The notes under the pieces: generated by a model
Told to the model about the DNA's origin: nothing
Database searches by the model: none
What the model saw: only the letters and a program-made list of their open reading frames with translations
Source: Balneolaceae bacterium
GTDB lineage: Bacteria > Bacteroidota > Rhodothermia > Balneolales > Balneolaceae
DNA: 64,000 nt
Assembly (NCBI GenBank): GCA_009711805.1
Contig: VEMX01000052.1
Coordinates: 44,467-108,466 of the forward strand
Reading direction: 5' to 3'
Translations under genes and position numbers: made by a program
Shown here: piece by piece, positions 1-64,000 of the stretch
Numbering within the stretch: position 1 is the first letter of the stretch
Layout of the letters: each line of letters opens with the position of its first letter

Positions 1-1
1 C

Positions 2-160
2 CTGGCCTATGAAAGTGGAACAAACCGGGTAGATTATGTATCCTTTGGGGGTACCCGGCAATGTGGATGGATATGCCCACAGCATAAGGCCTATACCAAT
101 GAACCATCTCCCACAACCATCGACCTTAGAAAAGAATGCGTGAAGAAGCTGAGGCAGTGA
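2..160 (+). CDS. C-terminal fragment of an unrecognised protein (5' end outside window)
   Basis: Reading frame 2 is open from the window edge to a TGA at 158-160, giving about 52 residues with a plausible composition (two Cys, several Pro and Thr, charged end in KKLRQ). It does not match a family I recognise. It converges on clpC, with the clpC terminator between them. It could be chance coding in an intergenic region; only the sequence left of the window can settle it. Confidence 0.35.
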   Translation: MAYESGTNRVDYVSFGGTRQCGWICPQHKAYTNEPSPTTIDLRKECVKKLRQ

Positions 161-354
161 AGCGTACAGCCATAAACCACACCGCTGAGGTGTTATGAAG
201 CCAGCTTGAAACGGGAAGGAGCATAGCAGAGCTCCTGCTGTTGTTATCCGTTGATGGCATTTGAAGATGTTTCGGATTTCTTTTTGACCCAATCCTTAAT
301 TCCTTGCAGTCAGCAGCCAATAATCAACAATTCCCCCACACCCTTATTCAAAAA

Positions 355-386
355 AGAAAAAGCTCTGCACATGCAGAGCTTTTAAA
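355..386 (-). terminator. Rho-independent terminator of clpC
   Basis: Perfect 8-bp stem AGCTCTGC / GCAGAGCT (361-380) with an ACAT loop. Read on the minus strand it is followed by a T-rich tail. It lies about 30 nt past the clpC stop. Confidence 0.8.
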
Positions 387-411
387 TGAATTCTATTATT
401 TCGAAGAGATA

Positions 412-2988
412 TTATTCAGCTTCTTGAGATGCGTCTTCCTTTTCTTCTGAGCTGGCCGTTGATTCAGGAGATTTCTCCTTGGTTTTGGTTTCTGCCCAAT
501 CAAAGGCTAATCCGTCTCTGGACTTATTCATCTTGATCTTGATAACAGTGCCTTCTTTATGCTCATTCTCAAGCAGCTCTTCGGCTAACGGATCTTCGAT
601 GTATTTCTGGATCGCGCGTTTCAATGGGCGTGCTCCATATTTTTGATCGAAACCCTTCTCAGCAATAAACTCTTTAGCGGCTTTAGTTACTTCAATCTCA
701 TACCCGAGATCAGTAATGCGTTTAAAGAGATCCTCATTCAGCAGATCAATAATCTGGAAGATGTCTTCTTGTTCAAGAGGCTTAAAGGTGATGACATCAT
801 CAATACGATTTAGGAATTCAGGATTGAACACCTTTTTGAGGGCATCCTGAATGGTTGTTTTCATCTTGGCATAGTCGAATGTGGAATCGTCTGTACCAAA
901 ACCAATACCTTTGCCAAGGTTGCGGATATCACGTGCTCCAATATTGGAAGTCATGATAATTATTGTATTCCTGAAATCAATACGGCGCCCCAGGCTGTCC
1001 GTCAAGATACCATCGTCCAGTACCTGTAACAGAATGTTGAATACATCCGGATGTGCTTTTTCAATCTCATCCAGCAATACCACACTATAGGGTTTGCGAC
1101 GAACTTTTTCGGTCAATATTCCGCCTTCTTCATATCCTACATAACCGGGAGGCGCACCCACCAGTCGGGATACGGAAAACTTCTCCATATACTCACTCAT
1201 GTCAATGCGGATGAGGGCATCTTCTTTATCGAACAGGTATTTTGCAAGGACTTTAGCCATCTCGGTTTTACCAACCCCGGTGGGGCCGAGGAAGATAAAT
1301 GAACCGATAGGTCGTGAAGGATCTTTAAGGCCTGCACGTGTACGTTGTATAGCTTTTGTTAATTTTACTATGGCTTCTTCCTGGCCAATCACCTGGCTGC
1401 CAAGCTGTTCCTTCATCTGGAGGAGCTTTTGGCCTTCTTTTTGGGTGATTTTGTTAACAGGAACCCCACTCATCATGGCAATTACAGAGGCTACGTCCTC
1501 ATCATGTACATCATAGACGATACTTTCAGATTCTTTTTCCCATTCAAGCTGGGCATTTTCAAGATCTTCAATCAGGCGTTTTTCTTTGTCTCTAAGGCGG
1601 GCAGCTTCTTCAAAACGCTGCTTCTTCACCATGGTATTCTTTTCTTCACTGGTAGATTCAATCTGCTCTTCCAGGTCAATTATATTCTGTGGAACAGTAA
1701 TATTCGATAAATGAACCCGGGCTCCAGCTTCATCCAAAGCATCAATTGCTTTATCCGGGAGGAAGTGATCCGTAACATAACGGTCGGTAAGTTTAACACA
1801 GGAGTCAATCGCCTCGTCGGTATACCGGACGCTGTGATGCTCTTCATACTTAGGTTTAATTTGGTTCAGAATTTCCATGGTTTCTTCCGGTGTGGTGGGA
1901 TCAACCATGATTTTCTGGAAACGTCGTTCAAGCGCTCCGTCTTTTTCGATAAACTGGCGGTATTCGTTAAGGGTAGTTGCACCAATAGCTTGTACATCAC
2001 CTCGTGCGAGGGCAGGCTTCAGCATGTTAGATGCATCCAGTGACCCACTGGCTCCGCCAGCACCTACAATGGTATGCAGTTCATCAATGAAAAGAATTAC
2101 ATCCTCGGTTTTTTCGAGCTCCGTCATCACGGCTTTCATGCGCTCTTCAAATTGCCCGCGGTATTTGGTGCCGGCTACCAGTGCTGCAAGATCAAGAGCA
2201 ATCACTCTTTTGTCGTACAATACCCTGGACACTTTTTTCTCCACAATCCTGGAGGCGAGGCCTTCAGCAATAGCTGTTTTACCTACCCCGGGTTCACCGA
2301 TAAGAACCGGGTTGTTTTTCTTTCTGCGGCTAAGCACTTGCGCTACCCGCTCAATTTCTTTTTCCCGACCAATGATGGGATCGAGCTTACCCTCTTCGGC
2401 CATTTGAGTTAAATCGCGGCCAAAGTTATCGAGTACTGGTGTTTTTGATTTTTCCATTTTCTTTTCCCTCGAGCTTCCGGATCCGGTAGATCCTTTCGAC
2501 GAAGAAGCACTCGCCGACACAGAGGATGCATCTGCATGTTCTTCACGAGATTTTCCGGAAATGATTAGATCCAGTTCTTCCCTTACGGCATCGTAAGAAA
2601 TACTGAATTGTTGTAATATTTGTGCGGCTATATTTTCATCATCCCTCAATAAGGAGAGCAATAAGTGTTCTGTTCCAATGGTATCACTTTTATACAACTT
2701 AGCTTCCAGGTAGGTGATGCGTAATACTTTTTCAGCTTGTTTGGTAAGTGGGATGTTGCCAACCTGTACAGACCCGCCTGTGCCTCGTACAGTATCTTCA
2801 ATTGTTTTTTTGAGTTTAAAGAGGTCGCAGTCCAGGTTTTTGAGAATGCGAACGGCAACACCGTCTCCCAGACGAACGATACCTAATATTAAATGCTCAG
2901 TGCCAATATAGTCGTGACCAAGTCGCAGAGCTTCTTCCCTGCTAAACTGGATAACATCACGAACTTTACTTGAAAAATTTCCCTCCAT
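412..2988 (-). CDS. clpC: ATP-dependent Clp protease ATP-binding subunit ClpC
   Basis: Hsp100 unfoldase that feeds substrates to ClpP in the cytoplasm. The 858 residues show, in order: two Clp N-terminal repeats (about 1-145, each with an [12 protein letters not shown] core), a Ser/Gly-rich linker (about 150-180), AAA module 1 with Walker A GEPGVGKT at 231-238 and Walker B ILFIDELH, a UVR-like coiled middle domain ([12 protein letters not shown]) typical of ClpC rather than ClpB, and AAA module 2 with GPTGVGKT and [14 protein letters not shown] Ser/Glu-rich acidic tail ends the protein. It lies downstream of gpmI on the same strand but 136 bp away, so it may have its own promoter. The family assignment is firm; the absence of clpP and mcsA/B nearby is unremarkable. 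Confidence 0.97.
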
Positions 2989-3124
2989 CTGATGAGTCCT
3001 TTTTGCTAAAATGAAATTTCTTAATTCTCACAGAAAAAAACGTACCTGTCGATACTTTAGTTCATTATATCTGAAGGTAGTAGAGGACTGTACTAAATGC
3101 AAAAAAATGACGCTTAGAATATTA

Positions 3125-4645
3125 TTAAAATAATGGGGTGCCCGTCATTTCTGTTGGTTGTGTTATTTCTGCCATTTTAAGCAGAGTGGGAGCTACATCG
3201 GCAAGGATGCCTTCATGCATGGTAACTTCTTCGGGAAGGTTAACAATAATGGCAGGGACAGGTGCCGTAGTATGTGCGGTATGGGGGCTGCCGTCTTCCT
3301 TAATCATACAGTCAGCATTGCCGTGATCCGCTATTATGAGTGATCGGTATCCATATTCTTGTGCTTGTTCAATCACTTTTTTCAATTGAGTGTCGATGGT
3401 TTCTACGGCTTGTACAGCTGCGTCCATATCACCGGTATGGCCAACCATGTCTGGGTTGGCAAAGTTGAGGACAATGAGTTTGTAATTACTTGAAGCCATT
3501 TTCTGGCAAAGTGTGGCCGTCACTTCTGCGGCACTCATCTCCGGTTTTAGATCGTAGGTAGCAACCTTAGGGCTTGGAATTACAATTCGTTCTTCTCCTT
3601 TATTGGGCGTCTCAACTCCACCATTAAAGAAGTAGGTGACATGAGGATATTTTTCGGTCTCAGCAATTCTGAGTTGTTTATATCCTTTTTTGCTGATCCA
3701 TTCGCCCAGGGTATTGCTAAGTGTTTGGGGGGGATAGGCTACATGGGCAAAACCGAAGGTTTCGTCGTAGGAGGTGAAGGTGGTGTAATGCAGGTCGAGG
3801 TCTACAGTGTCAAACTCACTAAAATCCTCTTCATTTAAGGCCCGGGATATTTGCCGGGCTCGGTCGCCCCGGATATTATAAAATATTATCGTATCCCCCT
3901 TTTCTATGCGTGATTCCGGTGTGTTATCCAGTAATATTGGTTTGATGAATTCATCAGTCACCTTATGCTCATATGAGTTTCGGAAACCTTCTTCAGCGGA
4001 ATTAAACACCTTGCCTTTGCCATGCACCAATAAGTCGTATGCGGATTGGATGCGATCCCAGCGATTGTCCCGGTCCATGGCATAATAGCGGCCTACTACA
4101 GAAGCTAATGTGCCTGCCCCTATCTTCCGGGCCTGTTTCTCAAATTCCCGTGCATAGTCGATTCCGCCGGTAGGGGAGGTGTCTCGTCCATCAGTGAAGG
4201 CATGTACATATACATGATCAATGTGATGCCGTTTGCAAAGGCTGAGGAGGGCAAAAAGATGTTCGTTATGGCTATGTACTCCTCCATCAGAGAACAAACC
4301 CATAATGTGGATCTTATTTTTGGGCTTGGCTTTTTCTACAGCCCGAAGCAATACTTCATTCTCATAGAAAGAATGATCGCGAATTGCTTTGTTAATACGG
4401 GAAAGTTCCTGCCATACAATGCGTCCGGCCCCAATATTGAGGTGTCCAACTTCGGAGTTTCCAAACTGTCCTTCGGGGAGGCCTACGTTTTGGCCGCTTG
4501 CCGAAAGTTTGGTGTTGGGACAGGCTTGGAACAGAGAATCAATGAAAGGCGTATGTGCCTTCTCTATAGCGCTGACGGAGGGGTTAACAGCCAACCCGAA
4601 GCCATCTAAAATTACAAGTAGTGCTTTAGGCACGGGGTCAGCCAT
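3125..4645 (-). CDS. gpmI: 2,3-bisphosphoglycerate-independent phosphoglycerate mutase
   Basis: Interconverts 3- and 2-phosphoglycerate in glycolysis and gluconeogenesis through a phosphoserine intermediate, using two Mn ions. 506 residues, normal for the family. The N-terminal metal motif ILDGFG is at 12-17 and the nucleophile serine is S64 in GNSEVGH. The substrate loop DGRDTSP is near 150; the C-terminal metal ligands lie in IADHGNAD and in the following HTAHT. It starts 12 bp after the rpsT stop, so the two are very probably co-transcribed. Confidence 0.97.
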   Translation of the reverse strand: MADPVPKALLVILDGFGLAVNPSVSAIEKAHTPFIDSLFQACPNTKLSASGQNVGLPEGQFGNSEVGHLNIGAGRIVWQELSRINKAIRDHSFYENEVLLRAVEKAKPKNKIHIMGLFSDGGVHSHNEHLFALLSLCKRHHIDHVYVHAFTDGRDTSPTGGIDYAREFEKQARKIGAGTLASVVGRYYAMDRDNRWDRIQSAYDLLVHGKGKVFNSAEEGFRNSYEHKVTDEFIKPILLDNTPESRIEKGDTIIFYNIRGDRARQISRALNEEDFSEFDTVDLDLHYTTFTSYDETFGFAHVAYPPQTLSNTLGEWISKKGYKQLRIAETEKYPHVTYFFNGGVETPNKGEERIVIPSPKVATYDLKPEMSAAEVTATLCQKMASSNYKLIVLNFANPDMVGHTGDMDAAVQAVETIDTQLKKVIEQAQEYGYRSLIIADHGNADCMIKEDGSPHTAHTTAPVPAIIVNLPEEVTMHEGILADVAPTLLKMAEITQPTEMTGTPLF

Positions 4646-4657
4646 TATCTAAAAAAA

Positions 4658-4909
4658 CTATAGGTTGTTAACGTACTTAGTAAGCTGAGCTTTTTTTCGA
4701 GCACCATTGTTAGGGTGAATGATACCTTTATTGCTCATTCTGTCAATGTATGAAACAGCATTTTTGAGCGCTTCTTCTGCTTTCTCTTTATCTGTTTCAG
4801 AAGTAACCGCTTTAATCAGCGTTCTCATTTTAGAACGTTGAGTTCGGTTTTGTTCTCTTCTTTTTTCTGCCTGCCGAACTCTTTTAATGGCTTGTTTAGT
4901 TAATGGCAT
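4658..4909 (-). CDS. rpsT: 30S ribosomal protein S20
   Basis: Small basic 16S rRNA-binding protein of the 30S subunit. 83 residues with the S20 pattern: Lys/Arg-rich N-terminal helix (MPLTKQAIKRVRQAEKRR), then SKMRTLIK, then the C-terminal IHPNNGARKKAQL segment. First gene of an rpsT-gpmI unit, divergent from cmk. A Bacteroidetes-type promoter and a short leader hairpin lie upstream. Confidence 0.96.
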   Translation of the reverse strand: MPLTKQAIKRVRQAEKRREQNRTQRSKMRTLIKAVTSETDKEKAEEALKNAVSYIDRMSNKGIIHPNNGARKKAQLTKYVNNL

Positions 4910-4937
4910 TGGTTTGCAATACTTTAATGTTCAGTTT

Positions 4938-4958
4938 ATCTCGATTTTTTACCGAGAT
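4938..4958 (-). promoter_or_regulatory. Leader hairpin upstream of rpsT
   Basis: 6-bp stem ATCTCG / CGAGAT around a 9-nt A-rich loop, in the 5' UTR predicted from the promoter at 4961-4991. S20 is autoregulated in some bacteria, so a regulatory role is possible, but nothing here proves it. Confidence 0.3.
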
Positions 4959-4960
4959 TC

Positions 4961-4991
4961 CAAAATTAAGACTTATGAAAACATTAAACAA
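4961..4991 (-). promoter_or_regulatory. Bacteroidetes-type sigma-70 promoter for rpsT-gpmI
   Basis: On the minus strand a TTG (4991-4989) is followed after exactly 20 nt by TAATTTTG (4968-4961), a full match to TTG-N19-21-TAnnTTTG. It gives a leader of about 45 nt before the rpsT ATG. Confidence 0.5.
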
Positions 4992-5039
4992 GAAATGATT
5001 GAATTATTACCCAGATAAACTTAATTTAGCTGATCTGTT

Positions 5040-5693
5040 ATGATAGTGGTAATTGATGGACCCGCAGGATCGGGCAAAAGTTCAACAGCGAGGGCCGTAG
5101 CCGGCAAACTTCAAATTCAATTCTTGGATTCTGGAGCGTTATATCGTGTTGCTACCCTGGTGTACCTGGACACAGAAAAAGATTACCACGCGTTCTTTGA
5201 GAAATTTAATAAGAGCAAGATATCATTTCATTTTAAAAATGAAAGATTTCATGTTTACCTGAACGACGAAGATGTAACTGACGCTATTCGTGAAATGGAA
5301 GTGTCGGAACATGTAAGTGAAGTAGCCTCGAATCCCAAAATTCGGCGCGAAGTAAATGATCTTATGCGGGAAGTTGTTAAACATGACATATATATAGCAG
5401 ATGGCCGTGATTTGGGAACAGCCGTTTTCCCCGATGCCGAATTAAAATTCTTTATGAATGCAGATTTGGATACTCGCGCCCAAAGGCGCTACAGGGAGCT
5501 AAAGCAAGAGGGGCAGGATGTTTCTTTAGAAGAGATTAAAGAGAATTTAGCCCAAAGAGATGAAATGGATTCAAACAGAGCAGCCGATCCGTTGAAAAAG
5601 GCGGAGGATGCCATTGAGATTGATACTTCTGCATGTTCTTTCGAGGAGCAGGTATCAATTATTTGCGAAAAAATTTCTAAGCGTATCAATTAA
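5040..5693 (+). CDS. cmk: Cytidylate kinase
   Basis: Phosphorylates CMP and dCMP with ATP in pyrimidine nucleotide recycling. 217 residues: P-loop GPAGSGKS at 7-14, the CMP-binding DSGALYR near 31-37, the family signature ADGRDLGTAVFPDA near 120, and the LID-region RRYREL. It is followed 75 bp later by rpsA, the common cmk-rpsA pairing. Divergent from rpsT. Confidence 0.96.
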   Translation: MIVVIDGPAGSGKSSTARAVAGKLQIQFLDSGALYRVATLVYLDTEKDYHAFFEKFNKSKISFHFKNERFHVYLNDEDVTDAIREMEVSEHVSEVASNPKIRREVNDLMREVVKHDIYIADGRDLGTAVFPDAELKFFMNADLDTRAQRRYRELKQEGQDVSLEEIKENLAQRDEMDSNRAADPLKKAEDAIEIDTSACSFEEQVSIICEKISKRIN

Positions 5694-5720
5694 CAGATAA
5701 ACTTAACATTAACCTTATCC

Positions 5721-5741
5721 CACAGTTGAAAGTCAATTGTG
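5721..5741 (+). promoter_or_regulatory. Hairpin in the cmk-rpsA gap / rpsA leader
   Basis: 9-bp inverted repeat CACAGTTGA / TCAATTGTG with one G-U pair and a 3-nt loop, 28 nt upstream of the rpsA ATG. It has no T-run, so it is not a standard terminator; a translational operator is possible, as S1 is autoregulated in E. coli. Confidence 0.3.
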
Positions 5742-5768
5742 AGGTAAACCATTTAACCTAACTTTATA

Positions 5769-7823
5769 ATGACAGAAGAAGCAAAAAATCAACAAACTGA
5801 AGAATTGGAAGAGACCGCTGTAGAGGAATCTGCAGAAGTTTCAGAAAATGAGACAGAAGAACTGGCTGAAAACACTGAAGAAGCTTCCGCCGAAGCCGAA
5901 GAAGGCACAGAAGAAACTCAGGAGAAAACAGCAGAGGAAGAAGCTGAAGAAGAGAGAGAAGAAATCTTTACCCATGTATTTTCCGGTGATGTTGAAGGAG
6001 ATGTATATACATACGATGATCTGCAAAGTCCTTCAGATGAATACACCGAAGATGAGTACAATGAGATGGTGGGTATGTATGAAAATACCCTCAACGAGAT
6101 TGAAGAAAAAGAAATTGTTAAAGGCCGTGTAGCCTCAGTTGACGACAAATATGTAGTTGTTGACATCGGATTTAAGTCTGAAGGTATTATACCGGTAAAC
6201 GAATTCTCGTCTGAAGCGCTTGAAGAAATGGCGCCCGGAGATGAAATTGAAGTATTCCTGGATCGCGTAGAAGATAAAGACGGTCAGTTGATTCTGTCTC
6301 GCCGCAAAGCAGATATATTGCAGGCGTGGGAGACTATTGAAGGAAGCCATGATGATGGTGATATTATCGAAGGGTACATCAAACGCCGCATTAAAGGTGG
6401 TATGGTTGTTGATATCCTCGGAATTGACGCCTTCCTGCCTGGTTCGCAAATTGATGTGCGCCCCGTTCGCGACTTCGATGCCTATGTAGGAAAAACCATG
6501 GAGTTCCAGGTTGTGAAATTAAACATGGCCGCCGAAAACGTTGTTGTTTCTCACCGTGCGCTTATCGAGTCTGATCTTGAAGAGCAGCGTCAGGAAATTC
6601 TTGAAACAATCGAAGCTGGCCAGGTTCTTGAAGGTGCAGTTAAAAATATTACCGACTTCGGTGTATTTATCGATCTTGGTGGTGTTGACGGACTGCTTCA
6701 CATTACTGACCTGTCTTGGGGACGTGTGGACGATCCAAACGAAATTGTACAGCTCGACCAGCGTATGAACGTTGCTGTTATCGACTTTGATGAGAAGAGC
6801 AAGCGAGTATCTCTGGGTCTGAAGCAACTTCAGCCTCACCCATGGGAAGGGATCAACGAGAAGTATCCTGAAGGTAATAAAGTACAGGGTCGCGTTGTTT
6901 CTATTGCTGACTACGGTGCATTTATTGAACTTGAGAAAGGCGTTGAAGGCCTGATTCACATCTCTGAGATGTCATGGACACAACACATTAAACATCCATC
7001 TCAATTAGTTGAGAAAAATGATGTGGTAGAATGTATAGTGCTCAACATCAACGAAGAAGAGAAGAAAATTTCTCTGGGTGTTAAGCAGCTTGAGGAAGAT
7101 CCATGGGCAGATATCCTGGATCGATTCCCGGTGGGCTCTAAGCACAAAGGAGAAGTTAGAAATCTCACCAACTTTGGTGTATTTGTCGAACTCGAGCCTG
7201 GTATTGATGGCTTGATTCACGTTTCTGACCTCAGCTGGACTGAAAAAGTAGATCACCCGAATGAAGTGGTTGATAAGGATCAGGAAATCGAAGTTGTGAT
7301 CCTGGGTGTCGATTTTGACAACCGACGTATCACACTTGGCCACAAACAGGTTGAAGAAAATCCCTGGAAGAAATATGCTAAAGAGTATGCACCAGGTAAC
7401 AAGGTTGAAGGCGAAGTTGTAAAAGTGACCGATAAAGGTGCTTTTGTGAAGCTTTCTCTGGGTGCCGAGGCATTCCTAAGCTACGGTAAATCGACTGAAG
7501 CTGAATACAGCGAAGGAGATAAGGTAGAAGATGCTTTTGTGCTGAACTTTGATGAAGGAAGTAAAAACATTGAACTCAGTCAGCTCGATTCTGACAAGAC
7601 CAAAGCTAAAAAAGCTAAAGAGAAAGTTAAGAAAGCTGATCTTGAGACTGGAGCTCCTACTTTAGGAGAAATGTCGGGTCTTGCCGCTCTTAAACAAGAC
7701 ATGGAAAAGAAAGAGCAGGAAGCCGCACAAGCTAAAGCAGAAGCTGCCAAGGCTGAAAAAGCTTCCAAAGAAAAAGCTGAAACTGAAGAAAAAGAAGAAG
7801 AAACTTCTGACGAAGAAGAATAA
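5769..7823 (+). CDS. rpsA: 30S ribosomal protein S1 with long acidic N-terminal extension
   Basis: RNA-binding protein that recruits mRNA to the 30S subunit. 684 residues, longer than the about 560 of E. coli S1. Residues 1 to about 85 are almost pure Glu/Ala/Thr, then come six S1 OB-fold domains. Domains 3-5 have the canonical pattern (TDFGVFIDL...GLLHITDLSW, ADYGAFIEL, TNFGVFVEL); domains 1, 2 and 6 are more divergent, as is usual. A Lys/Glu/Ala tail of about 75 residues ends it. The acidic head and mixed-charge tail are lineage features; they may tune RNA binding, which is inference. A strong terminator follows. Confidence 0.95.
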   Translation: MTEEAKNQQTEELEETAVEESAEVSENETEELAENTEEASAEAEEGTEETQEKTAEEEAEEEREEIFTHVFSGDVEGDVYTYDDLQSPSDEYTEDEYNEMVGMYENTLNEIEEKEIVKGRVASVDDKYVVVDIGFKSEGIIPVNEFSSEALEEMAPGDEIEVFLDRVEDKDGQLILSRRKADILQAWETIEGSHDDGDIIEGYIKRRIKGGMVVDILGIDAFLPGSQIDVRPVRDFDAYVGKTMEFQVVKLNMAAENVVVSHRALIESDLEEQRQEILETIEAGQVLEGAVKNITDFGVFIDLGGVDGLLHITDLSWGRVDDPNEIVQLDQRMNVAVIDFDEKSKRVSLGLKQLQPHPWEGINEKYPEGNKVQGRVVSIADYGAFIELEKGVEGLIHISEMSWTQHIKHPSQLVEKNDVVECIVLNINEEEKKISLGVKQLEEDPWADILDRFPVGSKHKGEVRNLTNFGVFVELEPGIDGLIHVSDLSWTEKVDHPNEVVDKDQEIEVVILGVDFDNRRITLGHKQVEENPWKKYAKEYAPGNKVEGEVVKVTDKGAFVKLSLGAEAFLSYGKSTEAEYSEGDKVEDAFVLNFDEGSKNIELSQLDSDKTKAKKAKEKVKKADLETGAPTLGEMSGLAALKQDMEKKEQEAAQAKAEAAKAEKASKEKAETEEKEEETSDEEE

Positions 7824-7856
7824 ATTAAACTTCTTTTAGCTTAAAGCTATTACTTG

Positions 7857-7890
7857 AGCCCCGTTCATTAAGTTGAGCGGGGCTTTTTTT
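7857..7890 (+). terminator. Rho-independent terminator of rpsA
   Basis: Stem AGCCCCG / CGGGGCT with a 14-nt loop followed by seven T residues, 34 nt after the rpsA stop. Confidence 0.9.
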
Positions 7891-8108
7891 ATGGATTTTC
7901 GTGAATTGCTGAAGCTCATATTCTTACCCTAAAGCCATAGGTATTTTTGAGAGATACTGTATAGTGTGAGCTGAGCCTTGATAAGATTCATTTCCCGTCC
8001 GGAGCCCCGGCTTAGCTGTTTTTTACACCCACAGGCTATTGTGAGTAGCATTTGAGCAATTGAAATAAGTGATTATAGTAATCTTGCTTCACAACAACAG
8101 GACTGTTT

Positions 8109-8327
8109 ATGATCAGATTCGAAGTTACCGGAACCACACCACTGCTTATGAAGAAACATAGTTTTAGTGCTCCCCTCAATAAACTTGCTCATCATTTTCA
8201 CGAAATATGGTACTTCAATCATGAAGGTGAACAGGCACATCTGGTAAGGGTTTTTGAGTTATACCCAAAGAATTTGGCGGGATCTGTTGTATTGAGCATT
8301 ATGTCATACTTCTTGAAAAAGGAGTAA
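8109..8327 (+). CDS. Possible small hypothetical protein (72 aa)
   Basis: An isolated ATG-started frame in the 655-bp gap between rpsA and moxR. Composition is protein-like (His- and Phe-rich, ending SIMSYFLKKE), but I recognise no family and see no clear ribosome binding site. The rest of the gap (7891-8108, 8328-8480) shows nothing I can name. Chance ORF is the main alternative. Confidence 0.3.
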   Translation: MIRFEVTGTTPLLMKKHSFSAPLNKLAHHFHEIWYFNHEGEQAHLVRVFELYPKNLAGSVVLSIMSYFLKKE

Positions 8328-8480
8328 AAGAGCATACTCAAATAATTGTTTAGCAGTATTTATTTGGGACAGACAAGGTTTTTTAAAAAAGAAACCGGTT
8401 AGCTTTGCATCATAATACTGCCAAATAGAAGGCTGGGTAATTGTACAAACAAAACGGGTTTACTGTGACACTGTAGAAAA

Positions 8481-8512
8481 AAAATAGCCAGGCATTAAAC
8501 CTGGCTATTCAT
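8481..8512 (-). terminator. Rho-independent terminator of moxR
   Basis: 10-bp stem AATAGCCAGG / CCTGGCTATT (8483-8509) with a 7-nt loop; on the minus strand an uninterrupted T-run follows. Confidence 0.9.
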
Positions 8513-8545
8513 TCTAACATAAATCATTTAAACGGCTAAACTCTC

Positions 8546-9547
8546 TTAGGGCACCTGCACATTGCTGAGTACTTTAGTTACAATATCTTCAGGGGTTATA
8601 TCTTCAGCTTCGGCCTCAAAGGTGGGAATAATTCGGTGGCGAAGTACATCCATGGCAATGGTTCGAACATCTTCAGGAGTTACATATGCCCGGTGCTCCA
8701 TAAACGCCTGGGCCCGCGCCGCCAGGTTCAGGTTGATGGTAGCCCGTGGAGAAGCTCCAAAACTGATGAGGTCGTCCAAATCATTGAGTCCGTAATTTTT
8801 AGGTTTCCGGGTGGCAAAAACCAAATCTACAATGTACTTCTCAACTTTTTCATCCATGTAAATTTCGTTGATGACTTTACGGGCTTCAAGTACTTTTGCC
8901 GGTTTCACAACAGTTTGCAGTTCTTTTTTAGGTCCGGTTTTAGCCATCCTTCTCATAATTTCCAGCTCTTCGCTTTCGCTAGGATAATCAATCTTCAGCT
9001 TCAGCATAAAGCGATCTACCTGGGCTTCGGGAAGAGGGTAAGTGCCTTCCTGTTCAACCGGATTTTGAGTGGCTAACACCAGGAATGGCTCGTCCAGGGT
9101 AAAAGTATTTTCGCCAATGGTGACTTGTTTTTCCTGCATGGCCTCCAGTAATGCAGATTGGACTTTAGCCGGGGAGCGGTTAATCTCATCCGCTAAAATA
9201 ATATTGGCAAAAATTGGTCCCTTCTTAACCAGGAACTCCGCTTCTTTTTGGTTGTAAATGAGCGTACCAATCAAATCGGCAGGCAGCAAGTCAGGGGTAA
9301 ACTGGATTCGCTGGAACTCAGTATCCAAGACGGTAGCCAATGATGAAACCGTTAATGTTTTGGCTAGGCCGGGAACACCTTCAAGTAATACATGCCCGTT
9401 AGTAAGCAATCCTACCAAAAGCCGGTCAATCATATAGCGCTGTCCAATGATAACCTTATCCAATTCCCTGCGGATGTCTTCGATAAAAGCACTGTGGTGT
9501 TCAATTTTTTCCGTCAATGCTTCCATGTTTACTTCGTATTCGCTCAT
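8546..9547 (-). CDS. MoxR-family AAA+ ATPase
   Basis: Chaperone-like AAA+ ATPase that usually acts with von Willebrand factor A proteins to mature enzymes or respond to envelope stress. 333 residues. Walker A GVPGLAKT at 57-64, Walker B ILADEIN with D120-E121, sensor region ATQNPVEQEGTYPLPEAQ, and the MoxR C-terminal lid. Most relatives lie beside DUF58 and vWA-domain genes; here it stands alone between its own terminator and the divergent uppP, so its partner must be elsewhere. Confidence 0.93.
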   Translation of the reverse strand: MSEYEVNMEALTEKIEHHSAFIEDIRRELDKVIIGQRYMIDRLLVGLLTNGHVLLEGVPGLAKTLTVSSLATVLDTEFQRIQFTPDLLPADLIGTLIYNQKEAEFLVKKGPIFANIILADEINRSPAKVQSALLEAMQEKQVTIGENTFTLDEPFLVLATQNPVEQEGTYPLPEAQVDRFMLKLKIDYPSESEELEIMRRMAKTGPKKELQTVVKPAKVLEARKVINEIYMDEKVEKYIVDLVFATRKPKNYGLNDLDDLISFGASPRATINLNLAARAQAFMEHRAYVTPEDVRTIAMDVLRHRIIPTFEAEAEDITPEDIVTKVLSNVQVP

Positions 9548-9622
9548 TTTCTGAAATTCGTTTTTAGTATTTGCTGATGATATGATTAATTTCTCGCCTT
9601 CAAAAAGTTAATAATATAACAA

Positions 9623-10429
9623 ATGGATCTTTTACAATCTTTTTTATTAGGACTCATCCAGGGACTTACCGAGTTTTTACCTATTTCAAGTTCGGGGCAT
9701 TTAGCGCTGACTAAGTTTTTTCTGGGGGGAGATCTCGAAGCAGGCATTACCTTTGAAGTGGTGGTTCATTTCGGAACGCTGTGCAGCATCCTTATCTATT
9801 ACCGGGAACTCATCGGTAATCTGTTAAAATCCGGAATAGGTTTTCTTGGATCCCCAAAACAAAAAAAATCAGATCCTGATGTGAAGATGCTGGGGTTTAT
9901 TTTGGTGAGTATGATCCCGGCCATGGCTGTCGGTTTTACCCTTGAGAGTTATATCGAAGAAGTGTTTTCTAACCAGGTAACCGTTTCTTCTATGTTATTG
10001 GTAACCGGCTGCATCCTTTTTGGGACCAAATTTATATCCGACAATGTAAAGCTGGTTAACCTGCCCCGGAGCTTTGTGATTGGCCTGGCCCAGGCCTTTG
10101 CTATACTGCCGGGCATCAGTCGCTCGGGATCTACCATTTCGATGGCTCTTTTCCTGGGAGTGCGAAGGGATGAAGCCGCTAATTTTTCGTTTCTGATGGT
10201 TATTCCGGTGATTGCCGGCGCCATGCTCCTGAAAGTAAAAGAGATGATAGAAGTGGGGGTAAGCGATGCCCAGATGCTGAGCTTAATTGTAGGCTTTTTT
10301 ACAGCATTTATATCCGGTTATTTCGCTCTCAAGTACCTGATCCTGATCCTTCGCCGCAAAGGCTTTCATTTCTTCGCCTACTACTGCTGGCTGGTTGGAG
10401 CCGCCGGACTCGCCTATTTCCTCATCTAA
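9623..10429 (+). CDS. uppP: Undecaprenyl-diphosphatase
   Basis: Integral membrane phosphatase (BacA/UppP family) that recycles undecaprenyl pyrophosphate to the lipid carrier for peptidoglycan synthesis; overproduction gives bacitracin resistance in other bacteria. 268 residues, about eight membrane spans. Both signature motifs are present: GLTEFLPISSSGH with catalytic E17 in the first helix region, and PGISRSGST with the conserved Arg near 169. Divergent from moxR, with a 75-bp gap. Confidence 0.95.
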   Translation: MDLLQSFLLGLIQGLTEFLPISSSGHLALTKFFLGGDLEAGITFEVVVHFGTLCSILIYYRELIGNLLKSGIGFLGSPKQKKSDPDVKMLGFILVSMIPAMAVGFTLESYIEEVFSNQVTVSSMLLVTGCILFGTKFISDNVKLVNLPRSFVIGLAQAFAILPGISRSGSTISMALFLGVRRDEAANFSFLMVIPVIAGAMLLKVKEMIEVGVSDAQMLSLIVGFFTAFISGYFALKYLILILRRKGFHFFAYYCWLVGAAGLAYFLI

Positions 10430-10433
10430 CCAA

Positions 10434-10510
10434 AAAACTAAAAACTCAAAACTCAAAACTGATAACTCAAAACTAACCACTCAAAACTCAAAACTAAAAA
10501 CTAAAAAACC
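10434..10510 (+). repeat. Degenerate AACTCAAAACT tandem repeat
   Basis: About 77 bp built from variants of AAAACTCAAAACT and AAAACTAA, directly after the uppP stop. Low-complexity, no coding potential; it lies between uppP and the predicted nuoJ promoter. Confidence 0.7.
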
Positions 10511-10530
10511 AAAATTCCCATCTCAAATCC

Positions 10531-10561
10531 TTGAAGCCGGAACGAAATATAGCTACCTTTC
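10531..10561 (+). promoter_or_regulatory. Bacteroidetes-type promoter for nuoJK
   Basis: TTG (10531-10533), 20-nt spacer, TACCTTTC (10554-10561), one mismatch from TAnnTTTG. It lies about 50 nt upstream of nuoJ. Confidence 0.4.
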
Positions 10562-10610
10562 GCCGCTCAAGTTGTGCCTTTAACCGGGTGCTCACAAATA
10601 ACCATTATTT

Positions 10611-11129
10611 ATGACTGTTTACATATTCATCGTACTTGCCGTACTGGCTATTGCTTCCGCACTTGCAATGGTGATCAATAAAAATGTGGTCAACAGTGCA
10701 CTGTTTCTGGTTCTGAACATGGTTTCATTGGCGGGGATATATCTTTTGCTGAATGCTCAGTTCCTGGCCATAATCCAGATTCTGGTATACGCCGGGGCTA
10801 TCATGGTCTTGTTTCTCTTTGTAATCATGTTATTGAATGTGGAGCAGGAAGAGAAGCTGTTCGACAAATTCAGAGTTAAATATTTTCTGGCGTTTTTGCT
10901 CGGTGTTGCGGTAACCGGGCAGATTTTTTACAGCCTTGCAGGTGTTACCGATATGCTTCCGGAAATTTCGGATAAAATGGCTGCAGTTGGTACAGTAGAG
11001 GCTGTGGGGGATGTTCTATTTACTACCTACCTCTTGCCCTTCGAATTAACAGCTATTCTGCTTACTGCCGCGGTGGTAGGAGCGCTTATGATAGCTCAGC
11101 ACAAAATTAAAAGAACAGAAGAGATATAA
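10611..11129 (+). CDS. nuoJ: NADH-quinone oxidoreductase subunit J
   Basis: Membrane-arm subunit of respiratory complex I. 172 residues, five predicted membrane helices. The conserved NuoJ core is visible: [22 protein letters not shown] (near 55-77), which forms the helix with the pi-bulge. Two bases separate it from nuoK. No other nuo gene is in the window, so complex I genes are split in this genome. Confidence 0.93.
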
Positions 11130-11131
11130 TT

Positions 11132-11434
11132 ATGTTAGAGATTGATTGGTTTCTGGCCGTTAGTGCTGTAATGTTTACCATCGGTATTATTGGGGTGTTG
11201 ATACGCCGTAATGCCATTGTGATTTTTATGTGTGTGGAATTGATGCTGAATGCCGTCAACCTGTCGCTGGTATCATTTGCAAGCTATCATGGCAATATAG
11301 ATGGACAGATATTGGTATTCTTCGCTCTTGCGGTAGCCGCAGCGGAGGCCGTTGTAGGGCTTGCTATTATCATTGCCATCTATCGCAATAATCTGTCGGT
11401 GGATGTGAGCAAGATCAACTTGCTGCGCTGGTAG
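11132..11434 (+). CDS. nuoK: NADH-quinone oxidoreductase subunit K
   Basis: Small antiporter-like membrane subunit of complex I. 100 residues with three helices. The two membrane glutamates essential for proton transfer in E. coli NuoK are present at the same numbers, E36 ([11 protein letters not shown]) and E72 ([10 protein letters not shown]). A terminator follows, so nuoLMN are not co-transcribed from here. Confidence 0.95.
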
Positions 11435-11460
11435 AAAAATATTTTAAACGAATGTTACAA

Positions 11461-11493
11461 AGCCCTGCGGATACTGATTCGGAGGGCTTTTTT
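11461..11493 (+). terminator. Rho-independent terminator of nuoJK
   Basis: Stem AGCCCT / AGGGCT with a 16-nt loop and a six-T tail, 27 nt after nuoK. Confidence 0.8.
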
Positions 11494-11629
11494 GTTGATG
11501 AACCGAATAGCGATCTTCCAACTTCCTAATGACGCACCGCGTGCACCCGATGAGGGTTCATTGATAGCATTAGCTGCCATGAACACCGAGACGACCACGG
11601 TCTGAGCATCCCAGTTCCCTCCAATGGGT

Positions 11630-11737
11630 CCCAAAATCTCAAAAGTAAGTAAACGATCTATTGGTTAGTCAGGCAAGTCCTCTCCTCCAGGAGAGGATTT
11701 CCCCATAAGGGGTGCCTTCGGCAAGGTGAGGTGAAAG
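11630..11737. repeat. About 107-bp dispersed repeat, copy 1
   Basis: Matches the reverse complement of 58766-58871 along its whole length with only a few changes. It contains CTCTCCTCCAGGAGAG and CCCCATAAGGGG palindromes. The rest of the 347-bp gap 11494-11840 holds no gene I can support. Confidence 0.8.
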
Positions 11738-11840
11738 TTCACAACCTATTGGTGCTTCTAACCCATTTTTACCCATAAGGGATGCCCACGGCAAAAGACT
11801 CATCAAGGTATTTTGAGTGGTTCTTTAATGCAGATCCGGG

Positions 11841-12410
11841 TTATCCCCAAACCCTGAGCAGTAGAAAAACGAGCACACCGGTTACGGATACATAAAGCCA
11901 CACAGGAAAAGTCCAGCGGGAGATTTTGCGGTGGGTTTTAAATTTTCCGGAAAGAGAGTAGTAAAAACTGGAAAGGATGAGCGGAACCAGGAATACACTT
12001 AGAATGATATGACTGATCAGAATAAAGAAATAAAAATACCGAATAGCACCTTCTCCCATAAACTTGGTGTCGCCCACAAAATGATGGTATGTAACATAGC
12101 TGACTAAGAACAAAGAAGAGGTTACAAAGGCAGTCAGCATATATTGCATATGTTTTTGAAAGTTTTTTCGTTTAATCTCCCGAAAACCCAACAACAGAAA
12201 AATTACACTTAATGAATTAAGTGTGGCATTTACGACAGAAAGATGTTTAACCCAGTCCGGGGCACTCTCTGCGCTTCCTTTAAAATAGATAACCCAAAAA
12301 AGAAAACCGGCTGCAGCCAGGCTCAGGCCTAATATAATAGCAATGGCCTTTTTAGTGCTAATCTGTTCTAAGATGCGGGATGATTCAGGAAGGGTAAACT
12401 CTTTAGACAT
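11841..12410 (-). CDS. DUF420 family membrane protein (CtaM-like oxidase assembly factor)
   Basis: About 190 residues with five or six membrane helices and the DUF420 pattern (FLLLGFREIKRKN, SYVTYHHFVGDT, FYFFILISHIILS, RKISRWTFPVWLYVSVTGV). Family members such as Bacillus YozB/CtaM are needed to assemble caa3/aa3 oxidase, and the gene lies divergent to the act-cox operon, which fits. I chose the ATG at 12410: the longer frame from 12464 adds an unlikely N-terminus, and a promoter box TAACTTTG (12445-12438) sits between the two starts. Confidence 0.85.
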   Translation of the reverse strand: MSKEFTLPESSRILEQISTKKAIAIILGLSLAAAGFLFWVIYFKGSAESAPDWVKHLSVVNATLNSLSVIFLLLGFREIKRKNFQKHMQYMLTAFVTSSLFLVSYVTYHHFVGDTKFMGEGAIRYFYFFILISHIILSVFLVPLILSSFYYSLSGKFKTHRKISRWTFPVWLYVSVTGVLVFLLLRVWG

Positions 12411-12437
12411 AATGTAAGATAGATTTTGGTTGCTGTA

Positions 12438-12445
12438 CAAAGTTA
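12438..12445 (-). promoter_or_regulatory. -7 box for the DUF420 gene
   Basis: TAACTTTG on the minus strand is a full TAnnTTTG match. It lies about 28 nt before the ATG at 12410. The nearest upstream TTG is only 16 nt away, so the -33 part is unconvincing. Confidence 0.35.
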
Positions 12446-12600
12446 AAGGATCCGTTACTGCCAAGCTAAAATTTCAATTCTATTTTTTGAGGCATTTTAG
12501 TGAAATGTACTTTATCTTTGTGCTCAAATTAATTTCATTTTGAGTGGAGTCACAAATCGTCTATTTAGAACACGTTTAAATAAGTGACTATTCGTCCTTT

Positions 12601-12635
12601 TTGTTCAAATTAGTAAGAAAAAATTGATAGATTTG
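12601..12635 (+). promoter_or_regulatory. Candidate promoter of the act-sco-cox operon
   Basis: TAGATTTG (12628-12635) fits TAnnTTTG, with TTTTTG ending at 12603 (24-nt spacer, slightly long). A second candidate, TATCTTTG at 12513-12520 with a TTG 23 nt upstream, lies earlier in the same gap. Both point towards actA. Confidence 0.4.
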
Positions 12636-12695
12636 CGCGGCTTCAAAATGGGAGCATATTTGCTCGATACGTAAACAAAAAAATCAGCAATCTTT

Positions 12696-13340
12696 ATGGC
12701 GCAGATTTTCCCAAAGTGGACAAATCAGGTACCTCGCAAAATACTAATTGGATTAATCGTTCTACTGAACGCTGTTGTATTTAGTATTTGGTACTTTTTC
12801 TCACCTGAATACACCGATGTCGGATACGCTCCGGAACAACCCGTACCTTATAGTCACAAACTTCACGTAGATAAACTGGGGTTGGATTGTCAATATTGTC
12901 ATACCCAGGTTTTTGAGTCGAAGCAGGCAAATGTACCTGCCACTCAAACATGTATGAATTGTCATACCTACGTTAAAACGGAAAGCGAAAAGCTGGCTAA
13001 AGTCAGGGAGAGTTGGGAGACAGGTGAAGCCATTGAATGGATTCGCGTGCACAACCTGGCCGATTATGCATATTTCGACCACTCGGCACACGTAACTGTA
13101 GGTGTGGGATGTGAGAGCTGTCACGGAAGAGTTGATAAGATGGACGTTGTTTACCAGGCTGAACCTCTGAGTATGGGATGGTGCCTTGATTGCCATCGTG
13201 AGCCTGAAAAATATATCCGTCCTGTAGAAGAAGTAACTACAATGGGGTATAGTGTTGAAAATCAGTTAGAGCTTGGCAGGTCGCTGGTTAATAAGAATAA
13301 CATCCATCCACCAACCTATTGTCAGGGCTGCCATTATTAA
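12696..13340 (+). CDS. actA: Alternative complex III subunit ActA, pentaheme cytochrome c
   Basis: Periplasmic multiheme electron-transfer subunit of the quinol:cytochrome c/caa3 oxidoreductase (ACIII). 214 residues: one N-terminal membrane anchor (about 15-35) and exactly five CXXCH heme-binding motifs at 65-69, 86-90, 139-143, 163-167 and 209-213, the ActA count. First gene of the operon; its TAA stop overlaps the actB ATG by one base, which implies translational coupling. Confidence 0.95.
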   Translation: MAQIFPKWTNQVPRKILIGLIVLLNAVVFSIWYFFSPEYTDVGYAPEQPVPYSHKLHVDKLGLDCQYCHTQVFESKQANVPATQTCMNCHTYVKTESEKLAKVRESWETGEAIEWIRVHNLADYAYFDHSAHVTVGVGCESCHGRVDKMDVVYQAEPLSMGWCLDCHREPEKYIRPVEEVTTMGYSVENQLELGRSLVNKNNIHPPTYCQGCHY

Positions 13341-16300
13341 TGAAGGATCTTGAATCTACCAAACAACCGATGAGCGAAGTTAAAGAAACTACTTACTGGA
13401 AAAGCTTAAATGAATTGGCTCAGAATCAGGAATATAAAGAATTCACTGAGCGTGAATTTCCTGAGAATGCAACCGAGTTAACAGATGGTGTTTCCCGGCG
13501 CGGTTTTTTACGCGTTATGGGTGCTTCTATTGCCCTTGCCGGTTTTGCGGCTTGTCGCCGGCCAGTTCAAAAAATACTCCCCTATTCTAAACAACCTGAG
13601 AATGTTGTTCAGGGAGTACCCTTATATTATGCAACGTCTATGCCCTTTCAGGGGAATTTAATAGGTCTGGTTGCAGAGAATCACGAGGGGCGTCCTACCA
13701 AATTAGAAGGGAATGAAAAGCACCCTGCCAGTCAGGGCAACAGCAGCATCTTTAACCAGGCTGCTGTTCTTGCTTTGTATGATCCCGATCGCTCACACTC
13801 TCCTTTATATAATGGGGAGAAAGCAACATTGGAAGATTTTACCGCTTTTGCTAAATCACATTTCGGGAATACCAATCAAAATGTGGTTTTTATTAGCGAG
13901 GCCAATTCTTCGCCTACTTATAATACGTTGAAAGAGCAGGCACTGGCTAAGTTCCCGAATGCACAATGGGTTACCTATGAGCCTTTTGGAGAAGAAAATG
14001 TACTTGAAGGGAATCGTATTGCTTTAGGGCAGCGCCTGAGAAGTTACTACAACTTTTTGAATGCCGATGTCATCGTTTCTTTGAATGATGATGTATTAAG
14101 TGCTACCCATCCCAACCATATTGAGTACTCCAAACAAATTACATCGGGAAGGAAAGTAACCAGCCCTGATGATGAGATGAATCGCATTTATGTTGTGGAA
14201 GACTCTTTCTCAGCTACCGGTTCATATGCTGATCACCGCCTGAAAGTGAAAGCAAGCGAAATTGAAGCCTTTACATATGCACTGGCATCGGCGCTTTCCG
14301 ATCGGGTAAATGGCCTGGGGGCCTTTAGTGGGCACAGTAATCAGTTTTCTGATCATAAGTGGGTTACCGTTCTTGCAGACGAATTAGCTGCCAATGCCGG
14401 GCGTAGTGCTTTTTCTGTTGGAAGTGAGCATAGCGCTCAAACACATGCAGCAGTAGCGGCTATTAACCTGGCTCTTGGTAATGTGGGTAATACTGTTTCT
14501 TATTTGGAGGTTCCACATGTAGATGAACAGAACAATAGTGAAGCTTTTGCAGAAGCTGTTTCAGCTATGCAAAGCGGCTCAGTAGACACCGTAGTGTTGG
14601 TAGGAGCCAACCCGGTTTACAACGCTCCTGCAGATCTTGAATTTGAGAAAGCCCTGGCTAAGGTAGGTACAGTAGTAAGTCTTTCGGATTATGTAGACGA
14701 GACTTCTGCGAAAGCAAGCTGGCATGTAAATCGTGCACATTTCCTCGAAGCTTGGGGTGATGGTCACTCGTGCGGTGGGGTGCGATCGGTAATTCAGCCG
14801 CAGATACAACCTTTGCATAATGGTATTAGCGAAATAGAATTTTTAAACCGGATTGTGAACGGAAGTACCGAAACAGGGTATGAGCTTGTTCAGGATACAT
14901 TCGCTAATTATTTCACCTCAGGTTTTGAAGCAAGATGGAATACATTACTTCATGATGGTTTGGACCCTGACACTTCATTTGATGCTGCATCCGTAAGCTT
15001 GAGTGGAGGATTTGCTTCCACCATGCGTTCGGCAACAGCTAATGTAAGTCCTGTGTCTGGTATAGAAGTAGTAGTGCGCCCGGATGCCACTTTGTATGAC
15101 GGTCGCTTTGCTAACTTGGGATGGCTGCAGGAATTGCCTGATCCAATGACAAAAATCACTTGGGATAATGTGGCATTGATGAGCCCGGCAACAGCAGAAG
15201 AGCTTGGTGTTGAAAATGAAGATGTGGTAAGTGTCACTGTTAATGGAACTTCAATTGATATTGCAGCCTGGATTCAGCCTGGCCATGTGGATAATAGTGT
15301 TACATTAACGGCTGGTTATGGACGTGAAGGTATTGGGCGTGTGGCTACTTCATATATCGATTATACCGCCGGTGGAGTTGATACATATCCATTGAGAAGT
15401 ACGTCCAATATGTTGTACGCATCTGCTCAGGTATCTGCTACTGGCAATACGTATGAAATTGCTTGTGTTCAGGATCATCACAGTCTTGAAGGGCGTGATA
15501 TGTACCGCCAGGCAACCCTGGAGGAATACAAAGACAACCCTGACTTTGCTTCCTACAAAGAGGTACACGGTTATGAAGTGCCCGGTCTGGAAGCAGCCGA
15601 ACATAATGGGGAAGACGAACCTATTTCACTCTTTAACGAGCAAGCATATCCGGATCATGAACCACAGTGGGGGATGGCCATTGACCTGAACTCCTGTTTT
15701 GGATGCGGAACCTGTATTATTGCCTGTCAGTCAGAGAATAACATCCCTGTCATCGGTAAGAAAGAAGTGAAGGTGGGGCGTGAGATGCACTGGATTCGCA
15801 ATGACCGCTATTATGTAGGCGAAGATGCGGAATCTCCGCAGGCTGTTCATCAGCCAGTACCTTGTATGCATTGCGAGCTGGCTCCCTGCGAACAGGTTTG
15901 CCCGGTTGCAGCTACCACACACAGCGAAGATGGCATGAACCAGATGACCTACAACCGTTGTATAGGTACCCGCTATTGCGCCAATAACTGCCCGTACAAA
16001 GTGCGTCGATTCAACTTCTTTAACTACACTAAAGAATATTTAACAACGGGCGATGATCCGGATATCATCCAGATGGCAATGAATCCCGATGTAACTGTCC
16101 GTTTCCGTGGTGTGATGGAGAAATGCACCTATTGTGCTCAGCGTGTGAACCGGGCCAAGATAGATGCCAAAAAAGAAACAGGCTCAGCTAAACCGGCCGA
16201 CGGTGCCGTTAAAACAGCATGCCAGCAGGCTTGTCCAGCAGACGCCATCTACTTTGGTGACTTGACGGATGACAACAGCCAGGTTGCACAGATGAAACGC

Positions 16301-16396
16301 AACAAACGTAATTATCAAATGCTTGAAGAGCTTAATACCAGGGCTCGTACCTCTTATATGGCAAAACTGAGAAACCCAAACCCGGCTTTAGCCTAA
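13340..16396 (+). CDS. actB: Alternative complex III subunit ActB, molybdopterin-oxidoreductase-like iron-sulfur protein
   Basis: Large periplasmic subunit combining a molybdopterin oxidoreductase-like domain (no cofactor is bound in characterised ACIII) with a four-cluster Fe-S domain. About 1018 residues. Near the N-terminus a twin-arginine motif SRRGFLRVMG is followed by a lipobox-like LAGFAAC. The C-terminal third holds the cysteine sets CFGCGTCIIAC, CMHCELAPCEQVCP, CIGTRYCANNCP and CTYCAQR with CQQACP. A longer frame could start at 13319, but the ATG at 13340 overlaps the actA stop and gives a natural start. Confidence 0.95.
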   Translation: MKDLESTKQPMSEVKETTYWKSLNELAQNQEYKEFTEREFPENATELTDGVSRRGFLRVMGASIALAGFAACRRPVQKILPYSKQPENVVQGVPLYYATSMPFQGNLIGLVAENHEGRPTKLEGNEKHPASQGNSSIFNQAAVLALYDPDRSHSPLYNGEKATLEDFTAFAKSHFGNTNQNVVFISEANSSPTYNTLKEQALAKFPNAQWVTYEPFGEENVLEGNRIALGQRLRSYYNFLNADVIVSLNDDVLSATHPNHIEYSKQITSGRKVTSPDDEMNRIYVVEDSFSATGSYADHRLKVKASEIEAFTYALASALSDRVNGLGAFSGHSNQFSDHKWVTVLADELAANAGRSAFSVGSEHSAQTHAAVAAINLALGNVGNTVSYLEVPHVDEQNNSEAFAEAVSAMQSGSVDTVVLVGANPVYNAPADLEFEKALAKVGTVVSLSDYVDETSAKASWHVNRAHFLEAWGDGHSCGGVRSVIQPQIQPLHNGISEIEFLNRIVNGSTETGYELVQDTFANYFTSGFEARWNTLLHDGLDPDTSFDAASVSLSGGFASTMRSATANVSPVSGIEVVVRPDATLYDGRFANLGWLQELPDPMTKITWDNVALMSPATAEELGVENEDVVSVTVNGTSIDIAAWIQPGHVDNSVTLTAGYGREGIGRVATSYIDYTAGGVDTYPLRSTSNMLYASAQVSATGNTYEIACVQDHHSLEGRDMYRQATLEEYKDNPDFASYKEVHGYEVPGLEAAEHNGEDEPISLFNEQAYPDHEPQWGMAIDLNSCFGCGTCIIACQSENNIPVIGKKEVKVGREMHWIRNDRYYVGEDAESPQAVHQPVPCMHCELAPCEQVCPVAATTHSEDGMNQMTYNRCIGTRYCANNCPYKVRRFNFFNYTKEYLTTGDDPDIIQMAMNPDVTVRFRGVMEKCTYCAQRVNRAKIDAKKETGSAKPADGAVKTACQQACPADAIYFGDLTDDNSQVAQMKRNKRNYQMLEELNTRARTSYMAKLRNPNPALA

Positions 16397-16422
16397 GAAA
16401 TTAATCAGGAATACAATCCAAG

Positions 16423-17850
16423 ATGAGTAAATACGAATACGTAAAGGAACCTGCTCTTGTAAAAGGCGATCACGACTTTTCGAGTCTTACAAGGCTGGTT
16501 ACAGACATAAACTTACGACCTACTCCCAAAGCGTGGTATGTAGCAATGATAGGAGCCAATACGCTTCTGTTTGTTATGATTGCTGCTATAGGTTATCTGA
16601 TTTGGGAAGGAACGGGTATTTGGGGATTAACAAACCCTGTAGGCTGGGGATGGGCTATTATTAACTTTGTATGGTGGGTTGGTATTGGCCACGCCGGAAC
16701 CCTGATTTCAGCTATTTTATTCCTGTTCCGGCAAGACTGGCGTACTGCCATTAACCGTTTTGCCGAGGCCATGACCATTTTTGCCGTAATGTGTGCCGGT
16801 GTATTCCCAGCTATTCACGTTGGGCGTATCTGGGTGATCTACTGGGTATTTCCTATTCCCAACCAAATGCAGATGTGGCCGAACTTCAACAGTCCGCTGT
16901 TATGGGATGTGTTTGCGGTAAGTACCTATTTCACCGTCTCGCTGTTATTCTGGTATGTAGGTCTTGTGCCCGACCTTGCTACTATTCGTGACCGGGCAAC
17001 CAGCAAAATTCGCAAGATTTGTTATGGGATTTTCTCTCTCGGATGGACGGGAAGTAACCGCCACTGGTGGAATTACGAGAAAGCATATATGATACTTGCC
17101 GGTTTGGCAACACCATTGGTGCTTTCGGTACACACTATTGTATCATTTGACTTTGCCGTTTCCATGATCCCGGGATGGCACACCACTATTTTCCCTCCCT
17201 ATTTTGTTGCCGGTGCCATTTTCTCAGGTTTTGCCATGGTGCTTACGCTCATGCTTGTAGCCCGGAAAATTTACGGCATGAAAGATATTATGACCAACGA
17301 CCATATGGAGAAGATGAATATCATTATCCTGGTAACCGGTTCTATGGTAGGTTTTGCCTACATGATGGAGTTTTTTATTGCCTGGTACAGCGGTGTTGAA
17401 TATGAAAAAGCCATTTTTATGCTGAGAGCAACCGGGCCTTATGCATGGGCATACTGGACAATGATGACCTGTAACGTGCTTTCGCCTCAGTTCTTCTGGT
17501 TCAAGAAATTACGACGAAGTGTTGGTTTTACGTTCTTTATTTCGATAGTCGTAAACATTGGTATGTGGTTCGAGCGATTTGTGATTACCGTTACTTCGCT
17601 CGCCAACGATTATTTACCCTCCAGTTGGGATTATTATTCCCCAACCATTTGGGATGTGCTTACTTATGTAGGAACCTTTGGGTTATTTTTCACCATGTTC
17701 CTGTTGTTCCTCCGCTTCCTGCCGATGGTTGCTCTGGCCGAAATTAAAGCTGTGACACCACAAGCAGATCCACATAATTATGATGAGGAAACCAAAGAAT
17801 TCATTCCACCAAAAGTAGAAGTACCTGAACCTCAAGCTCAGAAGGTTTAA
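16423..17850 (+). CDS. actC: Alternative complex III subunit ActC, NrfD-like membrane protein
   Basis: Quinol-oxidising integral membrane subunit of the NrfD/PsrC family. 475 residues with about ten membrane helices; conserved stretches include [25 protein letters not shown] and [11 protein letters not shown]. The C-terminal tail is cytoplasmic and Pro/Glu-rich. Lies between actB and actD, as in other ACIII operons. ActF is its paralogue. Confidence 0.94.
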
Positions 17851-17854
17851 GATT

Positions 17855-18400
17855 ATGAGTGCAAACAACGAACAAACGTTATATGGCATCCTTGCTGAAT
17901 ACAGAAATCCGAAAGAATTGATTGATGTAGCCAGGGAAGTTTCAAAGACAGGATATCAGAAGTGGGATACCTTTAGTCCTTACCCCATACATGGGATGGA
18001 TAAGGCCATGAAACTAAAAAAATCAAAACTTGGCTGGATTGTATTTGCCCACGGAATGGTTGGTTTTTTAGGAGCTGTAACCATGATGTATTTTATGGCT
18101 GTGGCAGATTATCCCACCAATATAAGTGGTAAGCCTTTTCTGAATGGTCCGGCGTGGGTACCTATTACATTTGAGCTTACGGTACTTTTGTCTTCATTTG
18201 GAGCAGTTTTTGGAATGTTTTTCTTAAACGGACTTCCAAAACTACACAATCCTCTTTTTAACGCACCCCGTTTTAAAAAAGCTACCGATGATGGCTTTTT
18301 TGTATGCATTGAAGCAGGCGATTCTTTATTCGATAAAGAAAAAGTAAAAAAGCTTTTGGAAGAAGCCGGAGCTACCCATATAGAGGAGGTGTATGAATAA
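17855..18400 (+). CDS. actD: Alternative complex III subunit ActD (DUF3341)
   Basis: Membrane subunit of ACIII. 181 residues: an N-terminal cytoplasmic alpha/beta part (LYGILAEYRNPKELIDVAREV, YDTFSPYPIHGMDKAM-like), two membrane helices (about 60-80 and 105-125), then a C-terminal domain containing DDGFFVCIEAGD. This is the DUF3341 layout. Starts 4 bp after actC and overlaps actE by 8 bp. Confidence 0.92.
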   Translation: MSANNEQTLYGILAEYRNPKELIDVAREVSKTGYQKWDTFSPYPIHGMDKAMKLKKSKLGWIVFAHGMVGFLGAVTMMYFMAVADYPTNISGKPFLNGPAWVPITFELTVLLSSFGAVFGMFFLNGLPKLHNPLFNAPRFKKATDDGFFVCIEAGDSLFDKEKVKKLLEEAGATHIEEVYE

Positions 18401-19445
18401 GGAGAACCATCAACTATCTTTTTCAGATAAACTGAATAGCATTACGATGAAAGGATTTTTCAAAATTGCAGGTATTCTTGCCCTGGGTTATACACTTACG
18501 GCCTGCCAGGGACAGCTTTCCGAAAAGCCCCCTGTACACCCCGTATTGAATATGGATCAGCAGCCCCGAAAAGAAGCACAGGAAGAGAATAATTTCTTTG
18601 CAGACGGACGTTCCATGCGCCAACCGGTGGAAGGTACCGTAGCCCGGGGATTTAATACTACTTCAGACCTCGAATATTATAAAGGGGAAACCCCCGAAGG
18701 CGAGTGGATTGAAGAGATGCCTGTTGAGATGACACGTTCATTCCTGTACCGGGGTAAAAAACAGTACGAAGTGTTCTGTTCGGTTTGTCATGGTAAAACC
18801 GGTGCAGGCGATGGCATTGTAATAACGGGAAATTACGGATTAGTACCGGCTCCTGCCTATCACGACATAAGATTAAAAAATGCTCCTGACGGACTGCTCT
18901 ACAGTGCTATAGCAAATGGTGTGCGAACGATGCCATCCTATGCTACCCAAATTAAGGTAAAAGACCGCTGGGCTATCGTAGCCTATATTCGGGCGTTGCA
19001 GGAAAGCCAGAGCATTACAGAAGATGAGTTGGAGCAATATGATGTGGATATTGCAGCCCTCAATGAAGAATATGCACAAGAACAAGCTCTGCAGGATTCA
19101 CTGGAAGCTGCCAAAGAACCTGAAGAGGCTCCTGAAGCTACGATTGCCCTTGGTAAGCAAGTATCAGCCGGGAATGGTTGTGTTGCCTGCCATAGTAGTG
19201 ACGGATCTCCTGGTATAGGCCCATCATGGGGTGGGGTATTGGGAAGTACGGCTGAGGTTGTAACTCAGGATGGCGAAACGATTACGATCACCAAGGATGA
19301 AGATTACATCAGGGAATCCATCGTTTCCCCTAACGCTAAGAAAGACGTGGAATACGAAAATAGTGTTATGGCTCCTTTCAGTCATTTGCCCGAACATGAA
19401 ATTGAATCCCTCGTTCTATACATAAAATCACTGAGCGATAACTAA
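18393..19445 (+). CDS. actE: Alternative complex III subunit ActE with an additional C-terminal cytochrome c domain
   Basis: Periplasmic lipoprotein cytochrome. 350 residues from the ATG that overlaps actD; an internal ATG at 18447 directly precedes a lipoprotein signal ending LTACQG and may be the true start. Domain 1 has heme motif CSVCH, as expected of mono-heme ActE. After an acidic Glu/Ala linker comes a second cytochrome c domain with CVACH. Its segment TITKDEDYIRESIVSPNAK closely resembles the cytochrome domain fused to CoxB downstream, suggesting domain sharing between ACIII and the oxidase. Confidence 0.92.
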   Translation: MNKENHQLSFSDKLNSITMKGFFKIAGILALGYTLTACQGQLSEKPPVHPVLNMDQQPRKEAQEENNFFADGRSMRQPVEGTVARGFNTTSDLEYYKGETPEGEWIEEMPVEMTRSFLYRGKKQYEVFCSVCHGKTGAGDGIVITGNYGLVPAPAYHDIRLKNAPDGLLYSAIANGVRTMPSYATQIKVKDRWAIVAYIRALQESQSITEDELEQYDVDIAALNEEYAQEQALQDSLEAAKEPEEAPEATIALGKQVSAGNGCVACHSSDGSPGIGPSWGGVLGSTAEVVTQDGETITITKDEDYIRESIVSPNAKKDVEYENSVMAPFSHLPEHEIESLVLYIKSLSDN

Positions 19446-19470
19446 GACATTTGCTTAATTCAGACATACA

Positions 19471-20667
19471 ATGAGTCATAAGCCAACAATAACAGATTCT
19501 TTACAATTTCCAGCGGACAGCAAAGTTCCACGGGCTCTTTTTGGGCTGGGGGCTGCAGGTATTATTGCCAGTGCCGTAGGCTACTTTTTTAATGCGGATC
19601 AGTTTTTTGCCTCTTACCTGGTCAGCTTTACCTTTTTTACAGGAATTGGAATTGCTGCTTTAATGATGGTAATGCTACACCATATCACACGATCATCATG
19701 GGGAGTGTTGGTTCGCAGGATATCAGAAGTCTTTTCTGCCAATATGATGATATGGGGAATATTTTTGATTCCCGTTTTGCTCGGTATCCATAACCTTTAC
19801 CACTGGAGCCATGAGGACGCTGTAATGGCAGATAAGCTACTGCAAGGTAAGTCTGCCTATCTGAATACTCCTTTTTTCATCGGCCGACAGGTACTCTATT
19901 TTGTTATTTGGGGATTTCTGGGTTATAAACTCCACAAAGCTTCGGTTGAGATGGACGAGACCGGCGACTGGGGTATTACCACCCATTTAAGGAAACTGAG
20001 TGCTCCCGGTATTCTGTTGTTGGCCCTTTCACTCACTTTTGCCAGCTTTGATTGGTTAATGTCAGTTGACCCGCACTGGTTCTCTACCATGTTTGGCGTA
20101 TACTTTTTTGCAATCTGTTTTCAGGCATTCTGGCCGGTCATGATTTTAATGGTTTTCTTTTTACAAGGTCAGGGCTTACTAAAAAAGACCATCCAGCAGG
20201 TACATATTTACGATCTGGGGGCCTGGTTTTTTGCCTTTACTGTATTTTATGCATACATCGCATTCAGCCAGTTTTTACTTATTTATTATGCGAATATCCC
20301 GGAAGAAACACTTTGGTATTACCACCGGCTTGAAGGCAGCTGGAAATACATTGCCTACAGCTTACTTGTTTTCCGTTTTGCAGTACCCTTCCTGGTATTA
20401 ATGAACCGCGAAGCTAAGCACAGAAGATCCGTATTGGCATTTATTTCTATTGTTGTGCTGGTGATCCATTTTGCCGAAATCTATTGGATTGTAATGCCGG
20501 TGTTCAGCGAGCATGGCATCCATTTTAACTGGATGGATATCACCACCTTCCTGGGACTGGGTGGAATGTTCTTTGGATTATTCTTTAACAAGTTCCAAAA
20601 GCACAAGATGGTACCGGTAAATGATCCCAAGCTGGATGATTGCCTCTCTAAATCGTATCACCAATAA
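19471..20667 (+). CDS. actF: Alternative complex III subunit ActF, membrane protein
   Basis: Second polytopic subunit of ACIII, a divergent ActC relative. 398 residues with about ten helices; visible family features are the paired histidines MLHHITRSSWGVLVRR, LASFDWLMSVDPHWFSTMFGVY and the late VIHFAEIYWIVMP. Lies 25 bp after actE and 12 bp before the HTH-TM gene. Confidence 0.93.
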   Translation: MSHKPTITDSLQFPADSKVPRALFGLGAAGIIASAVGYFFNADQFFASYLVSFTFFTGIGIAALMMVMLHHITRSSWGVLVRRISEVFSANMMIWGIFLIPVLLGIHNLYHWSHEDAVMADKLLQGKSAYLNTPFFIGRQVLYFVIWGFLGYKLHKASVEMDETGDWGITTHLRKLSAPGILLLALSLTFASFDWLMSVDPHWFSTMFGVYFFAICFQAFWPVMILMVFFLQGQGLLKKTIQQVHIYDLGAWFFAFTVFYAYIAFSQFLLIYYANIPEETLWYYHRLEGSWKYIAYSLLVFRFAVPFLVLMNREAKHRRSVLAFISIVVLVIHFAEIYWIVMPVFSEHGIHFNWMDITTFLGLGGMFFGLFFNKFQKHKMVPVNDPKLDDCLSKSYHQ

Positions 20668-20679
20668 TCGCAGTTACCA

Positions 20680-21216
20680 ATGTCAGATAATTATAGTTCA
20701 GATTTTAAAGCAAAAGTTGCCCTTGATGCCGTATCACAAGGCCGCTCTGTAATTGCCGAAGTGGCTGAAAAGTACGATGTGACAGAAGAAGAGGTTATTA
20801 GCTGGGCATCAACCTATCACGAAGAAGGAGCAACCGTTTTTGCAGGTGAACAAGCACACCATGGTCATTCTGATTCAGAAGTCGAAGATGTAGATATTAC
20901 TACAGAGGATAATGAGTTTGCTCATGCTGTAGAGCATGGAGTGATGGATGATGACTTAAACTATAAGAAACTTATTTTTTGGTCGACCTTGGGAACAGCT
21001 TTAGTCATCATTTTTGTTATTGGATTAGTGTATTTCTCGCAGTACAGTATTTTTGAAAGCCAGCAAGAGGCGTCTTTAAATAGTGAATATATTGAAGTAC
21101 AAGAATTAAATGCCGCACAAACCGAAAAACTCAATAGTTTTGGAGTTGTAGACGGTGAAGAAGGCATCTACCGAATCCCAATTGATAGCGCTATAAAAAG
21201 AATAGCAGTAGATTGA
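20680..21216 (+). CDS. Membrane protein with N-terminal IS3 OrfA-like helix-turn-helix, in the act operon
   Basis: 178 residues in three parts. Residues 1-55 read like the HTH domain of IS3-family OrfA/transposase_8 proteins (DFKAKVALDAVSQGRSV, AEKYDVTEEEVISW, then EGATVFAGE). Residues about 55-90 are an acidic His-containing linker. One membrane helix (about 95-118) and a short C-terminal domain follow. Its place between actF and sco corresponds to the variable extra gene of some ACIII clusters. No catalytic domain is present, so it is not a transposon remnant in the usual sense; a domesticated domain used as a structural or regulatory part of the complex is inference. Confidence 0.85.
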   Translation: MSDNYSSDFKAKVALDAVSQGRSVIAEVAEKYDVTEEEVISWASTYHEEGATVFAGEQAHHGHSDSEVEDVDITTEDNEFAHAVEHGVMDDDLNYKKLIFWSTLGTALVIIFVIGLVYFSQYSIFESQQEASLNSEYIEVQELNAAQTEKLNSFGVVDGEEGIYRIPIDSAIKRIAVD

Positions 21217-21224
21217 GTACTAGT

Positions 21225-22058
21225 ATGAAACGCTTTGCACTGTGTGCTATAAGTATGCTTACAGTGCTTTTTAGCGTTTTGGAGGTCAAAGCCCAGTTAA
21301 ACAGGCAAACGCCCCAGGAGCTGGAAGGCACAGACGTGATAGAGCATCTTGGAGAACAAATTCCGCTGGATGCTGTCTTTGCCACATCAAACGGCGATAG
21401 TGTACGTATTGGTGATCTGCTTGAAGAAGGAAAACCGGTAATATTGAACCCACTGTATTACGAATGCCCGATGTTATGCGGGCTCGTCATAGATGGAGTC
21501 ATCAAAGTTGTAGATGAACTGAAGTGGAAAACCGGTGAAGATTTTATTGTGATATCATTCAGTATTGATCCTAAAGAAGATCATCGGCTGGCAGCAACAT
21601 CCAAGAAGGATCACCTGGCAACCATGAACGACCCTTCGGCAGGAGATGGCTGGTATTTTTTGACTGGTAAACAGTCGCAAATTGATAATATGATTGAGGC
21701 CGTCGGTTTCCAGTATAATGAGATTGAGGACACCGGCGAATTTGCGCATAGCGCAGCCATAATGATGCTCAGTCCGGAAGGTATTATTACCCGGTATCTG
21801 TACGGCATCGAATATGATGAATTTAATGTTCGCAGTGCTCTGTATGAGTCAGCGGATGGTAAAATCGGTAATACACTTACCAAAGTGGTAATGTATTGCT
21901 ATCAATACGATCCTGATTCCAACAGTTACGCGCCTGTTGCAATCAATATTATGAGGCTCGGAGGCTTGGCTACACTGATTATTCTCGGTATATTCTTGGG
22001 CCTCTTTTGGCTTCGCGAAAAACGAAAAAAATCAAACTCAAAAACTGAATTTAACTGA
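21225..22058 (+). CDS. SCO1/SenC family copper chaperone
   Basis: Periplasmic thioredoxin-fold protein that delivers copper to the CuA site of cytochrome oxidase. 277 residues from ATG 21225: signal peptide (about 1-23, ending VKA), SCO fold with copper-ligand motif C81-P-M-L-C85 and the third ligand H175 in FAHSAAIMM, and a C-terminal membrane helix. The frame extends to a TTG at 21213, but the ATG gives a clean signal peptide. Its stop overlaps the coxB start, so expression with the oxidase is coupled. Confidence 0.93.
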   Translation: MKRFALCAISMLTVLFSVLEVKAQLNRQTPQELEGTDVIEHLGEQIPLDAVFATSNGDSVRIGDLLEEGKPVILNPLYYECPMLCGLVIDGVIKVVDELKWKTGEDFIVISFSIDPKEDHRLAATSKKDHLATMNDPSAGDGWYFLTGKQSQIDNMIEAVGFQYNEIEDTGEFAHSAAIMMLSPEGIITRYLYGIEYDEFNVRSALYESADGKIGNTLTKVVMYCYQYDPDSNSYAPVAINIMRLGGLATLIILGIFLGLFWLREKRKKSNSKTEFN

Positions 22059-22999
22059 TGGGCGGACTATTCGACTTTATGCTGCCAGAGCTTGAATCTC
22101 CGATGACCGGAGCAAGCACTGATGCAGTAATGGGCTTCATTCATCTGGTCAGTTTCATACTTCTGATTGGCATAACCATTGCACTTATTTACTTTGCAAT
22201 TAAATACAAACGTAAGTCTGAAGATGATGAGACCCCACTTATTACACATAACAATACGCTGGAAATAACCTGGTCGGTCATTCCTCTCATTTTGGTATTC
22301 ATTGTTTTTGGATGGGGATACAAAGGGTGGCTTACCTTACAATCACCTCCTGATGATGCATATGAAATACATGTATCAGCTTTTAAATGGGGATGGACAT
22401 TTGGTTACGATACCGGGGCCCAGGTATCTAATGAGGTACATGTGCCTGCCGGCCGCCCCGTAAAACTTGTTATGCAATCAGAGGATGTAATTCACTCCTT
22501 CTATGTTCCTGATTACAGAATTAAGCAGGATGTGTTGCCGAGCCGTTATACCAGCGTGTGGTTCCAGGCAGAAGAACCCGGCGAGTCTCAAGTGTTTTGT
22601 ACCGAATACTGCGGTACTTCCCACTCCGATATGCTTGCGAAAGTAATTGTACACGAACCAGAAGATTTTAAGATTTGGCTGGCTAAGCAAGGCTCAGGAG
22701 GAGGAACCCCAATTGAGCGAGGCGAGAATTTAGTTGGTATTCATGGTTGTACAAGTTGCCACTCAATAGACGGTTCCGATAAAATTGGTCCTACCCTTAA
22801 AGGGCTATTTGGTAAAGAAGAGCAGCTTGCAGACGGTGCAACCATCACTGTAGACGAAAACTATATTCGTGAATCCATTCTTGAACCCAAAGCAAAAATT
22901 GTAGCTGGTTTTGAAAACCAGGTTATGACCAGCTTTGAAGGAAGGGTTTCTGACGAGGAAATTTCAGACATTATTGAATACATTAAAACTTTAGAATGA
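22058..22999 (+). CDS. coxB: Cytochrome c oxidase subunit II with fused cytochrome c (caa3 type)
   Basis: Receives electrons and passes them through CuA to subunit I. 313 residues: two membrane helices (about 25-48 and 70-90), the CuA cupredoxin domain with ligands H146, C181, E183, C185, H189 and M192 ([12 protein letters not shown]), then a C-terminal cytochrome c with CTSCH at 231-235. The fused heme domain defines a caa3 oxidase. Confidence 0.96.
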
Positions 23000-23000
23000 T

Positions 23001-24743
23001 ATGGCAGACGCTGAAGTATCAAACGTGAAAACATTACAGGTAAAGCGGTTTAAGCCATCCGAGAACCCAAAATCTACCTTCTTTTCAGAAGAAAAGGGAT
23101 TATGGGCATGGATGACCACCGTTGACCACAAGAAAATTGGCCTCATGTATCTCGGATCCGTGGCTTTGTTTTTCTTGCTGGGCGGGGCACTTGCTTTACT
23201 GCTCAGAACCGAATTGTTAACCCCGGCAAAAACATTTATTGAGGCTGATACATACAATCAGTTCTTTACTCTGCACGGCGCCATTATGGTGTTTTTTGTA
23301 CTGATTCCCTCCATACCGGCCGCATTGGGTAACTTTGTATTACCGATGCAGCTGGGAGCAAAAGATGTAGCCTTCCCCCGGCTCAACCTGGCCAGTTTCT
23401 ACATTTATGTAGTGGGTGCCATATTTACTTTTATTGCACTGGCCAATAACGGTCTGGATACGGGTTGGACTTTCTATACTCCTTATAGTACCGGCTCAAC
23501 ATCCAGTGTAGTCTGGGTTACTCTCGGGGTATTTATCCTTGGTTTCTCTTCCATCCTGACCGGAACCAACTTTATAACTACAGTACATAAATTGAGAGCA
23601 CCAGGTATAACATGGGGCAAATTGCCACTGAATATATGGGCGCTATATGCTACCAGTATTATACAGGTACTGGCTACTCCGGTATTAGCGATTACCGTAC
23701 TTTTGCTGACGATGGAGCGCACACTCGGAATTGGTATTTTCGATCCGGCACTTGGAGGAGACCCGGTGCTGTTTCAGCATTTTTTCTGGTTCTATTCTCA
23801 CCCCGCGGTATATATTATGATTGTACCCGGTTTCGGAATTATTTCGGAAGTTATTACCGCCTTCTCCAAAAAACACATCTTTGGATATTGGGCGATCGCA
23901 CTTTCCTCTCTGGCTATTGCATTTATCGGCTTCCTCGTTTGGGGACATCATATGTTCACTTCAGGTCAGTCGGCAGTAGCAACAACTATTTTTTCATTCC
24001 TGACTTTTCTTGTGGGAATTCCGACAGGGATTAAAATTCTTAATTGGGTAGCTACCCTGTACAAAGGCTCCATTGAGATGAAAACCCCAATGCTGTACGT
24101 GTTTATGTTCCTGTTCTTATTTTCCATTGGCGGGTTTACCGGTATCATGCTTGGTTCACTTTCAGCCGATATTCACTTACACGACACTTACTATGTTGTA
24201 GCTCACTTTCATTATGTGATGATGGGAGGTACACTGATTGCATTACTTGCTGGCCTGCACTACTGGTGGCCTAAGATGACTGGTAAGATGTATAATGAAA
24301 CTCAGGGTAAGATTGCGGCATTTCTTATCTTCGTTGGATTTAACATGACCTTTCTTCCCCAGTTTATAATGGGATCGCAAGGTATGCCTCGAAGGTATTA
24401 TAATTATATCGATCAGTTTACCCCATTCCACCAAACATCAACCATAGGATCGTACGTTCTTGGCGTGGGTTTCTTATTGATTGCCTACTACTTGTTCCGT
24501 TCAATCTTCAGCGATGAGCGGGCCCCTTCAAATCCATGGAACAGCCGCGGATTGGAATGGCAGTCAACATCTCCGCCCGACTTACACAATTTTGATCACA
24601 CACCAGTGGTCATTCATGGTCCGTATGACTATCACAAGCCAATGGAAGAATTTCAACTGGGTCTTGCTGCTTCTCATAATGGGCATGGTGGTCATGGACA
24701 TGGTGAGAGTGTTGAAGTAACAACAGAAACTGAAAAAGCTTAA
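23001..24743 (+). CDS. coxA: Cytochrome c oxidase subunit I (A2-type heme-copper oxidase)
   Basis: Catalytic O2-reducing, proton-pumping subunit. 580 residues with about twelve helices. Ligands: heme a His in [12 protein letters not shown], CuB motif YSHPAVYIM with the cross-linking Tyr, the CuB pair in [10 protein letters not shown], and the heme pair in [15 protein letters not shown]. The usual GHPEVY glutamate is replaced; YSHPAV is the hallmark of A2-subfamily enzymes such as the Rhodothermus/Thermus caa3 group. A His/Gly-rich C-terminal tail ends it. Confidence 0.96.
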
Positions 24744-24762
24744 TTAATAAAATCGGGAAATA

Positions 24763-25413
24763 ATGGCGAATCAGACAAGTTCACATCCCGCACATGTGCA
24801 TCATCATTTTGTTGACTCAGATCAGCAATTTGATACTGCCAAAATGGGAATGTGGGTATTTCTTGTAAACGAAATCCTTTTCTTTGGAGGTCTTTTTTGT
24901 GCATATATTGTATACAGGACCTGGTATCCTGAACTGTTTTCAGAAGCCGCTCACGAATTAAATACCCTGTGGGGAGCGGTTAATACCGTGGTTCTTATAG
25001 GTAGTAGTTTAACCGTGGCAATGGCCATACGATCTGCACAAAAAAACCAGACAAAAGGACTAAAGATTAACCTCCTCATCACTATAGCACTGGCTTGTGT
25101 CTTTATGGTGATTAAAGGTTTCGAGTATTCTCACAAATTTCATTTAGGGATTTTTCCGGGAGAATATTATACCTTCACCGGCATAGAGCATCCACAGGCA
25201 AATATCTTCTTTAGTATTTACTATATGCTTACGGGTGTTCACGCACTTCACGTGTTGGTAGGTATAGGATTAATAACCTGGATTTACTTGCGAGCCAGGA
25301 AAGGAGAATTTAGCAGCGAATACTACACTCCGGTAGAAATCACAGGGCTGTACTGGCACTTGGTTGACTTGATCTGGATTTTCTTATTCCCACTGCTATA
25401 CTTAATTGAATGA
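24763..25413 (+). CDS. coxC: Cytochrome c oxidase subunit III
   Basis: Membrane subunit that stabilises subunit I. 216 residues with five helices and the conserved segments KMGMWVFLVNEILFFGGLF, YYMLTGVHALHVLVG and YWHLVDLIWIFLFPLLYL. The N-terminus begins with a His-rich stretch. Lies 20 bp after coxA. Confidence 0.95.
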   Translation: MANQTSSHPAHVHHHFVDSDQQFDTAKMGMWVFLVNEILFFGGLFCAYIVYRTWYPELFSEAAHELNTLWGAVNTVVLIGSSLTVAMAIRSAQKNQTKGLKINLLITIALACVFMVIKGFEYSHKFHLGIFPGEYYTFTGIEHPQANIFFSIYYMLTGVHALHVLVGIGLITWIYLRARKGEFSSEYYTPVEITGLYWHLVDLIWIFLFPLLYLIE

Positions 25414-25426
25414 CAGGAGCCCCATC

Positions 25427-25741
25427 ATGAGCGAACATAATCACGAACATCATATATCTTCTGCAGGCCAGCTTTGGGCCGTAGGAATTGCTTTAACTTT
25501 GCTAACTATATTAACGGTGGCATTGGCGTCGGCACCTATTCCGGCTCCATTCGACATCATTACTGCTCTTAGTATAGCTTTTGTAAAAGCATTTTTAGTA
25601 GCCGCATTTTTTATGAATCTATACTGGGATGTAAAATTCAACAGCATGTTGCTGATAGGTGCGGTATCATTTTTTATTCTGATGGTGGTCATCACCTTGT
25701 TAGATACTCTCTATCGGGTTGACCCGGTTCCATCCTTCTAA
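25427..25741 (+). CDS. coxD: Cytochrome c oxidase subunit IV (prokaryotic caa3 type)
   Basis: Small membrane subunit. 104 residues with three helices and a His-rich start (MSEHNHEHH). I chose the ATG at 25427 because AGGAG lies 7 nt upstream; a TTG frame from 25406 overlaps coxC. The segment LSIAFVKAFLVAAFFMNLYWD is typical of this family. Last gene of the operon. Confidence 0.9.
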   Translation: MSEHNHEHHISSAGQLWAVGIALTLLTILTVALASAPIPAPFDIITALSIAFVKAFLVAAFFMNLYWDVKFNSMLLIGAVSFFILMVVITLLDTLYRVDPVPSF

Positions 25742-25776
25742 ACAGTATTGAAGGGAATCAATTCCCAGGATGTTAT

Positions 25777-25808
25777 AACCCCGGCTCTTTTAGAGATCGG
25801 GGTTTTTT
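25777..25808 (+). terminator. Rho-independent terminator of the act-cox operon
   Basis: Stem AACCCCG / CGGGGTT with a 14-nt loop and a T-run, 36 nt after coxD. Confidence 0.85.
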
Positions 25809-25952
25809 AGTGTCTTTTAATAATAAACACACAAAAGACGATAGATATGGCAGGTCGTAGCATAAATTGTAGTGGAATGTTTTGAAGAGGAATTGTTGGC
25901 ACAGCTCAAGTCTAAAAGCTGGAAAAATAATTAAGACAGAGAACATCCTGAT

Positions 25953-26318
25953 TTATCCGTGATTAGAGCCTAGTAAATCTTCCATAAATTCTTTCAGTAC
26001 CACCGTGCTGTTGTGCTGCTGATCTTTGGAGGCATATACCAGTGTAACCATTTCTTCTTTTTGGATAATTGTTGCCAGTTCTTCCACCGCTTTTGATCCA
26101 AACAGCTCTTTTCGGTATCGGTCTTTAAATTCTTCCCATTTGTCGGGATCATGGCCAAACCATTTACGCAGGTCATGGGTGGGAGCTATGCCTTTCATCC
26201 ACCGATCCAGCCTGGCCCTTTGTTTGGAGACTCCTCGGGGCCACAACCGCTCAGTTAATATCCGGTAGCCATCCGATTCAGAAGCTTCTTTATACACACG
26301 TTTGGTTTTGAGGTTCAT
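25953..26318 (-). CDS. DUF488 family protein
   Basis: 121 residues, cytoplasmic, with the family pattern: KRVYKEASESDGYRILTERLWPRGVSK near the N-terminus, LRKWFGHDP in the middle and VTLVYASKDQQHN near the end. Members of this YeaO-like group are small alpha/beta proteins without an agreed function. Single gene, not in an operon with the flanking genes. Confidence 0.88.
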   Translation of the reverse strand: MNLKTKRVYKEASESDGYRILTERLWPRGVSKQRARLDRWMKGIAPTHDLRKWFGHDPDKWEEFKDRYRKELFGSKAVEELATIIQKEEMVTLVYASKDQQHNSTVVLKEFMEDLLGSNHG

Positions 26319-26727
26319 CCTGAATAAGGTTTAATCAATAGCAGTATTGTTTTAAAATGTAAGGGTGGCAGCCAATCTATCCTAATTATTCAGCAAAAGA
26401 TATAAGAGCGTTTCGAGGTTGGATGCTGGTGTCTTATCAAATACAAATGACAAAAAAAGACCTGACAAGTTTTTAAGAATTAAGAATTATTCAATTAGGA
26501 GTGCGTGTCCACCTTCTGCCTTTTCACTTTTCACATGCTTATAAAACCTGTCAGATCTGCGATATTCTATTATTGGCTTGAACAAGAGCTAAAGAGAGGC
26601 TTGATGGGGATTGGAATACTTTATTGCTCAAAGTATATACTATATTATTGAATGGCAGTTCAGCTATATTCTGGTTCTTTCATTTTTTTATATTAGCGGG
26701 GCTTTTATCATTAATTTTACTACCTAC
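26319..26727. other. Intergenic region with an inverted CCTGACAAG / CCTGTCAG pair
   Basis: 409 bp without a supportable gene. GACCTGACAAGTTTTT near 26459 and AAAACCTGTCAGATC near 26543 are imperfect inverted copies of a short palindromic motif. The last 80 bp are AT-rich and presumably hold the promoter of the M1 peptidase; I see no clear consensus. Confidence 0.5.
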
Positions 26728-28380
26728 ATGAAAAAACAAATTATTATTTTTCTCTTTTCTCTGTTTATGGCAGATGCGGCTTTAGCTCAAATGTTCGAAA
26801 ATCATCCTGAATTCACCCGGCAGGATACCTTGCGTGGAACCATTACCGAAGAACGAGCCTGGTGGGATCTAACTTATTACCACCTGGATATTGCCGTGGA
26901 TATTGAGAACCGGTCCATCAGTGGGTCCAATACCATCCAATATAAAGTGTTGGAACCATACCAGGTGATGCAGGTAGATTTGCAGGAGCCGATGGAGATC
27001 ACCCGGGTAACTCAAAATGGTGCAGAACTTGAGGTAGAACAGGAAGGCAATGCCTGGTTTGTGACCCTGGAAGAGAAGCAAGCTCCCGGAGAAGTGAATG
27101 AAGTAGTGGTTGAATATTCAGGAAAACCAGTGGTAGCAGCCCGTCCCCCCTGGGATGGCGGCATCACCTGGCAGCGGGATAAGAACGGCCGGCCTTTTGT
27201 GGCTTCGGCTAACCAGGGAATTGGGGCAAGTGTGTGGTGGCCCAACAAAGATCATATGTATGATGAGGTAGACAGCATGCTTATCAGTGTAAATGTGCCG
27301 GACTCACTTATGGATGTGTCCAATGGCCGCCTGCGGGGAGTGGATGATGAGGGTGATGGAACCAAAACCTGGCACTGGTATGTTGATAATCCCATCAATA
27401 ACTATGGGGTGAATATTAACATTGGGGATTATGTGCATTTCAAGGAAATATATGAAGGGGAGAAGGGTGAACTGGATATGGACTATTATGTGCTCAGCTA
27501 CAATAAAGAAAAAGCGATTAAACAGTTTGCCGATGCTCCCCGAACCATGAAGGCGCTGGAACATTGGTTTGGTCCCTATCCCTTTTACGAAGATGGCTAT
27601 AAGCTGGTAGAGGCTCCTTACCTGGGCATGGAGCATCAGAGCTCGGTTACCTATGGCAATGGCTATGAAAACGGCTATCTCGGCCGGGATTTGAGCGGTT
27701 CTGGCTGGGGGCTGAAATTTGACTTTATCATCGTCCATGAGTCGGGTCATGAATGGTTTGCCAATAACATCACCTATAAAGATGTAGCCGACATGTGGAT
27801 TCACGAAGCTTTTACCAATTATTCCGAGAACCTGTTTCTGAATTATTTTTATGGGGAGAAGGCAGCCAACGAATATGTACAGGGACTTCGCCTTAGTATT
27901 TTTAATGACCGCCCTATTATTGGTATATATGATGTGAATTATGAAGGCTCATCAGATATGTATTACAAAGGATCCAATATGCTGCACACCATTCGCCAGA
28001 TTGCCGATGATGATTCGCTTTGGCGGGCTACCCTGAGGGGACTTAACAAAGAGTTCTACCACCAAACGGTAACTACCGAACAGATTGAGAATTACATCAG
28101 TGAATCGCTGGGCAGAGATTTAGATCCGGTCTTCGATCAATACCTGCGGGATGTTCGTATACCTGCGTTGGAATATGCTTTTCGGGATGGGGGGATGATA
28201 TACCGGTGGGCGAATGCTATTGAGAGTTTTAACATGCCGGTGAAAATAACATTGGGTAATAAAGAAAAATGGCTTGAGCCGACCACTTCATGGCAACAGG
28301 TTCCGGCTCCTGCAGGCAGCCAAACCCTGTCGGTAGATCCCAATTTTTATGTGGGTACTATGAATTTATTGGGGTATTAA
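26728..28380 (+). CDS. M1 family metallopeptidase, secreted
   Basis: Zinc aminopeptidase-like enzyme, probably periplasmic or exported. 550 residues from the ATG at 26728, which opens a signal peptide (MKKQIIIFLFSLFMADAALA); the longer frame from a TTG at 26611 would bury it. M1 features: N-terminal beta domain, GMEHQSSVTYGN in place of GAMEN, zinc motif HESGH at 337-341 followed by the third ligand in IHEAFTNY. The C-terminal ARM-like domain of large M1 enzymes is missing, as in other short bacterial members. Confidence 0.92.
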   Translation: MKKQIIIFLFSLFMADAALAQMFENHPEFTRQDTLRGTITEERAWWDLTYYHLDIAVDIENRSISGSNTIQYKVLEPYQVMQVDLQEPMEITRVTQNGAELEVEQEGNAWFVTLEEKQAPGEVNEVVVEYSGKPVVAARPPWDGGITWQRDKNGRPFVASANQGIGASVWWPNKDHMYDEVDSMLISVNVPDSLMDVSNGRLRGVDDEGDGTKTWHWYVDNPINNYGVNINIGDYVHFKEIYEGEKGELDMDYYVLSYNKEKAIKQFADAPRTMKALEHWFGPYPFYEDGYKLVEAPYLGMEHQSSVTYGNGYENGYLGRDLSGSGWGLKFDFIIVHESGHEWFANNITYKDVADMWIHEAFTNYSENLFLNYFYGEKAANEYVQGLRLSIFNDRPIIGIYDVNYEGSSDMYYKGSNMLHTIRQIADDDSLWRATLRGLNKEFYHQTVTTEQIENYISESLGRDLDPVFDQYLRDVRIPALEYAFRDGGMIYRWANAIESFNMPVKITLGNKEKWLEPTTSWQQVPAPAGSQTLSVDPNFYVGTMNLLGY

Positions 28381-28525
28381 GGTGCTAACGCAGGAACGTA
28401 TGCATGTGTTAATGTTGGTGCGTTACTTTGTTCCTGATTGATAACCGTCCCACCGAGACTGAGGTGGAACGCTCTCTAACACTTAAACACATTAGTACGA
28501 GAACACCTAAATACATTAAAACCCG

Positions 28526-28553
28526 TAGGGGCGCCATCGCATGCGCTCCGGTT
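28526..28553. repeat. REP-like palindrome, copy 1
   Basis: TAGGGGCGCC-ATCGC-ATGCGCTCCGG forms a GC-rich hairpin. A near-identical copy lies at 55416-55442, next to the second 228-bp element. Confidence 0.6.
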
Positions 28554-28809
28554 AATAAGCGAACCACCAACCCTTTAACACAGTAACACGCAAACACCTA
28601 GGCACATTATTACACAGAGTCCACAGAGAAGACACAGAGTTTCACAGAGGGTTATGGAGATTCTACATTCAAATTTGGCCCATAATTCCCATCAAGGCCG
28701 TCATCCAGAGCCGTTCTGTACGGGTGTGAGAAGAAAGGCTCTAAATTGTCATCAGAACGAGCGCGGGATCTTCTCAAGCTCTACCCCGTCAAGAAATGTC
28801 GATGATAGG

Positions 28810-28944
28810 CTCCTCAAAACACTCCCAGCACAACCTTCGAGCACACCCATTGCCTTTATCCCAACCCAGACGAAGGTTTGTTGGTTGTGGTTCCCTATAC
28901 CCCGGATTACCATCCGGGGCTATTGCTTGCCGTCCCGTTGGGAC
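28810..28944 (+). repeat. Composite dispersed repeat with CCCCGG hairpin, copy 1
   Basis: Resembles the reverse complement of about 60886-61020 in order: CTCnnCAAAACA, CTTTATCCCAAnCC, CGAAGGTTT, CCCCGGATTnnCAnCCGGGG, then GCCGTCCCGnTGnGACT. Degenerate; no ORF. Confidence 0.6.
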
Positions 28945-29000
28945 TATGTCTGGTATAGCATTCCACTGACAGCTGAAGACTGAAAGCTGATTGCTGAATA

Positions 29001-30182
29001 CTAACTACCAGCCTTGAAAACAATACTCACGGGGGTAGGTACCTGTAGTGTGGTTCCGGTATAAGTCAGTTCTCCGGTGTCAGTGTCGATGTCATACACA
29101 GTGATGGTATCCGAGTTTTGGTTAGCTGCGTAGAGGCGTTTACCTTCGGGGCCAATGGCAAAATTCCGTGGAAACTCGCCTCGGGTTGAGGTATAAGAGA
29201 TAAAACTGAGCTCTCCGCTTTTTTCATTAATTCGGTAACCGACAATACTGTCATGTCCCCGGTTCGAGCCATATATAAACTTGCCATTGGGGTGCACATG
29301 AATATCTGCGGTTGCACTAAATTCTGTAAAATCGGCCGGCAGGGTGGTGACAGATTCAATTTCGTCCAGGCTTCCGGTTTTAGCATCATAAGAATAGGCA
29401 GTAATCGTGTTGTTTAACTCATTGATGGCCCAGGCATATTCTCTGGAAGGGTGAAAGCCCATATGGCGGGGACCTGCTCCGGGAGCTGTAGTAGTGAATA
29501 CATCTTTGGTAGGAGATAATTGCTTTTCATCAAGATCGATTTTGTAGCTCCAGATCTTATCGCTGCCCAGATCAGGGATATACAAATATTTGTTATCCGG
29601 ACTTACTTTTGCCATATGTACATGCGACGATTCCTGGCGAGCATGAGGACCGGTTCCCTCATGAGTGAGCTGTTGTACGGCTTCAAGCGTACCGTCATTA
29701 AGGCGTTCATAGACCATAACTACACCTCCCACATAATTAGCGGTGAATACCAACGATCCCGTTTGGTCGATAGAAATGTGCGCTGGTGCCAGTGTTCGGC
29801 TGGGCTTCCGGTCTATTTCAATAAGCGAATCCTGATTCGTAATTTTATAGGCGACAACATAACCGGTTGTATCGCCATCTTTACCTGAGAGTTCGCTAAC
29901 CGAGTAAAGATAGTTTCCATCCGGCGAAAGAGTGATAAACGTTGGGTTCGTAATGCCATCTCCGGCTAATTGAGCAGAACTGGCTTCAAGGTCTCCATCC
30001 TCAAAATGCAGCGTGTAGATACCTTCTCCCTGTCCGTCAACATGTCCTTCTGTTTCGGTATAGGTGCCTACAAACATGACAGGTTCAGAGGCGGTGAGGG
30101 TAGTTTTGGAAGTTTTTGATTCAGTATTACATGAGCATAGAAAAAGCAGTATTGCAAATGCAGTTAAACAGAGTGATTTCAT
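29001..30182 (-). CDS. Lactonase-family seven-bladed beta-propeller lipoprotein
   Basis: 393 residues from the ATG at 30182, which opens a lipoprotein signal (FAILLFLCSCN); the frame extends upstream to 30293 but without sense. The body is a repeated propeller of the 6-phosphogluconolactonase/YbhE type: FVGTYTETEGHVDGQGEGIY, NPTFITLSPDGNYLYSVSE, HVHMAKVSPDNKYLYIPDLG, GPRHMGFHPSREYAWAINE. The family covers 6-phosphogluconolactonases and muconate cycloisomerase-like enzymes; a lipoprotein cannot act on cytoplasmic 6-phosphogluconolactone, so its substrate is unknown. Upstream neighbour is a di-heme cytochrome on the same strand. Confidence 0.88.
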   Translation of the reverse strand: MKSLCLTAFAILLFLCSCNTESKTSKTTLTASEPVMFVGTYTETEGHVDGQGEGIYTLHFEDGDLEASSAQLAGDGITNPTFITLSPDGNYLYSVSELSGKDGDTTGYVVAYKITNQDSLIEIDRKPSRTLAPAHISIDQTGSLVFTANYVGGVVMVYERLNDGTLEAVQQLTHEGTGPHARQESSHVHMAKVSPDNKYLYIPDLGSDKIWSYKIDLDEKQLSPTKDVFTTTAPGAGPRHMGFHPSREYAWAINELNNTITAYSYDAKTGSLDEIESVTTLPADFTEFSATADIHVHPNGKFIYGSNRGHDSIVGYRINEKSGELSFISYTSTRGEFPRNFAIGPEGKRLYAANQNSDTITVYDIDTDTGELTYTGTTLQVPTPVSIVFKAGS

Positions 30183-30209
30183 TGGTTTCAGCTGAGTGAG
30201 TGTGAGTTG

Positions 30210-30237
30210 AAAAAAAAGGGACCGAAGCCCCTTTTCA
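30210..30237 (-). terminator. Terminator between the di-heme cytochrome and the lactonase gene
   Basis: On the minus strand, GAAAAGGGG-CTTCGG-TCCCTTTTTTTT: a compact stem closed by a CTTCGG tetraloop with a T-run, just after the cytochrome stop. The two genes are probably separate transcripts. Confidence 0.7.
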
Positions 30238-30243
30238 AAATAA

Positions 30244-31227
30244 TTATTCTTCAACCGGAGTAAAATGAGTAACAGCATTTTTTTTAGGCTCAACTGTTTG
30301 CAGGTAAGCGTAAATGGCGGAGAGTTCTTCCTGGCTCATCCTGGAATACATCCGCCAGGGCATGGCAGTATTAAATTCGCCTTTTTCCACTTTGTGAAAT
30401 ACAAAGGAAGAGTCGGCGTACTCTTTAAAGCGTTGAATGAATTGTTCCTCCGTCCAGTTTCCAATACCGGTTTTAGGATCGGGGGTGATGTTAGCTGTTC
30501 TGACAATACTATTGTCAATGAGTGGGAATTCATTTCCTCCGGCAAATTCCATTCCCGGTATGGGCGCTCCCTGCTCCATGGTAGTGTGGCAGTCGGCACA
30601 GCTTGCGGCTGTAACCAGGTATTTGCCATAAGCTACTTTATCACCAATATCAGGTTTTTCTGTGAACTCAGCCTTTTGTGGCATAGTGTTGATAATGAAA
30701 TTGACGGGGAATACAGCTTCCGAAAGAGGAACATCATTTTTGACGGGCTCGAGTGAGCGCAGGTAAGCAATCACATCGTATATGTCTTCCTCATCGATCT
30801 GTGCATAGTTGGGGTAGGGCATAATGGGAAACAAGGCATGCCCGTCTTTACTAACCCCGCTGGTTATAGCCCGGAATATTTCACCATCGGTCCAGTCTCC
30901 TAAATGGTAAGGGGTAAGATTAGGGGCATAAAAATTGCCGGGCAAACCTTCTTCCGGACCAAAATGTGTGCCCCCGGCTCCCAGCATGTCATCCTCTATT
31001 GGATGTGCAAACCTGGTTTTATCTATTTTTGAGTGGCAGTGCATACACGCCATCACTTCTGTGGCGAGATGCTGGCCACGTTCAATACGTTCTTTGGTTA
31101 CTTCCACCGTTAAATCCGGGGGTGGCCCTACATTCGGAAGTGCAGTTTTAAGATAAGTTAAGCCAGCTCCAACAACTAAAAGCAATAGCAAAACCACCAC
31201 ACCTAAAATTTTGATGATTTTCCTCAT
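30244..31227 (-). CDS. Membrane-anchored di-heme cytochrome c
   Basis: 327 residues from the ATG at 31227: N-terminal anchor (about 4-27), then two class-I cytochrome domains with CMHCH at 61-65 and CADCH near 212, each followed by the WTDGEIFRAITSG or WTEEQFIQRFKEY pattern and a DIYDVIAYLRSL-like helix. This is the layout of cytochrome subunits of alcohol/aldose dehydrogenase-type systems, but no dehydrogenase gene is adjacent. The frame from 31302 is longer but adds no signal. Confidence 0.87.
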   Translation of the reverse strand: MRKIIKILGVVVLLLLLVVGAGLTYLKTALPNVGPPPDLTVEVTKERIERGQHLATEVMACMHCHSKIDKTRFAHPIEDDMLGAGGTHFGPEEGLPGNFYAPNLTPYHLGDWTDGEIFRAITSGVSKDGHALFPIMPYPNYAQIDEEDIYDVIAYLRSLEPVKNDVPLSEAVFPVNFIINTMPQKAEFTEKPDIGDKVAYGKYLVTAASCADCHTTMEQGAPIPGMEFAGGNEFPLIDNSIVRTANITPDPKTGIGNWTEEQFIQRFKEYADSSFVFHKVEKGEFNTAMPWRMYSRMSQEELSAIYAYLQTVEPKKNAVTHFTPVEE

Positions 31228-31443
31228 AGTAATATAGATTAGTTTAGTGAGGTGCCTCATAACCCATTTTTTAGAAGGGCACCCCATAGTTAGTTGGCAC
31301 AATGTGTGTAAATATGCCGTAAAAATCTAATAGCATGCCCGTTTATCGGTTAGAAGTACCATTTAGAGAACCTACGAGCGTCCGCAGGTCCCCGTAGCGT
31401 TCGGCTTTCCAGCGAGAATCCCGTAACGCTCCCCCTCAGATCT

Positions 31444-31510
31444 CTTAAGTCTTACAGTGAGCCTCGAAACTATTATTCGAAAACAAATGCAGAACGAGCG
31501 CTGACTTAAG
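31444..31510 (-). repeat. 67-bp CTTAAG-ended palindromic element, copy 1
   Basis: Ends CTTAAGTCTTACAGTGAG and GAGCGCTGACTTAAG; inverted relative to copies 2 and 3. The interior is not conserved. Confidence 0.65.
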
Positions 31511-31701
31511 AGTCGCTATGGCCGCCTTGTTCACCCTACATTGCCCCAGCCAGGGAGATCGCGGGTCTGGGCCCGCGATGACTTGTTGTTTTCCCGCACG
31601 CAGTCCCGAATACTCGGGAGAGATGCGGGATTTCCCTGATTCAATATCCCAAACTGCTTCGGGAGATACCTGGTCTGGGCCAGGGATGATTTGCATGGGT
31701 T

Positions 31702-31765
31702 GGAAGTCGGAGACTTCCTGAGCATCAACTTTCCAGTCTCCGCTTCGCTAAAGACTGAAAAGATC
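31702..31765 (+). repeat. 64-bp dispersed repeat, copy 1
   Basis: GGAAGTCGGAGACTTCCTG ... CTAAAGACTGAAAAGATC; similar to the reverse complement of 39567-39629. Confidence 0.55.
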
Positions 31766-31858
31766 TTTTGGGATCACTACTGGAGAAAGGGGAACAGCTT
31801 ACAGGAAGCGGTCCAAAAAGTCTTTTCTATTTTTCAATAACTTAAATTATTTAGGTAG

Positions 31859-31890
31859 AAACCTCCAAGGTTTTTAAAACCTTGGAGGTC
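31859..31890. repeat. ACCTCCAAGGTTTT palindrome
   Basis: AAACCTCCAAGGTTTT / AAAACCTTGGAGGT forms a near-perfect 14-bp hairpin. Split copies of the same motif lie at 49226-49296. Confidence 0.7.
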
Positions 31891-31922
31891 TTGCCTATAA
31901 AAAAGAATATACCCTCAGATCT

Positions 31923-31990
31923 CTTAAGTCAGCGCTCGACTGGTTTCGTTCTCTGTAATAAAACCTCCGATACTCGCTGTAAGACTTAAG
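31923..31990 (+). repeat. 67-bp CTTAAG-ended palindromic element, copy 2
   Basis: CTTAAGTCAGCGCTCG ... CTCGCTGTAAGACTTAAG. The flanks ACCCTCAGATCT and GTAGCCTTAGGGT extend the inverted symmetry outward. Confidence 0.65.
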
Positions 31991-32077
31991 GTAGCCTTAG
32001 GGTACATCTTTTCAATGAGAAAATAATTAAACAGCTAATATTGAATTTTACATTTATATGTATATATATATTATCGT

Positions 32078-32707
32078 ATGTTTAAAACTAAGATAAAATT
32101 TTTTAGAGTTCTAATAATTTTATGCAGCTTAATTGCTTCTACAATATTATTGTATTTAGCTTATGCTAATTTTACGGTAGTATCTGATAAGTCTAATGCA
32201 GTGCTTACCTTTAAAGTTGATACCACAAATACTAAAATAGATTTGGGCTATTTCAATGATGATTATAATCAGAACAATATTATAGCAATAGGAGTAATTG
32301 GTTCACAAACATGTGCAAGTTGTGTCACGGAGTTGTTAGAATATTCTGATCAGATAAATAAAACGAATGAGCAATTCTTTGATTCAGATAAAGTCGCAAT
32401 ATACTTTGCTGTAATCGGAACTGATAGTGTAAGTGCTTACAGGTTTGAAAAGTCCTATGACTTAATAGGGAGAACAATTTTTGTGGATTTTGATTCTAAA
32501 CTTGGACAAACACTTTATCAATGGGAAAAAGATAAATATCTCAGTCAATGGGTTTTTGTTAATAATTCAAATTCAACTATAACAAGTAGAATATCTGTTT
32601 TAAGCAGGTTAACGCCGTTACTACCTAAGAAAAGTTTAGTAGAAATGGCTGTTTTTTCTAAAAATTTAATAGAGAGGTATAATTTATGTTCAAATCAAAA
32701 CTTATAA
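32078..32707 (+). CDS. Membrane-anchored thioredoxin-fold protein with CASC motif
   Basis: 209 residues: one N-terminal membrane segment (about 10-30), then a periplasmic domain whose GSQTCASCVTELLEY (C79, C82) sits where TlpA/AhpC-type proteins carry the redox CxxC, followed by a VAIYFAVIGTDS strand and a probable cis-Pro region near the end. Sequence is AT-rich relative to its neighbours. The last 22 bases overlap the start of the Cys-rich peptide gene, so the two are translationally coupled. A role in forming or breaking the peptide's disulfides is inference; no specific family name is secure. Confidence 0.7.
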   Translation: MFKTKIKFFRVLIILCSLIASTILLYLAYANFTVVSDKSNAVLTFKVDTTNTKIDLGYFNDDYNQNNIIAIGVIGSQTCASCVTELLEYSDQINKTNEQFFDSDKVAIYFAVIGTDSVSAYRFEKSYDLIGRTIFVDFDSKLGQTLYQWEKDKYLSQWVFVNNSNSTITSRISVLSRLTPLLPKKSLVEMAVFSKNLIERYNLCSNQNL

Positions 32708-32934
32708 CATTCTTCTCAATGCTTATTTTAGTTTTATCTACGGGCATTTTTGTCTTTAGTAAAGCTTTTGCTGGCCCTCATACATGTCCGATTTGCGCAG
32801 GGCAATCATCTCCTGTTCAAGACCAAGATTGTGAAGAAGTAAATCTTGGTGGTAAAGCATGGTGTTATGAGACATATACTGGCGATTGTAGTGAATCATC
32901 TACTGACTGTAGTGATCTACCCGATCCAGACTAA
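32686..32934 (+). CDS. Secreted six-cysteine peptide
   Basis: 82 residues: signal peptide of about 29 residues (hydrophobic core, cleavage after AFA) and a mature peptide of about 53 residues starting GPHTCPICAG. It holds six Cys (CPIC, DCEE, WCYE, DCSE, DCSD) and an acidic end. A GAGAGG ribosome site lies upstream. Similar short secreted peptides next to six-bladed propeller lipoproteins are known in Bacteroidetes (the NVEALA group), but the NVEALA motif itself is absent. Function unknown. Confidence 0.7.
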   Translation: MFKSKLITFFSMLILVLSTGIFVFSKAFAGPHTCPICAGQSSPVQDQDCEEVNLGGKAWCYETYTGDCSESSTDCSDLPDPD

Positions 32935-32957
32935 TTTCGTGAAACGTATACTTATCA

Positions 32958-32990
32958 AGCCCGGTATTTTCTGTCATTTTACCGGGCTGT
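32958..32990 (+). terminator. Attenuator-like hairpin after the Cys-rich peptide gene
   Basis: 9-bp stem AGCCCGGTA / TACCGGGCT, then GTTATTTTATT. The weak T-tail may let some transcription through to the propeller gene 24 bp later. Confidence 0.65.
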
Positions 32991-33013
32991 TATTTTATTA
33001 AAGAGGTACTAAA

Positions 33014-34180
33014 ATGAAATACTATCTATACTTAGCCGCCCTTTTTATTATTACTGTTGTTATGAGTTGTGGTAAACCACAAGAACAATCTGAGTGGAAG
33101 GAAATTAACCTCAAACTCAACACAGTCTTAACTCTTCCTGATAGTATCCATCAACAGGGTTCTGAAGTTTTTTTCCATCATCCGGATTATGTGGTCACTA
33201 ATGAAAAAGGAAATATTATAGTAGCTGATCGAGCTCGTAATGAACTTCTCGTTTTTAATAAGGATGGTGAATTTATAGATACGATTGGCCAAAGGGGACG
33301 CGGGCCGGGGGAATTCCTAAAAATAAAAGGAATGACCATTAATGAATCTGGAGAAATACTTGTATTTGATAGCTCATCACAAATGATCAAGAAATTTACT
33401 TCCAGCGGTGATTATGTTACTTCCCATAATTTGCAAACTGCTACCGTTGATATAGAATTTGAGCATTGGAAACACAACAACATATTGTTTTACCTAAAGG
33501 ATTTACCCGCTGATTCAGATCCAAATTATATGTTACATGCTTATTCTCCCTCATTTCAATTGATCGGAGAAGATATATCATATCGGGAGTTGGAATTTAT
33601 GGATCAGGATCTGTTAGTGAGTTATGTTGCATCAACTGGGAATAGTCATTTCATCCAGAATGACACGCTCTATTTTGCACCTACTCTTTATAATGGACTA
33701 ATTTATCAGTATGAAATTAAACAGGACGCTAATCAGCAAATCACACTCCGGTTAAAGAATAAAACCCAAGGGCACACTTTTATAAAAAAACCGGCCGAGA
33801 GATTTAATGGAGAAAACCTTCCTTATGCTGATGCAACCATTACAATGGCGAGTGGAAGAAAGCTTCAAACCCTCCTGTATAATCAATCTAAGGGCTTGTA
33901 CCAATTAAATAATGGAGTCATTGTGCATTTCACCTACATAGAAAAAGAAGAACCTCGCAAAAGAGTATTCGGAGTTGAGGTGTACGACAAAACTATGAAG
34001 CCAATTGGATATGCACCTTTCAAAGAGATCTTCTATGATCCGGATCGATCAAATATGTTATCCTGGAATGTAATTTGGAAGGATGCCGAGGATCGTTTTT
34101 ACATTGTAGATAAAGATTCTGATGGGCCACCGGCTATACGTGTTGTTACTTTGGAGGGACTTGAGGAGTACATTAACTAA
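33014..34180 (+). CDS. Six-bladed beta-propeller lipoprotein
   Basis: 388 residues: lipoprotein signal ending VVMSCGKP, then NHL/TolB-like blades, the clearest being GNIIVADRARNELLVFNKDGEFIDTI followed by GQRGRGPGEF. This matches the 6-bladed beta-propeller (BF1528-like) lipoproteins common in Bacteroidetes-Balneolota. Ribosome site AAGAGG 8 nt upstream of the ATG. Third gene of the trio with the thioredoxin-like protein and the Cys-rich peptide; its role may be binding or sensing, unproven. Confidence 0.85.
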   Translation: MKYYLYLAALFIITVVMSCGKPQEQSEWKEINLKLNTVLTLPDSIHQQGSEVFFHHPDYVVTNEKGNIIVADRARNELLVFNKDGEFIDTIGQRGRGPGEFLKIKGMTINESGEILVFDSSSQMIKKFTSSGDYVTSHNLQTATVDIEFEHWKHNNILFYLKDLPADSDPNYMLHAYSPSFQLIGEDISYRELEFMDQDLLVSYVASTGNSHFIQNDTLYFAPTLYNGLIYQYEIKQDANQQITLRLKNKTQGHTFIKKPAERFNGENLPYADATITMASGRKLQTLLYNQSKGLYQLNNGVIVHFTYIEKEEPRKRVFGVEVYDKTMKPIGYAPFKEIFYDPDRSNMLSWNVIWKDAEDRFYIVDKDSDGPPAIRVVTLEGLEEYIN

Positions 34181-34247
34181 ATCCTACAGTGAAGTACATT
34201 TTTTGCTCAATCACACCCATCACGAATCTACCACTAATCAGCCACCT

Positions 34248-34892
34248 TCACCTCCTAAAAACAATAATCCTGCCATTCATCTTCAGCTCGGAAAACCTCA
34301 GCTCGTTCTTAATCCACTCAAAAGCATCAGGGTGATAGAAAATAGTATGGGTCTCATCATTTTTGTAGTACCAGTTGGAAAAGTCTACCTGCTGGGTATA
34401 GGGATCGGTTTTGCAGATGAGGCGTCCCCCCGGCTTTAGTAAGTTCTTTAGTTTCTGGAATTCTTGCCTGGGGTGATGGAAGTGTTCAATAACTTCGCAG
34501 GCCACAATGTAGTGATAGGTGTTATTGAGGACCTGCGGTGTGGGATCAAAGTAAGGATCATAAGTTGTAACAGAATAGCCTTGTTTTTTAAGGAGGTGTG
34601 CGATGACAGGACCAGGTCCACAGCCATAGTCCAATCCGATTTCCTCTTTGGCATACAAGCCGGTTACCTTATCTACCACAGGCTGCACAAATTTTTGATA
34701 GCCCGGATCGTGGATATCATTGTTATGGCTCTCATAACGTTCTTTCTCATTCTGTTGGCTGATGTAATCGTCCCGGTGAAGCAGCACCGACTTACACTGC
34801 GTGCACTGATGATAGGTTCGTCTGTAGTTTTCATCAATAAAGAAAAAGACAGTGCCCGAATTGCAGAGCGTACACTTCATAGATACATACAT
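34248..34892 (-). CDS. SAM-dependent methyltransferase with N-terminal zinc ribbon
   Basis: 214 residues. N-terminus CTLCN ... CTQCK looks like a four-Cys zinc ribbon. Class I methyltransferase core follows: motif I LDYGCGPGPVIAHLL, acidic TYDPYFDP, and motif IV-V VACEVIEHFHHPRQE with LKPGGRLICKTD. The Methyltransf_23 type, substrate unknown. Ends 67 bp from the convergent propeller gene. Confidence 0.88.
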   Translation of the reverse strand: MYVSMKCTLCNSGTVFFFIDENYRRTYHQCTQCKSVLLHRDDYISQQNEKERYESHNNDIHDPGYQKFVQPVVDKVTGLYAKEEIGLDYGCGPGPVIAHLLKKQGYSVTTYDPYFDPTPQVLNNTYHYIVACEVIEHFHHPRQEFQKLKNLLKPGGRLICKTDPYTQQVDFSNWYYKNDETHTIFYHPDAFEWIKNELRFSELKMNGRIIVFRR

Positions 34893-35061
34893 TTAAACAT
34901 TGATAAAGAGAATTTATGACGAGAACGAATATTCGGCAGGCATCAGGATACAAGATTACTGTTTTGATGTCCAGTTGTTTTTGAGCAATTGAAGGGAAAG
35001 ACAAAGAGTATTGAAGGGATTAGATAATAAATGATATCTTAGGCTTAAAAGAATTCAGCCT

Positions 35062-36621
35062 ATGAAAAAAGAGTTTCAGCTAAGAGTGCCTCCGGAAGTA
35101 GCCGGCGAAGAAGATCAGTTGCTAAAACATGTCGCCCAAAAGGTGAATATTCCGCATGATGATATACGCTACATCCACATACTGAAACGCTCCATTGATG
35201 CCCGGCAGCGTGCGGTAAAGATAAACCTGAAAGTGCAGGTGTATGTAAATGAGGATTTTCAGGAAGAAGAAATCTTGCAGCCCGACTATCCCGATGTGAG
35301 TAATGCAGAGGAAATCCTGATTGTAGGGTCAGGTCCGGCAGGCCTGTTTGCAGCGCTGCATATCATTGAGCTGGGTAAAAAACCTGTAATCCTGGAAAGA
35401 GGAAAAGATGTAAAGGCCCGTATTCAGGATCTGAAAAGCATTAATGTGAAGCATAAAGTGAATGAAGATTCCAACTATTGCTTTGGTGAAGGTGGAGCAG
35501 GCACCTACTCGGATGGTAAATTATACACCCGGTCAAAGAAAAGAGGGGATGTAAACAAGGTTCTGGAATTACTGGTAGCCTTTGGTGCAGTGAAAGATAT
35601 TATGGTGGATGCCCATCCCCATATAGGAACTAATAAACTACCCCCTATTATTGCCAATATGCGGGAGTATATCCGGGAGCGGGGGGGCGAAATTCATTTC
35701 AATACCCGGGTTACGGATTTTATACTGGAGGGTAATCAGATTAAAGGGGTGAAAACACGGGGTGGCTCTTCCCGGAAGGCCGATAAAGTGATTTTGGCTA
35801 CAGGTCATTCGGCGCGCGATATTTTCAGAATGCTTTATCACAGAGGAATTGAAATTGAATTGAAGCCATTGGCAGTAGGAATTCGGGTTGAACATGCACA
35901 GGCACTTATTGACCGCATTCAGTATAGTTGCGGTAACGATCGGGGAGCCTATCTTCCGGCATCTCCCTACAGCATCTCCAAGCAGGTGAATGGGCGTGGC
36001 GTATATTCGTTTTGTATGTGTCCGGGGGGAGTGATAGCTCCTTGCGCTACCAGTCCGGGCGAAATTGTAACCAATGGGTGGTCATCGTCGCGGAGGGCGC
36101 GGCCTACAGCCAACTCTGGTATTGTGGTGGAGTTGAAACCCGAGGACTTTACACCTTTTGAACAAGATGGGCCGTTGGCGGCTATGGAGTTTCAGCATGC
36201 CATAGAAAAGAAAGCCTGGGAGGAAGGAGGAAAAACCCAACGTGCTCCGGCGCAACGCCTGGTGGACTTTGTTCGGGGGCGTTTTTCCGGTAGTTTGCCG
36301 GATACATCGTATGCCCCGGGTATAACTTCAGTTGATTTACGCTCAGTATTACCTGATTTTATATACCAGAATCTGAAGCAGGGGTTCAAAGAATTTGACC
36401 AATCGATGCGTGGCTATCTTACCAACGATGCGGTTGTTCATGCCCCGGAAAGCCGGACATCATCACCGGTTCGCATCCCCAGAAACAGGGAAACGCTGGA
36501 GCACATTCGAATAAACGGACTATACCCTTGCGGAGAGGGAGCTGGTTTTGCCGGTGGTATTGTTTCAGCGGCCATTGACGGGAGAAAATGTGCGGAAGCT
36601 TCAGTACTGAAATCTAAATAA
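35062..36621 (+). CDS. FAD-dependent dehydrogenase of the COG2509 type
   Basis: 519 residues. A short N-terminal domain (about 1-80, RxxPEVA...ILKRSIDARQ) precedes a Rossmann FAD-binding fold with ILIVGSGPAGLFAAL (GxGxxG at 89-94) and ILERG at the end of beta-2. Further family marks are NYCFGEGGAGTYSDGKLYTR, the ATGHSARD loop and the late GLYPCGEGAGFAGGIVSAA. Widespread but uncharacterised flavoproteins. Starts a two-gene unit with the downstream monooxygenase-fold gene (28 bp gap). Confidence 0.92.
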   Translation: MKKEFQLRVPPEVAGEEDQLLKHVAQKVNIPHDDIRYIHILKRSIDARQRAVKINLKVQVYVNEDFQEEEILQPDYPDVSNAEEILIVGSGPAGLFAALHIIELGKKPVILERGKDVKARIQDLKSINVKHKVNEDSNYCFGEGGAGTYSDGKLYTRSKKRGDVNKVLELLVAFGAVKDIMVDAHPHIGTNKLPPIIANMREYIRERGGEIHFNTRVTDFILEGNQIKGVKTRGGSSRKADKVILATGHSARDIFRMLYHRGIEIELKPLAVGIRVEHAQALIDRIQYSCGNDRGAYLPASPYSISKQVNGRGVYSFCMCPGGVIAPCATSPGEIVTNGWSSSRRARPTANSGIVVELKPEDFTPFEQDGPLAAMEFQHAIEKKAWEEGGKTQRAPAQRLVDFVRGRFSGSLPDTSYAPGITSVDLRSVLPDFIYQNLKQGFKEFDQSMRGYLTNDAVVHAPESRTSSPVRIPRNRETLEHIRINGLYPCGEGAGFAGGIVSAAIDGRKCAEASVLKSK

Positions 36622-36649
36622 CAGAAACGGGAATTTTTACAGAGGAAAT

Positions 36650-36955
36650 ATGAAATACGGATTACAAGGAAGTTTTATAGCTGTTGAAGGACGAGGAGAT
36701 AAACTGGCTTCAGTATTGCTGGAAGCGGCCGGGCTTATGCAGAATGCGGAAGGATGTTTGCATTACATAGTGGGGCAGTATGAGGATGATCCCGACAGGA
36801 TTTATATACATGAGGTGTGGGAGTCGAAAGAACATCATGATCATTCGCTGAACCTGGAAGGGGTAGGGGAATTGATTTCGATGGCGAGACCATTAATAAA
36901 GGATAAGCCAAAGTCTGTCTCGATTAATATTTTGGGTGGAACGGGATTGGATTAG
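36650..36955 (+). CDS. Antibiotic biosynthesis monooxygenase (ABM) domain protein
   Basis: 101 residues, a single dimeric alpha-beta barrel of the ABM/YgiN type: GSFIAVEGRGDKLASVLLEA, AEGCLHYIVGQYEDDPDRIYIHEVWESKEHHDHSL. These small proteins are quinol or related monooxygenases without cofactor. Follows the flavoprotein gene on the same strand. Confidence 0.87.
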   Translation: MKYGLQGSFIAVEGRGDKLASVLLEAAGLMQNAEGCLHYIVGQYEDDPDRIYIHEVWESKEHHDHSLNLEGVGELISMARPLIKDKPKSVSINILGGTGLD

Positions 36956-36956
36956 G

Positions 36957-37020
36957 TTAGCAATTATCAATTAAGAATTATCAATTAAGAATTAGCAATT
37001 ATCAATTATCAATTAGGAAT
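36957..37020 (+). repeat. CAATTA(T/AGAATTA) low-complexity repeat
   Basis: About 64 bp of alternating TATCAATTA and AGAATTA units just upstream of the next gene. AT-rich; it may affect that gene's promoter. Confidence 0.7.
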
Positions 37021-37022
37021 AG

Positions 37023-37500
37023 ATGAGGTCTTGGTGGAAGTTGTTATTGATTGTTTTAGTTGTTGCTGTGCTGCCTTTGAGTTTAAAAGCACAAGCCACC
37101 GGCCTTTGGGAAGTAACTAAAGTTATCGTTGGACAGGAAGAAATGACTCCGGTCGCCAAATGGACCCAAATCAACAAAGACGGAACTTTTGAAACCGGCA
37201 ACGGATGGCTGCAAAATGGTAATGGCACCTGGACTTTTGACTGAACTTGATCCTTCCGGAAGCCGTTTTATGTTTCTGCGATGGGATCATTTGTTTTTTG
37301 ATTTTACATCCGAAGGCAGAGTTTTAGGGATGTGGAGAATTGATGCCCACCGCTCGGCGCTGGATATCCTGTATTACGATGAATCTGAAACCCCGGATTA
37401 CTGGCAGATTTTTTTTGATGGAAAAGAGACGATGATTTGGGTAAAAGAAAAAGAAGGACTAAGGGTTATGTTCAATAGATTGTATGCTTTTCCTCAATAA
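37023..37500 (+). pseudogene. Secreted lipocalin-like protein gene, frameshifted
   Basis: The first frame encodes a signal peptide (VVAVLPLSLKAQ) and ATGLWEVTKVIVGQEEMTPVAKWTQ-type lipocalin start, then stops at 37242-37244 just after NGTWTF. A second frame that overlaps it continues sensibly (LTELDPSGSRFMFLRWDH to LRVMFNRLYAF) to 37500. Removing one base near 37238 joins them into a protein of about 158 residues. Likely a natural frameshift or an assembly error; no slippery site is obvious. Confidence 0.7.
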
Positions 37501-37602
37501 AGGAAGTTCAATAACAATTGGTCAATTTATAATTTTCAATTCTTCGAACTATGAACCTCTAACAGCCTTGAGTATGGATCCGAGAGGCGATAGTTTTAGC
37601 AC

Positions 37603-38730
37603 ATGAAAAGACTTAATATTACCGTACTGGAACCTTTTTTTTCGGGTTCACATCAAAAATGGGCTCAGGGGCTACAAAAGCATTCACACCACAATATCGA
37701 AATTTTAAGCCTGCCCGGACGGCACTGGAAATGGAGGATGCATGGAGGTGCAGTAAGCCTGGCTAAAGCGTTCAACGATACTGACTTTGTATCTGATCTT
37801 ATTTTGGGGACGTCCATGCTGGACCTGACTACATTTCTTTCATTATGCAGAGATAAAACAGCAGGCATCCCTACGGCTATGTATTTTCATGAAAACCAAT
37901 TGACCTATCCCTGGTCGCCCGTTGACGAAGATGTGGATAAGCAGCGGGATAATCACTATTGCTTCATCAACTATGTGTCGGCCCTGGCGGCAGATCAGGT
38001 GTTTTTTAATTCCGAATATCATCGTCAGTCTTTCCTGGATGCGCTACCTGAGTTTCTTCAACAATTTCCTGACAAAAGGGAGAAAGATAACGTTGACGCG
38101 ATTGCCAGCAAGAGTATGGTGCTTCATCTTGGAATGGAGCTGAGCAGCATGGACGCATTTCAGTCTTCGGAAAAAGAAAAATATGCTGATCCGGTGATTT
38201 TGTGGAACCATCGGTGGGAGTATGATAAGAATCCCCGGGAGTTTTTTGAGGTGCTGTTTAAGCTGCAGGAAGAAGAGCATGATTTTAAGCTGGTGGTACT
38301 TGGAGAACGAACAAATAAGTATCCTCCGGTTTTTGATGAAGCCAAAGCAAAGTTAAGCGAGCATATTCTGCATTGGGGATACGCTGACAGCTTCGAAGAA
38401 TATGCGCGTTGGTTATGGAGAGCTGACGTTTACCCGGTTACTTCGAACCAGGATTTTTTTGGTGGAAGTGTGGTAGAAGCCATGTATTGCAACTGTTACC
38501 CTTTGTTACCCAACCGGCTGGCTTACCCTGAACATATCCCTCAAAAAATACACCGGGATTACCTGTATGAGAACAGAGAGTTACAGGCCCGGCTGGAATC
38601 AGCTATTCGTGATTTTATGGTGTTGCGACAGGTTGACTATCAGTCGATGGTAAAGCACTATGATTGGTCTGCAATAACCGATAACTATGACCGGCGCCTA
38701 TTGCAAGTTGTGGATACTGTTATTGAGTAA
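37603..38730 (+). CDS. DUF3524 glycosyltransferase (tRNA-queuosine alpha-mannosyltransferase-like)
   Basis: 375 residues. N-terminal DUF3524 domain with LEPFFSGSHQKWAQGLQ, LPGRHWKWRMHG and TSMLDLTTF, which is the hallmark of the GTDC1/QTMAN family; C-terminal GT-B half with ILWNHRWEYDKNP and the donor-site region TSNQDFFGGSVVEAMYC. The animal member transfers mannose to queuosine in tRNA-Asp. A bacterial role in queuosine or another acceptor is inference, as no queuosine genes are adjacent. Confidence 0.88.
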   Translation: MKRLNITVLEPFFSGSHQKWAQGLQKHSHHNIEILSLPGRHWKWRMHGGAVSLAKAFNDTDFVSDLILGTSMLDLTTFLSLCRDKTAGIPTAMYFHENQLTYPWSPVDEDVDKQRDNHYCFINYVSALAADQVFFNSEYHRQSFLDALPEFLQQFPDKREKDNVDAIASKSMVLHLGMELSSMDAFQSSEKEKYADPVILWNHRWEYDKNPREFFEVLFKLQEEEHDFKLVVLGERTNKYPPVFDEAKAKLSEHILHWGYADSFEEYARWLWRADVYPVTSNQDFFGGSVVEAMYCNCYPLLPNRLAYPEHIPQKIHRDYLYENRELQARLESAIRDFMVLRQVDYQSMVKHYDWSAITDNYDRRLLQVVDTVIE

Positions 38731-38906
38731 AGAATTGTTGGTGGGTTGGCATGGAAAGATCTCGCTGCTACAGCCCGGGTGTTGATCAACGAATCATTGG
38801 TTGGGGGATACTATGCAGAGTAAAAACCGCAATCAAAGCCCACACAGATTCAAAGCGATTCAAAGATCACATATATTTAGCACTATTTTTGATGAGCAGA
38901 GTGTTC

Positions 38907-39344
38907 TCAGGCAGGGTATCCGCCTTTGATGTAACCACGCAGAGAGTCAATCTCTACCTGTTGTTGTTCAATAACAGCTTTAACCACATCACCTATAGAA
39001 ATTACGCCGTACACTCCTCCGCCTTCTACTACAGGAAGGTGACGTATTTTTTGGTCGGTCATGATTTGCATACAGGTATTCACCGTATCATTGGGAGATA
39101 CAGTAATTACATCTGAAGTCATAATTTCCTGAACTTCCGTTGTTTTAGAGGTACGGCCTTTCAGGATAATCTTGTTTCTATAATCTCTTTCAGAGATAAT
39201 ACCGACTAATTCCGAACGCTTCATCACAAGCAGTGCACCGACTTTCAATTCCGACATTTTAAAAATGGCATTATACACAGTCTCCTCAGGATGTGTATAG
39301 TAAACATCATTCCCTTTTGTATTTAGGATTTTATTGACTTGCAT
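38907..39344 (-). CDS. Tandem CBS domain protein
   Basis: 145 residues, two CBS repeats and nothing else: repeat 1 with VYNAIFKMSELKVGALLVM and LVGIISERDY, repeat 2 with VSPNDTVNTCMQIMTDQKIRHLPVV and YGVISIGDVVK. Such pairs bind adenine nucleotides and act as energy or redox sensors. Single gene. Confidence 0.92.
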   Translation of the reverse strand: MQVNKILNTKGNDVYYTHPEETVYNAIFKMSELKVGALLVMKRSELVGIISERDYRNKIILKGRTSKTTEVQEIMTSDVITVSPNDTVNTCMQIMTDQKIRHLPVVEGGGVYGVISIGDVVKAVIEQQQVEIDSLRGYIKGGYPA

Positions 39345-39531
39345 AACAATTCTCCCTTTTGGTTATAGAGTCTAATACTAAGAAACAGGAATTTTGTTCA
39401 TATGCAAGCTTTTTGTGCTTTTAAAAGGCTTTTTTGTTTCGGATGTATATAGAGACTTAAAGCCTTATCCTGCTGTTTATATGTATTGTTATTGGCACCT
39501 CTTTGAACCAATTTTTCATAGCAAGATCCGG

Positions 39532-39561
39532 GAATTTCTATAACGAAGCCTCCAATGAGGT
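39532..39561 (+). repeat. 30-bp direct repeat, left copy
   Basis: GAATTTCTATAACGAAGCCT and the next ten bases recur at 40007-40036 with two mismatches. Confidence 0.65.
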
Positions 39562-39566
39562 CCCCT

Positions 39567-39629
39567 GATCTTTTCAGTCTTGAGTGGAGTGGTGACTGAA
39601 AAGTTCCAGCACAAGAAGTCTCTGACTTC
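39567..39629 (-). repeat. 64-bp dispersed repeat, copy 2
   Basis: Reverse-complement relative of 31702-31765, sharing the GATCTTTTCAGTCT end and the GAAGTCnnnGACTTC palindrome. Confidence 0.55.
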
Positions 39630-39698
39630 TCGCCCCCCAAGGGATCACTTTGTGAGATGCCTTTGACGCATTAGGGGCAATACTTTCTATTTCGGGCT

Positions 39699-39763
39699 CT
39701 TAAGTCAGCGCTTGGGCTGTGGTTGAAGCTGAACAATAGGCATCTACTCGCTTTAAGACTTAA
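39699..39763 (+). repeat. 67-bp CTTAAG-ended element, copy 3 (interrupted)
   Basis: CTTAAGTCAGCGCTTG ... CTCGCTTTAAGACTTAA. Its last base and the AGATCT flank continue after the 228-bp element at 39996, so the MITE landed in its right terminus. Confidence 0.65.
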
Positions 39764-39991
39764 CCCGAATTATTCACGAATGGATGCAAAATGGCGATCT
39801 ATATACTTGAATATATTATCGTTGAATTGCTTTATGTAATAGCCCAATTTTGAGGTACGGATTAGGCGGCGAAATTTCCCCGTACGCTGCGTTCAAGTGA
39901 AAATTGGGGTACTCAGGGTACCACAGTACCCTTCCGTTCCCATTTCCACTTCGCCTTGCGTACGATTAAATTTCTTGGTGAATAATCCGGG
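39764..39991 (+). mobile_element. 228-bp MITE-like element, copy 1
   Basis: Termini CCCGAATTATTCACGAA and, inverted, CCCGGATTATTCACCAA (15 of 17 identical). Flanked by TTAA on both sides (39760-39763 and 39992-39995). No ORF. The reverse complement of copy 2 at 55179-55406 is identical at all but three positions. Confidence 0.88.
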
Positions 39992-40006
39992 TTAAGAGAT
40001 CTATGA

Positions 40007-40036
40007 GAATTTCTATTACGAAGCCTCCAACGAGGT
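40007..40036 (+). repeat. 30-bp direct repeat, right copy
   Basis: Second copy of 39532-39561, on the far side of the MITE cluster. Confidence 0.65.
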
Positions 40037-40064
40037 TTGTAGCAGGTAGTATTTAAAATGGTTT

Positions 40065-40988
40065 TCAACCCTCAAGCCACTTGAGCAGATCATTTAATGC
40101 ACGTTCTCTGACTTTTTTTGCGGAAAGAAATATATCGTGGATGGCATTCTTTACCTCGATGAAGGTAACCTTACCCCCAAGCTTTCGGCCGTATTCCTTC
40201 ATATGCTCTACATTCAGCACCATATCAGAACTGCTAAGGCTGTGGTGCCACACGCGATGGTAGGTAGAGGATGAAGAGTGGAGAATTAGAATAGGGCAGG
40301 AAATATCGGAATGTCTCCGAAGATATTCCTGGGCTTTGAACACGGCCGCCACCCATTTTAGATAAGCAGGAAAACCACGGTGTGGTTTCCACCTTTGGTT
40401 TAGCTCCCACTCGCCCCGGGCCGATTTAAGCAGGCTCTGCCCGTAGAGATGAGCCAGGGGTTTATTCCGGGAAGCAAAGGGAAAGAAAAAAGAAAAAACA
40501 CGCGAAAATGTGACAATAAAGCTGCGCTGAAATGAATTTGTATTGAATTCCAGGAAAGGAGAGTTGAGCACTATTTTTTCTATATGGTCTCTGAGTTTAC
40601 CGTCATTAGCATAAAGGCTGGCAAGAAGTCCACCGGTAGAATGACCCAGGAGAATCACCCCTTCTCCGGCATTTTCATCCAGGATAATTTGAATAGAAGC
40701 TGTCAACTCTTCAAAATATTCTTTCATTGAGCGGCAGTAATTCGGATGCTGGTGAGGAAGCAGCGATCGCCCGTACTTCCTGAGATCCAGCGCATAAAAA
40801 TTATAGCCGCCGGTATGTAATGCTTCAGCTACATGCGGATGGAAGAAATAATCACTATATCCATGAATATAAAGGACAGAGGTTTTACCAGAAGTGTTCT
40901 TGGGAGAACGAAGAAGGGTAGCTATTACAGCTCCTTCATAGTCATCCTCCATCTCAAGTTTCTGTTGGCTGAAATCCTCTAATTTCAT
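40065..40988 (-). CDS. Alpha/beta hydrolase (serine aminopeptidase S33-like)
   Basis: 307 residues. Oxyanion region YIHGYSDYFFHPHVAEAL, nucleophile elbow GHSTGG in GVILLGHSTGGLLASL, late acid and histidine in ILHSSSSTYH... and NAIHDIFLSAKKVR. This is the monoacylglycerol lipase/S33 group; substrate unknown. Starts 4 bp after ywbE, so it is the last gene of a three-gene operon. Confidence 0.88.
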   Translation of the reverse strand: MKLEDFSQQKLEMEDDYEGAVIATLLRSPKNTSGKTSVLYIHGYSDYFFHPHVAEALHTGGYNFYALDLRKYGRSLLPHQHPNYCRSMKEYFEELTASIQIILDENAGEGVILLGHSTGGLLASLYANDGKLRDHIEKIVLNSPFLEFNTNSFQRSFIVTFSRVFSFFFPFASRNKPLAHLYGQSLLKSARGEWELNQRWKPHRGFPAYLKWVAAVFKAQEYLRRHSDISCPILILHSSSSTYHRVWHHSLSSSDMVLNVEHMKEYGRKLGGKVTFIEVKNAIHDIFLSAKKVRERALNDLLKWLEG

Positions 40989-40992
40989 ACCA

Positions 40993-41184
40993 TCAACATA
41001 TTTCTTTTACCCGTCCGACCTGACCATCCTGTAACCTGACTTTTATACCATGAGGATGGTTTCTGCTATTGGTAAGAATATCCTGAACTGTTCCATAGGT
41101 GATCTTACCGCTTCGCTGGTCTTTTTTTAGAACAATGCCCACTTTCAGGCCTTGTTTGATATCTGCTCTGTTTGTGCCGTTCAT
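40993..41184 (-). CDS. ywbE: YwbE family protein
   Basis: 63 residues with the complete YwbE pattern: ADIKQGLKVGIVLKKDQRSG, LTNSRNHPHGIKVRLQDGQVGRV. Small conserved cytoplasmic protein, function unknown. Its ATG overlaps the DUF1801 stop by one base. Confidence 0.92.
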   Translation of the reverse strand: MNGTNRADIKQGLKVGIVLKKDQRSGKITYGTVQDILTNSRNHPHGIKVRLQDGQVGRVKEIC

Positions 41185-41609
41185 TAGTTTTCTTCCCTGT
41201 ATCTTTCTTGAATTATTCGAATGGATGATTGGATGAGCTCCTTTAGAACTTCCCTGTTTATATCATCCAGAGATTTGATGTATAAACAGGATTTTGCTGT
41301 TTTATGGGTGCCCAGTTTTTTTAGAAGTTCTTCAAAAGGCTTGAAACCCGAAGTAATATAGATGCTAATAGCCTTCTTTCGGTTCGAAAATCCGGTTAAC
41401 ATCCAGTCTCCTTCCCGTCCGCTTTTGTATGTATAGTGATAACTTCCGTAACCAACAATGCTTTTCCCCCACATGGCATCTTTTTTACCGGTCACCGATT
41501 GCATAAGCTGATGGAGGGCTATACAATCTTTTTTGCGCTGAGGATCTTTTATGCCGTCTAAATAAACCTGTACATCACCGGCATGTCTCTTTGTTTTTAA
41601 TTCTGACAT
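41184..41609 (-). CDS. DUF1801 domain protein
   Basis: 141 residues of the YdhG/DUF1801 fold: VQVYLDGIKDPQRKKDCIALHQLM, AMWGKSIVGYGSYHYTY, FSNRKKAISIYI and LGTHKTAKSCLYIKSLDDIN. Relatives resemble iron-chaperone frataxin-like folds; function is not settled. First gene of the operon with ywbE and the hydrolase. Confidence 0.92.
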   Translation of the reverse strand: MSELKTKRHAGDVQVYLDGIKDPQRKKDCIALHQLMQSVTGKKDAMWGKSIVGYGSYHYTYKSGREGDWMLTGFSNRKKAISIYITSGFKPFEELLKKLGTHKTAKSCLYIKSLDDINREVLKELIQSSIRIIQERYREEN

Positions 41610-41796
41610 GACTTTTTAATGGTATACAATTAAACTTCGGGTTATCACTCTTCATAAGATAGCGTTCTGAAGATAAGATAAAAGCCCTCTTATCTTTCCT
41701 TTGGGCTAAGTTATCACTTTTACATTCCGAAAGTACGCGTAATTTTTGCCTGCTTGTTTAAGCACTTTATCATTCAGTTACTTATACTAAGCAATT

Positions 41797-43032
41797 ATGA
41801 AAAACCCGTTAAAGAAGTATGTGGGTCCAAGTACCCTGGTAGCTGCAGCATTTATTGGTCCGGGAACTGTAACCGTATGTACGCTGGCCGGGGTAAGGTC
41901 AGGCTATATGTTATTGTGGGCGCTCCTGTTTTCTATGATAGCCACCATTGTTTTGCAGGAGATGACCGGCCGCCTGGGTATTGTAAGCCGTAAAGGTTTC
42001 GGAGAAGCAATAAGAGAAGAGTTTAAAAATCCAATATTACGTTATGTAGGGATATTGCTGGTGCTTGGTGCGGTAGTTGTTGGAAATGCTGCTTATGAAG
42101 GGGGAAATATATCGGGAGCAGTATTGGGGATAGAAAGCTTGTATGGCGGCATGGAAGTTGAAATGGGCGGTTTTGTAATACGTTTGTGGCCAGCGGTAAT
42201 AGGAGTGATTGCTTTTACACTACTTTTTACCGGGTCGTTTAAGATTATTTCCACCTTTCTGGTAGCATTGGTTTCTTTGATGAGTATTGTGTTTTTAACT
42301 ACTGCAATTCTCATACAGCCCGATTTTTCAGAGATTTTCAAGGGACTCTTTATTCCCCGGTATACAGAAGGCAGCCTGTTAACCGTGGTGGCCTTGATAG
42401 GAACGACCGTGGTGCCGTATAATTTGTTTTTACACGCTTCTTCAGTACAAGAAAAATATACGCATGTATCTCAGCTATCCGATTTCAGGAAAGAGAATGC
42501 AGTGGGGATTATTACGGGAGGTATCATTTCAATGTGTATTGTAATTACCAGCGCTGCAGCTTTTAACAAAAGTGGGGGAGATATAAGTAATGCCGCAGAT
42601 ATGGCGGTTCAACTTGAGCCTTTACTGGGGGGGTGGGCTACCGCATTTATGAGTTTTGGACTTTTTTCGGCCGGCATTTCATCCGCTATAACTGCGCCTT
42701 TGGCCGCAGGCTATGCCGCACGTGGAGTTTTTGGTTGGGAACATGATCTCACCGACTTTAAATTCAGGTTGGTGTGGATATTAATACTGTTGACTGGAGT
42801 GGTGTTTTCTTCTCTTGGTTTTAATCCTATTCAACTCATAGAGTTTGCACAGCTTGCCAATGGTATTTTACTGCCCTTTATAGCTGTATTCCTGCTTTAC
42901 ATTGTAAACAGAGTTATGGTTCTTGGAGCTAACAGGAATACCACCATACAAAATGTATTCGGTGGGATAGTTGTACTGGTGGCTATTATATTAGGAATGA
43001 AAAGCATTAATGCTGTTTTAAATTTTCTATGA
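41797..43032 (+). CDS. ycsG: Nramp-related transporter of the 5-oxoprolinase operon (YcsG-like)
   Basis: 411 residues with eleven membrane helices in the Nramp/LeuT-like fold. The metal-binding DPGN of TM1 is replaced by G21-P-G-T24 (AAFIGPGTVTVC), and the TM6 MPH motif by V206-P-Y-N (VVPYNLFLHASS). This argues against transition-metal transport. It heads the pxpABC operon, as ycsG does in Bacillus, so an oxoproline- or organic-acid-related substrate is possible but inferred. Its stop overlaps the pxpA start. Confidence 0.88.
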   Translation: MKNPLKKYVGPSTLVAAAFIGPGTVTVCTLAGVRSGYMLLWALLFSMIATIVLQEMTGRLGIVSRKGFGEAIREEFKNPILRYVGILLVLGAVVVGNAAYEGGNISGAVLGIESLYGGMEVEMGGFVIRLWPAVIGVIAFTLLFTGSFKIISTFLVALVSLMSIVFLTTAILIQPDFSEIFKGLFIPRYTEGSLLTVVALIGTTVVPYNLFLHASSVQEKYTHVSQLSDFRKENAVGIITGGIISMCIVITSAAAFNKSGGDISNAADMAVQLEPLLGGWATAFMSFGLFSAGISSAITAPLAAGYAARGVFGWEHDLTDFKFRLVWILILLTGVVFSSLGFNPIQLIEFAQLANGILLPFIAVFLLYIVNRVMVLGANRNTTIQNVFGGIVVLVAIILGMKSINAVLNFL

Positions 43033-43790
43033 TGAAGAAACAGATTGATTTGAATTGCGATTTGGGAGAGTCGTACGGGAAGTATGCTTCTGCTAATGAT
43101 GAGGTTATAATGCCGTATATATCGAGCTGTAATATAGCCTGTGGTTTTCATTCGGGAGATCCCGTTACCATAACCAAGACGATTGCATTAGCCATCGAAA
43201 ATGGAGTGGCTATTGGGGCTCATCCTTCTTATCCGGACTTGCAGGGATTTGGCCGGCGCGTCATGAATATGACGCCCGAAGAGTTGAAAGCCTGTGTAGT
43301 ATACCAAGTATCAGCGCTTAAAGGGATGGCCGAAGCACAGGGAGCTAAGCTTCATCATGTGAAACCACATGGAGCTCTGTATAATCATGCAAGTATAGAT
43401 GAAGCCAGCGCCATAGCTTTTGTTGAGGCCATAGTAGAAGTAAGTTCTGATCTGCTATTGTATGCCCCCAGCCGGTCTAAATTATCGGAGGTTGCCGACA
43501 ATGCAGGAATAAAGGTATGTTGTGAGGTATTCTCTGACCGAAGCTACGACAATAACCTGAGGTTAAGAGCACGCTCGATGGAGGGGGCTGTACTTCATCA
43601 GAAAGAAGAAGTGATCAATCAGTTGAAGATTATGATAGAGGAAGGCGAGGTGGTTACCTATGAGGGGCTTACATTGCCAATAGAAGCTGATACGGTATGC
43701 CTGCACAGCGATACCAAAGGAGCTGAAGAACTGGCAAAAGAGATCCATGCATTTCTTAAATCCATAGATGTTGAAATTACTGCACCTTAA
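43029..43790 (+). CDS. pxpA: 5-oxoprolinase subunit A (LamB/YcsF family)
   Basis: With PxpB and PxpC hydrolyses 5-oxoproline (pyroglutamate) to glutamate using ATP. 253 residues with LNCDLGESYGKY at the N-terminus, SCNIACGFHSGDP, GAHPSYPDLQGFGRR and KPHGALYNHA. ATGATGA overlap with ycsG. The family catalytic residues Asp and His cluster are in place. Confidence 0.95.
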   Translation: MMKKQIDLNCDLGESYGKYASANDEVIMPYISSCNIACGFHSGDPVTITKTIALAIENGVAIGAHPSYPDLQGFGRRVMNMTPEELKACVVYQVSALKGMAEAQGAKLHHVKPHGALYNHASIDEASAIAFVEAIVEVSSDLLLYAPSRSKLSEVADNAGIKVCCEVFSDRSYDNNLRLRARSMEGAVLHQKEEVINQLKIMIEEGEVVTYEGLTLPIEADTVCLHSDTKGAEELAKEIHAFLKSIDVEITAP

Positions 43791-44478
43791 CAATGCTAAA
43801 TGGGAATGTTCGTTCCTGGGCGAACAAGCCCTGTTATTAACATCCGCAGTGGGTGATGATACTGCTATTGAGGTTATTCATTCATCAACCTACATGCTGA
43901 ACCATGCAAATATTTTCGGTATGGTCGATATTATCCCGGCTTATCAAAGTATAGCTTTGGTTTATGATCGCCTGTTGGAGAGCTTGGATCAGGAAATCAG
44001 TCGGATAGAAAGCCAGATTTCTGACAAGAGTATAACTATGCCTGATCCCGCCAAACACCGGCTGCCCGTTTGCTACGAAATGGGACTCGACTGGAAGGCG
44101 GTGGAAGATCATACAGGCCTGCCGAAAGATGCTATAATTAAGTATCACCTGAATGGAAATTATATAATAGCCATGATGGGTTTTATTCCCGGTTTTATTT
44201 ATTTAAGCGGCTTGGATAAAAAAATACATTGCCCGCGCAGGGAAAATCCAAGAATAGAAATTCCGGCGGGTGCAGTAGGTATTGGTGGAAGCCAGGCAGG
44301 AATGTATTCCCTAAAAAGTCCGGGCGGCTGGCAGATTATAGGACAAACTCCTCATTCCTTCTTTAATCCGCGGGAAATTCCTCCTGTAAAAGTAAAAGCA
44401 GGAGACCGGTGTGTATTTGAAAGAATAACCGAGGCCGAATTTAGAAAAATCCGGGAAGGGGTGAACCATGATCGGTAG
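43768..44478 (+). CDS. pxpB: 5-oxoprolinase subunit B (KipI family)
   Basis: 236 residues. AHS1/KipI pattern: EALLLTSAVG-like start, LPVCYEMGLDWKAVEDHTGL, and the strongly conserved MMGFIPGFIYLSGLD with PRIEIPAGAVGIGGSQAGMY. In Bacillus, KipI also inhibits the sporulation kinase KinA, which is not relevant here. Overlaps pxpA by 23 bp and pxpC by 11 bp. Confidence 0.94.
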   Translation: MLKLLHLNNAKWECSFLGEQALLLTSAVGDDTAIEVIHSSTYMLNHANIFGMVDIIPAYQSIALVYDRLLESLDQEISRIESQISDKSITMPDPAKHRLPVCYEMGLDWKAVEDHTGLPKDAIIKYHLNGNYIIAMMGFIPGFIYLSGLDKKIHCPRRENPRIEIPAGAVGIGGSQAGMYSLKSPGGWQIIGQTPHSFFNPREIPPVKVKAGDRCVFERITEAEFRKIREGVNHDR

Positions 44479-45400
44479 CCTGACGGTAAATGACGGAGGA
44501 CTTTTTACCACTATACAAGATGGGGGCAGGTCCGGGTACCGCAAGTATGGAATTCCGGTGTCTGGTGCAATGGATACTCATAGTTGGAAGCTCGCCAACT
44601 GGCTGGCGGGGAATCCCCTTGATACCCCGATATTGGAAATGACTCTGAAGGGCGGAGTGTATGAGTTCAATTCGCAGGCGGTGATAGCCATTGCAGGTGC
44701 TGAAATGAAGCCGGAAATAAATGGTGAAAAAGCACCAATGTACAAGACAATTCAGGTGCAGCACGGAGATAAATTACAACTGGGATATTGCCGAAAAGGT
44801 TGTAGAAGTTATCTTGCCATTCAGGGAAAGTGGGAGATAGACAAAATGATGGGGAGCTATTCTACCTATACACCAGGTGTATTTGGAGGTTTGAAAGGAC
44901 GGGTATTTAAAAAAGGAGATCGGCTTCAATGGCAATCTGCTAAGTTTAAGGGGGACAGGGAAATTGACCGGAAGTTAATCCCGCATTTTGCAAGTAGTAA
45001 TACGCTGAGGGTAATTAAAGGGCCGGAATTTGATTGGATGAATCCGCAGGAGCAAAAGCAGTTTTTGGGTATGACCTATATGGTAAGCGCAGAGAGTAAC
45101 CGCATGGGAATTCGACTGAAGGGAGAAGAAAAGCTGGAAGTTTCATCCAGGCAAATGAGTTCATCGGCAACCCTGCCGGGAGTAGTTCAGTTACCTCAAA
45201 GCGGTCATCCGGTTATACTGGGTAAAGATGGGCAAACTGTAGGCGGCTATCCCAGGATAGCTAAAGTTGTTGAAGCAGACATGTGGAGGGTGGGGCAATT
45301 GCCGCCATCCTCATATGTAGGGTTTAAACTGATAGATATAGAAGAAGCAAAAGCATTGAAAGAATATCAGCAAGCATTGTACAGAGAAAATCTGAAATAA
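44468..45400 (+). CDS. pxpC: 5-oxoprolinase subunit C (KipA family)
   Basis: 310 residues. Biotin-dependent carboxyltransferase-like AHS2 domain: GLFTTIQDGGRSGYRKYGIPVSGAMD, AGAEMKP, YLAIQGKW, then GPEFDW and GVVQLPQSGHPVILGKDGQTVGGYPRI. Completes the PxpABC enzyme. No terminator is evident downstream. Confidence 0.95.
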   Translation: MIGSLTVNDGGLFTTIQDGGRSGYRKYGIPVSGAMDTHSWKLANWLAGNPLDTPILEMTLKGGVYEFNSQAVIAIAGAEMKPEINGEKAPMYKTIQVQHGDKLQLGYCRKGCRSYLAIQGKWEIDKMMGSYSTYTPGVFGGLKGRVFKKGDRLQWQSAKFKGDREIDRKLIPHFASSNTLRVIKGPEFDWMNPQEQKQFLGMTYMVSAESNRMGIRLKGEEKLEVSSRQMSSSATLPGVVQLPQSGHPVILGKDGQTVGGYPRIAKVVEADMWRVGQLPPSSYVGFKLIDIEEAKALKEYQQALYRENLK

Positions 45401-45681
45401 AGCTTATTATTTTATCACATTTTCCGATAGACTAAAAACAGTATCAGGTGGTACAACCAAATGATTAATTTAAACAAACGAATGTTGCTATATTTTCGCT
45501 TTAATATATTAAAGGGGGTTTGTTTCAGTATTCCGCATCCGGAAAGTTCTTATAAACAAAAAAAAATTGGGTTGAGGTTTTTTTTAAAAAGTGATATTTA
45601 AAGATAGTTATTCAAAAAAAGGGTCAAATAGATAAAGAGTTATCCATATCGTTCATTGCCGGGGCTGTATTTAGCTGCATT

Positions 45682-47505
45682 GTGATAATAGCATGGTTTA
45701 TTAATTATAATAAGATTGTTGAGGGTAGAAAACGGCAAGTAGAAGTGACCGGAAAATTCGCAAGCCAACAGATGGAGGTGGCGATCAGTGATAATATTCG
45801 TACGCTCAATAATATTACTTCCCGGATAGAGTATACGGAAGGCGACTATTTTGATAATTGGCAGAATGATGCCAGGATGATGATTGCTCAGGAACCCGCT
45901 TTCAAATTTATGGAATGGATTGATCATGAAATGATTATTCGGGAAGTGGTTCCTTTTGAAGAAAACCATGCGGCCCTGGGGCTGGATATTGGAAATTTGG
46001 ATTACCGGCGCCCTGATTGGTTGGCTACTAAAAGAGATTCAGTCACTAACATCACCCATTGGATAGAATTGGTGCAAGGTCGGTTTGCTTTTCTGATTGA
46101 TGCTCCCATCTATTTTAAAAATAATTTTTATGGCACTATTACAGCCGGATTGGATTTCCAGGAGCAATTTGATGATATCATGCTTGGCTGGGAAATGTAT
46201 CATGTTGAACTGGAGGATGAGAAGGGAAATGTGTTCTACAAGTTTGGTCAACATGAAGGAACTGAAGAGTATATGGAGTATATGTATGAAACATCTATCT
46301 CCGTTTTAGATAGTGAAAAACAAAACTGGGCTTTCAGGATTGTACCTAACGATCAATTCTTCTCGGTCCAAAAACTTTCCAGTGAAAAGCTAAACCTCAT
46401 CCTGGGCCTCATACTCTGTTTCTCATTATCAGTTGTGCTGTTCTATATGCAGAAATCTTTAAAAGCACAGAAAAAGTATAAGAGTTCTAGTTTCAAACTC
46501 CGTTCTTTGATCGATTCTTCGCCAGTGGCTATATATGTAATTAACCCAAAAGGGCGTGTTATCGATTTCTGGAATACCGCAGCCGAAGAAATGTTGGGAT
46601 GGAAAAAAGATGAGGTTATGGGAAAATACCTGCCCCATGTTTTTAGAGGTTCAGAAGAATTGTTTGGGCAGATTATGAGCGATCTTGGAAGAGGCAAGCA
46701 GATAAAAGAAATGGAATTGACGGCCAGCCGAAAAGATGGTTCTGAAATACCCGTCCGCTTAAATGTGGGGCATTTGATTTCGGAAGGCGAGGAAAACCAG
46801 ATGTTAGTGCTATTGGAAGATATGAGCCTGCAGAAAGAAATACAGAGAAAATTGAAAGTATCACTTTCTGAAAAGGAAGTTCTGCTTACTGAGGTACACC
46901 ATCGCGTAAAAAATAATCTGGCTATTATTACCGGGCTTATTGAATTGCAGATAGGAGAAGTTGAAGATATACTTTTGAGGGGGATGCTGAAAGAAACCCA
47001 GAATCGTATTTATTCCATAGCAGGAGTACACGAGTTATTATATGATACAACCAGCTTTACCAATATCAGCCTGGAGGAATATGTGAAAAAGTTACTGGAT
47101 CGAATGCGTCTGATGTTTGAAGAGGAAGAGGTAAATGTTGAAATATTACAGGAGTTGGAGGTGAGCAGCATTAATATTAACCAGGCAATTCCCCTGGGAC
47201 TTATGCTGAATGAACTGGTCTCAAATTCATATAAACATGCGTTTAAGACGATTGAGGAAGGCTGTATACGGCTCGTAGTCTATCAAGCGGATAATATTGT
47301 GAGTGTTCAGTATTCTGATAATGGAGAAGGCTTCGACCTCAATGAATTTAACAGTTCCAATGCGCAGGGACTTATGATTATAAAAACACTTCTTCAACAG
47401 CTAAAGGCAGCGTATGAAGTGGATACAACCAATGGTTTTGAACTGAATTTTAATTTTCAGATGCAGAAAAAAGGAGCTCATTCTAACTGGAAAGCAGAAG
47501 CATAG
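45682..47505 (+). CDS. CHASE-like/PAS sensor histidine kinase (HisKA_2 type)
   Basis: 607 residues from a GTG: extracytoplasmic CHASE-like sensor (about 20-240), second membrane helix (about 245-262), PAS domain (about 275-395, SSPVAIYVINPKGRVIDFW), HisKA_2 domain with EVHHRVKNN (H406/H407), and an HATPase with N-box LNELVSNSYKHAF and DNGEGFDL. The first membrane helix continues upstream of the GTG in an open frame without ATG, GTG or TTG, back to a TGA near 45592. So the true start is unclear: a rare start codon, or a frameshift. No response regulator is adjacent. Confidence 0.88.
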   Translation: MIIAWFINYNKIVEGRKRQVEVTGKFASQQMEVAISDNIRTLNNITSRIEYTEGDYFDNWQNDARMMIAQEPAFKFMEWIDHEMIIREVVPFEENHAALGLDIGNLDYRRPDWLATKRDSVTNITHWIELVQGRFAFLIDAPIYFKNNFYGTITAGLDFQEQFDDIMLGWEMYHVELEDEKGNVFYKFGQHEGTEEYMEYMYETSISVLDSEKQNWAFRIVPNDQFFSVQKLSSEKLNLILGLILCFSLSVVLFYMQKSLKAQKKYKSSSFKLRSLIDSSPVAIYVINPKGRVIDFWNTAAEEMLGWKKDEVMGKYLPHVFRGSEELFGQIMSDLGRGKQIKEMELTASRKDGSEIPVRLNVGHLISEGEENQMLVLLEDMSLQKEIQRKLKVSLSEKEVLLTEVHHRVKNNLAIITGLIELQIGEVEDILLRGMLKETQNRIYSIAGVHELLYDTTSFTNISLEEYVKKLLDRMRLMFEEEEVNVEILQELEVSSININQAIPLGLMLNELVSNSYKHAFKTIEEGCIRLVVYQADNIVSVQYSDNGEGFDLNEFNSSNAQGLMIIKTLLQQLKAAYEVDTTNGFELNFNFQMQKKGAHSNWKAEA

Positions 47506-47572
47506 AAGTCAGGCATCTTATTTTTAGCCCGCATAAAAACCCCGAAGAAGGCATCCCGGCAACTGGAAGCCA

Positions 47573-48178
47573 TTATCGGTGGGTCCAGTCGTCGCTATCA
47601 CTGCTATTGGGAGAGGTTCCAAGTGTCTCTCCATTGATGTGGACACCCAGCCCCAACACAGTGCGGTTTACATAATTGAAGTAGGAAGTGACCTGATTGA
47701 TTTCAAGAATCTGGCCGTCATCTAATCCGGCTTCTTTTAAATGTGTAATATTTGATTCATTAATTCCGGAAACAGATAGAGTGAGTGTTTTGGCATATTC
47801 AAGCCCTGAGAGATGTGGTTCATCGAATACTTCTTCCAATTGCTCATTTTCGAAAGCGGTTCGGATAAGGGCGGCTTTATCCTCATCTCCGTTTAGTCCG
47901 CGTCTGAGTCCTACATAGTGATGCTCTACGCAATAGCTGCATTTATTCAACATGCTCACATATACCCCAATTGCCTCCAGGTACCACTTGGGCAGAGAAT
48001 TGCCGGTGTGATGCAGCACGTTCTTATAGAGTGCCATATGCCCCTGCAGGGAATGAGGACGCAAACTGTGAATCTTTAAGACATTATCAACCTGCCCGTT
48101 TGGTCCGGAAATTTGTTTATAGATCCGTTTGAGTTTTCCTTCAGCTTGTTCTTCGTCAATTACCTGAATCCAGCTCAT
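47573..48178 (-). CDS. Peroxidase-related (AhpD-like) carboxymuconolactone decarboxylase family protein
   Basis: 201 residues. AhpD-fold redox motif C80-S-Y-C83 followed by VEHHYVGLRRGL (conserved His), and a YFNYVNRTVLGLG end. Members of this uncharacterised peroxidase-related group likely use the two cysteines to reduce peroxides. Single gene. Confidence 0.88.
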   Translation of the reverse strand: MSWIQVIDEEQAEGKLKRIYKQISGPNGQVDNVLKIHSLRPHSLQGHMALYKNVLHHTGNSLPKWYLEAIGVYVSMLNKCSYCVEHHYVGLRRGLNGDEDKAALIRTAFENEQLEEVFDEPHLSGLEYAKTLTLSVSGINESNITHLKEAGLDDGQILEINQVTSYFNYVNRTVLGLGVHINGETLGTSPNSSDSDDWTHR

Positions 48179-48271
48179 AGTACCCTGTAGTTGGTTTTAG
48201 TTGTCTCAAATTAGTTTATGGTAAACAAGAGTCCGTTGGTTTCACTCACCCCACCCCCTGCTGTCAGGATA

Positions 48272-48760
48272 TTAGTTTTGAATCAGCATGGCACTGATGA
48301 CTTCCTGTACGATCTGTCCCATACCAATAATCCCGATGGTCTTTCCATACAGTCTATCCGCTTTACTGTAGATGGCTTTATTCCAGCTTCCGTTTCGGAA
48401 ACCACTCACGTTATCAGCGATGAAACGGTCGAGTGAGAGGATAAGCCCCAGTGTCAATTCTGTAACTGCAATAGAGTTTTTGCCGCCGCGGTTTGCAACG
48501 TAGATACCAGAATTACTGGCCGCTTCAATGTTGATATTATTGACCCCCGCACCGGCGCGGATAATCATCATTAACCGTGGACTGTTTTTGATGCAGGTTT
48601 CACTTACAACAGTGGACCTGACAATAAGAATGTCCGTGTCTCCAAGTCCTTGGTTTAAATCGCCTGCCTTGGCCTTGGGATCGAAATTAACCTCCAGGCC
48701 AAGTTGTTTTAATTCATCTGTCGCCTGCTGCGGGAGTTTGTCGGCAACAAAAACAGTCAT
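48272..48760 (-). pseudogene. 5' fragment of a phosphoglycerate dehydrogenase (SerA-like) gene
   Basis: 162 residues matching only the N-terminal substrate domain and the start of the NAD domain of D-3-phosphoglycerate dehydrogenase (IIRAGAGVNNINIEAAS, GIYVANRGGKNSIAVTELTLGL). It ends with GKTIGIIGMGQIVQEVISAM, losing the rest of the Rossmann fold, the active-site Arg/Glu/His and the regulatory part. 94 bp of unrelated sequence follow before the next gene. A truncated remnant; a second, intact serA would be expected elsewhere. Confidence 0.85.
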
Positions 48761-49331
48761 CTCTATTCTCTATTTAATTAAGATTGATCAATTCCAGTCA
48801 TAATGTAATCATCCCCAGATTAAGAGAACAGCCGGATTTGTCAATGATAAAGTACCTTGATCAGGTATTACCAAATTTAATATTTTGGTAATGATGAAAA
48901 AGCATTTTCTGGGAAAATCATGTTTGCTATCAGCGCTTCTGAATGTGTATCCAAAAACCACTTCCTCAAAAGACTCGTGGAGCAACCTCCGAGAGATTCT
49001 ATTGTCTTTCCTATTATTCGGGCGGAGGTTTTTGTTTGTAGGTTTGTTCCCCCGGGGTTATTCATAGTTGTACTGCTTTGCAGTAAGGACGGAGAACTTG
49101 TCCTCGTTTTTGCTCGTCCGAAATTCTGGTTATTCCTTGCAAGTGGAGGGGGGGGATTGGTTTTCTATTTTATTCTTAAATCAAAGAGTCATTCAGATCC
49201 CGAGGATGAATCCTTATGTTATTCAAAAACCTCCAAGGTTTTCTCTTATTGGTTAGATATGGTTAGTTTTGCTATGTGCAAAACCTTGGAAGTCTCGAAG
49301 CTTGGTACTTTTTTTCGTACGAAACTCCGGC
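48761..49331. other. Intergenic region with degenerate repeats
   Basis: 571 bp with no gene I can support; the frames at 48877-49345 are short and mutually overlapping. It holds GGGGTTATTCATAGTTGTACTGC (49053-49075, also at 60762), a CTTAAATCAnnGnnTCATnCAGA segment (49177-49250, similar to 51480-51540) and split ACCTCCAAGG palindromes (49226-49296). Confidence 0.55.
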
Positions 49332-50849
49332 TTATCCACCCATAATCATGCGGGCCATAAGTTGTACTGTAAGAGCCAGCCCTTTAATACCGCTTGCATT
49401 GTCTTTCACATACGTTTTAAATGATTCCAGCTCATCATGGGTATAAACGCCGCCATTATACACAAGGCGGTCTATATTCCTGATGTTATTGATGTCCGCC
49501 AGCGGGTTCCCGGAGAGAATCACAAGGTCAGCCATTTTTCCTGTTGTCACGGAACCATAGTCGGCGGTGGCCTCAAAATACTCTGCCGGGGTTTGTGTAG
49601 CAGCTACCAGTGCTTCGGCGGGAGTTAAACCGGCTTTAACCAGTTCCTCAAGCTCATCATGTAAACTCAACCCAGGGAATACATAGGTATCGTTGGCATC
49701 GGTACCGGCCAGTACTTTTACTCCGGCATCATGGGCTTTTTTGGTGAGCTCCAGTCCCTTTTTGTAGAAATCGATTTGGGTCTGTGTTTTTGCTTCCCCT
49801 TTAGCATACTCGGCCATTTCATCCGCATCTTCCTGCCAGCCTTTATTCTGAGCCATAAGAATATACTTCAATCGTTCGTCATCTCTGTAATCCTCATCGT
49901 GGGCATAGGCATCCATCTTGCGGGTTAGGTGAGTAGGGACGTAATAGGTGTTGTAGGCGATCATAGTGTCCGCAATCTGGTAAAATATACTGTCACTGAA
50001 CTGGTCTATCATTTCCTGTTTTCTTGCAATAGACATAACCGGGCCGGCATTTTCATCCCTGTTACCCTGGTAGGCATCTTCATAATCTTGTCGCAATTGT
50101 TCACTTCCCGGATAACTGTTGTAAAGGAAAAACCGGGCGTGTTCAAAACTCTTATGGCCCAGTTGTGCAGCTTTAATGGGACTAACGGCCCGGGGCAGAT
50201 GTCCCGCAAAAGTAACTCCGTACTTGTTGGTTTGTGAGGCAATGGTTTCAAGCATATCATTTTGTACGCCACTGTACACTTTCAGGAAAAGCCCGGATTC
50301 TTGCTTAGCTGATGCGATAAATAGTTCAAGCTCTTTTTCACTAAAATTAAAGCCCGCCATATCTTGCGCATAGGCGCCTATCCGGGGGCTTAAAAGTGTT
50401 TGTTGTTCGATAGCCGATTTCCATTCCTGCATAGGTACTGTAGACTCAATGAACCCCATATCTCTGATTCCGGTAACCCCCGCGGCTATGTACAGAGGCA
50501 TATATAATTGAGGGGCTGTTTTTACACCAATATGACTGTGCATATCCCACAGGCCGGGGATAACATATTTTCCTGCCCCGTCAATAATTTCGACATTTTG
50601 CGGAGGGGTTGATTCATCTGCGGGGGTGATGGATATAATGCGTTTACCTTCAATTAAAACAGATTGGTTGGGAATGAGAGTGTCCTCAACAGCATCTACA
50701 ATAGTGGTGTTTTGAATGTATATAGGATTGGTTGATACATTGGGAGTGATGGGGGAAGGTTCCGGCCAAAGTGCCAGGACAATTAAAACAACCAGCACAA
50801 CAAGCAACAGTGATGATATGATTTTGAAGAATGCTTTAAAATATTTCAT
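49332..50849 (-). CDS. Amidohydrolase family protein, membrane-anchored
   Basis: 505 residues: N-terminal membrane anchor (about 10-27), then a metallo-dependent amidohydrolase of the imidazolonepropionase/prolidase-like group. Metal motif H104-S-H106 in GLWDMHSHIGV, GVTGIRDMG, GVTFAGHLPRAVSP, and the late AGTDANDTYVFPG followed by LTPAEALVAATQTPAEYF. Likely acts outside the cytoplasm on an imide or dipeptide; substrate unknown. Confidence 0.92.
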   Translation of the reverse strand: MKYFKAFFKIISSLLLVVLVVLIVLALWPEPSPITPNVSTNPIYIQNTTIVDAVEDTLIPNQSVLIEGKRIISITPADESTPPQNVEIIDGAGKYVIPGLWDMHSHIGVKTAPQLYMPLYIAAGVTGIRDMGFIESTVPMQEWKSAIEQQTLLSPRIGAYAQDMAGFNFSEKELELFIASAKQESGLFLKVYSGVQNDMLETIASQTNKYGVTFAGHLPRAVSPIKAAQLGHKSFEHARFFLYNSYPGSEQLRQDYEDAYQGNRDENAGPVMSIARKQEMIDQFSDSIFYQIADTMIAYNTYYVPTHLTRKMDAYAHDEDYRDDERLKYILMAQNKGWQEDADEMAEYAKGEAKTQTQIDFYKKGLELTKKAHDAGVKVLAGTDANDTYVFPGLSLHDELEELVKAGLTPAEALVAATQTPAEYFEATADYGSVTTGKMADLVILSGNPLADINNIRNIDRLVYNGGVYTHDELESFKTYVKDNASGIKGLALTVQLMARMIMGG

Positions 50850-51042
50850 AAGAAGTGGTTAGTTATATTTCAGGAGGGGTATTATTTATTGAATAATCAA
50901 AACCTCTTTTCCCCGGTTAACGCATTAAGCCAACGGGATTCACTTTTAATAGTTACAAATACTGATTGGGATATCCATAAAAGAAACAGATAAAATAAGA
51001 TTCATTTTTTGAGATAACAGAAGCCCGGTTTACATTCCTCTT

Positions 51043-51396
51043 ATGATTCATCTTGTCCTGCATGTTATAGTCCCCCTGGCAGTGGCGGTTATATTCTACC
51101 GTAATAACTGGCAGCGGGCTTTCCTCATTATGATAATGACCACAGTTATAGACGCCGACCATTTACTTGCTACCCCGGTGTACGATCCTGCCCGGTGCTC
51201 CATAGGATTTCATCCCCTGCATACCATTCCTGCTATTGTTGTTTATGTGATGCTGTTTGCACTACCGCTGTTTTTTAAAAGCAAAGGGGAGGAGCAAGTT
51301 GCTAAAAACCGGCAGGTAGTTACAGTTAAAATTATGCATCTGGCAGGAGCCGGTTTACTTATCCACATGGCTCTTGATTGGATGGATTGTTGGTGA
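51043..51396 (+). CDS. DUF6122 family membrane protein
   Basis: 117 residues, three or four helices. Conserved DADHLLATPVYDPARCSIGFHPLH (Asp/His cluster after helix 2) identifies the DUF6122 family; a late HMALDWMDC supports it. The clustered Asp and His suggest metal binding, but no function is known. Single gene. Confidence 0.85.
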   Translation: MIHLVLHVIVPLAVAVIFYRNNWQRAFLIMIMTTVIDADHLLATPVYDPARCSIGFHPLHTIPAIVVYVMLFALPLFFKSKGEEQVAKNRQVVTVKIMHLAGAGLLIHMALDWMDCW

Positions 51397-51611
51397 TAAG
51401 GCCCGGCTCACACATCCCTCGCATGCCGCAGACATCCCCACGGGAGATGGTGGCTTAAGTTGGGTTTCTTTTTTTTATTCTTAAATCAACGCATCATCCA
51501 GAACGAGTCCCCGAAGGGATGCCAAGGCAGATGAATCTTCTTATGCTCTGCCCCGGCTGGTATTTCCTTTGGGATGGTTGAGTTGAATAGATTGCATGCT
51601 ATAGTCTTTCG

Positions 51612-52568
51612 TTAGTTTTCTTCAAGTACAAACTCCGTCCACACAAAGCCATGATCGGAGGGAAAGCTGAATGATTTTCCCCGGTAGTTGATGCTGTCGT
51701 TATAATCTACTTTATGAATTTCAGATACCACAGGCATCAGTCGGCTGCTTTTGAATAAGAGGTAGTCGATGCGGTGGTCGTCCTGTTCTCCGGGAAGTCC
51801 CCACGAGATGCCCGGATACTGCGCCGGATCAGGTTTTATAATACGATAGCTATCCTGCAGGCCTTCTTCCTCAAAACGGGAGGTAGTCCACCAGGGCACT
51901 ATTTTTCCAGAATGTTGATCTTTGGTGGCTTCAGTCCAATCCAGGTGAGACCATACATTGAAATCGCCGCCGAGAATCACCGGGAGGTTCTCCGTGTTAT
52001 TCAGATAAGGGATAAGATGGTTTAAAATGGTATTAACTTCATTTTCCCGGCTTCCCGAGCGTTCCCATTCAACCAGTTCACGGGGAGTTTTATCCAGCAG
52101 CTGGGGTTGGTTTTTCCAGGGTTGATAATTGAGCCAGGTATTAAACACGAGAATTTTTTCATCATCCCCCAGCATGATTTCAATTCCACCTACATTGAAA
52201 TAGCGGTAGAAATCTACCCGCTCTCCAAAGGGAAAACGACTTAGTATAGATAAATTGGTAGCCGCATGATCCGCTTTGGTACCCGGCTCATCGATCAGGT
52301 GAAAATAATAGCCCAAGGAATCAGCAATACGTTTGCCCGATCCATAGGTCTCAATCATTAAAACAATATCCGCTTCCGAGGCCTTGATAATCCCAACGAC
52401 ATCATCGACACCGTCCCGCTCTATAGTATCACTCTTCCCCCCATGCCAGATATTCCAGACCATGACCGAAAAAGAAATTTCGGATTGACGGTTTTGGGCA
52501 TACCCCGATTTCTGAGGCAGAATAAATGAAAGAAGCAGAACAGAAGTAAGAAGAATGTTTTTAACCAC
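51612..52568 (-). CDS. Endonuclease/exonuclease/phosphatase family protein, secreted
   Basis: 318 residues with a signal peptide (about 1-24). EEP fold: VMVWNIWHGG, VLMIETYGS (catalytic Glu), GGDFNVWSHLDW, HRIDYLLFKSS and SDHGFVWTEF (catalytic His). The fold covers nucleases, sphingomyelinases and phosphoinositide phosphatases; substrate cannot be told from sequence. Single gene. Confidence 0.9.
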   Translation of the reverse strand: MVKNILLTSVLLLSFILPQKSGYAQNRQSEISFSVMVWNIWHGGKSDTIERDGVDDVVGIIKASEADIVLMIETYGSGKRIADSLGYYFHLIDEPGTKADHAATNLSILSRFPFGERVDFYRYFNVGGIEIMLGDDEKILVFNTWLNYQPWKNQPQLLDKTPRELVEWERSGSRENEVNTILNHLIPYLNNTENLPVILGGDFNVWSHLDWTEATKDQHSGKIVPWWTTSRFEEEGLQDSYRIIKPDPAQYPGISWGLPGEQDDHRIDYLLFKSSRLMPVVSEIHKVDYNDSINYRGKSFSFPSDHGFVWTEFVLEEN

Positions 52569-52679
52569 AGCCGATATAATATAGTATAGTAGTTAATGAT
52601 TTGAGTAAGAAACTAATCATTTCGGTGTGAGGAAGGAAATGGTGGAGTTGGTTATGGGGATACCAATAAATCACCCCAC

Positions 52680-52716
52680 AAAAAAAGCCTGATGAATAAA
52701 TATCCATCAGGCTTGA
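52680..52716 (-). terminator. Hairpin next to the tRNA-Leu-derived fragment
   Basis: 10-bp stem AAGCCTGATG / CATCAGGCTT with an A-run on the plus strand, so a T-run on the minus strand. It sits after the tRNA 3'-end fragment as a tRNA terminator would. Confidence 0.75.
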
Positions 52717-52724
52717 TGTTGAAT

Positions 52725-52742
52725 GTGCCCAAGGGGAGACTT
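52725..52742 (-). repeat. Duplicated 3' end of tRNA-Leu
   Basis: TGTGCCCAAGGGGAGACT matches the 3' end of the intact tRNA at 52845-52862 exactly, about 120 bp away. The sequence right of it diverges into a CCCGC/GCGGG hairpin. Either the remains of a second tRNA-Leu or an attachment-site duplication. Confidence 0.65.
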
Positions 52743-52799
52743 CCCGCTTCGAACACTTCGCGGGACAGGCTTCTCGTCTCCTGTTGCAGGTAGCCAAAT

Positions 52800-52832
52800 A
52801 AAAACCCCGATATCCAAATGAATGCCGGGGTT
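52800..52832 (-). terminator. Terminator of tRNA-Leu
   Basis: Stem AACCCCG / CGGGGTT; on the minus strand a T-run follows. Confidence 0.8.
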
Positions 52833-52845
52833 AAATTACTTGATG

Positions 52846-52928
52846 TGCCCAAGGGGAGACTCGAACTCCCACGTCTGAAAGACATACGCACCTGAAGCGC
52901 ACGCGTCTACCAATTCCGCCACTTGGGC
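52846..52928 (-). tRNA. tRNA-Leu (anticodon CAG)
   Basis: Read on the minus strand: 7-bp acceptor stem GCCCAAG / CTTGGGC, D-arm TGGCGGAATTGGTAGACGC, anticodon loop TTCAGGT (CAG), a long variable arm ATGTCTTTCAGACGT typical of leucine tRNAs, T-arm GGAGTTCGAGTCTCC and discriminator A. 83 nt; CCA is not encoded. Confidence 0.92.
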
Positions 52929-53175
52929 ATTTTTTAACCATCAAAAAAAGAAAGCAGTATACCAAAAAGGAAGGCTACTTTTGAAAGCGAACCCAAAATA
53001 CAGCTTTCATTGAACAGAATCATTTTTTGATTGCATAAAATTGCATTTTCTCTAACCTTTGTTGTTTTCCGGAGTGTGCATTAACGAAACAAAACAGTTG
53101 ATAAGGCTGATGGCTTGCACATCGTATTTTTAGTCATCATATTCCCGCCGGAATATTTTTAAATAAACGTAATGT

Positions 53176-54972
53176 ATGAAGAACTTTTTTGCGACTCTTT
53201 TTCTGACTTTTCTGACTTTTTCACTTTCTGCCCAAACGGCCACCCAATATGAAATTTCATTTGATAATACGGTACATCACGAAGCCGAAATCAGTATCAC
53301 CTATGCGAACCTGGAGGATAAGGTGCTGGAAGTTCGGATGAGCAGAACATCACCGGGCCGGTATGCGCTGCATGAATTTGCCAAGAATGTATATGCCGTA
53401 AAAGCTTATGACAGTCAGGGTGATGAGCTTATGGTAAGTCGTCCCAATCCCCACCAATGGAATGTACACGGGCACGATGGCACTGTCCGGTTTGAGTACA
53501 CCTTGTATGCCAACCGAGGCGGCGGAACCTATGCCCAGGTAGACGAAACCCACGCTCATCTGAATATCCCGGCAACATTTGCATGGGCACGGGATTATGA
53601 GCACCGGCCGGTGAAAATCACTTTTAATGTGAGAGAAGATCTGAACTGGAAAGTGGCTACCCAGCTCAAGCATCTTGAAGGGAATACCTATTACGCTCCG
53701 GATTTATACTACTTCATGGATAGTCCTACCGAGATTGCCGACTTCCATCTGCGGGAGCAAATGATTGACGGACAAAACATCCGGTTGGCCCTGCACACTC
53801 CGGCAACCGATGCAGAAGTGGATACCTATTTTGATAAAGTGATCGCCATCGTTAAAGAACAGGCTGAGGTGTTCGGGGAACTTCCTGATTTTGATTATGG
53901 GGAATACACCTTTTTGTCTTGCTATATGCCCAATGCCAGTGGCGATGGGATGGAACACCGCAACTCCACTTATGTAGTAAGCTCAAAACCACTCGACCGT
54001 CCCTTGGGAGGAACCAGCCTGGGCACCATTTCGCATGAGTTTGTGCATGCGTGGAATGTAGAACGAATACGCCCGGCCAGCCTGGAGCCTTTCGATTTTG
54101 AGGAAGCCAATATGAGCGGTGAGCTTTGGTTTGCTGAAGGGTTTACCAGCTATTATACTGGTCTGATATTGGAACGTGCAGGCTTGCGAACCGCGCAACA
54201 GTATATAGAAGGATTAGATGGCGGGCTGAATTATGTAATTAATTCCCCGGGAAGGAAGTTTTTTAACCCCATTGAGATGAGTTATCAGGCTCCGTTTGTG
54301 GATGCAGCTACTTCGGTAGATCCCCAGAATAAGAACAATACTTTTATTTCATATTATACCTACGGCAGCGTGCTTGGGCTGGCCCTGGATCTGTCATTAC
54401 GCCAGATGGATAACGGTTTGAACCTGGATGATTTTATGAAGTTGATGTGGAAAGAGTTTGGGAAAACGGAAGTACCATATACCGTCCGTGATATAGAAGC
54501 GACCCTGGCCGATTATGCCGATGAGGATTTCGCCGCTGAGTTCTTTGAGAGATACATTTTTGACAGTCAGGTTCCTGACTATAAAAATCTGCTTGTCAGT
54601 GCGGGCGTTGTTTTCGAACGGGCAAATCCTGATAAGGCTGTACTGGGTTCCCGGATTCGTATTGGGGATGATGGTATCGGAACCCTTGGGAGCAATGCTG
54701 TGATGGGATCTCCAATTTATAAAGCAGGTATTGAATCAGAGGATAAGATCATTTCTATAGCCGGAACCAGCTTAAGTGAAGTAGAAAATGTGGATGAAAT
54801 CCTGGCAGATTATAAACCCGGGGATCAGGTTGAAATTACGTACAGCCGATGGGGAACAGAAAAAACCGTTGAGCTAACTTTGGCTGCAAACAAAAACTAC
54901 CAAACACGCTTGGATGAGAATGCTTCTTCTTCAGCTAAAGAGAGAAGAGCAAAGTGGCTCTCGGGTGAGTAA
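53176..54972 (+). CDS. M61 family peptidase with PDZ domain, secreted
   Basis: 598 residues with a signal peptide (LTFFTFSLSAQ-type). M61 glycyl-aminopeptidase layout: N-terminal beta domain, thermolysin-like core with HEFVH at 287-291 (TISHEFVHAWNVERIRP) and the third zinc ligand in LWFAEGFTSYY, and a C-terminal PDZ domain (GSPIYKAGIESEDKIISIAG). Exported zinc aminopeptidase; natural substrate unknown. No operon partner. Confidence 0.93.
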   Translation: MKNFFATLFLTFLTFSLSAQTATQYEISFDNTVHHEAEISITYANLEDKVLEVRMSRTSPGRYALHEFAKNVYAVKAYDSQGDELMVSRPNPHQWNVHGHDGTVRFEYTLYANRGGGTYAQVDETHAHLNIPATFAWARDYEHRPVKITFNVREDLNWKVATQLKHLEGNTYYAPDLYYFMDSPTEIADFHLREQMIDGQNIRLALHTPATDAEVDTYFDKVIAIVKEQAEVFGELPDFDYGEYTFLSCYMPNASGDGMEHRNSTYVVSSKPLDRPLGGTSLGTISHEFVHAWNVERIRPASLEPFDFEEANMSGELWFAEGFTSYYTGLILERAGLRTAQQYIEGLDGGLNYVINSPGRKFFNPIEMSYQAPFVDAATSVDPQNKNNTFISYYTYGSVLGLALDLSLRQMDNGLNLDDFMKLMWKEFGKTEVPYTVRDIEATLADYADEDFAAEFFERYIFDSQVPDYKNLLVSAGVVFERANPDKAVLGSRIRIGDDGIGTLGSNAVMGSPIYKAGIESEDKIISIAGTSLSEVENVDEILADYKPGDQVEITYSRWGTEKTVELTLAANKNYQTRLDENASSSAKERRAKWLSGE

Positions 54973-55178
54973 TCAAAAAGGCAGAGGGCAGAAGTGAAAG
55001 GTGAAAAGATTTCTGTCCCCAAAACAGATCGAGCCTAATCTCCGGAGAAGAGCATAACCTTTATCATCATCAGAGCGGAGGTTTGTTCTTGATTGACCAT
55101 TTCCCTTGGACTCCGCTCGAGGTTATTGCTGACATCCCCTTGGGAGTGGATTCAGAAAGGTTTTATTAACGCATCTAA

Positions 55179-55406
55179 GCCGGATTATTCACCAAGAAAT
55201 TTAATCGTACGCAAGGCGAAGTGGAAATGGGAACGGAAGGGTACTGTGGTACCCTGAGTACCCCAATTTTCACTTGAACGCAGCGTATGGGGAAATTTCG
55301 CCGCCTAATCCGTACCTCAAAATTGGGCTATTACATAAAGCAATTCACCGATAATATATTCAAGTATATAGATCGCCATTTTGCATCCATTCGTGAATAA
55401 TTCGGG
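55179..55406 (-). mobile_element. 228-bp MITE-like element, copy 2
   Basis: Same length as copy 1 and in the opposite orientation, three differences. Flanked by CTAA on both sides (55175-55178 and 55407-55410). The TTAA and CTAA duplications both fit YTAR. Confidence 0.88.
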
Positions 55407-55415
55407 CTAAGCCAA

Positions 55416-55442
55416 TAGGGGCGCCATTGCATGCGCCCCGGT
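55416..55442. repeat. REP-like palindrome, copy 2
   Basis: TAGGGGCGCC-ATTGC-ATGCGCCCCGG, the near-identical partner of 28526-28553. Confidence 0.6.
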
Positions 55443-55654
55443 GTAAATCCCGGTCCGCGAGTTCTCATGCAACATTAAACCAGAGAAATCATGTTAAATT
55501 TGTTTATCGGTTTTTATAGATGCATTTATATTTATAAAGTATTTTTTTAAGGTATTGTTGTAATACAAAGGTGTTAATAAGTAGACTTTCATCATCAATG
55601 CTCTTATACTAACCTTTCAAAATTTGAGGACAAAAAGAACTGAAGGTAACGAGA

Positions 55655-56374
55655 ATGAGTATCACCAAATTCAAGAGTCACCATTTAAAGCAAGTAACTT
55701 ATGTGGTGTTAGGTTTGTTTTTGTTAGTTGGTGCAACAGCTTGCAGCAGCACCTCTAACACCCTTAGCAATACTAATACCTCTTCCGGGTCTCAATCCGA
55801 GTTGGAAGAATTATATTGGGCTCGTCAGGATAGCGCCCGGATGAACTTTACAGAGGCTGATGTGAAATTTATGACGGGTATGATTGCCCACCATGCCCAG
55901 GCACTTATTATGTCAAGGCTGGCACCTGAAAATCACGCCAGCCCCCAGGTACAAACACTTACATCCCGAATTATTAATGCGCAGAAAGATGAGATTAAGA
56001 CGATGCAGGCATGGCTGCGGGATCGGGGGCAACCAGTTCCTGAAATTCATATTGATGGTCTGGAGCTTACCATAACGGGAGTAAGTGATAAACCTATGAA
56101 GGTAGATCACACCAAGATGGCGGGAATCCTGTCTCCCCAGCAGCTTAAAGAATTAAGCGAAGCTGAAGGGAAAGAATTTGACCGGTTATTTTTGAAATAT
56201 ATGATTTATCACCATAAAGGCGCCGTTACTATGGTAGAGAAGCTGGTTAATACGGATGGGGCTGCACAAGATGAAGCAGCTTTTAAACTGGCTTCAGATA
56301 TACAAGTAGATCAACGCACAGAAATTGACCGTATGAGGCTGATGCTCGAACAACTATCAGATGCTTCCAGATAA
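55655..56374 (+). CDS. DUF305 family lipoprotein
   Basis: 239 residues: lipoprotein signal with LLVGATAC-SSTSN, then a DUF305 four-helix domain with FMTGMIAHHAQALIMS and MIYHHKGAVTMVE, the paired His-His motifs of the family. Domain members resemble ferritin-like metal proteins and are often linked with copper. The same ACSSTSN start appears in the next gene, 138 bp downstream, so the two may be exported and work together. Function unknown. Confidence 0.9.
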   Translation: MSITKFKSHHLKQVTYVVLGLFLLVGATACSSTSNTLSNTNTSSGSQSELEELYWARQDSARMNFTEADVKFMTGMIAHHAQALIMSRLAPENHASPQVQTLTSRIINAQKDEIKTMQAWLRDRGQPVPEIHIDGLELTITGVSDKPMKVDHTKMAGILSPQQLKELSEAEGKEFDRLFLKYMIYHHKGAVTMVEKLVNTDGAAQDEAAFKLASDIQVDQRTEIDRMRLMLEQLSDASR

Positions 56375-56382
56375 AGTGAAAT

Positions 56383-56408
56383 AGCCGGAGAGGTATATCC
56401 CGGCTTTA
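56383..56408 (+). terminator. Possible terminator between the DUF305 and LVIVD genes
   Basis: Stem AGCCGG / CCGGCT, then TTTATAAAT. Weak tail, may allow read-through. Confidence 0.45.
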
Positions 56409-56512
56409 TAAATAACAGGAAATATTTAAGAGGATATTACATAAAATGTGCCGATGGGCACACACACTAATCTATTAAACAATACCAATCACTGCTAATA
56501 AGTACAAATCAC

Positions 56513-58549
56513 ATGAATAATATGACACGATCGACGACCGGCAAAGGTATGCCAGGTGTATTTTTATACCTGATGCTTACCGTGTTGCTGGGTGCGTACG
56601 CTTGTTCGTCTACTTCAAATATGACGAAAACGTACACGGAACCAACTATCGAGCCTAAATCACTTACAAATGTAGATGCTCCAACACCTGATCCCCGTGA
56701 AGGCCTTAAGGCTGGACTGTTTGATGCAGGTGAAGCAATCTGGAATCTTGAAATGATATCTCAAAATCCTCCCCCCGAAGATTTTGTAGGTGTAACCAAT
56801 TCTGATCTGGCCTTTAAAGATAATTATGCTATCCAGGGTAACTATAATGGTGTGGTTGTCTGGGACATTTCTAACCCATCAGACGTAGAGTTAGTAATTG
56901 ATTATCTGTGTCCTGCTTCACAAAGTGATGTTTCGGTATACGGGAACTTACTATTTGTTTCAGGTGAAGGCTTAGGTGGCCGCCTGGATTGTGGGGATGA
57001 AGGAGTTGACGAAGCAGTAAGTAATGAAAGACTTCGTGGAATCCGGATTTTTGATATCAGTAATATCAAACAGCCAGAATATATAGCTAATGTTCAAACC
57101 TGCCGTGGTTCTCATACACATTCTGTACTGAAAGACCCTAATGATGACGATAATGTGTATGTATATGTATCAGGATCTGCTTCTGTACGTCCGGAAGAAG
57201 AGCTTCCAGGATGTTCCAGTGCACTTCCAGAGAATGATCCAAATTCAGCATTGTTTAGAATTGAAGTCATCAAAGTACCGTTAGATAGTCCTGAAGATGC
57301 TGCTATTGTAAGTTCTCCTCGTATTTTTGAAGACCTTACAGCACCTCCAACTCATGGTTTAGCTCCTGCCGATAAAAAACATGTGGAAGAAGCCAGAGAA
57401 CAAGGTGAGTTTATTGTTGAAATTGGAGGAACTCCACGGGTACTTCCTCCACGTTTTGCTCAGCAGTTGTTAGGCCGGGTAATGCAAGAACGCGGGGCAG
57501 AAGAAGGTGCCCAACCAACCAAGGCTGACAGTACCGCACTCCGGGAACAGCTTCCAGCTATTATTGCGCAAATGTTTGGTACGGGAGATGATAATGATCG
57601 CGGGCCAACTCAATGTCACGATATAACTTTGTATCCAGAAATAGGACTTGCAGGTGGAGCTTGTGAAGGATATGGCTTACTCCTGGATATATCAGATCCT
57701 GAGAAGCCTACACGAATAGATGCCGTAGCGGATTCAAACTTCTCATACTGGCATTCTGCTACTTTTAGCAACGATGGCAAGAAAGTATTGTTTACTGATG
57801 AGTGGGGCGGAGGCGGACAGCCTAAGTGCCGCGAAACAGATCCAATGGAATGGGGAGCAAATGCCATTTTCACTATCCGCGATGAAGAAATGGAATTCCA
57901 AAGCTATTACAAGCTACCAGCGGTACAAACGGAGTTTGAAAACTGTGTAGCACACAATGGATCATTGATTCCGGTCCCCGGACGTGAAATTATGGTTCAG
58001 TCCTGGTATCAGGGTGGGATTTCCGTTTTCGACTGGACCGATCCGAAAAATCCGGTTGAGATTGCATTTCATGACCGCGGTCCTGTTGATTCAACCAGCA
58101 TGGGCAATGGTGGAAGCTGGTCGGTGTACTGGTATAACGGGGCGATCGTAAATTCAGAGATAGCCCGTGGCCTGGATATCTTTAAGCTGAAACCCAATGC
58201 ATATATTTCGGAGAATGAGATAGCAGCCGCCAATGCTGTTAAGCTTGATTACCTGAATGCCCAGGGACAGCCTAAATTTAAATGGGCAGACACCTATACA
58301 GTGGCTCGTGCCTATGTAGATCAGCTTGAGCGTAATAGTGCCATGGATGATAACGGCATTTTAGCCCTGAGAAAAGGACTCTTTAATGCTGAACATGCAG
58401 AAATGCTTTCCGATGAAGAAACTACCTACCGGGAAAATGAGATACTGCAGTCTTTGGCTGGTATTTTAGACAGCGAAGCCAACAGCTCTGATTACGGAGA
58501 CAAAATGCGTACGCTGGCTAAAACGCTCAGAAACCTTGCTTCTATGTAA
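56513..58549 (+). CDS. LVIVD-repeat beta-propeller lipoprotein
   Basis: 678 residues: signal ending GAYAC-SSTSN, then LVIVD-type repeats (NYNGVVVWDISNPSDVELV, GIRIFDISNIKQPEYIANV, GGISVFDWTDPKNPVEIA). The repeats are interrupted by long inserts holding paired Cys and a conserved CHDITLYPEIGLAGGACEGYG. Such propellers are secreted proteins of unknown function. Shares its lipoprotein start with the DUF305 gene. A strong terminator follows. Confidence 0.87.
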   Translation: MNNMTRSTTGKGMPGVFLYLMLTVLLGAYACSSTSNMTKTYTEPTIEPKSLTNVDAPTPDPREGLKAGLFDAGEAIWNLEMISQNPPPEDFVGVTNSDLAFKDNYAIQGNYNGVVVWDISNPSDVELVIDYLCPASQSDVSVYGNLLFVSGEGLGGRLDCGDEGVDEAVSNERLRGIRIFDISNIKQPEYIANVQTCRGSHTHSVLKDPNDDDNVYVYVSGSASVRPEEELPGCSSALPENDPNSALFRIEVIKVPLDSPEDAAIVSSPRIFEDLTAPPTHGLAPADKKHVEEAREQGEFIVEIGGTPRVLPPRFAQQLLGRVMQERGAEEGAQPTKADSTALREQLPAIIAQMFGTGDDNDRGPTQCHDITLYPEIGLAGGACEGYGLLLDISDPEKPTRIDAVADSNFSYWHSATFSNDGKKVLFTDEWGGGGQPKCRETDPMEWGANAIFTIRDEEMEFQSYYKLPAVQTEFENCVAHNGSLIPVPGREIMVQSWYQGGISVFDWTDPKNPVEIAFHDRGPVDSTSMGNGGSWSVYWYNGAIVNSEIARGLDIFKLKPNAYISENEIAAANAVKLDYLNAQGQPKFKWADTYTVARAYVDQLERNSAMDDNGILALRKGLFNAEHAEMLSDEETTYRENEILQSLAGILDSEANSSDYGDKMRTLAKTLRNLASM

Positions 58550-58574
58550 TACACATAAGCAAAACATTTTATCG

Positions 58575-58620
58575 CTCCGGTTCAGTCTTCATTAAAGAAG
58601 TATCTGAGCCGGAGTTTTTT
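58575..58620 (+). terminator. Rho-independent terminator of the LVIVD gene
   Basis: 11-bp stem CTCCGGTTCAG / CTGAGCCGGAG (one G-U) with six T residues. Confidence 0.88.
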
Positions 58621-58685
58621 ATTGGGTAACATACCCTGTTCACGAGAAGGACGGGATGTACAAACGAGCTGTGTTTCCACCGGCG

Positions 58686-58762
58686 CGACGATCTCCCGAA
58701 ATATGGTTGGGATATCCATCAACGCTGATTACATCAGTTGCCATAGACAAGGAGACTGCCAT
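58686..58762 (+). repeat. 77-bp direct repeat, copy 1
   Basis: CGATCTCCCGAAATATGGTT ... AAGGAGACTGCCA; recurs at 58965-59041 with a single change in the core. Confidence 0.85.
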
Positions 58763-58765
58763 ATA

Positions 58766-58871
58766 CTTTCACCTCACCTTGCCGAAGGCACCCCTTATGG
58801 GGAAATCCTCTCCTGGAGGAGAGGACTTGCTGGCTAACCAATAGATCGGTTACTCAATTTTGAGATTTTGG
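58766..58871. repeat. About 107-bp dispersed repeat, copy 2
   Basis: Reverse complement of 11630-11737. Lies between the two 77-bp direct repeats. The rest of 58621-59172 shows no gene I can support. Confidence 0.8.
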
Positions 58872-58964
58872 ACCTATTGAAAAGCTCTCTCCTTTTCCCG
58901 TGGGGATGTCTTCGGCACGCGAGGAGCTCAAACCTTAAATAAGGCCCGGTTTGTTACCGATGGG

Positions 58965-59041
58965 GCGATCTCCCGAAATATGGTTGGGATATCCATCAAC
59001 GTTGATTACATCAGTTGCCATAGACAAGGAGACTGCCACGG
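58965..59041 (+). repeat. 77-bp direct repeat, copy 2
   Basis: Second copy of 58686-58762; followed by CGGTCTGGCTCG, similar to 11599-11606. Confidence 0.85.
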
Positions 59042-59172
59042 TCTGGCTCGCTGGGCTCACCTATCCCTCGCAGATGGGGCTTTTTCCTGTTTCCTTCCCC
59101 AATAACAACACACCGCTTGCACCTCTATCTTTTGATATACATATTCCGCCCATCCAATAATCAATTTCTGAT

Positions 59173-60522
59173 ATGAAAAGACTACTGCTTACCCTTCCGA
59201 TTGTATTATGCATGGTTTCTATGGTTCATGCCCAAAGCTATCCCGAAATCCTCCCAATGAAAGAGCGGGCTGCAGCAATTGATGAACTACTCGAGGATAA
59301 AGTAAAAGCGATACTCCCGGGATTAATGCGGGATGCCGATATCGATATGTGGGTGGTAGTTTCAAGAGAGTATAATGAAGATCCTGTGATTGAAACGTTA
59401 TTACCGGCCACCTGGCTGGCTGCCCGCCGGCGTACCATCCTGGTAATGTATGACCAGGGGGAGGGGAAGGGAGTGGAAACACTGGCCGTAGCCCGGTATG
59501 ATGTGGGTGCAACATTTAAGAAAGCATGGGATAAAGAGAAAGAGCCCAACCAATGGAAACGCCTGAGGGAAATCATAGAAGAACGTGATCCCCAGACAAT
59601 AGGGGTTAATCAAAGTGAGCACTGGGGACTGGCAGATGGAATAGTCGCTACTGATCTGCAGGAGATGAAAGCCGCCATCGGCGAGAAATATACAGACAGG
59701 CTGGTATCGGCTGAGAAGCTGGCTGTAGGGTGGCTGGAAAGACGTTCGGAAAAGGAAATGACCATCTATCCCCAGATCGTAAGAATAGCCCACCAGATTA
59801 TAGTAGAGGGCTTTTCGGATAAGGTGATACAGCCCGGCGTTACCACTACAGAAGATGTGGTATGGTGGTACCGGGAGAAAATAAGGGAACTGAAACTGGT
59901 GACTTGGTTTCATCCAAGTGTATCTATACAACGGGCCGACCCGGAGTCGTTTGATCACCTGCGGTCATTTTCTTCCCGGCCGGATAACAATGTGATTATG
60001 CCCGGCGACCTTCTGCATGTGGATTTTGGGATCACCTACCTGCGCCTGAACACTGATACCCAGCAACATGCCTATGTGTTGAGGCCGGGGGAGACCGAGG
60101 TTCCGGAATATCTCCAGAAGGCATTTGAGAATGGCAACCGCCTGCAGGATATCTTCACCAATCATTTTAAAAAAGGCAGAACCGGAAATGAAGTACTGGC
60201 TATGTCGCGGGAACAGGCTATAGACGAAGACATTAAGCCATCTATATATACCCATCCGATTGGTTATCACGGTCATGCGGCAGGAACTACATTGGGGATG
60301 TGGGATGCCCAGGGCGGAGTGCCCGGCAGCGGTGATTACCCTCTCCACTTGAATACGGCTTATTCTATAGAGCTGAATGCAGCTACTTATATTGAAAAGT
60401 GGGGCAAGGAAATCCGCATAATGCTGGAGGAAGATGCTTTTTTTGACAGTACCGGCGTGTGGTATATTGATGGCCGCCAACGAGAAATAATGACCATTCC
60501 ACGCATTCCCGCCAGGCAGTAG
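59173..60522 (+). CDS. M24 family metallopeptidase (Xaa-Pro aminopeptidase-like), secreted
   Basis: 449 residues with a signal peptide (about 1-20, ending VHAQ). N-terminal creatinase-like domain, then the pita-bread fold with metal ligands spread over LLHVDFGITYLRLNTDTQ (two Asp), HPIGYHGHAAG (His), SIELNA (Glu) and RIMLEEDAFF (Glu). Exported proline-specific aminopeptidase is the likely role. Single gene. Confidence 0.92.
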   Translation: MKRLLLTLPIVLCMVSMVHAQSYPEILPMKERAAAIDELLEDKVKAILPGLMRDADIDMWVVVSREYNEDPVIETLLPATWLAARRRTILVMYDQGEGKGVETLAVARYDVGATFKKAWDKEKEPNQWKRLREIIEERDPQTIGVNQSEHWGLADGIVATDLQEMKAAIGEKYTDRLVSAEKLAVGWLERRSEKEMTIYPQIVRIAHQIIVEGFSDKVIQPGVTTTEDVVWWYREKIRELKLVTWFHPSVSIQRADPESFDHLRSFSSRPDNNVIMPGDLLHVDFGITYLRLNTDTQQHAYVLRPGETEVPEYLQKAFENGNRLQDIFTNHFKKGRTGNEVLAMSREQAIDEDIKPSIYTHPIGYHGHAAGTTLGMWDAQGGVPGSGDYPLHLNTAYSIELNAATYIEKWGKEIRIMLEEDAFFDSTGVWYIDGRQREIMTIPRIPARQ

Positions 60523-60625
60523 AGTTATTGATGTGAGATTAGAAATATAAACGTAAGATGTAAGATTTGAGACAGTGTGTTTTGTAGCAGAAATGTCTTA
60601 TATCTAAAATCTATTGTTTTCTCCT

Positions 60626-60671
60626 CGTTCCCAACCTCCGGTTGGGAATGCCGGGGTGAACCTCTGGTTCA
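60626..60671. repeat. CCCAACCTCCGGTTGGG palindromic repeat
   Basis: Two adjacent hairpins, CGTTCCCAACCTCCGGTTGG and GTGAACCTCTGGTTCAC, of a kind dispersed in many Bacteroidetes-like genomes. Confidence 0.65.
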
Positions 60672-60790
60672 CAAGCTTAACTCGGTAATATTTCACACAG
60701 GTATTAGTTGAATCCTTTCAGGGTTCGTAGGATATGTTATACATCCGCCGGTTTCACCAGGGGTTATTCATGGTTGTACTGCTTCGCAGT

Positions 60791-60843
60791 GTGTTCATGT
60801 GTTCATGTGTTCATGTGTTCATGTGTTCATGTGTTCATGTGTT
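60791..60843 (+). repeat. GTGTTCAT tandem array (six full copies)
   Basis: Six perfect 8-bp units plus a partial GTGTT, then degenerate GTGTTA units. Not divisible by three; no coding role. Confidence 0.9.
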
Positions 60844-60885
60844 AAGGTGTTATAGTGTTAAAGAAAGGAGCTTAATACAGTCTCA

Positions 60886-61020
60886 GCGGGACGGCAATCA
60901 ACAGCCCCGGGTGTCAATCCGGGGTGGAAGGTGCCAGAATGGATAAACCTTCGCCCGGATTGGGATAAAAGCTACGTGTTGGCTCTAAGGTTGGCCCGGG
61001 CATGTTTTGGAGAGCCTTTG
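60886..61020 (-). repeat. Composite dispersed repeat with CCCCGG hairpin, copy 2
   Basis: Inverse partner of 28810-28944; CGGGACGGCAATCAAC, CCCCGGGTGTCAATCCGGGG, AAACCTTCGnCC and TTGGGATAAAAG are shared in reverse order. Confidence 0.6.
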
Positions 61021-61310
61021 TAAATCCTCATACCGAGGCAGATCATAAGAAGGTCCATCTCCCGGAATATTTGGAATCTGGATGACCTCCTTGATCGAAA
61101 TTATTATTCAACGCTAAAAATACACTCCATAACTCTCTGTGAAACTCTGTGCCTTCTCTGTTTAGTAACGTGTTTAAGTGCCCACGTGTTTATGTGTTAA
61201 AGGGTTGGTGGTTTAGTAGTCAGCTATCAGTCCTCAGCTGTCAGTTACCGAGCTTACCCTTGCTCTCTCCCTATTCACGCTGTGCCTGAACAAGGAGGGA
61301 GACACAAGAA

Positions 61311-61475
61311 ATGCGGACTTTAGCTTATTCCCAGTGGGATGCGATGATGCCAGAACTTCAAAGCATGTTTGAATCTTTAATCAACAACAAAAAACGCATA
61401 GCTAAACCATTAAGACAATCTTTAAACTTACCTGAAATTACCAAGCCGTTGTGGCTTTACAATGGGAGTCTATAG
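61311..61475 (+). CDS. Possible small ORF (54 aa), unrecognised
   Basis: ATG preceded by AAGGAGGG 13 nt upstream, 54 residues (MRTLAYSQWDAMMPELQSMF...). No recognisable domain. It could be the remnant of a larger gene; the good ribosome site is the only positive sign. Confidence 0.25.
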   Translation: MRTLAYSQWDAMMPELQSMFESLINNKKRIAKPLRQSLNLPEITKPLWLYNGSL

Positions 61476-61506
61476 TCGCAAATCTTTCATCTTATATCTC
61501 GAACCT

Positions 61507-62110
61507 TTACTTAAGATGCCGGAGCTTATCCGGGTTCAGTACAACATAGATATTTGAAATCTTTCCCTTATAAATATGAAAAGACCAAATACCGTGTAGT
61601 TCATCATTCACCGATACAGAAAAGCCCGGCAGATTGTTAATTATTTTGGGTGATATGTCGAAATTGCCCCGTTCTTTGCTGGCAATACCCATAATGAACC
61701 GGCTGATTTTATCGTCTCCATAAATAGGTTTGCGGGCAGCTGTCCGTTTACCTCCTCCATCCGAATACAAAACGGCTTCTTCGGCCAGTAACTCTTTCAA
61801 CTGGTCAACATCTCCCCTGGCTATGGCTTTTTTGAAAGATTGGAGGAGTTCGTGTTGTTTCTCTTTATCCGGAGAAAAACGGGGTCGCTGGAGCTTTATA
61901 TACTCCCGGGCACGTTGTGCTATTTTCCGGCAGTTAGCTTCTGATTTGTTGATGATGTCCGAAATTTCGGCATACTCATATCCAAAAAGCTCCCGCAGTA
62001 AGTACACCGCCCGCTCTACAGGGGAGAGCGATTCCAGCATCACCAAAAAAGCAGTGGAGATGAGTTCCGATACTTCCAGCCGTTTTTCTCATCCTTTACC
62101 CTTTCAGGGG
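61507..62110 (-). pseudogene. Truncated, frameshifted ECF41-type sigma factor gene
   Basis: The open frame (61507-62046, extendable in frame to 62088) encodes sigma region 4 (LESLSPVERAVYLLRELFGYEYAEI, SEANCRKIAQRAREYI) and the SnoaL-like C-terminal domain of ECF41/SigJ proteins. Region 2, needed for -10 recognition, is missing. Upstream, another frame adds PERVKDEK, which fits the region between domains, so a frameshift lies in an A-run near 62085. Beyond about 62110 nothing matches. The gene lost its first half and is likely non-functional. Confidence 0.75.
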
Positions 62111-62273
62111 TTTATGTTTGTAATTTCTTTTAGAAGATAGTTAGGTATTCTAATTCAGTCATACACAGCATAGATTAAAAATAATAAATTAAAAATTTTT
62201 AATGCAAGAAGGCTGGTTTTAAATACTCTTACTATTAAATAAACTGCAATGCTTACTATTTAAAAGTGGTTTT

Positions 62274-62584
62274 ATGGGTTTAAAAAATCATTAAACAGGG
62301 TAGAATATTTAGACTACCTGATTAGAAGAAAATGTACAGGAACTCCTAAAGAATTAGCTGAAAAGTTAGGTATTTCGGAACGATGGTTGTATGAAATATT
62401 AAATGAATTGAAGCATGATCTTGATTGCCCCATCAAGTATTCAAGAAGGAGGAAGAGTTATATTTACACTACTAAAGGTGGTCTTGTGATTGAGTTTTTG
62501 AGTAAGGAAGAACTGAGGGATTTGAATGCTGGTTTTAAAGTTTCTTCTAATTTATCGGATAAAATTTGGATAACTGCTGTATAA
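62274..62584 (+). pseudogene. HTH/winged-helix regulator with disrupted start, upstream of GG-leader peptides
   Basis: From about 62279 an open frame encodes SLNRVEYLDYLIRRKCTGTP, KELAEKLGISERWLYEILNEL and a C-terminal KGGLVIEF, a small HTH protein type common in Bacteroidetes next to double-glycine peptide genes. No ATG lies in frame before the HTH. An ATG at 62274 reads MGLKNH then stops; one extra A in the A6 run (62282-62287) would join it. So this is a frameshifted gene, a sequence error, or frameshift-expressed. A TTG at 62387 would cut the HTH in half. Confidence 0.65.
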
Positions 62585-62641
62585 GTGCAGTAATAGATCA
62601 AATATTGATAGTTCAATTTTAACCTAAATTCAGATGCAATG

Positions 62642-62857
62642 ATGTTAGAAAAAATAGAGTGTAACAAATTGAATGAATTAAGTAAGGAATCACTGATAGA
62701 AATAAATGGAGGTGCAATTCCCCCATGGGTAGTCAGATATGGTCCTACAGCTGCAGCTATAGCATGGGAAAGAGCAGTTGAATTATATAACGATTGGGAT
62801 GCAATTGTTGAAGCTTTCTGGGAAGGTTGGGAAGCAGGTAAAGCAGCTATGGAATGA
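62642..62857 (+). CDS. Double-glycine-leader peptide 1 (bacteriocin-like)
   Basis: 71-72 residues (ATGATG start at 62639/62642). The leader of about 24 residues has the pattern LNELSKESLIEINGG and ends in GG; the core begins AIPPWVVRYG and is Ala/Trp-rich (AIAWERAVEL, EAFWEGWEAGKAA) without Cys, so no lanthionine or disulfide is possible. Processing would need a C39 peptidase exporter, not in the window. Followed 25 bp later by peptide 2. Confidence 0.75.
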   Translation: MLEKIECNKLNELSKESLIEINGGAIPPWVVRYGPTAAAIAWERAVELYNDWDAIVEAFWEGWEAGKAAME

Positions 62858-62882
62858 AAATAAAAAACAAACATAAAATGTT

Positions 62883-63083
62883 ATGAAAAATCTAATAGAG
62901 TTAAGTCATGAAGAAATGAAAACCATAAATGGTGGGGATAAATGGTGGCGAGATCTGGCAAAAGGTGTCGGCTATATACTATCCGTACTGAAACATGCGG
63001 ATTATTCAGGAGATGTCCCTGAGTATGGAGAAGAAATAGCTCCGGGAGTTCGATATGGAATAGATACCAGAGATCACTGGTAA
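62883..63083 (+). CDS. Double-glycine-leader peptide 2 (bacteriocin-like)
   Basis: 66 residues. The leader of about 18 residues, MKNLIELSHEEMKTINGG, is a model GG leader; the core begins DKWWRDLAKG, also without Cys. The core differs from peptide 1, so the two may be separate products or a two-peptide pair. A hairpin follows before the transport genes. Confidence 0.78.
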   Translation: MKNLIELSHEEMKTINGGDKWWRDLAKGVGYILSVLKHADYSGDVPEYGEEIAPGVRYGIDTRDHW

Positions 63084-63102
63084 CATCTTTTAATTTTAAA
63101 AT

Positions 63103-63136
63103 AGATCTGCTCTGTGATTTCAGAGCAGATCTTTAA
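63103..63136 (+). terminator. Attenuator-like hairpin between peptide and export genes
   Basis: Perfect 12-bp stem AGATCTGCTCTG / CAGAGCAGATCT with a 6-nt loop and weak T-tail. Would favour peptide transcript over downstream genes. Confidence 0.75.
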
Positions 63137-63145
63137 TATATATAA

Positions 63146-63337
63146 ATGAAATATAATATTATTCTTAGGTCATTTTTGTATTCCATGTTATATGCCTTTG
63201 TAATTGAGGCTTATAATACAAGTCTTGAAATATCGGAATTTGATATTAAGTACTTTTTGAAAGTCGCCTTAATATTTTTTGCGGTTACTATTGTTTTAAA
63301 AGTTCTGTTCGAGAGAAAATCAGAACGAACTGAATAG
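63146..63337 (+). CDS. Small two-helix membrane protein (immunity candidate)
   Basis: 63 residues: helix 1 about 5-22, helix 2 about 38-56, basic end (ERKSERTE). No known family. Its size, two membrane helices and place between bacteriocin-like peptides and the exporter fit an immunity protein, which is inference. Confidence 0.6.
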   Translation: MKYNIILRSFLYSMLYAFVIEAYNTSLEISEFDIKYFLKVALIFFAVTIVLKVLFERKSERTE

Positions 63338-63352
63338 TATTATCCTGTAGAA

Positions 63353-63877
63353 ATGCTTTTCCCAAAAGAAATAATTGAACAGACCACACATAGCCTGGCC
63401 GTACGACATACTATAAGGTCTCAAGTTCTCTATACCCTGACGATATGTTTTATGGTGGGTATATTTGCAATGCTTCCCTTTATTAAGGTAGATGTAAGTG
63501 TGAAAAGTGGTGGAATTATCCGGTCTGCAACAGAACGACAGGTTCTCAAGGTTCCTGTTACTGGGATTGTCTCCGATTATACAATTCATGAAAATAAAAC
63601 CGTTCAAAAAGGGGAGTTGCTTGTAGCCATGGAAGCAGAAGATGTGGAACAAAGCATCCGCTATAATCAACAGAAGCAGGAGGCAATTCGTGAATATATC
63701 TGGGACTTAAGATCAATCAAAAGGAGATTAGTTGACGATATTGCAATTTCACTGAACACTCCTCTATACCGTTCAGAATGGCTGGCTTTTGAACAGGAAA
63801 GAACAGACTTGATAGCAATGGTACGCAATACTGAGTCTGAGTATCTGCGACAGAAGCAGCTTTATGAGAAAGACCTA
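63353..63877 (+). pseudogene. HlyD-family export adaptor, interrupted by IS630-like element
   Basis: Membrane fusion protein for type 1 secretion of GG-leader peptides. Shows LFPKEIIEQTTHSLAVRH, a membrane helix (about 25-47), the IKVDVSVKSGGIIR strand, the lipoyl half VPVTGIVSDYTIHENKTVQKGELL and the first coiled-coil helix, ending at YEKDL. The frame continues into unrelated sequence (stop at 63980-63982). The remaining half is expected after the IS. Unless a second copy exists, export is disrupted. Confidence 0.8.
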
Positions 63878-64000
63878 GTGTCAAGTCAAGTATGTAATGT
63901 CGGTATAAAGTTGTATCTTAAAAGAAACTGCTATGACTTCCTACCATGTCACTCTTACCGACCAAGAACGCTCCCAGCTTGAGGCTATAAAATCCAAGGG
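63878..64000 (+). mobile_element. Left end of an IS630-like insertion sequence
   Basis: Sequence after a TA at 63876-63877 breaks the hlyD frame and leads into a transposase start 55 nt on. IS630 elements insert at TA. The exact left edge is uncertain; TA at 63891 is the other candidate. Right end outside the window. Confidence 0.6.
63933..64000 (+). CDS. IS630 family transposase, N-terminal fragment
   Basis: ATG at 63933; 22 residues in the window, MTSYHVTLTDQERSQLEAIK followed by SK, matching the very conserved IS630 transposase start (VTLTxxERxxLExxI). Continues past the edge. Confidence 0.72.
   Translation, partial: MTSYHVTLTDQERSQLEAIKSK

Follow-up and report, generated by a model that had tools for sequence, protein, structure and literature searches.

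MITEs are usually regarded as insertion sequences shortened by internal deletion, and their interior as being of no value. In the accessible texts of two sources on prokaryotic MITEs (PMC10969869, PMC3049150), ERIC, RUP, BOX, SPRITE and Nezha are small, folded and mostly intergenic, with inverted ends and a target duplication, and SPRITE is enriched near convergent 3′ ends (PMC3049150); the string 'covaria' is absent from both main texts, and the accessible text of the review names neither IS1380 nor IS701 (PMC10969869). Among eukaryotic elements, piggyBac of animals is described as using the target TTAA, with the variants TTAG, CTAA and GTAA, and as having mostly CCC ends, with IS1380 as its outgroup (PMC10813416).

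Here, we describe an element from a Balneolaceae bacterium that is quite probably a 228-bp MITE, likely moved by IS1380 into YTAR-type targets, the right half of which is a predicted hairpin, conserved and covarying, probably acting as a folded RNA or as a single DNA strand. It has the traits listed above for prokaryotic MITEs; unlike those described, its predicted core covaries over the order Balneolales and is also found in hairpins without the ends. The elements of the IS1380 family (NF033539 / PF13701), from the same class or order of bacteria, have a similar terminal motif, mostly beside YTAR, whereas the MITE has no transposase gene and its core, as modelled below (R1), is absent from the 28 PF13701 loci searched. 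The resemblance to piggyBac, at targets and ends, is likeness alone. No MITE linked to IS1380, and none from Balneolales, was found described in a literature search whose coverage left out most subscription journals.

Copies in the window and in the genome

The window, a 64-kb stretch of DNA, holds two copies of the element. Their letters read just as the initial annotation had described them: both are 228 bp long and in opposite orientation, with three differences between them, 17-bp imperfect inverted ends of the form CCCG(A/G)ATTATTCAC(G/C)AA and flanking YTAR-type 4-bp duplications. At 228 bp the element is too short for a transposase gene, and it has no transposase ORF. Its features, in positions of the window, are the following.

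39764..39991, plus strand: MITE copy 1, 228 bp, left end at 39764
39760..39763: target duplication TTAA left of copy 1
39992..39995: target duplication TTAA right of copy 1
39764..39780, plus strand: left inverted end of copy 1, CCCGAATTATTCACGAA
39975..39991, minus strand: right inverted end of copy 1, CCCGGATTATTCACCAA as read on the minus strand
39841..39977, minus strand: conserved structured core, copy 1 (R1 score 128.9 bits)
39872..39971, minus strand: hairpin of copy 1 (model R2, 52.2 bits, E 6e-14)
55179..55406, minus strand: MITE copy 2, 228 bp, left end at 55406
55175..55178: target duplication CTAA beside copy 2 (TTAG on the element's strand)
55407..55410: target duplication CTAA, other side of copy 2
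55390..55406, minus strand: left inverted end of copy 2
55179..55195, plus strand: right inverted end of copy 2, GCCGGATTATTCACCAA, first (outermost) base changed
55193..55329, plus strand: conserved structured core, copy 2 (R1 score 126.2 bits)
55199..55298, plus strand: hairpin of copy 2 (model R2, 49.7 bits, E 4e-13)

The genome-wide search for the 17-bp ends that the initial annotation had proposed gave 84 matches of the left-end pattern in 4.08 Mb, and none of the same pattern reversed; the repeat is far beyond chance. Near-full-length copies (at least 200 bp) placed in the genome number 62, end pairs with more than one mismatch being excluded from this and from the gene-neighbour and flank counts, and at least two further copies are 100% identical to copy 1. 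Among the 55 copies of 228 bp, 48 have identical 4-bp flanks, and the mean divergence from the consensus is 1.1%. Empty forms, holding a single TTAG or TTAA, were found for two sites within the same genome; in a repeat of about 550 bp, the element is present at one of two places while the other is uninterrupted. The element is therefore a MITE in being short and without a transposase ORF, with inverted ends, a target duplication, an empty site and a high copy number, and its copies belong to a recent transposition burst. Copy number, duplications, empty sites and low divergence all support the earlier view of a recently active MITE moved in trans. No match was found in viral contigs for the 21-base right-end pattern, in plasmids for copy 1, or in phages for the element of a relative (L066). 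The right-end sequence is present in a cultured bacterium, Fodinibius roseus DSM 21986. The scores of copies, the conserved structure of half the element and the empty sites in the genome lay beyond the view of the initial annotation.

The structured core within and outside Balneolales

About 108 of the 228 bp, in the right half of the element, make up the structured core. Its covariance model, R1, was built from Balneolales elements, copy 1 among them. A complete element was present in 55 of 68 loci of relatives (filter: model start 1–5, end 224–225), and 42 alignment rows were left, the genome's own included, after removal of those at least 90% identical. In these 42 elements, 93.2% of 1512 pair cells pair, against 33.7–46.7% in slid controls, and double-change cells number 226 versus 72 in shuffles, with double changes at 25 of the 36 pairs of the core. 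Throughout the order and outside it, the GGA/GAG loop persists, as do the CAAGGC and AACGCAG sides, which do not pair. On this model, the predicted hairpin shape is conserved and covarying across the order. Among 244 genomes of the class, the R1 hairpin was found in at least 41, the own genome included; 38 of these belong to the order. Between 5 and 13 candidates per genome were scored in the searches of relatives, so that the number of copies in each relative is a minimum. In Rfam 15, nothing passed the gathering score on the element or on the other hairpins tested. The Rfam families over threshold were only tRNA, Acido-Lenti-1 and Phe_leader, beside hairpins or elsewhere.

A second model, R2, was made from 12 hairpins from outside Balneolales, none with MITE ends, and gives an independent match: in the window it finds the two copies and nothing else up to E 10, and it matches at least 63 of 394 genomes of the phylum. 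The loops named above also appear in hairpins that lack MITE ends. Among 20 hairpins from outside Balneolales, 19 have outer inverted arms with at least 10 outer pairs in the fold, and 15 are preceded by an A-run and followed by a T-run. When plasmids were searched with two hairpins, one had no match and the other was found in 22 records.

R2 also scores loci of E. coli (36.0 and 32.6 bits), Aeromonas (30.8) and K-12 (23.2), and R1 fails to reach the E. coli and Aeromonas loci; since these resemble a member of the R2 alignment and were found through it, or are the K-12 counterpart of loci so found, they are not independent support. They belong to a multicopy intergenic hairpin, located for example between pheM and pheS, with the similar tip GGA..GTAC....GTAC..GAG, at which no IS1380-type ends were seen. 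Two ERIC primer sequences fit the E. coli loci only with 6–7 errors; the hairpin may be boxC. The reported boxC is 50–56 bp long and present in 22–32 copies (PMC2267715).

Because the hairpin occurs without mobile ends in distant bacteria, it probably has a job of its own, and what is widespread between genes is, by these models, probably a folded RNA or a single DNA strand rather than a transposon end.

Possible roles of the hairpin

R1 scores copy 1 at 128.9 bits on the minus strand versus 19.1 on the other, and in all four elements tested the better fold was on the strand favoured by R1. The strand signal is weak (15 versus 9 in a sign test over pairs, p 0.31); inferred events are 47.5 versus 25.5, but the ends lean the same way, 7 versus 2. 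The folding strand would be the one opposite to the left-to-right orientation of the initial annotation, and it would be transcribed from outside the element, as the lone promoter-like match is no better than shuffles give and is placed beyond the hairpin.

Copies of the own genome, in contrast to the elements of different genomes, show no constraint on the hairpin: variant alleles per site are 0.306 in the core versus 0.256 in the left part, and 15 of 24 stem changes break the pair. This pattern, constraint between genomes and none among copies of one burst, would fit a hairpin that acts as DNA and persists through the success of source copies, whether by helping excision or target choice or as a structure that another recombinase recognises. 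The many hairpins outside Balneolales that lie inside longer inverted arms point the same way. Against it, the absence of the core from the 28 PF13701 loci suggests that the IS1380 transposase family can do without it, and hairpin-free forms of 83/84 bp occupy six sites, the two 4-bp flanks being identical at five. The 84-bp class does not prove that transposition can dispense with the hairpin, since microhomology at the short-form junctions makes deletion in place as likely. On balance, a role as DNA is possible but less likely than not.

The same lack of constraint within the genome would also fit a functionless hairpin, in which paired changes arise neutrally when template switching at imperfect palindromes overwrites one arm with a copy of the other. 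The palindrome is unstable: in 9 of the 11 copies of 44–105 bp the hairpin was lost at microhomologies of 1–5 nt (the remaining two aligned poorly to the full element). Arm copying, however, would erase mismatched loops, yet CAAGGC, AACGCAG and GGA/GAG are kept, also in hairpins without these ends, and we consider this explanation rather unlikely.

Less likely still, the hairpin might be a 3′-end element useful to the host, a terminator or a stabiliser of transcripts, with the MITE tolerated where genes converge. Of 100 copies, 29 are between convergent and 8 between divergent genes, and the A-runs and T-runs of hairpins outside Balneolales would suit this role, but avoidance of promoters alone would yield the same placement, and no intrinsic terminator-like site was found at copy 1. 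Orientation relative to neighbouring genes has no clear bias over the 100 copies (32 versus 25, p 0.43), and the bias within the own genome is not significant (20 versus 10, p 0.10).

The transposase and the place of the element among mobile DNA

YTAR targets are also used by IS701, the family that the initial annotation had proposed as the driver. PF13546, the IS701-like transposase, is present in 12 of 146 genomes searched; in 15 IS701-like loci of relatives, from 27 listed matches, the end motif (at most one mismatch) has two matches, one next to ACGT and one next to AATT, versus 0.8 in base shuffles. Despite the YTAR-type 4-bp duplications, we reject dependence on IS701 as very improbable, since PF13546 has no match in this genome and none of the 15 loci has such ends (CCCGRATTATTCAC) beside YTAR.

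Full insertion sequences with matching ends do exist in relatives, as IS1380 elements. The outcome that the initial annotation had named as refuting it, matching ends on no IS and no empty alleles, did not arise. One of the IS1380 elements, L203, is 1702 bp long and matches NF033539 at 349 bits (cut-off 180); its ends, CCTGCATTTCTCACAAA, are perfect, and CTAG flanks it on either side. The motif CC(C/T)GNATT(A/T)(T/C)TCA is found in 9 of 28 distinct PF13701 loci (L202–L205, L207, L210, L212, L214 and L216), with YTAR at one end at least in eight and ATAG in L210; L208 (MITE end) and L217 (CAGA flank) were left out. In the 29 loci examined, L226 overlapping L210, 15 end-motif matches were counted, one of which is a neighbouring MITE, in L208; base shuffles gave 1.55. 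Both ends are readable in L202, L203 and L205, with an identical duplication only in L203. Over the first 14 bases, the MITE has 10 to 13 in common with IS1380 elements: 13 with L204 and L205, only 10–11 with L202 and L203. MITEs and IS1380 of genomes G066, G076 and G082 have a common end type, ATTATTCA or TTTCTCA; G066 has a decayed IS1380 and a MITE in one genome, and G082 additionally has MITEs with other end types (L262, L264, L265). G019, G095 and G111 carry IS1380 elements whose ends differ, and six of the nine genomes with an end-motif IS1380 locus (G009, G014, G079, G114, G117, G118) fall outside the set of 41 in which the R1 hairpin was found.

In the own genome, a 99-contig draft, no IS1380 transposase over cut-off was found, so that the driver is only inferred; nor did tblastn with L203 and L204 (E 0.01) detect IS1380 fragments in the window and the fetched own loci. 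Two sub-cut-off PF13701 matches (L060, L061) were discarded, lacking such ends and looking, by eye, like IS4-type transposases. From ends and targets in common, an IS1380-family transposase likely moves the element, acting in trans on its ends, and the hairpin may have been taken up between IS1380-type ends before the order diversified.

IS1380, used in two papers as an outgroup of piggyBac, would be tied to a MITE burst. Moreover, the interior of this MITE keeps its predicted shape across the order, is not in the IS1380 loci searched and matches distant hairpins without ends. If it is a functional RNA, its family is missing from Rfam 15 and is spread by transposition, and the models R1 and R2 make it searchable. 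More tentatively, a pan-bacterial folded module with CAAGGC/AACGC and GGA/GAG loops might exist in E. coli-type enterobacteria, betaproteobacteria and this phylum, captured in Balneolales by IS1380 ends and carried as MITE cargo for the lifetime of the order; if so, it would be a bacterial counterpart of SINEs, a structured non-coding RNA travelling on a borrowed transposase.

Copies of the element in its own genome

The initial annotation had described two 228-bp copies with inverted ends and 4-bp duplications, and re-reading of the sequence confirmed all of these features:

39764-39991, copy 1, whose left-to-right orientation is called here the reader's strand
55179-55406, copy 2, in the opposite orientation

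The genome (4.08 Mb in 99 contigs, contig 9 holding the window) was also searched for the element ends, as had been proposed, giving 84 matches to the left-end pattern and none to the reversed pattern. Among the loci fetched from this genome, 55 copies of exactly 228 bp have both ends paired and 48 of them have identical 4-bp flanks, most commonly TTAA (33) and TTAG (11); since these 55 copies diverge on average by only 1.1% from their consensus, the burst is recent. When copies of every length are considered, 73 could be positioned relative to genes, including 62 of at least 200 bp. Contigs C11, C23 and C47 each terminate exactly 196 bp inside a copy, which suggests that copies interrupt the assembly and are probably more numerous than counted. 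Similar ends (TTAA/TTAG, one mismatch per end) are present on a 298-bp element (G000:C28:14309-14606, or L002:622-919) whose inside is different and partly GC-rich; it represents another subfamily, which may use the same transposase.

The comparison of empty sites envisaged in the initial annotation proved feasible within the same genome, where empty alleles occur inside a repeat of about 550 bp. The MITE occupies site 1 (TTAG) of this repeat in L012, L018 and L021, and site 2 (TTAA) in L007, L039, L043, L095 and L105, where the duplication in L043 and L105 has one additional T. Site 2 is empty in L012, L018, L021 and L052, site 1 is empty in L007, L039, L095 and L105 (its sequence being absent from L043 and from the truncated L052), and in L048 both sites are uninterrupted. 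This indicates at least two insertion events, spread by copying of the repeat; the number is a minimum because one insertion is common to the three site 1 loci and the five site 2 loci may also share one. The repeat is itself a second repeat family (L048:807-1355, and L007, L012, L018, L021, L039, L095 and L105), with ends GGTACTT(A/C)CCC, apparent 8-bp flanking duplications (by eye, in L018 and L105), a stop-free stretch of at most 145 codons and copies 93-97% identical to L048. Other features observed in the window are:

28900-28945, Acido-Lenti-1 RNA (Rfam RF01687, 40.4 bits, gathering threshold 37), here in a Balneolales genome
48272-48760 and 63353-63982, ORFs resembling, by eye, a shortened 2-hydroxyacid dehydrogenase and an HlyD-type secretion protein

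Relatives and candidate transposase

The 24-base right-end pattern was found in 32 stretches of named genomes, all from Balneolia, Balneolales or Balneolaceae MAGs, Fodinibius roseus or F. salsisoli, and a DNA query of the element matched 28 of 146 genomes including its own, mainly across the right half. The order referred to below is Balneolales. Relatives supplied 55 complete elements, 47 of them 225-228 bp long and 33 with identical 4-bp flanks.

The suggested link to the IS701 family was not supported: PF13546 matches 12 of 146 genomes and none of its matches is in the element's own genome, and in 15 IS701-like loci (of 27 matches listed) the end motif, found twice vs 0.8 times in shuffles, never stands beside a YTAR tetranucleotide. 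The IS1380-type model PF13701 matches 22 of the 146 genomes, the own genome included, and exceeds the cut-off in 19; end-motif matches in 29 of its loci number 15, vs 1.55 in shuffles. A full insertion sequence with matching ends, which the initial annotation had proposed to look for, exists in relatives, as an IS1380 element, but not above the cut-off in the own genome, which holds only two weak matches. The IS1380 element L203 is complete: its ends are perfect and it is flanked by CTAG on either side. Both ends are also present in L202 and L205, where the flanks are unequal, and one end in L204; NF033539 confirms the IS1380 identity of L203, L204 and L205. Two main end types, ATTATTCA and ATTTCTCA, occur both on MITEs and on IS1380 elements, and the types agree in G066, G076 and G082, the last of which additionally holds MITEs of other end types. 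Against an IS1380 driver, the IS1380 elements of G019, G095 and G111 bear other ends, and, of the nine genomes whose IS1380 matches, six fall outside the set carrying the R1 hairpin described below. On the whole, there is strong support for the 228-bp element being a MITE that is likely dependent on IS1380.

A conserved predicted hairpin inside the element

From an alignment of 20 elements that included both window copies, RNAalifold predicted 47 pairs, 23 of which show kept double changes. Evaluated against the opposite strand's structure, 42 elements show pairing in 93.2% of 1512 cells, falling to 33.7-46.7% when partners are slid by 1-3 columns; double changes occur in 226 cells (shuffled mean 71.9; none of 500 shuffles as high) and in 25 pairs (shuffled mean 16.8). 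Kinship among sequences can beat shuffles without any structure, as the tool warns, but the slid controls and the 25 double-change pairs argue against mere kinship. Among the most conserved positions are those left unpaired in two internal loops.

Among 244 genomes of the class, a covariance model of this core built from Balneolales elements (R1) matches 41, of which 38 belong to the order and three to one other family; it also matches 18 of the 394 genomes in a sample of the phylum and none of 28 PF13701 loci. Two of its matches within Balneolaceae, in G024 and G060, are weak, with ends decayed or not recognisable. Outside the order, G140 has at least eight matches with E no higher than 0.5; three of these lie head-to-tail in tandem (C1:477458-477834, L312), about 120 bp apart and without IS1380 ends. 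A second model, R2, was built from 12 hairpins with no Balneolales sequence among them; searching 120 bp around each for the end motif, with up to two mismatches allowed, gave no match. In the window, it recovers exactly both MITE copies and nothing else up to E 10, and it finds all 20 Balneolales loci given. It matches 63 of 394 phylum genomes, often in several copies: the order accounts for 12, family f10 for 4 and family f28 for 47, these two families being not independent since they supplied 11 of the 12 sequences. None of 20 R2 loci has IS1380-type ends within 60 bp, and in 15 the hairpin is preceded by an A-run and followed by a T-run. In L319-L322 and L326-L343 (the latter from f28 genomes) hairpins often lie mid-way between longer inverted arms that differ from locus to locus, an arrangement resembling insertion into a pre-existing palindrome or terminator at its loop. 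In another family of the class, an R2 hairpin (L283:1255-1337, 37.9 bits) adjoins an IS701-like element.

Plasmid blastn with one non-Balneolales hairpin returned 22 records, including E. coli, Aeromonas and Comamonas, and with another none. With R1, the Comamonas locus independently obtains 35.6 bits, but those of E. coli and Aeromonas are not reached; R2 does reach them, at 30.8-36.0 bits; the E. coli form is present in 5375 of 5426 genomes, at a median of 5 places. Overall, there is good evidence that the MITE carries a conserved hairpin common to other lineages.

Folding strand and possible role

In pairs common to both strand models, the reader's strand has 80 A-C vs 28 G-T cells, and this A-C excess corresponds to G-U on the other strand. 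However, a sign test by pair gave 15 vs 9 (p 0.31), and inferred events gave 47.5 vs 25.5, but with the element ends leaning likewise (7 vs 2). Single-sequence folds favoured the other strand in all four elements. The strand that folds is likely the opposite of the reader's.

MITE copies lie in 29 convergent vs 8 divergent gaps, a preference that promoter avoidance could explain, and their orientation relative to neighbouring genes gave no significant signal. No constraint was visible on single copies, so that any selection would concern source copies, or else a few copies that are functional. With moderate confidence, we propose that the hairpin would function as RNA, folded within read-through transcripts.
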